DNA from: Desulfuromonas sp.
GTDB taxonomy: Bacteria > Desulfobacterota > Desulfuromonadia > Desulfuromonadales > Geothermobacteraceae
Direction: 5' to 3'
Assembly: GCA_002868905.1 (NCBI GenBank)
Contig: PKUA01000037.1
Coordinates: forward strand, 1-35,047
Length of the DNA stretch: 35,047 bases
Position numbers and translations under genes: made by a program. Positions within the stretch are counted from its first letter, which is position 1, and each line of letters starts with the position of its first letter. The notes beneath the pieces were generated by a model. The model was not told the origin of the DNA. It did no database searches and worked only from the letters and a program-made list of their open reading frames with translations. This document shows, piece by piece, positions 1-35,047 of this stretch.

Positions 1-1100
1 AAACCACCGCCGGTTCCGGAGATACTTGAGCCGAGGTAGTAGGAGAAGAGGTAGAGCGATGAAGCCTGGGCGCGGGAATGGGTCACCAGGAAACCGACCC
101 AGGCCGAGGCGATGGAGTGCGCACCGAAGAAACCGATGGTGAACACCACGATCCCGGCGATGGTGACGATCAGGTTCGGCAGAGACGTCATGACCAGACC
201 GAGGGTCATGATTGCCAGAGAAGCAAACAGCAGCGGACTCCGGCCGAAGCGGTTGACCAGCCCCCCCATAAAACTCGAGCCGAAAGCACCGAAGGCGTAG
301 GCGAGGAAGATCAGCGCCACCTCGGTCTGACTCAGGTTGAACTGCGGCCCGAGCAGGCGGAAGGTGACGTAATTATAGAGGGTGACGAATCCCCCCATGC
401 TGAAAAAAGCAATCAGGTAGAGGTAGCGCAGACCGGGATTGCGCAGGTGCTGCAACAGAGAACCGGTCAACCCCTTGAAATGAAACTTCTGGCGGTGGAA
501 ATGGCGTGACGGCGGAAGCAACAACAGGAACAATACGGCGAGTACCAGGCTGATCCCGCCAATGGTAGCGACGGCCGAACGCCACGGCATATGGTCGCTG
601 AGCCATGCGGTCAGGATCCTCCCGGTCATGCCGCCGAAGGCGTTGCCCGCGATATAGAGCCCCATGGCATGACCAACCGCTTTCGCCTCGAACTCTTCAC
701 CGAGATAAGCCATGGCGACCGCCGGTACCCCAGCCAGGACGATCCCCTGCAGCAGTCGGACGGCAAGCATTCCCGGCAGGGTCTCAAAACCGACGACGAC
801 AAATGTCAACAACGAGGTCAGGATAACGGCCGCCCCCATCAGTGAGCGACGCCCGAGAGTATCGGAGATAACCCCGGAGACCGGCAGGGTCCAGGCGAGA
901 GCGAAAGTGCCGAACGACAGGGAGAGGCTGGCAATTGTCGGGGTGACTCCGAACTCTCGTACCAGGTTCGGGAACAGTGGCTGGAAGTCGTACAGGGTCG
1001 AGAAGGTGACGAACCCGGCAAAAAACAGGGCGAGGTTTGCCCTGGTGTAGTCTCTGCTGCCGCGGTTGATTTTTGCAACGGTCTGCATCGGGTTAGTCAT
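1..1100 (-). CDS. MFS efflux transporter, YnfM/AraJ-like (partial, C-terminus off the window)
   Basis: The frame read leftward from the ATG at 1100 stays open to the window edge, giving about 366 residues without the C-terminus. The protein is strongly hydrophobic, with many membrane segments. It carries the MFS loop 2-3 signature (SGVISDTLGRRS, about residues 77-88) and an equivalent loop in the second half (GGLVNRFGRSP). From memory the sequence closely resembles E. coli YnfM, including GLYIAGNAFGGMTGR and SSLYLFSYYLGSS, a family of proton-driven exporters related to AraJ. In E. coli ynfM also lies next to a LysR gene, ynfL, as here. An AGGA sits 4 bases before the ATG; a second in-frame ATG at 1088 is possible. 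The substrate is unknown. It is divergent from the LysR gene across a dyad operator, so that regulator probably controls it. Confidence 0.9.
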   Translation of the reverse strand, partial: MTNPMQTVAKINRGSRDYTRANLALFFAGFVTFSTLYDFQPLFPNLVREFGVTPTIASLSLSFGTFALAWTLPVSGVISDTLGRRSLMGAAVILTSLLTFVVVGFETLPGMLAVRLLQGIVLAGVPAVAMAYLGEEFEAKAVGHAMGLYIAGNAFGGMTGRILTAWLSDHMPWRSAVATIGGISLVLAVLFLLLLPPSRHFHRQKFHFKGLTGSLLQHLRNPGLRYLYLIAFFSMGGFVTLYNYVTFRLLGPQFNLSQTEVALIFLAYAFGAFGSSFMGGLVNRFGRSPLLFASLAIMTLGLVMTSLPNLIVTIAGIVVFTIGFFGAHSIASAWVGFLVTHSRAQASSLYLFSYYLGSSISGTGGG

Positions 1101-1182
1101 CCAATCCTGTTTTCGGTAGAGCTTGCGGGAATTCCCTTGCCCTTCCTTTGACCTTGCCAACGAAAAAAATCCTACCCCCCTC

Positions 1183-1226
1183 ATGACAATAAGTAAAATA
1201 TATTGTTATTATCTTAACGATATAAT
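1183..1226. promoter_or_regulatory. LysR-type operator dyad and regulator promoter
   Basis: A near-perfect inverted repeat lies at 1183-1209: ATGACAATA, 9 bases, TATTGTTAT, with 8 of 9 positions paired. It contains the T-N11-A core (T1190, A1202) typical of LysR-family sites. A perfect -10 hexamer TATAAT at 1221-1226 serves the plus-strand LysR gene, and its -35 region would fall inside the dyad. This fits autorepression plus control of the divergent MFS gene. The assignment is inferred from position and symmetry. Confidence 0.7.
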
Positions 1227-1247
1227 CTATTTATGGAGGTGACATGT

Positions 1248-2126
1248 ATGGACCTGCGTCAAATCCGGGTTTTCGTCGAGGTGGCACGGCAGGGGAACTT
1301 TACCCGCGCCGCTGAAAGACTCCACGTCGCCCAACCCGCTGTCAGCATCTCGATTCGTAAACTGGAGGATGAACTCGGACTGACCCTGCTCAACCGTCAG
1401 GAAAAACAGGTCACCCTGACCACGGAGGGGGAAACGCTCCTGCGCCATGCCGAGCGGATTCTTGAGGATTGCAACGCAGCCACGGCGGAGATGACCGAAC
1501 TTCGCGGGCTGGAGAGCGGTGAAGTCCGGATCGGGATACCGCCGATGATGAGCTCCTACTTTTTCCCCCGCATCATCCGGCAATTTCGCGACCGATATCC
1601 GAACCTGAGCCTGTCGGTGAACGGAGAAGGTGCGGCCAACATCCAGCGGCTGATCTCCAAAGGGGAGATCGACATGGGGGTGATCGCCGGGCACCGGGTT
1701 CCGCCCGAACTCGAATATCAACATTTTCTCCGTGAAGAGATCGTCGCCTGCGTTCCGCATGACCACCCCTTGGCCGGGCGGCAGCAGATCGGCATGACGG
1801 AGTTCCTGCGCGAACCGCAGATCGTCTTCCGCAAGGGATATTACATGCGTGAGCTGATGGACACCCTCATGGGAGAGGAGGATGGGCATCCCAGGATCGT
1901 GTTTGAAACCAACCTATTCTCCCTGGTCCGTTCCCTGATCAAGGAGCGGCTCGGGATCTCGACCTTCCTCCGCATGGTGGTCAGCGACGACCCGGAACTG
2001 GCGGCGGTCTCCTTCTCGCCACCGGTCTACCTCGATCTGGTCATCGCCTGGAAGGCGAACCGCTACCTCTCCCGGGCGAACCGCGCCTTTATCGACTTTC
2101 TGGTCGAGAAGACCAAGGCGCGTTAG
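1248..2126 (+). CDS. LysR-family transcriptional regulator
   Basis: A 292-residue protein of normal length for the family. The N-terminal winged helix-turn-helix occupies about residues 2-60 (MDLRQIRVFVEVARQGNFTRAAERL, split here as MDLRQIRVFVEV and ARQGNFTRAAERL; then QPAVSISIRKLEDELG). A linker helix and a two-lobed periplasmic-binding-like effector domain follow (EVRIGIPPMMSSYFFP onward, about 90-292). The ATG at 1248 is preferred over the in-frame ATG at 1233 because GGAGGT at 1235-1240 is correctly placed as its ribosome binding site. The first residue of LysR proteins also normally sits just before this helix. It is divergent from an MFS exporter, the usual layout for a regulator sensing a substrate of its neighbour. 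The effector is not known. Confidence 0.93.
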   Translation: MDLRQIRVFVEVARQGNFTRAAERLHVAQPAVSISIRKLEDELGLTLLNRQEKQVTLTTEGETLLRHAERILEDCNAATAEMTELRGLESGEVRIGIPPMMSSYFFPRIIRQFRDRYPNLSLSVNGEGAANIQRLISKGEIDMGVIAGHRVPPELEYQHFLREEIVACVPHDHPLAGRQQIGMTEFLREPQIVFRKGYYMRELMDTLMGEEDGHPRIVFETNLFSLVRSLIKERLGISTFLRMVVSDDPELAAVSFSPPVYLDLVIAWKANRYLSRANRAFIDFLVEKTKAR

Positions 2127-2220
2127 ATTTGATCGGACGGCCACATTTCGCAGCGCCGGCCTGCACACTTTTTAGGCAAAAACAGTTTCTGGCAAATAAA
2201 ATCCATGCAATATCGGTGGG

Positions 2221-2262
2221 TTAACTTTGGCATGATTCCTGTTATATCAACCAGGCAAGGAG
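2221..2262 (+). promoter_or_regulatory. Possible promoter and ribosome binding site of the glucosylglycerate operon
   Basis: TTAACT (2221-2226) and TATATC (2243-2248), 16 bases apart, form the best sigma-70-like pair before the operon. AAGGAG at 2257-2262 is a good ribosome binding site 7 bases before the ATG at 2270. The remaining sequence back to 2127 shows no gene and no convincing terminator for the LysR gene. The hexamers are only moderate matches. Confidence 0.4.
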
Positions 2263-2269
2263 AGTCTCC

Positions 2270-3232
2270 ATGTTCCCCGTCAATCTGCACAACCTGACGA
2301 CCGAAGAGCTGAACGAGATCGCCGACAAGGTGAAAGAAGCGTTCTTCGCCACCCTGAACCGCATGCAGATCGACAACGACCTGGAGCAGGACCTCGCTCG
2401 CATTTACCTGCCGCTGGCCGCGACCTTGCGGAGCGCCAGGCAGGAGCACCGGGGACCCCTGCTGGTCGGGATCAACGGCGCCCAGGGTTCCGGCAAATCG
2501 ACTCTCTGTCAGCTTCTCCAGTTGACACTTGATATTGGTTTCGGCCAGCGGTGCGCCGCTCTCTCCATCGACGACATCTACCTCACCCGGGCCGAACGGC
2601 AGGAACTGGCGAAATCGGTTCATCCGCTGTTCGCCACGCGCGGGGTCCCCGGAACCCACGACATCGACCTTGGCTCTGAACTGATCAACGGGCTTCGGCA
2701 GCTCAAGGAAGGGGCCGTGATGCCAGTACCGGTCTTCGACAAGGCGATCGACGACCGCCTCCCCGAAATGAAATGGCGCCCGGTCGCCGGCCCACTCGAT
2801 ATCATCCTGTTCGAAGGGTGGTGCGTCGGTGCCATTGCTCAGCCGGAAAAGGAATTGGCCCTCCCGGTCAACGACCTCGAACGGGACGAAGACCGGGACC
2901 ATACATGGCGCCGCCACGTCAACCGGCAGCTTCAGGGCCCCTACAGGGAGCTGTTCTCGGAACTCGACCTGCTGCTGATGTTGAAAATACCGGGCATGGA
3001 GAGCGTCGCAAAATGGCGTGGTCTGCAGGAGAAAATGCTCGCAGCGACGGCTCAGTCGGGCTCACACCGGATCATGGATACCGCAACGCTGCGACGATTT
3101 ATCATGCACTATGAGCGTCTGACCCGTTTCATGCTGGACGAGATGCCATCCCGCGCTGACATCGTATTGGAGTTGAACAACGATCACCGTGTCGCGGCAG
3201 TTCGAGCCAACCCCGCCGGGGGAAACCAATGA
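2270..3232 (+). CDS. P-loop glycerate kinase (plant-type D-glycerate 3-kinase family)
   Basis: A 320-residue protein with a Walker A motif GINGAQGSGKST (residues 67-78, Lys76) and the segment LSIDDIYLTRAERQELA typical of the phosphoribulokinase/uridine-kinase-like glycerate kinases (plant GLYK, bacterial YggC-like). Further family features are HPLFATRGVPGTHDIDLG and the FEGWCVG motif. The predicted reaction is ATP + D-glycerate to 3-phosphoglycerate in the cytosol. It is the first gene of a four-gene operon and overlaps the next gene by 4 bases (ATGA). In this context its likely job is to rephosphorylate glycerate released when glucosylglycerate is broken down, returning the acceptor substrate of GpgS. 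The family fit is good; the exact product (2- or 3-phosphoglycerate) cannot be settled from sequence. Confidence 0.85.
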   Translation: MFPVNLHNLTTEELNEIADKVKEAFFATLNRMQIDNDLEQDLARIYLPLAATLRSARQEHRGPLLVGINGAQGSGKSTLCQLLQLTLDIGFGQRCAALSIDDIYLTRAERQELAKSVHPLFATRGVPGTHDIDLGSELINGLRQLKEGAVMPVPVFDKAIDDRLPEMKWRPVAGPLDIILFEGWCVGAIAQPEKELALPVNDLERDEDRDHTWRRHVNRQLQGPYRELFSELDLLLMLKIPGMESVAKWRGLQEKMLAATAQSGSHRIMDTATLRRFIMHYERLTRFMLDEMPSRADIVLELNNDHRVAAVRANPAGGNQ

Positions 3233-4065
3233 TCGACCTGCTGGTTTTTACCGATCTCGACGGAACCCTGCTCGACCACCACAGCTACTCGTGGGAGCCG
3301 GCCCGTCCGACTCTGGAGCGCTTGCGAAGGGGTGGAGCTCCCGTCATTATCAACTCGAGTAAAACGGCGGCCGAGATCGAACATCTGCGGAAGGATCTCG
3401 GCAATCGACACCCGTTTATCACCGAGAACGGCAGCGCCATCTGCATCCCGACGGGATATTTCGAGACGTCAGCCCAACCGGGCGACCTCGCGACGGATGC
3501 GTATGAGATCCAGTCCTTCGGGCCGAACCGAAGCGACCTGCTCGACCTGCTTCACGATTTGCGGAATGAAGCGGGCTTTCACTTTCGCGGCTTCGCCGAC
3601 ATGGAACCGGCTGAAGTGGCCGACCTGACCGGCCTGAGCATGGAGGGCGCAAACCTCGCCCGGCAGAGGCTCGCATCGGAGCCGATCGTCTGGGAGGGGA
3701 GCGATGAAGCCCTGCAGCAGTTCCGACATAAACTCGAGAGTGCCAACCTGAGACTGCTCAAGGGAGGGCGCTTCTTCCACGTCATGGGACCGGTCGACAA
3801 GGCCGAAGCGCTGCTCTGGCTGACACGGCAATACCGCGCCACCTGGTCGCAGCGGGGCTGGATGACCGTCGCCCTTGGCGACAGCCCGAACGACCGGGCC
3901 ATGCTGGAAGTCGCCGAGATCGCCGTCGTCATCCCGGCGGCCAGCGGGCATCCCCTCGATCTGTCACGAAAAAAGAACCTCTATCTCCCCGAAGAACCGG
4001 GGCCACGCGGCTGGCAGGATGCCATGAACCGCATTCTGGACCGAGAGTCCGCCAAAGGAGCCTGA
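3229..4065 (+). CDS. gpgP: Glucosyl-/mannosyl-3-phosphoglycerate phosphatase (HAD superfamily)
   Basis: A 278-residue HAD phosphatase of the MPGP/YedP family. Motif I is TDLDGTLLD with nucleophile Asp9 and acid/base Asp11. Motif II is INSSK (Ser43-Ser44), the conserved Lys is in VDKAEA (Lys191), and motif IV is GDSPND (217-222). The C2-type cap lies between about residues 85 and 185. Family members remove the phosphate from mannosyl- or glucosyl-3-phosphoglycerate to give the free compatible solute. The start codon overlaps the stop of the glycerate kinase (ATGA), implying translational coupling, and gpgS starts two bases after this stop. Because the partner synthase is GpgS-like, the substrate is most likely glucosyl-3-phosphoglycerate. 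Confidence 0.88.
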   Translation: MIDLLVFTDLDGTLLDHHSYSWEPARPTLERLRRGGAPVIINSSKTAAEIEHLRKDLGNRHPFITENGSAICIPTGYFETSAQPGDLATDAYEIQSFGPNRSDLLDLLHDLRNEAGFHFRGFADMEPAEVADLTGLSMEGANLARQRLASEPIVWEGSDEALQQFRHKLESANLRLLKGGRFFHVMGPVDKAEALLWLTRQYRATWSQRGWMTVALGDSPNDRAMLEVAEIAVVIPAASGHPLDLSRKKNLYLPEEPGPRGWQDAMNRILDRESAKGA

Positions 4066-4067
4066 CC

Positions 4068-5297
4068 ATGGGAAACTTCTACCAGAACGGTGTCATCACC
4101 ACCCTGCACAACCTGACCCGACGCCCCCTGAAAGAATTGGAAGACGAACTGGTCCGCTTCGCCAAACGGAGACCGATGTCGCTGGTCCTCCCCTCCCTGT
4201 TCTCTGAACTGGAAGGCCCGGCCCTCGGACCGATTCTCGATGAACTGACCAAGGTTCCGTATCTCGGCGAAATCGTCATCGGCCTCGACCGGGCGGACAA
4301 AGAGCAGTTTAAGTATGCCTGCGAGTATTTCGGCCGGTTGCCGCAACACCACCGAATCCTCTGGAACGACGGCCCCCGGCTCCGCGCCATCGACCAGATG
4401 CTTGCCGACAAGGGGTTGGCGCCGACGGAAATGGGAAAGGGACGTAACGTCTGGTACTGCTATGGCTATATCCTCGCCTCCGGGCGCGCCAAGGCGATCG
4501 CCCTGCATGACTGCGACATCGTCACCTACACCCGCGAACTGCTCGCCCGCCTGATCTACCCGGTCGCCAACCCGAACTTCAACTACCAGTTCTGCAAAGG
4601 CTACTACTCGCGTATCGCCGATGGGAAACTGAACGGGCGCGCCTGCCGCCTGTTGGTGACGCCCCTGCTGAAGTCGTTGCAGAAGATGTGCGGCTACAAC
4701 GAGTACCTCGAGTTCATGGACAGCTTCCGCTATGCCCTGGCCGGTGAATTCTCGATGCGGGTCGACGTGCTGAACGACCTGCGTATTCCGAGCGACTGGG
4801 GGCTCGAGATCGGCGTCATCTCCGAAATGTACCGCAACTACGCCACCAACCGGATTTGCCAGGTCGACATCGCCGACACCTATGACCACAAGCACCAGGA
4901 CCTCTCGGCCGACAATCCGCAGGGGGGCCTGTCACGCATGAGCACCGACATTATCAAGGCAGTGGTGCGGAAACTGGCAACCCAGGGACATGTCTTCTCC
5001 CCGGAACAATTCCGGACGCTCAAGGCGACCTACTACCGCTCCGCCCTCGACTTCATCGAGGCCTACTACAACGACGCCCTGATCAACGGCCTGACCCTCG
5101 ATCGTCACAAGGAGGAGAAGGCGGTGGAGCTGTTCGCAGAGAACATAATGCGCGCCGGGGAGGTCTTCCTTTCCAATCCGATGGAGACCCCGTTCATGCC
5201 GAGCTGGAACCGGGTGGTCAGCGCCATTCCCGACATCTTCGACCACATCTACGAGGCGGTCGAAGCGGACAACCGTGAAGTGCTGGGCAAGGGCTGA
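4068..5297 (+). CDS. gpgS: Glucosyl-3-phosphoglycerate synthase (GT81)
   Basis: A 409-residue retaining glycosyltransferase of the GpgS family, close in size to the roughly 400-residue archaeal and Persephonella-type enzymes. The GT-A metal-binding DXD equivalent is Asp148-Cys149-Asp150 in ALHDCDIV. Other family segments are VIGLDRADKEQ, GKGRNVWYCYGY and DWGLEIGVISEMYRN (acceptor/metal loop). The reaction is NDP-glucose + 3-phosphoglycerate to glucosyl-3-phosphoglycerate, in the cytosol. The gene is tightly packed between gpgP and the GH13 phosphorylase, so synthesis and dephosphorylation are co-expressed. Glucosylglycerate is known as a compatible solute made under salt stress or nitrogen limitation. 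The nucleotide-sugar donor cannot be read from sequence. Confidence 0.92.
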   Translation: MGNFYQNGVITTLHNLTRRPLKELEDELVRFAKRRPMSLVLPSLFSELEGPALGPILDELTKVPYLGEIVIGLDRADKEQFKYACEYFGRLPQHHRILWNDGPRLRAIDQMLADKGLAPTEMGKGRNVWYCYGYILASGRAKAIALHDCDIVTYTRELLARLIYPVANPNFNYQFCKGYYSRIADGKLNGRACRLLVTPLLKSLQKMCGYNEYLEFMDSFRYALAGEFSMRVDVLNDLRIPSDWGLEIGVISEMYRNYATNRICQVDIADTYDHKHQDLSADNPQGGLSRMSTDIIKAVVRKLATQGHVFSPEQFRTLKATYYRSALDFIEAYYNDALINGLTLDRHKEEKAVELFAENIMRAGEVFLSNPMETPFMPSWNRVVSAIPDIFDHIYEAVEADNREVLGKG

Positions 5298-5305
5298 ACC
5301 GTCCG

Positions 5306-7048
5306 ATGAAAAGCCAACGGATCAGTGACTTCATCGACACCGCCGGACCGCGCCTCGAAAGGCTCTACGGACCGAACCAGGCCCCGCTCGTCCAGGACGA
5401 AATCATCTCCCTGCTGCAGAATCACTCCGCACAACAGGAGGGCGAACGTCACGAACGATGGGATCAAAACGATGTGATTTTGATTACCTACGGCGACAGT
5501 CTCCGCAGCCCCGATGCGTCGCCGCTGCAGACCCTGGGGCGGTTTCTCGACCATCACCTGCGGGGCCTGGTCAGCACCGTGCACATATTGCCGTTCTTCC
5601 CGTTCAGCTCCGACGACGGCTTCTCCGTGATCGACTATACCAAGGTCAACCCGGACCTCGGCGACTGGGACGATATTGACGGTATCCGGAAAAATTTCGA
5701 CCTGATGATCGACCTGGTGATCAACCATGTCTCGCGCGAAAGCCTCTGGTTCATCGATTTTCTCAACAACCGACCGCCGGCCTGCTATTACTTTATCGAA
5801 ATGGACCCGCAGGTTGATCTGAGTGACGTGGTCCGCCCACGCAAGAGCAAGGTCCTGACGCCGGTCCATACCCATCGCGGTCTGAAGCATGTCTGGTCGA
5901 CCTTCAGCGAAGACCAGATCGACCTTAACTTCGCCAATCCGAGCGTCCTGCTCGAGTTCGTCCGCATCCTGCTGCTCTATCTCCGCCACGGCGGGCGCTT
6001 CATCCGGCTTGACGCAATCGCCTATCTCTGGAAGAAGCTCGGCACCACCTGCATCAACCTCTCCCAGACCCACGACGTGGTCAAGCTGCTGCGTGACATC
6101 CTCGACACCGCCGCGCCGGACGCCATCCTGCTGACCGAGACCAACCTGCCGCATGACCAGAACCTGAGCTATTTCGGCGAATGCGACGAGGCCCACATGG
6201 TCTACCAATTCAGCCTGTCGCCGCTGCTGCTGCACGCCCTGCATCGCGGCTCAAGCCGCTACCTCAATCAATGGGCATCGAGCCGTTGCCAGGCGCCGCC
6301 GGGCTGCACCTTCCTCAACTTCACCGCCTCCCACGATGGTGTCGGTCTCCGCCCGGCCGAAGGGTTGATCCCGCAAACCGAGCTGGACGCACTGCTCGAA
6401 TCGATGCACAGCTTCGGCGGTTTCGTCAGCATGAAAAGCAACCCGGACGGCAGCGACAGCCCGTACGAGGTCAATATTTCCTACTTCGACGCCCTGCAGG
6501 GCACCTGCAACGGTCGCGACCAGTGGCAAATTCCACGGTTCCTCACCTCCCAGGCGATCATGCTCGCCTTCAAGGGGATTCCGGCCCTTTACATCCAGAG
6601 CCTGCTCGGCTCGCCCAACGATCTTGCCGGCGTGGAAAGAACCGGTCGCACGCGCTCCATCAACCGTCGCAAATGGGACCTCGGCGAATTGACCGCCCTG
6701 CTGCAGAATCGTTTCACCCCCAACAGTTCGGTCTTTCACGAACTGAAACGACTGCTGGCGATCCGCCGCTGCGAGGCCTCCTTCCACCCGGACGCCGATC
6801 AGGCTGTCCTGAATGTCGGGGACGAATTTTTCGGCATCCGCCGCATTCCGCAAGAAGGCGGCCACGGGTTGCTTTCGATCAGTAACTTGACCGAATGGCC
6901 GCAGCACCTCTGCCTGAAAGCCTTGACCGGACTCGACTTGGAAGATTTTTCTTTTGATTTGATAACCGGACGTTCGATCAACATCGAACATGAGGCGACG
7001 ATCCTTCAGCCCTACCAGACCACCTGGTTGACCTCAGAAAGAGAATGA
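5306..7048 (+). CDS. GH13_18 sucrose-phosphorylase-like enzyme, probable glucosylglycerate phosphorylase
   Basis: A 580-residue alpha-amylase-fold enzyme of the sucrose phosphorylase subfamily. The catalytic triad is visible: nucleophile Asp236 (FIRLDAIAYLWK), acid/base Glu278 (LLTETNLP) and transition-state stabiliser Asp344 (ASHDGVGLRP). The conserved region DLVINHVSRES lies near residue 140, and there is no signal peptide. Subfamily members cleave sucrose, sucrose 6-phosphate or glucosylglycerate with phosphate; glucosylglycerate phosphorylases are described in Meiothermus and as E. coli YcjM. Eight bases separate it from gpgS, so it belongs to this operon. That context favours glucosylglycerate + phosphate to glucose 1-phosphate + glycerate, with glycerate taken by the kinase at the head of the operon. 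Sucrose phosphorylase activity remains an alternative. Confidence 0.85.
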   Translation: MKSQRISDFIDTAGPRLERLYGPNQAPLVQDEIISLLQNHSAQQEGERHERWDQNDVILITYGDSLRSPDASPLQTLGRFLDHHLRGLVSTVHILPFFPFSSDDGFSVIDYTKVNPDLGDWDDIDGIRKNFDLMIDLVINHVSRESLWFIDFLNNRPPACYYFIEMDPQVDLSDVVRPRKSKVLTPVHTHRGLKHVWSTFSEDQIDLNFANPSVLLEFVRILLLYLRHGGRFIRLDAIAYLWKKLGTTCINLSQTHDVVKLLRDILDTAAPDAILLTETNLPHDQNLSYFGECDEAHMVYQFSLSPLLLHALHRGSSRYLNQWASSRCQAPPGCTFLNFTASHDGVGLRPAEGLIPQTELDALLESMHSFGGFVSMKSNPDGSDSPYEVNISYFDALQGTCNGRDQWQIPRFLTSQAIMLAFKGIPALYIQSLLGSPNDLAGVERTGRTRSINRRKWDLGELTALLQNRFTPNSSVFHELKRLLAIRRCEASFHPDADQAVLNVGDEFFGIRRIPQEGGHGLLSISNLTEWPQHLCLKALTGLDLEDFSFDLITGRSINIEHEATILQPYQTTWLTSERE

Positions 7049-7275
7049 GTTGATTCATACCGGGAGCACTGTCTCTCCAGGGGATGACAACGACATGAGG
7101 GACCGGACCATCGTCACTCTTCCATTCTTGTCGGGCTTCGAGCCATAAACGATGCAACCATGGCTCCGCTCCTTGGACAGGCAGAATTTTTCACCGGTTA
7201 GCAGGGCAACGGGATAATCAGCAGCGGAAAGGATTCTCCTGGGTGGGTAATTGGTCTTGCGGCAAGTTGGCGCCG
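7049..7275. other. Spacer between convergent genes
   Basis: This stretch separates the convergent phosphorylase and two-CW genes. No strong terminator hairpin with a T-run is evident. A minus-strand frame from a TTG at 7291 stays open to about 7055 (78 codons). It has no ATG before its C-terminal part, overlaps the two-CW gene and resembles nothing I recognise, so it is not called as a gene. Confidence 0.4.
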
Positions 7276-7614
7276 CTAGGCTGTCTGGCAATATTTCAGG
7301 GACGATTCTTCCTGACGACCATCGAAGATTTCGATGATTTGACGCATGCCCCTGTAGTTGAAACCTTCTTCAAGGATGACCTTGGAACGGAAGCAGCAAT
7401 CGGCACAGGAGGAGACCTGGGAGGTCGGTCCTTTCCGGTTGGAATCGCAGCAAAGTTCCATCAACCCCCAGCAGGACCTGCCGCCGTTGATACCGCCGTT
7501 GACCCCGTCAAGTCGTTCTTCGATGGTAATTGGGCAGACGCCCGACTCTTTGACGTTCGCACCGCCCGGTTCTCGGCCGCAACCAAAGAACTCCCAACAA
7601 TTAAGTTTTTTCAC
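7276..7614 (-). CDS. Small Cys-rich 'two-CW domain' protein
   Basis: A 112-residue protein with ten cysteines (6, 12, 27, 48, 55, 56, 70, 73, 74, 109) and the two Cys-Trp pairs, NCWEF near the N-terminus and SCWGL in the middle, that give this family its name. It starts at GTG (7614), with GAGGG six bases upstream. There is no signal peptide or membrane segment, so it is probably cytosolic. The cysteine spacing suggests metal or Fe-S binding, but no function is established. It stands alone between the glucosylglycerate operon (convergent) and the end of the phosphate cluster (same strand, but separated by that cluster's terminator). The family is seen mostly in anaerobic delta-proteobacteria-type genomes, which supports the taxonomic guess. 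Confidence 0.75.
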   Translation of the reverse strand: MKKLNCWEFFGCGREPGGANVKESGVCPITIEERLDGVNGGINGGRSCWGLMELCCDSNRKGPTSQVSSCADCCFRSKVILEEGFNYRGMRQIIEIFDGRQEESSLKYCQTA

Positions 7615-7831
7615 CGTTGTCCCTCATTTTCCTGCCACAACAGAGGCTCTCATCGATCTGATTTTCACAACCCGAAAATGATTAACAAAACTTCACAAAC
7701 AAGGGTAGATTAAAGCTTCTTCACTGAATAAATCAAGAATTTTAATAATTCCATTATTGTAAATATTGCTTTTTTCGTCGCAACAAAATCAACGTCCCCT
7801 ATTCGCTCGATTAAACAACCAACACGTCACG
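7615..7831. other. AT-rich intergenic region upstream of the two-CW gene
   Basis: No gene is seen. It holds a short inverted repeat AATAAT-TCC-ATTATT at 7744-7758. On the plus strand, two 7-base units with an 11-base period lie at 7682-7699 (TTAACAA, AACT, TCACAAA) and loosely resemble the Pho-box-like units found before phoB and pstS, but point the opposite way. The region should contain the promoter of the two-CW gene; I could not pick one with confidence. Confidence 0.4.
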
Positions 7832-7872
7832 AAAAAAAGCAGGGCGACCCCTCCCAATGGAGAGGCCGCCCT
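7832..7872 (-). terminator. Intrinsic terminator after phoU
   Basis: Read on the minus strand, a GC-rich hairpin (AGGGCGGCCTCTCC, loop, GGAGGGGTCGCCCT; 7872-7841, one mismatch) is followed by a run of seven T at 7838-7832. It ends the phoB-phoR-pst-phoU cluster about 40 bases past the phoU stop. Confidence 0.88.
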
Positions 7873-7911
7873 GCCGTAAATCAATTTGAAACAAATAGTA
7901 GCGGCCAGCGT

Positions 7912-8595
7912 CTAGCGGTTCTGCGGTAAAGGGCAGGCCTGAATACCGCCATGGCGGATAATGTCCCCGTCGACCTGATAGACGACATCCTCGGCAATAT
8001 TGGTCGCCAGGTCCCCCATCCGTTCGAGATAACGGGAGATGGAGAGAAAATAGATCAGCCCGTCGAGGTGAGAGGCATCCTTCCTGATCGCCTCCTTGAC
8101 GCGGGAAAAGTTCGACCGGTGCATATCATCGACATGATCGTCGAACTCAATCGTCTTTCGCGCCAGCTCCGCATCCTTCTCCACCAGGGAATCGAGGCTC
8201 ATCTTCAGCATCCGCTCGACCAATTCCGCCATCCCGGCAATGTCGTACGGACAGTCGATGGTCTCGACCTTGGTCAGGTCGAGTGCCCTTTCGGCGATAT
8301 TGACAGCGAAATCCGCGACCCGTTCCAGGTCGTTGTTGATCTTCAGCACCGAAACGATAAAACGGAGGTCGGTCGCCACCGGTTGATGCAGTGCCAGCAC
8401 CTTGAGGCATTCCTCTTCCAGTTCGATCTCCATGTTGTCGACCTGGTAATCGCCGGTCTTGACCCGGGTTGCCAGGTCGAGATCACCGGTCAACAATGCC
8501 TGAACCGCCTGTTTGACCCGCCCCTCCACTTCGGCCCCAAGGGCCAGCAGCCTCTTTTTCAGAGTATTCAGCTCCTGCTCCATCAAAACTGCCAT
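7912..8595 (-). CDS. phoU: Phosphate signalling protein PhoU
   Basis: A 227-residue all-helical protein with the two tandem three-helix PhoU repeats and the expected length. Recognisable segments are ELEEECLKVLALHQPVATDLR and the second-repeat metal-site acidic cluster around FDDHVDDMHR, each about 100 residues apart. PhoU links the PstSCAB transporter to the PhoR kinase, keeping PhoR in phosphatase mode when phosphate is plentiful. The ATG at 8595 has AAGGA 8 bases before it. It is the last gene of the cluster, 36 bases after pstB, and is followed by a strong terminator. Confidence 0.95.
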   Translation of the reverse strand: MAVLMEQELNTLKKRLLALGAEVEGRVKQAVQALLTGDLDLATRVKTGDYQVDNMEIELEEECLKVLALHQPVATDLRFIVSVLKINNDLERVADFAVNIAERALDLTKVETIDCPYDIAGMAELVERMLKMSLDSLVEKDAELARKTIEFDDHVDDMHRSNFSRVKEAIRKDASHLDGLIYFLSISRYLERMGDLATNIAEDVVYQVDGDIIRHGGIQACPLPQNR

Positions 8596-8631
8596 GTCTT
8601 ATGTCCTTTCCCCTGCCCGCCCCTGCGGACA

Positions 8632-9405
8632 TCAGCCGAAACGGCCGGTAATATAATCCTCGGTCTGCTTGTTCTGCGGCTTGACGAACAACTGCTCGGT
8701 GACACCGAATTCGATCAGGTTCCCCTCGAACAGGAACGCCGTCAAGTCGGAGACCCGCGCCGCCTGCTGCATGTTATGGGTGACGATGATGATCGTAAAA
8801 TTTTCGCGCAGCTCTCCGATCAGCTCCTCGACCCGCGCCGTCGACTTCGGGTCGAGGGCGCTGCACGGTTCATCCATCAGGATCACTTTCGGGTTGACGG
8901 CGATGGCCCGGGCGATGCATAGCCGCTGCATCTGCCCCCCCGAAAGTCCCAGGGCGCTTTCGTTGAGACGGTCTTTGACCTCGTCCCAGAGCGCCGCCCC
9001 CTTCAGACTGGTTTCAACCCGTTCATCAAACAAAGCCTTGTCATTCTCGCCGGCGATGCGCAGGCCGTAGATCACGTTCTCGTAGATCGACTTAGGGAAG
9101 GGATTCGACTTCTGGAACACCATCCCGACCTTGCGCCGCAACTCGATGATGTCGGTATTCCTGTCATAGATATTCTCACCGTCAAGTAGCACCTGACCTT
9201 CGACCCGGCTGCCGTCGACCAGGTCGTTCATCCGGTTGAAGCAGCGGAGCAGGGTCGATTTTCCGCAACCGGACGGGCCGATCAGGGCCGTGACCCGCTT
9301 CTCGGGAAACTTCAGGTCGATGCCGTGCAGGGCTCGCGATTCGCCGTAAAAAAACCGCAGGTCTTCAACCTCGATGACCGGGTTTTCAATCTTCAAAGTC
9401 GTCAT
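8632..9405 (-). CDS. pstB: Phosphate ABC transporter ATP-binding protein PstB
   Basis: A 257-residue ABC ATPase. Walker A is GPSGCGKST (residues 43-51). The signature is [15 protein letters not shown], Walker B is [16 protein letters not shown], and the switch His is in IIIVTHNM. The PstB hallmark [11 protein letters not shown] and the phrase [19 protein letters not shown] are present. It energises phosphate import through PstC/PstA at the inner membrane. It lies 21 bases after pstA and 36 before phoU, inside the conserved operon. Only a distant GGAG precedes the start, so translation may depend on coupling to pstA. Confidence 0.97.
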
Positions 9406-9426
9406 GTTACAGGCTTGCTCCTCAAG

Positions 9427-11043
9427 CTAAAAGGTTCCGAAAGTGTAGCGTTTTTTCATCTTGTTGCGCAAACGGATCGCCACGCTGCTCATCAGCAAAA
9501 CGATCAGTACCAGCAGCAAGGTGGTGACAAAAACCATCGGCTTGGCTGCTTCGACATTGGGGGATTGGAACCCGATATCGTAGATATGGAAGCCGAGGTG
9601 CATGAATTTGCGGTCGAGGTGCACGAACGGGAAGTTGCCGTCGATCGGCAATGCCGGGGCGAGCTTGACCACCCCGGTGATCATCAGCGGGGCGACTTCG
9701 CCGGCTGCACGTGCCATGGCCAGGATCAGGCCGGTCATAATGCCTGGGGAGGCCATCGGCAGCAGCACCCGGTAAAGGGTCTGAAACTTGGTCGCCCCCA
9801 GGGCGTAGGAACCTTCGCGCATCTCGCGCGGGATGGCACCGAGCGCCTCCTCGGTCGAGACGATGACGACCGGCACGGTCAGCAGCGCCAGGGTCAGGCT
9901 GGCCCAGAGCAGGCCGCCGGTACCGAAGGTCGGAGTCGGCAGCCTCTCGGGGAAAAACAGGGCATCGATGCTGTGGCCGATGCCGTAGACGAAGAAGCCG
10001 AGACCGAAAATCCCGTAGACGATAGAGGGGATCCCTGCGAGATTATTGACGGCGATCCGGACTATTCGGACCAGGGGGCCCTCCTTGGCGTATTCACGTA
10101 GGTAGATGGCGGCAATGACCCCGAACGGGAACGAAAACAGGCTCATAACGAAGATCAGCATTACGGTGCCGAAGATCGCCGGGAAAAGCCCCCCTTCCGT
10201 ATTCGACTCTCGTGGTTCACCGGCGACCAGTTCGACCAGTTTCCCCCCGTAGAATATGACCTTGTCAGTGGTGGACATGGTGTTCGGCGTGTAGGCCTGC
10301 ACGATGTCGAGCAGCACGACCTCCTTTCCCCGGCCACCCGCGTCGGCGAAAACCGCTTTCGCCTTGCGCGCATCGTCGACACGCCTAGTCTGAAGTTCGA
10401 TCAAGTCGGCAAAGCGCGCATCGAGCTCCGACTTCCTTTGCTCAAGCTCTTGACGTTCCAGCGCCCCGGCCGGCACCCCTTCGTAGTCGAACTTCAACAG
10501 CGTCAGACGCATCTGCTCCATCTCATAGCTGGCATCGTTCAGCTTCTTCTCGAGTTCGGAGAGGAGCTCCAGGTCGTGCTTGGCTGCGGAGAGTTGTTGC
10601 TGCAGGTTGTCGAAGGTGGCCGCAACCGAATTGCCGGCGACGGTGAACAACTGTTGGAGTGTGCCGTAAAAGTCGCCGTGTTCGCTCCGCTCCAGGACAA
10701 TGAGATCCCGGGGATGACCGGTTGAGGCGATATCGGTCTGGTCGATCCAACGAAAATCGAGCCCGTAGAGATCGCGATTGGCGATCTTGTACTGGTGTCG
10801 CAGCCCTGACCCATCAGCGGTCTCCTCGCTACGGACAAACTGGCCGTAAACTGCAGTTCCGTCGGTAAGCTTGACCTGCTCGATATTCGACGGCCAGAAA
10901 ACACCGAGACCGTTCATGACAATGACAACCAGCAGGGTCACCGCGCTGAGCAAGGTCAGGGTCAGGGCGGCACCCGACAACCAGACCATCGGTTCACCGA
11001 CCCGCCAGTATTTGTTCATTTCTTTGCTTGGACGCTTGGACAT
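9427..11043 (-). CDS. pstA: Phosphate ABC transporter permease PstA, enlarged form
   Basis: A 538-residue permease, far longer than E. coli PstA (about 296). After TM1 (about residues 20-45) comes a periplasmic region of roughly 210 residues. It contains an N-terminal beta-rich part and a heptad-rich helical stretch (LQQQLSAAKHDLELLSELEKK, split as LQQQLSAAKHD and LELLSELEKK; then ERQELEQRKSELDARFADL) likely to form a coiled-coil hairpin. The canonical permease core follows, with the EAA-type loop (EALGAIPREMREGSYALGATK). The start at 11043 is chosen because it lies just after the pstC stop (four bases); the longer frame from 11109 would overlap pstC by about 60 bases. Enlarged PstA/PstC pairs are known in Pseudomonas-type Pst systems. 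Confidence 0.93.
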   Translation of the reverse strand: MSKRPSKEMNKYWRVGEPMVWLSGAALTLTLLSAVTLLVVIVMNGLGVFWPSNIEQVKLTDGTAVYGQFVRSEETADGSGLRHQYKIANRDLYGLDFRWIDQTDIASTGHPRDLIVLERSEHGDFYGTLQQLFTVAGNSVAATFDNLQQQLSAAKHDLELLSELEKKLNDASYEMEQMRLTLLKFDYEGVPAGALERQELEQRKSELDARFADLIELQTRRVDDARKAKAVFADAGGRGKEVVLLDIVQAYTPNTMSTTDKVIFYGGKLVELVAGEPRESNTEGGLFPAIFGTVMLIFVMSLFSFPFGVIAAIYLREYAKEGPLVRIVRIAVNNLAGIPSIVYGIFGLGFFVYGIGHSIDALFFPERLPTPTFGTGGLLWASLTLALLTVPVVIVSTEEALGAIPREMREGSYALGATKFQTLYRVLLPMASPGIMTGLILAMARAAGEVAPLMITGVVKLAPALPIDGNFPFVHLDRKFMHLGFHIYDIGFQSPNVEAAKPMVFVTTLLLVLIVLLMSSVAIRLRNKMKKRYTFGTF

Positions 11044-11047
11044 GGGC

Positions 11048-13264
11048 TTAGAACCTACCGTACTTGGCGCGCAGTCGCTGACGAACGATCTCGGCAACGG
11101 TGTTGACAATAAAGGTCATGACAAACAGGATGACCGCCGAAAGAAACAGGGTCCGGTAGAGGGAACCGTCGACCGGAGCCTCGGGAATCTCGACGGCGAT
11201 ATTGGCTGACAACGGACGCATTCCGTTGAAAATGCTCAAATCCATGATCGCCGTGTTCCCGGTCGCCATCAGCACAATCATCGTCTCACCGACTGCCCGG
11301 CCGAAACCAATCATGGTTCCGGCGAAAATTCCCGGTGAAGCGGAGGGGAGGATGACCCGCCAGACCGTCTGCCAACGGCTCGCCCCGAGGGCGAGAGAGG
11401 CGGCCTTGAGGCTCGAAGGGACGTTGGAGAGGGAGTCCTCGGCGATAGTGAAGACAATCGGAATCACCGCAAACCCCATGGCAAATGCGATGATTATGCA
11501 ATTGCGCGGATCGTAACGGGTCCCCATTTCGGTAAAGAGCCACTGTTTGAGATCCCCGGCAAAGAATGTCTGCTCGAGGCCGGGGCCGAGACCGGCGGCA
11601 ATCGCCATCGCCAGAATGACCACCGGTGCCACGGCAAGAAACTCGAACCCGCGTTCCAGCCTCCTGAGGGGCTCTATTTTCCGCGCCCCCTGCCACGCCA
11701 GGATGCTGATCATCAGGGCGGCCGGAACCAGGACCAGGCTTAAAAAAAGCGAACCGAGCGAGCGTTCGATCAGGGGCGCCAGCCAGAGGGCGGCGAGAAA
11801 TCCGATGATGACCGTCGGGATCGCCGCCATGACTTCGACCGCTGGTTTGATCAGGGCCCGCAGGCGCGGCCGGGCGAACTGGCTGGTATAAATGGCACCG
11901 AAAATAGCGAGGGGAACTGCCAGCAACATGGCGTAAAAGGTCCCTTTGAGGGTTCCGAAAATCAACGGAGTCAGGCTCAGCTTCGGCTCATAGTCGTCGG
12001 TGGCCGCCGACGATTGCCAGGCGTAGACCGGCTCGTCGTACCCCTCGTACCAGACCTTGCCGAACAAGGTTCCGAGACTCACCTCCGGATGCGGAATTTC
12101 GAGCTTCCAGCTCTGAAGGCGTCCGTCGTCCGTCAGGCCCATAATGGCGTTACCGCGGGTGGTCATGCTGTAGAGCTGTAAGCGATCCTTCCGACCAAGA
12201 CTGAGCAGGGAACGCTCGCTGGTCATGTGATCTACCAACAACCCCTCGGAAGAGAAGCTGATGACGCTTTTATCGCGGGGGGACGGGGAGATAGCCGCGA
12301 CCGGAGCGGAGTGTCTGGACAGATCGTGAATCCGGGTCAGCTTCCACACCCCGGAGTCGTCACGCACCGGAAACCAGGTCGTCACCTGTCCGGTGCTGTC
12401 GCCGACCGCCAGGGAGACATCGCCGTAGACCAGGTTCAGCACGGTAATCTCCCGTCTGTCGGCGAAGGCCTGTATCTTTTCAAGCAGTGTTGGTTCCTCG
12501 CTGTCCGACAGATCCCAGCGCAGCAGCTCGCCCTGCTTCGTCCCGGCGTAAAGCCTGGTTCCGTCGCTGCTCAGCACCAACGCAGAGACATCACCGGCGG
12601 TATCGAATGCCAGTTGATGTTCAGCTTCGGTGACTTCCTCCTCGCCGAGGAAATTTTCCGACACCTCGATCAGTTGAACCAGCAACCTGTTGTCCGAATA
12701 GAGGTCGATGCGCACCTGTCTGCCCTCGCCCCCGACCCGGGCCAGAGTCTGCACACCGGGACCGGTGGCTGGCACCGGGAAGGAAGCCAATGACTCGACC
12801 CGGTGCAAAATAGAGCGCCGGTTGTCGTTCTCCGCGTCGAAATACGGCCGGAATTTGACCTGGTCGATGGTCAGGGAGCCATCCGACCAGCGGAGGACGT
12901 GGTTCAAACGCCCGTACGTTTCAACCGCCAGCAAAGACCGGTTTCCTCCAGCGCCACTCAACAACTCCTGGTCGAGGGGCGCCCCATCCTTGACATTGAA
13001 AAACCGGATCGTTCCCGATGCGTCGATGACGTAGCCGGTTTCGAGATATTCATCCATGCCGACCGCACGAATATTTTCCACTCGGGGCATCCGGGTGCTG
13101 GCATGAAGTTCCGCATCCGGCGGAAGGAAAAGGGGCAGGGAGACCTTGGCGATCAACACCAGGATGAAGATGACGGAGAAGATGATCGCCATGCCGCCGA
13201 CCGTGATAACCCAGCGGGCGATACGATCGTTACGCTTGATCTTTTTTCGGAATGCCTGGTTCAT
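11048..13264 (-). CDS. pstC: Phosphate ABC transporter permease PstC with periplasmic beta-propeller-like domain
   Basis: A 738-residue permease, more than twice the length of E. coli PstC. After TM1 (about residues 20-45) there is a periplasmic region of some 350 residues. It has WD-like repeats ending in hydrophobic-W-[DK] motifs (TKQGELLRWDLSD, DSTGQVTTWFPV, DDGRLQSWKLE), suggesting a beta-propeller. The C-terminal part is the normal six-helix permease, with AAIPTVIIGFLAALWLAP and the EAA loop (SLKAASLALGASRWQT). The ATG at 13264 is preferred: GGGAG lies 4 bases upstream, whereas the in-frame GTG at 13306 has no ribosome binding site. It follows pstS after a strong hairpin and is four bases from pstA. 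Confidence 0.93.
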   Translation of the reverse strand: MNQAFRKKIKRNDRIARWVITVGGMAIIFSVIFILVLIAKVSLPLFLPPDAELHASTRMPRVENIRAVGMDEYLETGYVIDASGTIRFFNVKDGAPLDQELLSGAGGNRSLLAVETYGRLNHVLRWSDGSLTIDQVKFRPYFDAENDNRRSILHRVESLASFPVPATGPGVQTLARVGGEGRQVRIDLYSDNRLLVQLIEVSENFLGEEEVTEAEHQLAFDTAGDVSALVLSSDGTRLYAGTKQGELLRWDLSDSEEPTLLEKIQAFADRREITVLNLVYGDVSLAVGDSTGQVTTWFPVRDDSGVWKLTRIHDLSRHSAPVAAISPSPRDKSVISFSSEGLLVDHMTSERSLLSLGRKDRLQLYSMTTRGNAIMGLTDDGRLQSWKLEIPHPEVSLGTLFGKVWYEGYDEPVYAWQSSAATDDYEPKLSLTPLIFGTLKGTFYAMLLAVPLAIFGAIYTSQFARPRLRALIKPAVEVMAAIPTVIIGFLAALWLAPLIERSLGSLFLSLVLVPAALMISILAWQGARKIEPLRRLERGFEFLAVAPVVILAMAIAAGLGPGLEQTFFAGDLKQWLFTEMGTRYDPRNCIIIAFAMGFAVIPIVFTIAEDSLSNVPSSLKAASLALGASRWQTVWRVILPSASPGIFAGTMIGFGRAVGETMIVLMATGNTAIMDLSIFNGMRPLSANIAVEIPEAPVDGSLYRTLFLSAVILFVMTFIVNTVAEIVRQRLRAKYGRF

Positions 13265-13346
13265 AAAACTCCCGGTTGTCTCGTACTTTCTCTCAACCTC
13301 CGCCACATGCCGTCGGTATGGTGGCGAGCAGATTCTTTAAACACGC

Positions 13347-13382
13347 CAATAGGCTCTGCCCTTTCCAGGGCAGAGCCTATTG
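13347..13382 (-). terminator. Perfect 16-bp hairpin between pstS and pstC
   Basis: The 16-base arms 13347-13362 and 13367-13382 pair perfectly around the loop TTCC. On the minus strand only GTGTTTAAAG follows, not a proper T-run, so this is more likely an attenuator or 3' mRNA-protecting structure than a full terminator. It would keep pstS transcript in excess over the permease genes, as expected for a binding protein. Confidence 0.75.
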
Positions 13383-13411
13383 ACTCTATGCTGTTGTCGC
13401 AATCAGCCGGG

Positions 13412-14392
13412 TCAGTCGAGCAGCGCCAGCTGCTTCTTGGCCACCTCGGCGGTCAGCGGCAGGTAACCGTCCTTGACCACGATCTCCTGACCCTCTTTTG
13501 AGAGAACGAACTTGAGGAACTCCTCGACCAGCTTCGGTAGCGGCCGATTCGGCTCCTTGACCACGTTGATGTAGAGCAGGCGCCCGAGGGGGTATTTCCC
13601 TTGCAGGACATTCTCGTAGCTCGGCTCGTACTGCTTGTCGCCGTCCTTCTTGCCCAGAGCGATCGCTTTGACGCCGGAGGTCTTGTAACCGATACCGGAA
13701 TAGCCGATTCCGGCCTTGTCTTCGGTGACGCCGAGCACGACCGAGGCGCTCCCGGGCTGTTCCTTGACCGAATCCTTGTAATCACCCTTGAAGAGGGCGT
13801 GTTTCTTGAAGTAACCGTAGGTACCGGAAGCCGAGTTACGACCGTAGAGGCTGATCGGCTTGTTGGCCCACTCACCCTTCAACCCGAGCTGCCCCCAGGT
13901 GGTCATGTTCTGCAGGCCGCCCTTTTGGTTCTTGGAGAAGATCCCGTCAACCTGCTGCAGGGAGAGACCGTCAATCGGGTTGTCCTTGTTGATGAAAACG
14001 GCAAGGGAGTCGAGGGCGACACCGATCATGGTCGGCTTGAAACCATACTTCGCCTCGAATTTATTCACTTCCTTGTTCTTCATCTTGCGCGACATCGGAC
14101 CGAGCTGGCTGGTTCCTTCGATCAGCGCCGGAGGAGCCGTGCTCGATCCCTTCCCTTCAATCTGGACATTCACGTTCGGGTATTTTTTCCGGAAACCTTC
14201 GGCCCAGAAGGTCATCATGTTATTCAGGGTGTCGGAACCGACGCTGTTCAGGTTGCCGGCCACGCCCTGAACTTTAATGTAGTCACCCAGGTTGGCGTCG
14301 ACTTTGACCGGCTCGGCGCAAAGAGCGGTGGTGGAAAGGGTCAGGACCAGCAGGGCGAGTCCGAGGCGCGAAAGGATTGTTTGCAGTTTCAT
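13412..14392 (-). CDS. pstS: Periplasmic phosphate-binding protein PstS
   Basis: A 326-residue secreted protein. A Sec signal peptide ([19 protein letters not shown], cleavage after ALCA, about residue 25) precedes a class II periplasmic-binding fold. Phosphate-contact segments are visible: [25 protein letters not shown] with [10 protein letters not shown], and [12 protein letters not shown], which matches the RxxxSGT loop of PstS. The protein captures phosphate in the periplasm for PstCAB. It starts 110 bases after the phoR stop and has its own Pho-box-like array, so it can be transcribed independently of phoBR. Its ribosome binding site AAGGAGATG lies just before the ATG. Confidence 0.96.
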
Positions 14393-14440
14393 CTTGAGTC
14401 ATCTCCTTGTGTTGGTTGATTCGATTCGATGACCTGGAGA

Positions 14441-14480
14441 ATGAACCTGCAATGTTAAGGTTTTGTTAGCGCACAATGAG
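14441..14480 (-). promoter_or_regulatory. Pho box array upstream of pstS
   Basis: On the minus strand four 7-base units occur with an exact 11-base period: CTCATTG, CTAACAA, TTAACAT, GGTTCAT, each separated by 4 bases. The middle two (14452-14469) are the best matches to each other. The 7+4 architecture is that of E. coli Pho boxes (CTGTCAT-N4 repeats) bound by PhoB dimers. A weak -10 (TCGAAT, 14429-14424) lies 11 bases further on, as expected for PhoB-activated promoters. The site sits just past the phoR stop. Confidence 0.7.
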
Positions 14481-14502
14481 CAGTTGGTAAATCAGTTCCA
14501 CT

Positions 14503-16281
14503 TCAGGAGACCTCTCCGGTGCGATTAAATGGGAGGAGGACCGTAAAGGTACTCCCCTCCCCCGGTATGCTGGTAACTCTCACGTCGCCGCGATGGGCCT
14601 GGGCGACATGCTTGACGATTGCAAGACCGAGTCCGGTCCCCCCCAGGCTGCGGCTGCGCGCCTGATCGACCCGGTAAAACCGTTCGAACAGCCGGTCGAG
14701 ATGTTCCTGGGCGATCCCGCAGCCGAAATCCTGTACCCTGATGGCGAGCTTGTCATCGAGCTGAGCCACCTCGATCACCACGCGGCTCTGCATCTCGCTG
14801 TACTTGATGGCGTTGGTCAACAGGTTGACGATTGCCTGCTCCAGCAACGGCGGGTTAACCCGCGCCTGCAGCTGCTCGGGACAGAATATCTTCAGGTCGA
14901 TTTCATGCTCCAAGAGGAGACTCTCACAAGCATTCCTTGCACTCTCCAGGACGCTCAGCAGCCTGACACCGCGCATCTCCCACCCTTGTCCCTGTTCGAT
15001 CCGCGAGAGATCGAGCAGGTCTTCGACCAGGGCGTTGAGCCGCTCGCTCTGCTTGAAAATGATCTCCAGGAACCGGGATGAGACCGGGTTGAGCTCTTCG
15101 TCGTCAAGCAGGGTCTCCACTGCCCCGCGAATCGCCGTGATCGGTGTCTTCAGTTCGTGGGAGACATTGGCGACAAAATCGCGGCGGACCGATTCGAGCC
15201 GCCGCAACCGCGTCAGATCGTGCAGCACCACCAGTACGCCGATCCGTTCTTTGGATTTCCCGGTGAGAGGTGTCGCCTGGGCATGCAGGTAACGCTGCTG
15301 AGGCCCGTGCATGACCAGTTCCTCCTCAAGAGGCCCCTGCTGCCCCAACGCCCGGGAGACGAAACGCTGCAACTCCGACTGGCGGATCACCTCCTGCAGT
15401 GGTCGACCGGAACCGATTTTGGTCGAGACCCCGAACAGGTCGGCAGCCGCGAAGTTGAGACGGATCACCTGTTCGTCGTTATCGACCGCCACGATCCCCT
15501 CGACCATGCAGCCGAGAACGGTTTCGATTTCGCTGCGTTGTTCGACCTCCCGAGCGATTCGTTCCGACAGCTCCACTGCCATCTTGTTCATCGCCGCGGC
15601 CAATCGGCTGCTCTCCTCGGAGCCGGCTTCCTTCAACGGCACACCCAACTCACCGCGTGAGAACCGCTGAGCGCCTACGGTCATCTCTTCAAGCGGACGG
15701 CTGATACGACGCGACAGCCACCAGCAGATAGGCGCCATCAGCAGGGCGATCACCAGGCCGCCGCCAAACAGTTTCCAGTAGATGACCTGGAACGTCCGGT
15801 CGATATCGGAAAGCGGCATCGCGGTCCGTACGGTACCGATCAGCCGGCCATCGTCGTACACCGGAATAGCGACATACATCAGGGTTTGGCCAAGGGTGTT
15901 GCTGAACCGGGTCGACACCCCGGGCCGACCGGCAAATGCCTCCAGAATCTCAGGTCTCTGGCCGTGATTATCCATCTGTAGGGGATCTTCTTCGGAGTCG
16001 GCCAGAACCCGGCCATCCTTCAGCACCAGGGTAATGCGTGTCCCCGATCTCTTTCCGAGAGAATTGACCTGCCGATTCAGCCAGGAACGATTCCCCTCGT
16101 CAAACCGACCGAACAGCTGCTGCTCGACCAGTTCGGCGCGAGACTGCAGGTCACTGGTGGTCTGGCGATAATGGAACCCACGCAACTCGGTCAGAACGAA
16201 CCAGCTGACCGCCAAAATCACCAGCAGGATCAGGACCAGGTAGGTAGGGTAGAGCTGCCAGACAAGACGCCGCCGCTTCAT
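14503..16281 (-). CDS. phoR: Phosphate-regulon sensor histidine kinase PhoR
   Basis: A 592-residue membrane kinase: TM1 about 12-31, a periplasmic sensor region about 32-165 (dCache/PAS-like), TM2 about 170-190, HAMP about 190-243, PAS about 250-355, then the kinase core. The phospho-acceptor is His375 in FVANVSHELKTP. The ATPase boxes are NLLTNAIKYSE, VQDFGCGI, FERFYRVD and GGTGLGLAIV. The last eight resemble PhoR closely. E. coli PhoR lacks a large periplasmic domain, so this is the longer form seen in other bacteria. Its start overlaps the phoB stop by four bases, so the pair is translationally coupled. It should phosphorylate PhoB when PstSCAB/PhoU report phosphate shortage. Confidence 0.94.
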   Translation of the reverse strand: MKRRRLVWQLYPTYLVLILLVILAVSWFVLTELRGFHYRQTTSDLQSRAELVEQQLFGRFDEGNRSWLNRQVNSLGKRSGTRITLVLKDGRVLADSEEDPLQMDNHGQRPEILEAFAGRPGVSTRFSNTLGQTLMYVAIPVYDDGRLIGTVRTAMPLSDIDRTFQVIYWKLFGGGLVIALLMAPICWWLSRRISRPLEEMTVGAQRFSRGELGVPLKEAGSEESSRLAAAMNKMAVELSERIAREVEQRSEIETVLGCMVEGIVAVDNDEQVIRLNFAAADLFGVSTKIGSGRPLQEVIRQSELQRFVSRALGQQGPLEEELVMHGPQQRYLHAQATPLTGKSKERIGVLVVLHDLTRLRRLESVRRDFVANVSHELKTPITAIRGAVETLLDDEELNPVSSRFLEIIFKQSERLNALVEDLLDLSRIEQGQGWEMRGVRLLSVLESARNACESLLLEHEIDLKIFCPEQLQARVNPPLLEQAIVNLLTNAIKYSEMQSRVVIEVAQLDDKLAIRVQDFGCGIAQEHLDRLFERFYRVDQARSRSLGGTGLGLAIVKHVAQAHRGDVRVTSIPGEGSTFTVLLPFNRTGEVS

Positions 16282-16979
16282 GGGTCCTCCCTGAAGCGGT
16301 AACCGACGCCGCGCACAGTCTCGATATACTCTCCGCAGATTCCGAGCTTCTTCCGTAGCCCGGCAATCTGCACATCAACCGCACGGTCGGTGACGGCATA
16401 ATCCTCACCACGGACAGCATTGACAATCTGGTAGCGGGTAAAAACCCAGCCGGGCCGGCTGACCAGCGCAACCAGAACCCGGAACTCGGTGAAGGTCAGG
16501 TCGACGTTTCCTCCGGCGACCTGGACCAGGTTGCGGCCGGGATGGATACGCAGCTGGTCGACTTCGATCTCCTCGCCCCCGTTCTGTCGCTTTTCCCGGC
16601 TGCGACGTCGAAAAACCGCCTGAATCCTTGCCAGCAGCACCTTGTTGCTGAACGGCTTGGTGATGTAATCGTCGGCTCCGAGTTCCAAGCCCCGAACCAC
16701 ATCCTCTTCCTCACCTTTCGCGGTCAACATGATGATCGGCAACCCGGCTGTCGCCTCATCATCCCGTAGCCGTCGACAGATTTCGAGACCGTCGATCCCC
16801 GGGAGCATCAGGTCGAGCAGCAGCAGGTCGGGCCTTGCCATGTCGATCTTCTGCAGGCCCTCCTCCCCGCAGGTAGCACATTCGACCTTGTAGCCCACCT
16901 TGACCAGGTTGAAATGCAACAGCGCCAGAATATCTTCTTCGTCTTCCACCACCAGGATGGTCTGTTTTTCGTCAGCCAT
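16278..16979 (-). CDS. phoB: Phosphate-regulon response regulator PhoB
   Basis: A 233-residue OmpR/PhoB-type regulator. The receiver has acidic pocket Glu12-Asp13, phospho-acceptor Asp56 (LLLLDLMLPG), Thr86 and Lys108. The C-terminal winged helix includes LTFTEFRVLVALVSRPGWVFTR and the recognition-helix region TDRAVDVQIAGLRKKLG. The ATG at 16979 has a strong GAGGAG before it. A longer reading from 17129 would translate through the Pho box, so it is rejected. A Pho-box-like array upstream implies autoregulation. It heads a cluster holding its kinase and its main target operon. Confidence 0.96.
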   Translation of the reverse strand: MADEKQTILVVEDEEDILALLHFNLVKVGYKVECATCGEEGLQKIDMARPDLLLLDLMLPGIDGLEICRRLRDDEATAGLPIIMLTAKGEEEDVVRGLELGADDYITKPFSNKVLLARIQAVFRRRSREKRQNGGEEIEVDQLRIHPGRNLVQVAGGNVDLTFTEFRVLVALVSRPGWVFTRYQIVNAVRGEDYAVTDRAVDVQIAGLRKKLGICGEYIETVRGVGYRFREDP

Positions 16980-17018
16980 AAATCTCCTCATCACCCGCAG
17001 CAAACCAAGGTGGAAGGT

Positions 17019-17047
17019 TGACACGCAATTGTTAGGATTGTGTGAGC
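17019..17047 (-). promoter_or_regulatory. Pho box array upstream of phoB
   Basis: On the minus strand three 7-base units with an 11-base period: CTCACAC, CTAACAA, GTGTCAA, each separated by 4 bases. The CTAACAA unit is identical to one in the pstS array. This supports PhoB autoregulation. The array ends 40 bases before the phoB start. Confidence 0.68.
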
Positions 17048-17145
17048 GGTGCCAACACCCTGTTGCCACATAGTAAATTAAATTTACCATGCATTTTCCA
17101 TCGTGGAATGAAATGACAAATACCGGCATAAACGGAAAAACGATC

Positions 17146-17173
17146 TTGCCTTTTACGCTTTTCCGGTTATCTT
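17146..17173 (+). promoter_or_regulatory. Promoter of the EamA-family gene, probably giving a leaderless mRNA
   Basis: TTGCCT (17146-17151) and TATCTT (17168-17173) are 16 bases apart. Only eight bases separate the -10 from the ATG at 17182 and there is no ribosome binding site, so transcription would start at or within a base or two of the start codon. The block from -10 to ATG is nearly the same as the one before glpD. Confidence 0.55.
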
Positions 17174-17181
17174 AACTCGCC

Positions 17182-18081
17182 ATGAAACTTCCAAACCACA
17201 TCAAAGGGTTGCTGCTCACCGTTATTGCCGTACTGATTCTCAGCCCCGACGCCACCCTGGTCAAACTGATTCGCACCGACGGCTGGACTCTTCTGTTCTG
17301 GCGCTGCCTGCTGACCGCCATAACACAGGCCGTTCTTCTTGGGATAGTCTACCGGGGACAATTCAGACAGAGCTTCAGCAACATTGGACGGGCCGGTCTG
17401 CTCTCAGCCCTGATCATTGTTGTCGGCAGCCTGCTTTTCGTCCATTCGATCCTGCAGACCACGGCCGCCAACACCCTGATCATCCTGGCCGCGACTCCGC
17501 TGTTCAGCAGTCTGCTGAGCCGACTGTTTCTGGCGGAAACCTTGCCGCGACGAACCTGGATCGCCATCGCGGTCTGTTTCGGGGGGATCCTGCTGATCTT
17601 CTCCGGGAGCCTGGCACAGGGGCTGCTCTGGGGGGATCTCCTGGCCCTCGGTGCAACCTTGATGTGGGCTGGCAACCTGGTGGTCCTGCGCCACGGGAAA
17701 GCCGTCAACATGATCCCGGCCAACCTGCTCGGGAATCTGTTGGTTGCGCCGGTCGCCCTTCTGGCCGGTGCAACCCCTCTGGCGATATCATCGGCAGACC
17801 TCGGCTACCTGGTGCTGCTCGGGGGACTCCTGCTGCCCGTCTCCTTCTCCCTGATTACCTTGAGTCCACGCTACATCCCCGCACCGGAAATCAGCCTGAT
17901 CCTTTTGATAGAAACCGTCCTCGGCCCGGTTTGGGTCTGGTTGATCCTGGGTGAGATCCCCGTACCGGCGACCATCGTCGCAGGGCTTTTAATCCTCGCA
18001 ACTCTGTTGCTGCACACTTACCTCTCCCTGCGCGCCCGATCCGAACGGAAACCAGAGATCGACACACCCCGGACTGAGTGA
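17182..18081 (+). CDS. EamA/DMT-family membrane transporter
   Basis: A 299-residue protein with about ten predicted membrane helices in two repeated EamA halves. The first half carries FWRCLLTAITQAVLLG and ILAATPLFSSLLSRLFLAE. The second carries GDLLALGATLMWAGNLVVLRH (quoted in full) and LILLIETVLGPVWVWLILGE, the conserved end-of-repeat motif. Members export or exchange small metabolites at the inner membrane; the substrate cannot be inferred. It is divergent from phoB, sharing the 200-base intergenic region with its Pho box, and convergent with the kinase homologue at 18119. It has no Shine-Dalgarno sequence; see the promoter entry. Confidence 0.88.
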   Translation: MKLPNHIKGLLLTVIAVLILSPDATLVKLIRTDGWTLLFWRCLLTAITQAVLLGIVYRGQFRQSFSNIGRAGLLSALIIVVGSLLFVHSILQTTAANTLIILAATPLFSSLLSRLFLAETLPRRTWIAIAVCFGGILLIFSGSLAQGLLWGDLLALGATLMWAGNLVVLRHGKAVNMIPANLLGNLLVAPVALLAGATPLAISSADLGYLVLLGGLLLPVSFSLITLSPRYIPAPEISLILLIETVLGPVWVWLILGEIPVPATIVAGLLILATLLLHTYLSLRARSERKPEIDTPRTE

Positions 18082-18118
18082 TACCCGGCAGAAAGAACGG
18101 TCTGGTATTGAAAGGAAA

Positions 18119-19060
18119 TTACTTGGGCAGGGCAACCGTAACGGTCGTGCCGGCATTCTTCTGACTGGAGATATCAATGCTGCCCTTATGACTCTCGACA
18201 ATATTCCTGACAATCGCCATGCCGATACCGAGCCCGCCAACGACCGACTTTCCGCTTTCGGCCCGGAAGAATTTATCGAAAACCTGATCCAGCTCTCCCT
18301 GGCTCATGCCGACACCTTCATCCCTCACCCGAATCATAGCTGCAGGGCCCTCAATGCTCACCGAAACCTCGATCGGATCGTGAATATCTTTCGAATATTT
18401 AATCGCATTGCTGATGAGGTTATCAAGGACCTGGCCGATGCGGGTCTCGTCATGAACAACGATCAGCGGCTCGTCTGGAACGACCAGGTTGAGCCTGATC
18501 TCCTGAAAACGGGAACGATAGATATCGCACACGTGCCTGACCGTCTTGACCAGATCGGCCTTTTTCGGATGGATTTCAAGTTTTTCCCCGGATTCGAGAC
18601 GATTCACGCTGACAAAATCATCGATGAGCCGCTCCAGGGTTTCGACCTTGCGTTGCACAATATCGAGATACTCTTTCTGCTGCTCCCGATGTTCTTCATC
18701 AAGGGCGAGTTCGGTGTACTCCTTGATCACCCGGACGGGATTGCCCATCTCGTTAACCGCAATCGAAATAAAATCGCTCTTCAGCTGGTCGATCTCCGCC
18801 AGGCGTTCCTGGAGCTTTTCCGAGCCTTCGAGCCGCAGGATTGTCTCGCGCATCGGCTTGAAAAAGAGAAAGTAAAGAGTGGGAACGACGAAAAGGGAGA
18901 GAACCGCCGCGTCAATGACTGCGATGAGAGGAGACTCTGCCAGTCCCAGATAACCGATCAGCATCATCACCTGTGCTTCGGCAACAAAGATGATGACAAT
19001 TGACGTCAGGAACAGGATGAAAGGCCCCGACTTGACAATTTTTTGCGATTTTTTCGACAT
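18119..19060 (-). CDS. Membrane histidine-kinase homologue lacking the phospho-acceptor His (pseudo-kinase)
   Basis: A 313-residue protein: two membrane helices (about 13-35 and 45-65), a short linker coiled coil (about 70-95), a HisKA-like dimerisation domain and an HATPase_c domain. The H-box reads DFISIAVNEMGNPVRVI, so the position normally His is Asn103 (codon AAC at 18754-18752). No alternative His lies nearby. The ATPase boxes look intact: NLISNAIKYSK, RDEGVGM, FDKFFRAE and GGLGIGMAIV. It may therefore bind ATP but cannot autophosphorylate in the usual way. The ATG at 19060 is chosen for the AAGGAAGG upstream. A weak promoter (TTTGTA-N16-TATTAT, 19179-19152) sits in the 235-base gap after the receiver gene. 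A sequencing error cannot be excluded, but a single base is involved and the rest of the frame is clean. Confidence 0.85.
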   Translation of the reverse strand: MSKKSQKIVKSGPFILFLTSIVIIFVAEAQVMMLIGYLGLAESPLIAVIDAAVLSLFVVPTLYFLFFKPMRETILRLEGSEKLQERLAEIDQLKSDFISIAVNEMGNPVRVIKEYTELALDEEHREQQKEYLDIVQRKVETLERLIDDFVSVNRLESGEKLEIHPKKADLVKTVRHVCDIYRSRFQEIRLNLVVPDEPLIVVHDETRIGQVLDNLISNAIKYSKDIHDPIEVSVSIEGPAAMIRVRDEGVGMSQGELDQVFDKFFRAESGKSVVGGLGIGMAIVRNIVESHKGSIDISSQKNAGTTVTVALPK

Positions 19061-19295
19061 TCGGCGTCCTTCCTTTCCCCCGCGCAAACTCATTGTGAGG
19101 CGCAACAGGGGTGACCGGACCGGGAACCAGCACTGTCCACATCGAAGAGTAATAATATCACAAACTAATTAATTACAAAGACTTGACTGCAACGGAGGGG
19201 CTTCCCGGCCGTGGTCATAACCGGGGGAAAAAACAAGGAACCGGAACGGCGCCAGGGAACATAATCTATCGTGGTGAACGCGTAACAGTTGGGTA

Positions 19296-19715
19296 TCAGA
19301 CCGTAAGGGAATCGGACCTTTGGGAACACTTATCGACCCAGTTCATCAGTTCGTAAACCCTGGCCGGCCTCTTGAACAGTTCACACCCAAGGGCGTCGAT
19401 CTCTCGGACGGCGTCTGGCTCAAGCGGGAGGTCGGTCAGAATCGCCTTGTTCCGATCAAGCGCTTTACATCCCCTGGCGCGTTGCAACTTGAACAGATCC
19501 AGTCCGCTCATACCGCGTCCCCGAAAATCGCAAATCATGACATCCGCACATGGCCGCTGTTTCGAGCAGACAGCCGTGTCATCCCGGCAGACAGGACAGA
19601 CCGTCGTATCGATGCAGATTTGCAGCTGATGTCCACTCTCCCTCAACGCCTGCTCGATGAGGGAAGCCAACAGAAAATTCTGTTCGAACAATACCACTCG
19701 AAGTTTATCCGCCAT
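19296..19715 (-). CDS. Single-domain response regulator with Cys-rich insertion
   Basis: A 139-residue receiver-like protein with no output domain. The phospho-acceptor is probably Asp63 (VMICDFRGRGMSGLDLF), with Thr94 (AILTD) and Lys115 (LFKRP). The acidic pocket is reduced to Glu11-Gln12, so Mg binding may be weak. Between beta-2 and beta-3 lies a cysteine cluster at 34, 40, 43, 50, 56 and 62, including CPVC, which suggests a metal or redox site. Three more cysteines follow (83, 111, 130). The ATG at 19715 is chosen because GAGG precedes it; an in-frame GTG two codons upstream lacks that spacing. It lies between two kinase genes on the same strand. Confidence 0.78.
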   Translation of the reverse strand: MADKLRVVLFEQNFLLASLIEQALRESGHQLQICIDTTVCPVCRDDTAVCSKQRPCADVMICDFRGRGMSGLDLFKLQRARGCKALDRNKAILTDLPLEPDAVREIDALGCELFKRPARVYELMNWVDKCSQRSDSLTV

Positions 19716-20049
19716 ACCCACCTCACTTGACCCATGGGATCAACCCGGCCGGTCCTTCCCAACCAGCCCTCCAGACACTCTATGAGCCTAGAACACACAT
19801 CTCATTTTTTTCTCACATTTGTCTTTGCCGGACATGATTTCTTATCCCAAGTCGGCAAAAACCATTTTTAAACAATTTAAATTATGTTTTCATCACAAAC
19901 TCAATAGCTTCCGTTCGGCGAAGGGACACAGATAATGATATTTAAAAATAATCATTGACAAAAACAAACAATGTTTTACTATTATCGCAACCTTCTTCAT
20001 TCCCTTTTCCGAAACCCCTGGTCAACCTCCTTCCAGGGGTTTCGCATAT
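19716..20049. other. Intergenic region with two inverted repeats
   Basis: No gene is seen in these 334 AT-rich bases. TTTGCCG at 19824-19830 and CGGCAAA at 19853-19859 form an inverted repeat with a 22-base gap. A perfect 11-bp hairpin GAAACCCCTGG/CCAGGGGTTTC lies at 20011-20043 just past the stop of the large kinase. The promoter of the receiver gene must lie here unless it is read through from the kinase. Confidence 0.5.
20011..20043 (-). terminator. Hairpin after the PAS kinase, possible weak terminator
   Basis: The 11-base arms 20011-20021 and 20033-20043 pair perfectly around an 11-base loop, seven bases after the kinase stop. On the minus strand it is followed by GGAAAAGGG, not a T-run, so it may be Rho-assisted or an mRNA 3' stabiliser. 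Confidence 0.5.
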
Positions 20050-23000
20050 TCAGGGCAGATCATTCAGGTTCTCACCTGGGAGGACTATCGTTATTCTCGT
20101 GTATTGACCCTCAACGCTATCAAGAGCAAGGTGCCCACCATGCTTTGTGATGATATCCTCCGAAATGGCCAATCCGAGCCCCGTTCCTTCCGTCTCAGGC
20201 TTGGTCGTAAAAAAGGCCTGCATGACTTTTTCCTGTCTGTCAGGCGGGATCCCCGGACCGTTATCACCGACCTCAAGGCAAACATTTGGGGTTTCCTCGT
20301 CGACATAGCCCCTGATTGTGATCAGCTTGCCTGACTGCTTGTCGGAGCCTGAGAGGGCATCGATTGCATTGGTGACAAGATTGAGCAGGACCTGTTCAAT
20401 TTCCTGCTCGTTCACCACAACCAGCGGCATGGCATCTGAGAAATCGACCTCCAGGGAAATGTTTTCGCTAAGCAGGCGCGAACCCAAAAGAACTTGAATA
20501 TTTTTCACCGGAGCGGTGAGACTACAGAGTTTCTTTTCCTGTTCCCCTTTCCGCGAATAGTGAAGTGTTCTCTTGATCAAATCCCCTATTTTCATACCTT
20601 CCCTGGTGATCCTGCGGGACATATCGATGACAAACTCCTGCCTGTCGGCACTCATTTCGATCAACTCGGAGAAGCTGATAATCGCCTGGGTCGGGTTGTT
20701 GATTTCGTGCGCTATATTCGCGGCCAGACGACCGATCGCTGCAAGCTGGGCCGATCTGAGCTGCTCGGCCAAGAGAGCTTTCTTTTCTGTCACATCGTAA
20801 AAAAAGCCGTGAATGACGTCACGGTTATGTAACTTCAGGTGGCTCGTCTTGATCTCGACATCGACAATCTTACCGGACCTGGTCACCAGCCGGGACTCCG
20901 TGACATCGTCCTCGTTCTTGTCCCCGGAATGTCCGAAGATCGCTTGCAACGCCCCTTCACTCTGTTTGAGGGGGTGCAGGACACTCTCGGATTGGCCAAC
21001 GATATCGCTCACGTCCCGCTCAACCATCTTGGCCAACTGCTGATTGCAGGCTATGATTTCACCGGTATTCGCATCTGTGACGATCGAGCCATGAGCCGCC
21101 TCCTCAAACATGACTCGATAGGCCTTTTCGCTTTCGCTCAAAGCTTGTTCCGCCCTCTTTCGCTCGCTGATGTCGACAAAGGTCACGACCGCACCGACAA
21201 TCCTGCCCTCCTGACGGATAGGATGAGACCAGAACTCGGCCTCGAAGGACTCACCGTTGGCCCTGCAGAACGTCTCCTCGTCTGAGTGAAGCATATCCCC
21301 GAAATGCAACGATCTTTTGATAATGCAATCCGCTTCCGGATACGCCTTGCTTGCAGCCGGGGTATGATGAAGAACATCGTGCATGTTTTTCCCGAGCAGA
21401 TCACTTTCAGACTTGAAACCGAGAAGGTCGATGCAACTTTCATTGCAAAACGTGCAAGCACCTGCCTCGTCGACCCCATAAATTGCCTCCGCGGCACTGT
21501 TCAGGATCATTCGGACCTTTTTTTCGCTCCGGTCCAAAGCGGACTTAGCCTCAATGCGCTCGCTAATATCATGAATAATCGAGAAAATCAGGGGCCTTTG
21601 CTCGATGTTGATTGGTGAGGAAAAGACTTCGACATCCCGAACCCGACCGTCTTTCAATCGGTGCCGGGTTTCAAATGCCATCTGCTCTCCAGCCACTATT
21701 TGTCGGCGACTTTTGCGAACCTCATCTTCCGGCACAACACTTATTTCGTCTTTTGATAGTCCCGTAAATTCATTGAGGGAATATCCGTAAAATTCACATG
21801 CAGCCTCGTTTGCATCTTTGATGACCCCGGAATCTGGGTCGAAAATGAGCATGGCGGCCCCGTGGTTTCTGAACATCTTCTGGAAGCGTTCCTCATGCTC
21901 ACGAATATGGGTAATATCAACAAAGTAGCCGTACAGTTTTTTGGGCCCATCTGCGCCCATTTCGACCGTAACGAGGTCATGAACCCAGATTGTCCGACCA
22001 TCTTTATGGATTCCGCGGTAGAGAAAAGCATGGTCACGGCCTTTTGTCGCCTCGACAGTACAATATTCAGAAGCCCAGGTCTTATCGTCAGGATGCACCT
22101 TCGCAACCCAGCTCTGCATGTCGGTCCACTCTTCGATGTCGTAGCCGAACAGATCGACAATCTGCGGACCAACATAAGTGAATCTTTCCGTCGCAAGATC
22201 GAGTTCCCAGGGCACGGCCCGGGCATTTTCCGCCAGAGCCCGGAATCGTGCTTCCCTAATTTCGATCTCCCTGGTGCGCCGAGCCACCTGGCGCTTCAGT
22301 TCATAACTGATCCCGATCAGCAATCCAACCGCAAGCAGAACGGAGCCAAAAGCAATGAGAACCCACTGCGGTATCACTTCGCGATGAGTGCCGGTTCCCA
22401 TCCAGTGGGAAACGCGCTCATAATAGATCGAGTTCTCTTCTTCTTTCCATTTAGACAGTTGCCTGTCGATCAGGGTGAGGATTTCGGCGTTTGTTCCTTT
22501 TTTGACAGCGAAAAAGACCGAAAACGGTTCGAATTCTATCGTCGTCGAAACCAGCCCGTATTTTTCCGCTTCGCGAAAACCGAAATGCTGAGGCACGACG
22601 CCTGCCACAACTTCCCCGGCTTTGATTTCTTCAAAAATCTCGTAGTGGGACTCGACTTCTAAAATCCGCGGGTGGACATCAAACCTCTCTGCCGTCCTAA
22701 CAAAATTTATGCCGTTGATATCTTTGCGGGCAACCGCAACCCGGCGGTGATGCAGACCCCTGATGTCGGATATCCCAGCGCCTGGCAACGTGTACACTTT
22801 CCCCCATATGTCTGCGACCGCTTCTTTGTTGTAATCGAATATTTCTAAACGTTCGGGGGAAAAAGCCACCGTGGTTAAAAGATCAATCTCTCCCTTCATC
22901 AACCGGTCGAAACACTCTCCCCAGCTGCCGGGAACGAAGACCAGGCTCAGACCGTCACTTTTGGCCATTTCCCGAAGCAAATCAGTGTTAAGTCCTTGGG

Positions 23001-23142
23001 CTGTCCCTTGTTCATCAACAAAATTAAGGGGATTCATCGGGAAAATACCGACCCGCACTTCTTTGTCGGAGCCGGCCAGGGCCACCCCCTGCAACAACAG
23101 TGAAGCCAATACTAGGATCAAAAAGCTTCTGAGGAGATTCAT
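20050..23142 (-). CDS. Sensor histidine kinase with periplasmic solute-binding domain and four PAS domains
   Basis: A 1030-residue protein. Domains in order: signal/anchor helix (about 3-24); SBP_bac_3-type periplasmic binding domain (about 28-250: VRVGIFPMNPLNFVDEQG, GLNTDLLREMA, GEIDLLTTVAFSPER); membrane helix about 259-279; four PAS domains starting near 297, 418, 540 and 672; HisKA with His812 (NIAHEINNPTQAI); HATPase (LVTNAIDALSG, VGDNGPGIP, AFFTTKPETEGTGLGLAI). It belongs to the NtrB/AtoS-like class and presumably senses a small amino-acid- or organic-acid-like ligand in the periplasm plus cytosolic cues. The ATG at 23142 (AAGGG upstream) is preferred over a TTG five codons earlier. 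No output regulator adjoins it except the Cys-rich receiver 334 bases downstream. Confidence 0.92.
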   Translation of the reverse strand: MNLLRSFLILVLASLLLQGVALAGSDKEVRVGIFPMNPLNFVDEQGTAQGLNTDLLREMAKSDGLSLVFVPGSWGECFDRLMKGEIDLLTTVAFSPERLEIFDYNKEAVADIWGKVYTLPGAGISDIRGLHHRRVAVARKDINGINFVRTAERFDVHPRILEVESHYEIFEEIKAGEVVAGVVPQHFGFREAEKYGLVSTTIEFEPFSVFFAVKKGTNAEILTLIDRQLSKWKEEENSIYYERVSHWMGTGTHREVIPQWVLIAFGSVLLAVGLLIGISYELKRQVARRTREIEIREARFRALAENARAVPWELDLATERFTYVGPQIVDLFGYDIEEWTDMQSWVAKVHPDDKTWASEYCTVEATKGRDHAFLYRGIHKDGRTIWVHDLVTVEMGADGPKKLYGYFVDITHIREHEERFQKMFRNHGAAMLIFDPDSGVIKDANEAACEFYGYSLNEFTGLSKDEISVVPEDEVRKSRRQIVAGEQMAFETRHRLKDGRVRDVEVFSSPINIEQRPLIFSIIHDISERIEAKSALDRSEKKVRMILNSAAEAIYGVDEAGACTFCNESCIDLLGFKSESDLLGKNMHDVLHHTPAASKAYPEADCIIKRSLHFGDMLHSDEETFCRANGESFEAEFWSHPIRQEGRIVGAVVTFVDISERKRAEQALSESEKAYRVMFEEAAHGSIVTDANTGEIIACNQQLAKMVERDVSDIVGQSESVLHPLKQSEGALQAIFGHSGDKNEDDVTESRLVTRSGKIVDVEIKTSHLKLHNRDVIHGFFYDVTEKKALLAEQLRSAQLAAIGRLAANIAHEINNPTQAIISFSELIEMSADRQEFVIDMSRRITREGMKIGDLIKRTLHYSRKGEQEKKLCSLTAPVKNIQVLLGSRLLSENISLEVDFSDAMPLVVVNEQEIEQVLLNLVTNAIDALSGSDKQSGKLITIRGYVDEETPNVCLEVGDNGPGIPPDRQEKVMQAFFTTKPETEGTGLGLAISEDIITKHGGHLALDSVEGQYTRITIVLPGENLNDLP

Positions 23143-23334
23143 AAATACCCTTGCCAAAGGAAGGAAAACACAACAATGGGAGAAGCAGACCGGATCGGAC
23201 TACAACTATAATAAATTACAACACAAATCAAAGTAGTTTAAAATTAATATACACAACAATGAACATCATTGATTTTCCTTACGTCTAAGAATCCACTACC
23301 GACCGACCTGAAGCCACCGATCCATACAGAAACA

Positions 23335-23368
23335 ACAAGGGCCTACCCGAAACCGGATAAGCCCTTGT
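23335..23368 (-). terminator. Terminator of the tRNA-Ala gene
   Basis: On the minus strand ACAAGGGC (23368-23361) pairs with GCCCTTGT (23342-23335), with an inner stem TATCCG/CGGGTA, followed by TGTTTC. It lies 7 bases after the CCA end of the tRNA. Confidence 0.75.
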
Positions 23369-23374
23369 ATTTAT

Positions 23375-23450
<76 letters not shown>

Positions 23451-23467
23451 GTAAATGGTGAGGTACA

Positions 23468-25771
23468 TTAACCAAAGGACTCCGGTTTGTCAACTTCCGG
23501 GGATACATTCTGGGACAGCGGCAAACTGATGACGAACCGTGCGCCGTGCGGGACATTTTCGACCGCGATAGTACCACCGTGATGTTCGATAATCCGGTGG
23601 CAGATGGAGAGTCCGACCCCGGTGCCCCCCTCTTTAGTGGTAAAAAACGGGTTGAAGATATTCCGGATCACGTCCTGGTGGATGCCGCCTCCTGTATCCT
23701 CGACCTCGATGGAAATCGCTCGATTCCCCCGCAGGTAGCCGTTGTGGACCCGGAGCAGGAGTAATCCCCCCTCGTCCATCGCATGACAGGCATTGGTCAC
23801 CAGGTTGACCAGGACCTGCCGCAGCTTGACCGGGTCAGCCTGAATTTTCGGCAGATCTCCGTCGACCTGAGCCTTGACCCGAATCATCCCTTTATCGATC
23901 TGCTCGGCGCAGATATCGAGAGCCTCTTCAAGCACGGGAGGAATGAGGCACTCGGTCACGCAGAGGATCTGCTTGCGTGAGAACGCGAGTATATCGTCGA
24001 GCAGCACCTCCATCCGGCGCACTTCCTGCCAGATGATTTCACCATAATCCTGCTGCTGCTGAACGTCGCCGGCCGACTCGTGAAGACGCCGGGCGAAGCC
24101 ACCGATGATGGTCAGGGGGTTTTTCATCTCGTGGGCGACCGAGGCCGCCATCTCTCCCAGCCCCGCCAATTTCTCCCCCTGAATCAGCTGTTCCTGGGAA
24201 TGCAGTAGTTCCCGGTGGGTCGCCTCGAGGCGGTTGAGCAGCATGGCGTTCTTCATCGTGGCACCGACATAACCGGCAAACAGTTCGATGAACCGCAACC
24301 GGTCGGGCCCGATCGGTCGCCGAGACACGGGATTGTCGAGCACCAGCAAGCCGAAGATCCGCCCTCTACCGACCAGGGGAGCGACTGCGAACGGCCCCAA
24401 CCGCAGAGCATCAAGGAGAACCTCTGACTGATCAGCGGTCTTTCCGGGGTCGGACACCAGCACCACCCGCCCTCGTTCAATCGCCCTTGCGAAAGGGTTG
24501 TCAAACTCATCGAGAGGAATCCGTTGTTTCATCGCCAACCGGCACTCGGCAAAATTTCGCTGTTCCTGACGAACTGCTGCGTCAAGAGTTGGGTGCACCC
24601 ACGCCCCCTGGAGATCGTCCGGGAAGACCAGCCGTGAACTCTCACGGGTGACGGCGAGCATCCCCTGCAGGATCTGGCTCCGCTCGTTAACCATAAACAG
24701 CATGGCCCGTTCGAAGTCCCCCCCGCTGGGGTGTGCGGCCGCTGAAAGAGTCAAGTGGGTCAGATCATCGAGGTGCACGGTACTCTGCATGGCACGGGAT
24801 ATGCGGAACAGGATCGCGGTTTCCCGGAAAGCCTTATTTTTCTCTTGTGTCAGCGAGGTCATCCGATCATCGTCATCCAGTCTCGCCAGAGCGGCAGAGA
24901 CCTCAGCCAACAATTCCTGCAGACGTGGATCATCCGCCAGGTCGACAGCCTTACCCTCTCTTCCGCCAGCCTCGAGCAGAACCAGTGAAGCAATCCCCAA
25001 CAGCCGATCATGCTGTTGCAGGGGAAAAGCGAGGAACAAACCACCGGCAAGACCTGAGCTGTCGTCCCGGCCGAACGGGACGACCAAAGGTGCCTCGGGA
25101 TGCCGGAGCAGAAGCCCGACATGTTGATCCTCAAAATCCCGGAGCAGGGAAGCAAACCTGCCCAGACCCGGAAGCAGCTTCTCCTGTGGCTGACCCAATA
25201 GAGTCCTGCCGTAGACCGGCCGGAGCATGACCGCGACCGCCTGAAATTCACGCCAGGCCCTGGGAAGCAGAACCCGAACAAGCTGACGGAGGTCACTCGC
25301 TTCGTCGAATCCTTTGTCTTTCCGGGCTGGACCAGACAATGACGGGAAGGTTGGTTGTTCGGTATTCAACACCAGGGATGTGAGCAGAGCCAGGCCTGAA
25401 AGGTTTGAGTCATCTGTGCTGGGAGCATCCCCACCCTGAAACAGCAGAATACCGGGAGTCGCGTCACTCGCGACAGCGGGAAGGGGGACAACAACCAGAC
25501 CTCCGGCCCTCACGATTTGTCCGTTCAGGGCTACCTGTTCCTGAGAGGTGGCTATCTTGGCATGTTCCCAACGCGCATATGATGGCCCGCACAACATACG
25601 CCCGGGACGATGCGAAGACAAAAAAAGCTTGAGGGAGAGTCCCTCAAGCTTCATGAGTTGTTCAAGTTTTAAAAGCAGGGCCGACAGAGGAGGATTCCCA
25701 CTCCTGAAGGCCTGGAGAATGGCGTTGCCGGCTTGTTTATGGAGATCACCCTCGGCCAATGGCCTCGTCAT
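23468..25771 (-). CDS. Cytosolic GAF-domain sensor histidine kinase (NtrB-like core)
   Basis: A 767-residue kinase without signal peptide or membrane helices. Three GAF-like segments seem present (about 25-135, 155-300, 320-510), the last ending in VAPLVGRGRIFGLLVLDNP. A short coiled coil leads to HisKA with His547 (GEMAASVAHEMKNPLTIIGG) and HATPase (LVNLVTNACHAMDEGG, VEDTGGGI, FFTTKEGGTGVGLSI). The ATG at 25771 (GGGGAG upstream) is chosen over a longer frame from 25903 that would overlap dksA. It lies 29 bases after dksA, so the two are probably cotranscribed. No response regulator is adjacent; its partner and signal are unknown. Confidence 0.9.
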   Translation of the reverse strand: MTRPLAEGDLHKQAGNAILQAFRSGNPPLSALLLKLEQLMKLEGLSLKLFLSSHRPGRMLCGPSYARWEHAKIATSQEQVALNGQIVRAGGLVVVPLPAVASDATPGILLFQGGDAPSTDDSNLSGLALLTSLVLNTEQPTFPSLSGPARKDKGFDEASDLRQLVRVLLPRAWREFQAVAVMLRPVYGRTLLGQPQEKLLPGLGRFASLLRDFEDQHVGLLLRHPEAPLVVPFGRDDSSGLAGGLFLAFPLQQHDRLLGIASLVLLEAGGREGKAVDLADDPRLQELLAEVSAALARLDDDDRMTSLTQEKNKAFRETAILFRISRAMQSTVHLDDLTHLTLSAAAHPSGGDFERAMLFMVNERSQILQGMLAVTRESSRLVFPDDLQGAWVHPTLDAAVRQEQRNFAECRLAMKQRIPLDEFDNPFARAIERGRVVLVSDPGKTADQSEVLLDALRLGPFAVAPLVGRGRIFGLLVLDNPVSRRPIGPDRLRFIELFAGYVGATMKNAMLLNRLEATHRELLHSQEQLIQGEKLAGLGEMAASVAHEMKNPLTIIGGFARRLHESAGDVQQQQDYGEIIWQEVRRMEVLLDDILAFSRKQILCVTECLIPPVLEEALDICAEQIDKGMIRVKAQVDGDLPKIQADPVKLRQVLVNLVTNACHAMDEGGLLLLRVHNGYLRGNRAISIEVEDTGGGIHQDVIRNIFNPFFTTKEGGTGVGLSICHRIIEHHGGTIAVENVPHGARFVISLPLSQNVSPEVDKPESFG

Positions 25772-25800
25772 CCGTCTCCCCCCCCTTTGCGATGGATGGC

Positions 25801-26157
25801 TTAACCGATCCTTTCCTGACGCTCCTGCTCGGTCTTGCAGTCGATGCAGAGCGTGGTCACCGGGCGGGCCTTGAGTCGGGCTTCGCCGATCTCTTCGCCA
25901 CAACTATCACAGACCCCGAACTCACCCTCTTCGATCCGCTCCAGCGCTTCGCGAATTTTGTTGGCGAGCTTCCGTTCGCGATCGCGGATACGCAGTTCGA
26001 AGTTGCGGTCCGACTCCAGCGAGGCACGATCGGTCGGGTCGGGGAAATTGGCCTTTTCATCCGTCATCTCGGCCATAGTGCGACCGGCGTCACGCAGAAT
26101 CTCATCCAACTGGCCCTGCAACAAGGTTTTAAATTCCTCGATTTTTGCCTCTTTCAT
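25801..26157 (-). CDS. dksA: DksA/TraR-family RNA polymerase-binding zinc-finger protein
   Basis: A 118-residue protein: N-terminal coiled coil with the acidic tip motif DPTDRAS (40-46, the DxxDxA of DksA), then a four-Cys zinc finger (Cys83, Cys86, Cys104, Cys107: CDSCGEEIG ... CIDC). Family members reach into the RNA polymerase secondary channel and, with ppGpp, reset promoter use during stringent response. It is shorter than E. coli DksA (151) but normal for delta-proteobacterial homologues. GAGGAG lies 8 bases before the ATG. It is followed after 29 bases by a GAF kinase. Confidence 0.93.
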   Translation of the reverse strand: MKEAKIEEFKTLLQGQLDEILRDAGRTMAEMTDEKANFPDPTDRASLESDRNFELRIRDRERKLANKIREALERIEEGEFGVCDSCGEEIGEARLKARPVTTLCIDCKTEQERQERIG

Positions 26158-26231
26158 TCCGCGACTCCTCGTTAGCGTGTGGTGGCATAAGTTAAATCAA
26201 AATGAGCATACAAGTCAACACAATGGAGCAG

Positions 26232-26756
26232 TTAGGTTTTACCGGAAAACTGCAGGTAAAGAATGGCGAGCAGAACCAGAACCCCGATCCAGCTCGAAAT
26301 CATGTCGGTCGGGCGGCGCATCGGATTCGAAACCAACCCCTGCACCTCTTCGCTGATGCTCTGTTCCGGAACGGATTTCAGCAGGGCAGCAAGCATGTCG
26401 GAGAACCCGAGGTAGGCGTTGGAGATGATCAGGAAATCCTCCTCGGTCGAGAGGCTCAGGTAGTTGCGTCGGCGCACTGTCACCGCCTCGAGAGCAGTCA
26501 CCTCGGCAAACTCGATGGTTTTTCTCCGGCCAAGCTTGCGGGCCGTGATCGAGGTCGCACCGATATCGATCCGCCGAATCCAGACCTCGGCACAGAGCAG
26601 CCCCAGGGGAAGAATCATCACCCCGAGGATAATCGATTTCGCCGTCGGTTGCCCTTGCACAATGGTGACGATGAGCAGAACGACTGTCAGCAACACCAGC
26701 AAGGTGATCGGTAGCACCAGGGAGCGGCGCACGCGGAAAGTCTTGGTCGGTTCCAT
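26232..26756 (-). CDS. Small membrane protein with PH-like central domain, function unknown
   Basis: A 174-residue protein with two N-terminal membrane helices (about 13-35 and 43-62), a soluble central part (about 65-130) and a C-terminal helix (about 150-170). The soluble part has the beta-rich pattern of bacterial PH (bPH) membrane proteins (GATSITARKLGRRKTIEFAEV). I do not recognise a specific family. The ATG at 26756 overlaps the moaC stop region (AGGA upstream), so it is translated right after moaC. A longer in-frame start at 26804 would run 48 bases into moaC. Confidence 0.72.
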   Translation of the reverse strand: MEPTKTFRVRRSLVLPITLLVLLTVVLLIVTIVQGQPTAKSIILGVMILPLGLLCAEVWIRRIDIGATSITARKLGRRKTIEFAEVTALEAVTVRRRNYLSLSTEEDFLIISNAYLGFSDMLAALLKSVPEQSISEEVQGLVSNPMRRPTDMISSWIGVLVLLAILYLQFSGKT

Positions 26757-26757
26757 G

Positions 26758-27240
26758 TCAATCCTGTCGCTTGAAATGCCCGCTGCGACCGCCTGACTTC
26801 TCAATCAGGCGGATTGCACCGATCACCATCTCTTTGTCAATCGCCTTGCACATATCGTAGACCGTCAGGCCAGCGACCGAGACGGCGGTCAACGCCTCCA
26901 TCTCAACCCCGGTCTTACCGGTCAGCTTGACGGTTGCTTCGATCTGGAGCAGACCGGTATCAGGTGACGGGTCGAAATCGAGCGTAACCGCACTCAGCGC
27001 CAGGGGATGGCAGAGCGGAATCAGGTCGCTGGTCTTCTTGGCCGCCATGATCCCGGCGAGTCGCGCCACCCCGAAGACATCCCCCTTTTCGATGTCGCGG
27101 TCGACAATCCGCTGCAACGTGGCCGCGGCCATGCGAATCTCACCACGGGCGGTGGCGACCCGTAAGGTGGCATCCTTGCTGCCGACATCGACCATGACCG
27201 CGCTTCCCTGATCATCGAAATGGGTCAGTTTGTCGCTCAT
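26758..27240 (-). CDS. moaC: Cyclic pyranopterin monophosphate synthase MoaC
   Basis: A 160-residue protein of normal family length. It matches MoaC throughout: [66 protein letters not shown] and the C-terminal KSGGRSGHF. It converts the MoaA product into cyclic pyranopterin monophosphate, the first committed precursor of molybdenum/tungsten cofactor. No other cofactor gene is nearby in this window. GGAAGGAG precedes the ATG. It is downstream of radA on the same strand, separated by 178 bases that hold palindromic repeats. Confidence 0.96.
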
Positions 27241-27288
27241 TGGTTTCTCCTTCCCTCCAACCGCAAAATATCATAGACCGAATAACAT

Positions 27289-27350
27289 GTAGAGACGTGC
27301 CGTCGGCACGTCTCTTTTCCCAATGAGACGCCCCAGCGGGGCGTCTCTAC
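27289..27350. repeat. Pair of palindromic repeat units sharing outer arms
   Basis: GTAGAGACG begins the block at 27289 and its complement CGTCTCTAC ends it at 27350. Inside are two separate perfect hairpins: AGAGACGTGCC/GGCACGTCTCT (27291-27315) and GAGACGCCCC/GGGGCGTCTC (27325-27347). It looks like two REP/MITE-like palindromes fused back to back, each missing one outer end. Confidence 0.75.
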
Positions 27351-27375
27351 ACGCAATATGTCGACGCGGTGATCC

Positions 27376-27403
27376 GTAGAGACACATTGCAATGTGTCTC
27401 TAC
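27376..27403. repeat. Perfect 28-bp palindrome with the same outer arms
   Basis: The 14-base half GTAGAGACACATTG is followed directly by its exact reverse complement. The outer GTAGAGAC arm matches the neighbouring block, but the inner bases are unrelated. It lies 15 bases beyond the radA stop. Confidence 0.8.
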
Positions 27404-27418
27404 CGTAACAGCCGGCCA

Positions 27419-28777
27419 TCAAAACAACTCATCCAGCAACTGCTCGACGTGGCGCACCCCGTGCAGGTTTATACCGTCTGGCGTTTCCAGGTTCTTCATA
27501 TTGCCGGCCGGGAGCAGGCAGCGATTGAATCCCAGACGCGCCGCCTCCTTGATCCGCAACTCAGGTCGAGACACCGCGCGGACCTCCCCGGCCAGGCCGA
27601 CCTCACCGAACAGGATGGTTCGCTCATCGAGCGGTCGATCGAGGTGGCTGGAGGCGATGGCGGCGAGGACACCGAGATCGACGGCCGGCTCGGCCACCCG
27701 GACACCGCCGGCGACGTTGAGAAAGATATCCTGATTCAGCAGGGAAAGTCCCCCTTTTTTTTCCAGCACGGCGACGAGCAGGGAGACCCGATTGTGGTCG
27801 ATCCCCATGGTGGTGCGGCGCGGGTTGCCGTACGCCGTTCCCGAGACCAGCGCCTGCAGTTCGATCAGGATCGGCCGACTCCCCTCAAGGGAAGGGATGA
27901 CAGCGCTGCCGGCGGCACCGTCAGGACGCTCGGCCAGGAATATTTCAGAGGGGTTGGGGACTTCGACCAACCCCGGCTCGAGCATTTCGAACACGCCGAT
28001 CTCGTTGGTGGAGCCGAACCGGTTCTTGACCGCGCGCAAGATGCGGTAAGGGTGACCGGCGTCCCCTTCGAAATAGAGCACCGTGTCGACCATGTGCTCC
28101 AGCATCCGCGGCCCGGCGATCGCCCCGTCCTTGGTGACGTGGCCGACCAGGAAGGTCGGGATCGACTCCCCCTTGGCGAGCTGCATCAATTGCCCGGCGC
28201 ATTCACGCACCTGACTCACCGAGCCGGGCGCCGACTCGACCATCTGGGTAAAAATGGTCTGGATCGAGTCGATCACCAGGAAAGCGGGACGCTCTTCGCG
28301 CACCCGCTGCAAAATAGTTTCGAGCGACGTCTCCGCCAGCAGGAACAGGTCATCGGCCTTGACCCCGAGGCGCTCGGCCCGCAATTTGACCTGACGGGTC
28401 GACTCCTCCGCCGTCACGTACAGGGCGGTTCCGTGACCCGCCAAGCGGTCGACCGCCTGGAGCAGCAGGGTCGACTTGCCGATACCGGGATCGCCGCCAA
28501 TCAGGATTAGCGAGCCCGGCACCACTCCGCCGCCGAGAACGCGGTCGAACTCCGGCATGCCGCAGCGGATGCGATCCTCGTCGGAAATTGTCACCTCGGC
28601 CAGTCGCTGCGGCACGGCACCCTTGGTGGCGGCGCGTTGCGCCTTCCCTTTTGCCACCAGCTGCCGCTCCTCGACGAAGCTGTTCCACTCGCCGCAGTCG
28701 GGGCAGCGCCCCTGCCACTTCGGGCTCTGGCTGCCGCACTGCTGGCAGGCGAAAACGGTCTTGGTCCGAACAGCCAT
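27419..28777 (-). CDS. radA: DNA repair protein RadA
   Basis: A 452-residue protein with all RadA parts: N-terminal zinc finger (Cys11, Cys14, Cys25, Cys28: CQQCGSQSPKWQGRCPDC), RecA-like ATPase with Walker A GDPGIGKST (Lys101), the RadA-specific KNRFGS motif near residue 255, and a C-terminal Lon-like domain (about 290-452). It processes recombination intermediates as a branch-migration helicase. It starts five bases after the pepA stop, so glpD-pepA-radA probably form one transcript. Confidence 0.97.
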   Translation of the reverse strand: MAVRTKTVFACQQCGSQSPKWQGRCPDCGEWNSFVEERQLVAKGKAQRAATKGAVPQRLAEVTISDEDRIRCGMPEFDRVLGGGVVPGSLILIGGDPGIGKSTLLLQAVDRLAGHGTALYVTAEESTRQVKLRAERLGVKADDLFLLAETSLETILQRVREERPAFLVIDSIQTIFTQMVESAPGSVSQVRECAGQLMQLAKGESIPTFLVGHVTKDGAIAGPRMLEHMVDTVLYFEGDAGHPYRILRAVKNRFGSTNEIGVFEMLEPGLVEVPNPSEIFLAERPDGAAGSAVIPSLEGSRPILIELQALVSGTAYGNPRRTTMGIDHNRVSLLVAVLEKKGGLSLLNQDIFLNVAGGVRVAEPAVDLGVLAAIASSHLDRPLDERTILFGEVGLAGEVRAVSRPELRIKEAARLGFNRCLLPAGNMKNLETPDGINLHGVRHVEQLLDELF

Positions 28778-28782
28778 CCCGC

Positions 28783-30276
28783 TCAGGCCTGGCCGCGCAG
28801 AAATTCGATCAGGAGTCGCACACCGAAGCCGGTGCCCCCCTTCGAAAGGTAGTGTTTCCCTTCACCCTCCCAGGCGGTCCCGGCGATGTCGAGATGCGCC
28901 CAGGTCTGATCCTTGGCAAACGCCTGCAGGAAGGCGGCGGCTGTGATGGTACCGGCGCCCCGCCCCCCGACGTTCTTGATGTCGGCCACGTGGCTCTTGA
29001 CCATCTTGGCGTAATCATCCCACAGGGGGAGTTGCCAGACCCGCTCACCGCAAGACTCCCCCGCCTTCATCAGCTGACGGGCCAACCCGTCGTCCCCGAG
29101 AACGGCGGCGGCATGATTGCCGAGGGCGATGATGCACGCTCCGGTCAGAGTGGCGAGGTCGATGATCAGCTTCGGCTCGAACCGGGCGACGTAAGTCAGG
29201 GCGTCTGCCAGGATCAGCCGCCCCTCCGCGTCGGTGTTGAGCACCTCGATGGTCTTGCCCGACATGGAGGTAAGAATGTCGCCGGGGCGGTAGGCGGTAC
29301 CGGACGGCAGATTCTCGACCGCGGGAACGATCCCGACCAGGTTGAGCGGCAGCTGCAGCAGCGCCGCCGCCTGCATGGCGCCGATCACCGCAGCTCCACC
29401 GGCCATATCCATCTTCATCTCATCCATCTTCTCCGCCGGCTTGAGCGAGATGCCGCCGGCATCGAAGACGACACCCTTGCCGACCAGGGCGATCGGCGCG
29501 TCCCCCTTTGCCCCGCCGTTATGCTGCAGGATGATCATGCGTGGATCGCGGCTGCTCCCCTGGGCGACGCCGAGCAGGGCGCCGCATTTTTCCTTTTCCA
29601 GCTCAGCGCGGTCGAGGATTCGACACTGTAAACCGGTTTCCTCGGCCACCCGCTTTGCTTCATCCGCAAGATACTCCGGCGACTTGACGTTCCCCGGTTG
29701 ATTCACCAGATCGCGGGACGTACAGGCCCCTCGACAGATCGCTGCAGCCCGCGCTGCACCGGATTCCGCATCGGTCTCCTCTTTTTTTCTGACCAGCAGG
29801 ACGGCTTTCTGCAACGGTCCTGGTCGATTCTTGTCGGCTGCCAGGAACTGTTCGAAGCGATAATTGGCCAGAAGCAACCCCTCAGCGACACCCTGGGCCA
29901 GGTCCTCGGTGGTGGCCCGACCCGGAGCGAAGCTGGCAAGATCGAGAGTCAATTCCTTCAGCTTGCAGGTACGCACCTGGCCGAGGGCGGTAGCGACCGC
30001 CTGGCGAACCGCCTCAAGGGTCAGCTCCTTCCCCTTGCCGAGACCGACCAGCAGAATCCGTTCAGGTCGAACGCCCTTGCCGCCGTGCAACATCAGGGAC
30101 TGTCCGGCTCCCCCCTTGAATTCTCCATCCTTTTTCGCACGCTGCAATACGCCATGCAGCTGCTCATCGAGTTCAGACAGGACATCCGTCCGCAGCTTCC
30201 CTTCCTGGACGCCATAGACCAGGCAGGAGGTCTTCTGCCGCAACGGGGTGGTGGATTTGACGCTGATGTTCAACAT
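28783..30276 (-). CDS. pepA: Leucyl aminopeptidase PepA (M17)
   Basis: A 497-residue M17 aminopeptidase of normal length. Metal-binding and active-site segments are clear: VGKGVVFDAGGISLKP, MDEMKMDMAGGAAV and the signature NTDAEGRLILADAL. It is a cytosolic hexameric enzyme that trims N-terminal residues; E. coli PepA also binds DNA. AAGGAG lies 9 bases before the ATG, within the end of glpD (7-base overlap), so it is coupled to glpD. Confidence 0.96.
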   Translation of the reverse strand: MLNISVKSTTPLRQKTSCLVYGVQEGKLRTDVLSELDEQLHGVLQRAKKDGEFKGGAGQSLMLHGGKGVRPERILLVGLGKGKELTLEAVRQAVATALGQVRTCKLKELTLDLASFAPGRATTEDLAQGVAEGLLLANYRFEQFLAADKNRPGPLQKAVLLVRKKEETDAESGAARAAAICRGACTSRDLVNQPGNVKSPEYLADEAKRVAEETGLQCRILDRAELEKEKCGALLGVAQGSSRDPRMIILQHNGGAKGDAPIALVGKGVVFDAGGISLKPAEKMDEMKMDMAGGAAVIGAMQAAALLQLPLNLVGIVPAVENLPSGTAYRPGDILTSMSGKTIEVLNTDAEGRLILADALTYVARFEPKLIIDLATLTGACIIALGNHAAAVLGDDGLARQLMKAGESCGERVWQLPLWDDYAKMVKSHVADIKNVGGRGAGTITAAAFLQAFAKDQTWAHLDIAGTAWEGEGKHYLSKGGTGFGVRLLIEFLRGQA

Positions 30277-31934
30277 GAGATTGACTCCTTGTCATGACAT
30301 GGATTTTGAGTCAGCAGCTGCTGACAGTATTCATTCTGCCACAATTCCATCTGTTCTGCCGAAGCGGAGAGCTCGTCCGCCATCAGTGCGGCCAGAGCTG
30401 AAAGTTCATTGAGGCCGTTACCGGCCTCCAGCGCCAGGGGGGTACGGCGGCGCAGAATATCCCACGGGGTGCGGGCAAACTCCAGTCGCACGGCAAACGG
30501 AATTTCCCCGGCCAGCAGCGACGAACCGGGAACGACCGGCTTGGCCCAATCCTGACGGCTCGCGAGAAAAGGCTCAAGCTGGTTGATGCGTGAGCCATAA
30601 CGCCGTAGCAACTGCTCCCCCTGGCCATCCTCCAGGTCAAGCCGTTTGCACAACCCGGGCAGAGCCCGGCGAAGAAAGCTGTCGAAACGACCTGTCACCC
30701 CGCCCGGCAGTGGGATCTTCCCGGTCAGGGCTGGCTCGTTCTTTCTGCCGAGCCGGGCGCAGACAGTGTCGCTCACCTCGGCGGCCAGAGAGCGGTAAGT
30801 CGTGTATTTCCCGCCGCCAACAGAAATCAACCCGCTCGAATCGATGAAAATCCGGTGTTCACGCGAGATCTTCCCGGCCTTCTCCTGATCTTCGGCAATG
30901 AGGGGGCGCAGACCGGAGAAAGCAGCGATGATGTCACTGCGCCCGAGTCGTGGCAGCTTCAGGTGACGGGCGGCTTCGGTCAGCAGGTAATCGATATCGT
31001 CGAGAGACGGGGTCACCTGCGACGGCTCCGAATCATCCGGCGTATCGGTGGTGCCGATCAGCGAAAAGTTGCCCCAGGGAACAACAAAGAACAACCGGTT
31101 GTCGCGGCCAGCTGTCATGTAGAGTGCTTCGTCCCCATGGTTGAGACGCTGCACGACGATATGCGTCCCACGAGTCGGGCGGAGGCGGGACTTTTTCTCC
31201 CCGGCGAGGGCAGCAACGCGATCGAGCCAGGGCCCCGTCGCGTTGACAATGCAGCGGGCGTGCAGCTCGAACTCCTGGCCCGACTCCGTATCCCGCAGCA
31301 GGGCACTCCCAAGACGACCGCGATGCTTTTTCAAGGCGATCGCCTGACAGTAGTTGACGACCCGGGCGCCTGCCTCTCGCGCAGCCAGGACGTTTTCCAG
31401 GCAGAGACGTGCGTCATCCATCCGACAGTCCCAGTATCGAGCCACCCCCTGCAACCCTTCCCGGTGCAGGGCCGGTTCGAGCCGGGTCGCCTTGTCGGCG
31501 GAGAGGATCTGATGGTGACGGTTATTCCGAAACAGGGCGAGCAGATCGTAGACCCACATCCCGAGACGGATCATCCAGAGGGGTCGCGGGTCACCCGCAT
31601 AAACCGGGATAAAAAAAGGGAGCGGGCCGACCAGGTGGGGGGCGATATCCTGCAGAATACGCCGTTCGCGACACGATTCGAACACCAGGGAAAAGTCCCT
31701 GTTTTCGAGATAACGCAGACCGCCGTGTACCAGTTTGGTCGAGGCGCTCGACGTGCCGGATCCGAAATCGTCCCGTTCGACCAGAACCACGTTCAGGCCC
31801 CGCAACGCCAGGTCTCGGGCAATGCCGGCGCCGTTGATGCCGCCGCCGATCAACAGGACGTCGCACGGTCGGTTCGCCCAGCTCTGCAGGTCGCGCTGTC
31901 CCCAAGGGAGGCTTCGATCAGGAAGTTCAGTCAT
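30270..31934 (-). CDS. glpD: FAD-dependent glycerol-3-phosphate dehydrogenase
   Basis: A 554-residue flavoprotein. The N-terminal dinucleotide site is LLIGGGINGAGIARDLALRG (about 27-46), followed by the family signatures ERDDFGSGTSSASTKLVHGG and LRYLENRDFSLV. The C-terminal DAO_C domain is about 400-520. It oxidises sn-glycerol 3-phosphate to dihydroxyacetone phosphate at the inner membrane face, passing electrons to quinone. No glycerol kinase or facilitator is nearby. It heads the glpD-pepA-radA unit. The ATG at 31934 has no ribosome binding site, but a strong promoter ends 8 bases before it, suggesting a leaderless transcript. Confidence 0.94.
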   Translation of the reverse strand: MTELPDRSLPWGQRDLQSWANRPCDVLLIGGGINGAGIARDLALRGLNVVLVERDDFGSGTSSASTKLVHGGLRYLENRDFSLVFESCRERRILQDIAPHLVGPLPFFIPVYAGDPRPLWMIRLGMWVYDLLALFRNNRHHQILSADKATRLEPALHREGLQGVARYWDCRMDDARLCLENVLAAREAGARVVNYCQAIALKKHRGRLGSALLRDTESGQEFELHARCIVNATGPWLDRVAALAGEKKSRLRPTRGTHIVVQRLNHGDEALYMTAGRDNRLFFVVPWGNFSLIGTTDTPDDSEPSQVTPSLDDIDYLLTEAARHLKLPRLGRSDIIAAFSGLRPLIAEDQEKAGKISREHRIFIDSSGLISVGGGKYTTYRSLAAEVSDTVCARLGRKNEPALTGKIPLPGGVTGRFDSFLRRALPGLCKRLDLEDGQGEQLLRRYGSRINQLEPFLASRQDWAKPVVPGSSLLAGEIPFAVRLEFARTPWDILRRRTPLALEAGNGLNELSALAALMADELSASAEQMELWQNEYCQQLLTQNPCHDKESISC

Positions 31935-31942
31935 GGCTCGTT

Positions 31943-31971
31943 ATTCTAGCTGCGCAGGGAGCAGTTGGCAA
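31943..31971 (-). promoter_or_regulatory. Promoter of glpD, probably leaderless
   Basis: On the minus strand TTGCCA (31971-31966) and TAGAAT (31948-31943) are 17 bases apart, a very good sigma-70-type match. The -10 ends 8 bases before the glpD ATG at 31934, so the mRNA would begin almost at the start codon. Confidence 0.65.
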
Positions 31972-31982
31972 TCACTTCACCG

Positions 31983-31995
31983 AGCCATTATGGCT
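31983..31995. promoter_or_regulatory. Palindrome upstream of the glpD promoter
   Basis: AGCCAT-T-ATGGCT is a perfect 13-base palindrome centred about 53 bases before the expected glpD transcription start. It may bind an activator; no regulator is identified. Confidence 0.4.
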
Positions 31996-32112
31996 AGATT
32001 CGGTTTTGACAATTTTCTCATTCCGGATACAATAGCAACACGTTCGAAATGAAAACAATTCCAATATGTTGCACTTGACCTGACGGCCTTGGCCGATTTC
32101 CGGGAGGATCAG

Positions 32113-32961
32113 ATGATGCGAAATGCACGTTGTGTGGTGGTTCTGTTGTCGTTTCTCTGCATGTTGGCAGCCGGATGCGCAACCACAACTCCGACTGTTT
32201 CACCCGACACTCCGGTCGCTGGCGTTGAGCGTTATGTCGATGGCAAGGGAAAAACAGGACTCTCAGGACAAGTGGTTTTGAAAGAGAGCGGCAAACCGGT
32301 TCCGGCGGCCTACGTCAACATTTACCCCGACACCCTCTCCAACCTGCTCGGCCCCTCCCAATTCATTTCCAGTCCGACCGACGCCAACGGTAATTTCAAT
32401 CTCGATCTTCCGGAAGGGAACTATTACGTCGTCGCGCGCAAACGGATTTCCGGCGAACCGAGCGGACCGCTCTCCCCCGGGGATTATTATTCGGAGCACA
32501 AACGGATTACCGCCCGGGTGGAAGCCGGGAAGGTCGGCATGATGGAGCTCGAGGTGGTGCCGATGAAGGCGCCGATGTTCTTCAAGAAAAACGTCGTTGA
32601 ACAGCAGACAGAAACCGGCATCAAGGGGGTTCTGATCGACCAGAACGGCAAACCGGTCCCGGGAAGCTTCGCCATGGCCTACAGCGGTCCCGACCTGCAA
32701 CGCCTGCCTGACTACACCTCGACCCTGTCGGACGGGGAAGGGAAATTCACCATCTACCTGCCGCAAGGTGGGACCTTCTATATCGGTGCCCGGGTTCATG
32801 CCTGGGACATGCCCCGTCCGGGAGAACTCTATGGCCGCTATGGAGGGAAGACCCCCGCACCGGTCAAGGTACCGGCCGACAAGTTCGTCGAGGGTTTGAC
32901 CATCGTGCTCGCCCCGTTCGACGGCGTCTACAAGCCAGGGAAGAGCCTGCGTCCTTACTGA
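32113..32961 (+). CDS. Lipoprotein with two carboxypeptidase-regulatory-like domains
   Basis: A 282-residue lipoprotein. The signal peptide ends in a lipobox LCMLAAGC, so the mature N-terminus is the Cys at about residue 22. Two repeats of a beta-sandwich, carboxypeptidase-regulatory-like pattern follow: GLSGQVVLKESGKPVPAAYV ... TDANGNFNLDLPEGNYYV, and GIKGVLIDQNGKPVPGSFAM ... SDGEGKFTIYLPQGGTFYI. GGAGG (32103-32107) supports the ATG at 32113; the next codon is also ATG. It probably sits in the outer or inner membrane facing the periplasm; its role is unknown. It is followed after 3 bases by an SRPBCC gene. Confidence 0.82.
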   Translation: MMRNARCVVVLLSFLCMLAAGCATTTPTVSPDTPVAGVERYVDGKGKTGLSGQVVLKESGKPVPAAYVNIYPDTLSNLLGPSQFISSPTDANGNFNLDLPEGNYYVVARKRISGEPSGPLSPGDYYSEHKRITARVEAGKVGMMELEVVPMKAPMFFKKNVVEQQTETGIKGVLIDQNGKPVPGSFAMAYSGPDLQRLPDYTSTLSDGEGKFTIYLPQGGTFYIGARVHAWDMPRPGELYGRYGGKTPAPVKVPADKFVEGLTIVLAPFDGVYKPGKSLRPY

Positions 32962-32964
32962 GTC

Positions 32965-33441
32965 GTGACTCAAGCAACCCGTATTTTAAACGGTGATCAC
33001 CGGCTGGAAGTGCGGCAGACGGTTGCCGCAACCCTGCCGGAGGTGTTTGCGTTCTTCTCCGATGCCGGCAACCTGCAGCGGCTGACCTCCCCGGAGCTGG
33101 ATTTTTCAATCGTCACCCCGCTGCCAATCAAGATGCATGTCGGGACCCTGATTGAATACCGCCTGAAACTCTACGGGATGCCGTTTCTCTGGAAGACCCT
33201 CATCTCGCGCTGGGAGCCTCCCCACTGTTTCGTCGACGAGCAACTCAAAGGTCCCTACCGCCTCTGGGTGCACACCCACCGTTTCACCGAAACGGACGAA
33301 GGAACCGAAATTCATGATCACGTTCGCTATCGCCTGCCGGTCTGGCCGCTGGGTGAGTCGGCGCTGCCCCTGGTCAAGGTGCAACTCGACAAGATCTTCG
33401 CCTACCGCCGACAGGTGATCGATGATCTATTCAATTCCTGA
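32965..33441 (+). CDS. SRPBCC (START/polyketide-cyclase-like) family protein
   Basis: A 158-residue soluble protein beginning at GTG three bases after the lipoprotein stop, with no clear ribosome binding site, so it is probably coupled. The SRPBCC pattern is visible: LPEVFAFFSDAGNLQRLTSP at the N-terminal helix-strand, then strands IEYRLKLYGMPFLWKTLI, FVDEQLKGPYRLWVHTHRF and GTEIHDHVRYRLPVWPLG, and a long C-terminal helix. Members bind hydrophobic ligands in a deep pocket; ligand and role are unknown. Confidence 0.8.
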   Translation: MTQATRILNGDHRLEVRQTVAATLPEVFAFFSDAGNLQRLTSPELDFSIVTPLPIKMHVGTLIEYRLKLYGMPFLWKTLISRWEPPHCFVDEQLKGPYRLWVHTHRFTETDEGTEIHDHVRYRLPVWPLGESALPLVKVQLDKIFAYRRQVIDDLFNS

Positions 33442-33478
33442 CGTCAGATCCTATTACCAGCTGCGAAGAGCGGACTAA

Positions 33479-33521
33479 AAGGGGACGCCCCGCAGTCGAC
33501 TCATCTGCGCGGCATCCCCTT
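33479..33521. terminator. Terminator between convergent genes
   Basis: AAGGGG ... CCCCTT close a hairpin whose inner part pairs GCC/GGC and CGCAG/CTGCG around the loop TCGACTCAT. On the minus strand it is followed by TTTTA, so it mainly serves the peroxidase gene; it may also stop transcripts from the SRPBCC gene. Confidence 0.72.
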
Positions 33522-33573
33522 GAAATCACAAGCCCTATCCTCCATTCAATAATACGAGTTGCGTCTATCCTGT

Positions 33574-34776
33574 CTATTTCGCTTTCGGCTCGTATCCATC
33601 AGACAGAGTCAGCAGAAATGCGACAATCGCGTCTTCTTCCTCATCGGTCAATCCGAGGTCTCCGAGCTCCTCGGCATTGACATTATCGGCCACCTCTGGT
33701 GGCGGCCAATCTTCAACGTCCCTGGTGTTGTAGAAGTGCACAATATCTTTCAGGGTCTTAAAATATCCATTATGGGTATAGGCCTTGGGATAGCCGTTCC
33801 CGGGTTTCAAGCCGACATTGCGCAGCGTCGGGACCTTATATTTTCCCATGTTTTCAGCAGCAAAGCTTGCCAGAGCCGGGACCGTTTCCAGAAAACCACC
33901 GAGTCCCATGTCGATCCAGCCAGCTCCGTCCGGGTTGATGGCCGAACCATCTTCGAGATAGACATCGTCCATCCCATAAAACGGGTTATCCGGATTTTTC
34001 GGCCCGCCGACGTTATCATACGTAAAGTCGGTGAAAAGGGGTGGCATGCCACCGTCCGGCTGACTCGGATGACAAGCCGCGCAATTCCCCTCGCCGTTGA
34101 AAAGCTCCAGCCCCCATGCCTCCTCATCGGTCAGCTCGGCTTCCCCGACAAGGTAAGCATCGTATTTGGAGGAGAACTGATTGACCTCAACGGACCCCTC
34201 ATAGGCCGCGATCGCCAGACCGACGCGGTCATAGTTCATCTCGATATCGGCATCGGTTTCGTAACTGACGGGTTCGCCCCACACATCCACCCACAAGGGT
34301 GCATATTCGGCCGCCTCGATCTGCTCAAGAACCGCCTTCTTGCTGGCATTGTTCTGCTCGACAGGATTCAGGAAAGGACCGAGAGCCTGGTCGGCCGCCG
34401 GGTTCCCCAACATTTCCCCTGTGGCACGACCGTCCCAGAAGTTACCGCCAACGAATATTCCTTCTGAGGTGTCGTAATAGAAAATCGGGCTCAAGGTCGC
34501 GTAGGCTGCGCTCGGCGGTTTGCGGTTGCCGAAGCGATTAGGTATCGAGCCCTCATACACGGCGCCGCCTGCATTGATGTCGGGTAGCGGTCCCGTCCAG
34601 CCCGCTTCGGGGCCGTGACAGACCGCGCAAGACTGATTGTTGTTGATGGATAGGTTCGTGTCGAAGAATATCGACTTGCCCAGTTGTTCCGCGTCGGTCA
34701 AGGCTTGCGCTGTACCAGCGCCAACCGCCAGACTCGTCATGAGTATATAACGTACGTAGTGTTTTTTAAGTTCCAC
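33574..34776 (-). CDS. Di-heme cytochrome c peroxidase (CcpA/MauG family)
   Basis: A 400-residue exported protein. GTG at 34776 is chosen because AAGGAGG lies 8 bases before it; the frame from 34797 would start within that site. From this start the signal peptide is normal (VELKKHYVRYILMTSLAVGAG, split VELKKHYVRY and ILMTSLAVGAG; cleavage after TAQA). There are two c-heme motifs, CAVCH (50-54) and CAACH (232-236), plus the family markers SIFFDTNLS, GNFWDGRATG and KVPTLRNVGL. Homologues reduce hydrogen peroxide in the periplasm with electrons from cytochrome c; some MauG-like relatives modify proteins instead. It is about 60 residues longer than typical CcpA. It is monocistronic, ended by a hairpin. 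Confidence 0.9.
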   Translation of the reverse strand: MELKKHYVRYILMTSLAVGAGTAQALTDAEQLGKSIFFDTNLSINNNQSCAVCHGPEAGWTGPLPDINAGGAVYEGSIPNRFGNRKPPSAAYATLSPIFYYDTSEGIFVGGNFWDGRATGEMLGNPAADQALGPFLNPVEQNNASKKAVLEQIEAAEYAPLWVDVWGEPVSYETDADIEMNYDRVGLAIAAYEGSVEVNQFSSKYDAYLVGEAELTDEEAWGLELFNGEGNCAACHPSQPDGGMPPLFTDFTYDNVGGPKNPDNPFYGMDDVYLEDGSAINPDGAGWIDMGLGGFLETVPALASFAAENMGKYKVPTLRNVGLKPGNGYPKAYTHNGYFKTLKDIVHFYNTRDVEDWPPPEVADNVNAEELGDLGLTDEEEDAIVAFLLTLSDGYEPKAK

Positions 34777-35047
34777 AGATAGCTCCTCCTTGTCCATTAA
34801 AGTTTGCTCTGAATCGTTCAGCTCAACGTGTATCCCCGATGGGTTGAAAACTCGTTACCTAAACACGATGTCTAGGTACCCGATTCCAGTGCGCCCGAAC
34901 ATGTATGCAATTTTTGTGCGGGAAATATAAAATCTTATTAGAAAACAAGTTAGGCAAAATCGTATAAATAAACGCCAGCCATTTTTGTCAATAATGCCGA
35001 CAAAATGATGAGATTCCTTACAGATCAACCTACAAGCAAGCAAAAGC
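34777..35047. other. Upstream region of the peroxidase gene with a dyad
   Basis: AT-rich, with no supported gene; a 62-codon frame on the minus strand (34855-35043) is not convincing. It holds an inverted repeat TACCTA (34856-34861), 11 bases, TAGGTA (34873-34878), centred about 90 bases before the peroxidase start, which could be a regulator site. Confidence 0.45.

Follow-up and report, generated by a model that had tools for sequence, protein, structure and literature searches.

A putative glucosylglycerate synthesis and recycling operon in Desulfuromonas sp. and a hint of nitrogen-linked sigma-54 control in some of its relatives

Introduction

Genes for glucosylglycerate (GG) phosphorylases often stand near those for a glycerate kinase, GpgS or GpgP, as passages of a 2020 review by Franceus and co-workers describe (PMC7178133). 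This gene association is already published and is not new. Excerpts of two further papers report that GG accumulates under salt and nitrogen starvation (PMC11009771; PMC9062515), and the literature that we searched for a promoter-level link for this build-up yielded none. What is new here is a hint of nitrogen-linked sigma-54 control in some relatives of a four-gene locus from Desulfuromonas sp., found in a stretch of 35,047 nucleotides that we call the window.

Results

A probable four-gene operon for GG

Four complete ORFs lie on the forward strand of the window, overlapping or nearly abutting as an earlier note on this DNA had claimed. The predicted kinase gene (2270–3232, 320 aa; D-glycerate 3-kinase, a GLYK-like P-loop kinase) is preceded by an AAGGAG ribosome-binding site at 2257–2262 and overlaps by 4 bases the predicted glucosyl-3-phosphoglycerate phosphatase (GpgP) gene (3229–4065, 278 aa; HAD-IIB, MPGP family). 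After gaps of 2 and 8 bases follow the GpgS-like glucosyl-3-phosphoglycerate synthase gene (4068–5297, 409 aa) and the predicted GH13_18 glucosylglycerate phosphorylase (GGaP) gene (5306–7048, 580 aa). This spacing suggests that the four genes are co-transcribed.

We regard it as very probable (about 0.9) that they form a GG make-and-recycle cassette of the kind already described, judging the enzymes by their sequences and, for the kinase, also by its predicted fold. GpgS would join NDP-glucose and 3-phosphoglycerate, and GpgP would remove the phosphate to give GG. GGaP would use phosphate to cleave GG, releasing glucose 1-phosphate and D-glycerate, and the GLYK-type kinase would convert the D-glycerate to 3-phosphoglycerate. 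GG would be a solute and a carbon reserve that can be recharged.

Among solved structures, D-glycerate 3-kinases match the kinase best in both sequence and fold. The best matches in a profile search were 6ckg (E 2.2e-37) and 7xpc (E 1.8e-33), and an AlphaFold model (pLDDT 94) retrieved GLYK 7xpc at rank 1 in Foldseek (E 1.5e-19, TMq 0.77), with pantothenate kinases from rank 5 on (E 4.7e-13). Two other glycerate kinase families, PF13660 and PF02595, had no match in this genome (0/1 each), with matches in 4/14 and 5/14 control genomes, respectively. The product of GLYK-type kinases is 3-phosphoglycerate, the acceptor of GpgS. The gene product is most likely a D-glycerate 3-kinase, which supports the earlier proposal that the freed glycerate is re-phosphorylated.

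The phosphatase scored 243.8 bits against TIGR01486, above the subfamily cut-off of 164.75, and matched 1xvi (E 2.7e-46) and the MPGP structure 3ztw (E 3.5e-27) in the PDB. The models that match it carry mannosyl-3-phosphoglycerate names, which we count against the GG reading. The best profile match of the synthase was NF040724, GpgS_Meth (E 5.4e-110), with 368 bits, below the equivalog cut-off of 700; going by its name, our guess is that this model covers one branch only. The synthase residues D148-C149-D150 are invariant across six sequences, and the synthase profile reached a single solved structure, weakly (E 1.1e-4). Homology and context point to a GpgS-like enzyme; structurally, the sugar may be mannose instead of glucose.

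The phosphorylase aligned over its full length with E. coli YcjM, annotated as glucosylglycerate phosphorylase (42% identity, 240/577 columns, E 7e-165). Passages of the 2020 review give as marks of these enzymes a (T/S)ETN signature at the tip of strand beta-5 and a Glu that replaces Gln in loop A (PMC7178133). The window protein has TETN at residues 277–280 (6134–6145, forward strand) and, aligned to IYQ of 7qqj, the loop-A Glu at residue 388, within SPYE (6467–6469, forward strand), where sucrose phosphorylases have Gln. Counting the window's own protein, TETN was present in 78 and the string PYE in 74 of 82 extracted proteins. The best NCBIfam model is TIGR03852, sucrose_gtfA, and on the strength of that name the enzyme could be a phosphorylase of sucrose or another glucoside that stands beside GpgS by accident. 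This is extremely improbable: the score of 210.3 bits lies under the equivalog cut-off of 334.4, both marks and the likeness to YcjM argue against it, and GGaP relatives adjoin GpgS in 77 of 80 loci (the best 80 of at least 548). The product of 5306–7048 is thus most likely a glucosylglycerate phosphorylase. All four functional assignments of the earlier note were supported in this way, with the activities predicted from homology.

The gene order recurs in relatives

The earlier note had proposed looking for the same gene order in related genomes, and we found it there: among 80 GpgS loci in named genomes, 38 carry the four genes in this order on one strand (in one, L079, two genes appear as split matches). 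The 80 rank highest among at least 548, lean to close relatives and are about half Marinobacter. Because 38 of these 80 share the same-strand order, it is more than chance. In 16 loci of this same set (the 80 top-ranked of at least 548), GGaP and GpgS converge. A second sample of 40 gammaproteobacterial loci has 15 with this arrangement, one of them a near-copy of a locus among the 80. Some Marinobacter cassette loci gave no match to the kinase.

Among 56 genomes searched, including the one that holds the window, the only close relatives of the phosphorylase beyond its own copy were in G013 and G032 (75%), G047 (65%) and G034 (69% and 53%, two pieces on two contigs). All four genomes also hold a close GpgS. 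A fifth, G054, has a close GpgS interrupted by a contig end and gave no phosphorylase match.

Neighbouring genes

The large phosphate regulon that the earlier note placed next door is real (7912–17129, reverse strand: PhoU, a PstB-like ATPase, two permeases, a PstS-like protein, a sensor kinase and a response regulator), but it is convergent to the operon and its suggested link to the cycle is unsupported. Control of the cycle by this regulon through Pi would fit its position and the fact that Pi is a GGaP substrate. We consider such control very unlikely and rejected the phosphate link, since the regulon runs towards the operon and PhoU turned up at 0 of the 96 other cassette loci, most of them with a few kb of flanking sequence. 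The phoU end also carries a terminator-like site, which speaks against the link, as does G032, where the cassette and phoU lie on separate contigs. At 6/96 loci an ABC ATPase was 27–33% identical to PstB and at 1/96 a response regulator was 37% identical to PhoB; we took both as generic. The phosphate regulon is not part of the GG system.

Upstream of the operon, a LysR-type regulator gene (1233–2126, forward strand) stands head to head with an MFS gene (3–1184). We think it unlikely to regulate the operon because it faces the MFS gene and a LysR match was near only 1 of the 96 other cassette loci (28% identity). It probably goes with the divergent MFS gene; in G008, a LysR 55% identical has no MFS match nearby.

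Sigma-54-type elements precede the cassette in some lineages

We screened the regions upstream of the first cassette gene for sigma-54-type -24/-12 elements. Of 97 sequences (the window and 96 loci), 90 were retained; five with fewer than 120 bases upstream and two of another arrangement were dropped. The 97 include the near-copy pairs L017/L160 and L018/L013, all four too short for this screen; L017 and L018 were omitted from the tree and kept in the GGaP-upstream and 96-locus neighbour counts. An element was present in 57 of the 90 regions, compared with 2 antisense and 0–1 in each of 20 shuffle rounds. Since first genes were identified by similarity, a promoter before an undetected gene would be missed. 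Upstream of other ORFs of the same loci the count was 10/905, where control ORFs were chosen mechanically (any ATG ORF of at least 200 aa, whether genuine or not) and one upstream region may be common to two divergent neighbours. By lineage, the element precedes the cassette in 33/40 upstream regions of Marinobacter, 16/18 of Thalassolituus-type relatives and 5/13 of Desulfuromonadales.

We also scored dyads against what we take to be the NtrC consensus. NtrC-like sites were found at 16 of 18 Thalassolituus-type loci, a group that was defined after these sites had been seen and that includes L024, L030 and L052 without taxonomic placement. The two sets of 16 differ: L024 and L052 lack the sigma-54 element, L029 and L031 the NtrC-like site. 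Sites matching at least 13/17 positions occurred in 13/59 of the remaining Gammaproteobacteria, mostly Marinobacter (shuffle mean 0.8, maximum 2). In the window clade and Desulfuromonadales group the count was 1/13 (shuffle mean 0.25, maximum 2), and we rejected NtrC sites in the window clade since the group did no better than shuffles. A second dyad, CATGG-N9-CCATG, was present in 8/46 representatives (shuffle maximum 2); it was not counted because in the Marinobacter sequences inspected it seems to lie where the coding sequence of a divergent gene, presumably SelO, begins.

With the pattern fixed beforehand, held-out Gammaproteobacteria had the sigma-54 element at only 2 of 39 non-duplicate loci (7/39 with a looser score, versus 0–3 in shuffles). 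The held-out set comprised 40 of 50 matching genomes; we omitted G136 (source of L019), G179, G295 and G414 (match near a contig end), the weaker G484 and G326, and four with E 8e-6 or worse. General sigma-54 control of these cassettes was rejected on this failed test, and because of the 2/39 result we conclude that the elements are lineage-specific. Before GGaP itself the pattern occurred in 1/23 opposite-strand cases, with the pair L013/L018 counted twice, and in 0/64 same-strand cases, with the pair L017/L160 counted twice and its 'upstream' mostly GpgS coding sequence; L012 was excluded as a coordinate artefact (12.9-kb 'upstream').

The presence of the element ahead of the cassette makes transcriptional control likely in Marinobacter, Thalassolituus-type and some Desulfuromonadales relatives. 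There is also a hint that some relatives turn on their GG-making genes when nitrogen is short.

The upstream region of the window operon

The window has a degenerate -24/-12 element, TTGGCATGATTCCTGTT, at 2227–2243 on the forward strand, in which the GG at -24 is present and the -12 GC is replaced by GT. Its score was reached by 91 of 400 shuffles and is not significant alone, and it is 15/17 identical to that of G013 at an equal distance from the start. Further upstream, a possible NtrC-like dyad, TGCACACTTTTTAGGCA (2162–2178, forward strand), is weak, with 12/17 matches to the same consensus. Does sigma-54 RNA polymerase drive the operon in the window lineage through this weak element, as a response to nitrogen limitation? 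TTGGCAYGATTC-N-TGTT, among the most conserved upstream stretches, lies equally far from the start in the window and G013, a similar element occurs in G054, and the window's own genome has rpoN and an ntrC above cut-off; the intact elements of other Desulfuromonadales point the same way. Against this, the -12 GC is GT in G013 and G054 too, shuffles reach the scores of these two elements in 15/400 and 57/400 cases, G032, of the same GGaP clade, is without the element (395/400 shuffles as good), and the low dyad score and the Desulfuromonadales count tell against NtrC. We consider sigma-54 control in the window lineage possible and rather doubtful.

Discussion

The earlier note held that carbon is recovered at low ATP cost. 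This is right for recovery alone, which takes one ATP; a full turn of the cycle costs about 3 ATP equivalents. Because running both directions would carry this cost, making and recycling would have to be kept apart somehow, by transcription, by the GGaP equilibrium or by inhibition.

The note had further taken a shared transcript to mean that control acts on the enzymes rather than on transcription. In its strict form, this would mean a constitutive operon in which the concentrations of phosphate, GG and glycerate alone set the direction of flux. One transcript can indeed carry all four genes here, the phosphorylase reaction is reversible according to excerpts of PMC11009771, and the window alone has no significant sigma-54 element. 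Yet convergent GGaP genes (in both locus samples) and the sigma-54-type elements of several lineages tell against the implication, and we find purely enzymatic control unlikely; in the window itself, enzyme-level control may still act.

Taken together, these results lead us to favour, by a little, the following picture. In several marine lineages, GG synthesis would belong to a nitrogen-limitation regulon in which a sigma-54 promoter, joined by NtrC sites in the Thalassolituus type, drives the kinase, GpgP and GpgS genes, with the phosphorylase outside or added later downstream. The window clade, where the phosphorylase probably joined separately from Marinobacter, would have a decayed promoter. 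If true, such a promoter on the synthesis genes would make the link between GG and nitrogen directly testable in culturable Marinobacter and Thalassolituus, and it would correct the idea that a shared transcript means a cycle controlled by enzymes only.

How does the locus compare with known systems? It shares with the glucosylglycerate phosphorylases (EC 2.4.1.352), as passages of PMC7178133 describe them, the signature motifs, the full-length homology to YcjM and the glycerate kinase, GpgS and GpgP neighbours; nothing categorical sets it apart from those neighbourhoods, the window being a Desulfuromonadales-type case with four genes on one strand. The E. coli ycjM locus resembles it in the phosphorylase but has no annotated GpgS, GpgP or glycerate kinase in the 18-kb stretch covered, and instead has transporter, dehydrogenase and kojibiose phosphorylase genes. 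According to excerpts of PMC11631117, the GG metabolism operon of Prochlorococcus likewise keeps synthesis and recycling genes together but includes a putative transporter gene, and in dark-tolerant cells the synthesis and recycling transcripts shifted in opposite directions. The Marinobacter and Thalassolituus-type cassettes have the same gene set, apart from the kinase in some Marinobacter, whereas most of them, in contrast to the window, carry an intact sigma-54-type element; the Thalassolituus type differs further in its convergent phosphorylase and its NtrC-like sites.

The four-gene operon is very probably a glucosylglycerate cassette of a known kind

The earlier note placed a four-gene operon between 2270 and 7048, and we found four near-abutting ORFs exactly there, all on the forward strand: a kinase (2270-3232), a phosphatase (GpgP, 3229-4065), a GpgS-like synthase (4068-5297) and a GH13_18 glucosylglycerate phosphorylase (GGaP, 5306-7048). 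The window is a complete contig of 35,047 bases from a 3.3-Mb genome in 84 contigs.

The kinase matched no Pfam family above its cut-off. In a profile search its best solved relatives were D-glycerate 3-kinases, and its predicted structure (pLDDT 94) matched the fold of the D-glycerate 3-kinase 7xpc (TMq 0.77); two other glycerate kinase families had zero matches in the window's genome. The product of a 3-kinase is the acceptor of GpgS, and the loop thus closes there. By its sequence, the phosphatase is clearly a member of the MPGP family. The synthase scored under the equivalog cut-off. It shares 85-93% identity with five relatives in other families of the order, and its dN was 0.043 against G013 (versus 0.17-0.30 for its operon neighbours) and 0.054 against G032 (versus 0.18-0.38), two genomes with close relatives of the window's GGaP. 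By these values, constraint on GpgS is much stronger than on its operon neighbours.

The phosphorylase scored 210 bits, below the 334-bit cut-off of the sucrose phosphorylase model, and aligned over its full length with E. coli YcjM at 42%. It carries both GGaP marks named in a 2020 review (PMC7178133): (T/S)ETN and a loop-A Glu. TETN was present in 78 of 82 extracted phosphorylases, three of the remaining four being truncated by extraction. The string PYE was found in 74 of the 82, and since five of the eight proteins without it are near full length, the loop-A string varies. The G013 phosphorylase (locus L010, ∼9466-11202) has one TAA inside the matched stretch and was short when extracted: the gene may be broken, or this may be a sequencing error. 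The same review already reports that glycerate kinase, GpgS or GpgP genes often go with GGaP genes, so the main observation of the earlier note is a known association, and a correct reading of an already known kind of operon.

Upstream, an MFS transporter gene (3-1184, reverse strand), truncated at the contig end, runs divergently from a LysR regulator gene (1233-2126), with 48 bases between them. A small two-CW domain protein (NF045718; 7276-7614, reverse strand) is encoded between the operon and phoU; searching 96 other cassette loci gave no match to it. Two large sensor kinases are encoded at 20050-25903 (reverse strand), of which the 1035-aa one combines a solute-binding domain with several PAS domains.

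Distribution and origin of the one-strand order

The four-gene order, which the earlier note proposed to look for in related genomes, was present on one strand in 38 of 80 named loci, picked via GpgS as the best 80 of at least 548 and leaning to close relatives. Relative to GpgS, GGaP was on the same strand in 61 of these, convergent in 16 and absent from the stretch in 3; a further 40 gammaproteobacterial loci gave 16 same-strand, 15 convergent and 9 without a match. Among the matches listed, the two nearest cassette records with names were Desulfuromonadales assemblies. GpgS is patchy in the window's order (17 of 136 genomes, its own counted), and a search of four genomes from the window's family, of which one is 84% complete, found it in none.

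A quickly built tree of GGaP sequences (85 rows including YcjM, SH-aLRT support) placed the window in a four-member clade of same-strand rows with support 100. A branch of support 100 parted this clade, together with every one of the 22 opposite-strand rows and with YcjM, whose own branch is very long, from the other 58 same-strand rows. The minimum number of arrangement changes was two; well-supported branches also allow one. Because of this split and this minimum, the window's one-strand order probably, though not certainly, arose separately from that of Marinobacter.

A sigma-54-type element lies ahead of the cassette in some lineages

We scanned 90 upstream regions, ahead of the first cassette gene, with the general sigma-54 element consensus. 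TGGYAY-N5-YTGCW occurred in 48 of the 90, never in antisense, and in 50 dinucleotide shuffles at a mean of 0.18 (maximum 1). The core TGGYAYN6TGCW occurred in 57 (2 in antisense), and ahead of other ORFs at the same loci in 10 of 905. The 57 core elements comprised 35 distinct versions with varied spacers, GG and GC being fixed by the pattern itself. By group, the element was found in 33/40 Marinobacter, 16/18 Thalassolituus-type (a group set after the sites had been seen, 3 of its loci unplaced by title), 5/13 Desulfuromonadales and 3/19 other gammaproteobacterial loci. It was nearly absent ahead of opposite-strand GGaP genes (1/23, artefact row L012 excluded). The scanned set leans to close relatives. 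When the pattern was set in advance and applied to a new gammaproteobacterial draw, only 2 of 39 cases had it; the element is therefore lineage-specific and does not go with the cassette in general.

The window's own element is degenerate, with GT replacing GC, and taken alone is not significant: 91 of 400 shuffles scored as high, the corresponding numbers being 15 for G013, 57 for G054 (another genome searched) and 395 for G032. The window and G013 elements are identical at 15 of 17 positions and equally distant from the start. Relatedness alone could explain this likeness, because the coding start is equally similar.

NtrC-like sites (at least 13 of 17 matches) were found in 16 of the 18 Thalassolituus-type loci (shuffle mean 0.3; control upstreams 22 of 177) and in 13 of the 59 remaining gammaproteobacterial loci. 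NtrC itself scored above cut-off in all six gammaproteobacterial genomes tested. At 9 of 14 inspected loci, 12 of the 14 Thalassolituus-type, the divergent neighbour is a gene that we take to be pheA, and no nitrogen gene. A dyad, CATGG-N9-CCATG, was also enriched (8 of 46 representative cassette upstreams; shuffle maximum 2); in the printed Marinobacter sequences it seems to lie inside a divergent coding start, and it is probably coding conservation.

The upstream sequences thus offer a lead: synthesis of glucosylglycerate may be under lineage-specific sigma-54 control, joined by NtrC in one group. Glucosylglycerate is made under limiting nitrogen, according to PMC9062515 and PMC5924519. No sigma-54, rpoN or NtrC promoter for it is reported in the accessible parts of these two papers or of PMC3870243, PMC4685198 and PMC3662644; subscription literature is mostly uncovered, and earlier reports are possible.

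Cost and control of the cycle

The link drawn in the earlier note between the adjacent phosphate regulon and the cycle does not follow. Its claim of a low ATP cost stands for recovery alone, where phosphorolysis spends one ATP and saves the one lost by hydrolysis, but not for a full turn, which costs about three ATP equivalents: the kinase ATP plus the NTP for NDP-glucose, with pyrophosphate lost. Because of this cost, the cell has reason to keep making and recycling apart. That one transcript implies control at the enzyme level does not hold either. In a Prochlorococcus glucosylglycerate operon (2024; PMC11631117), the synthesis and recycling transcripts shifted in opposite directions, which argues against equating one operon with one expression level.
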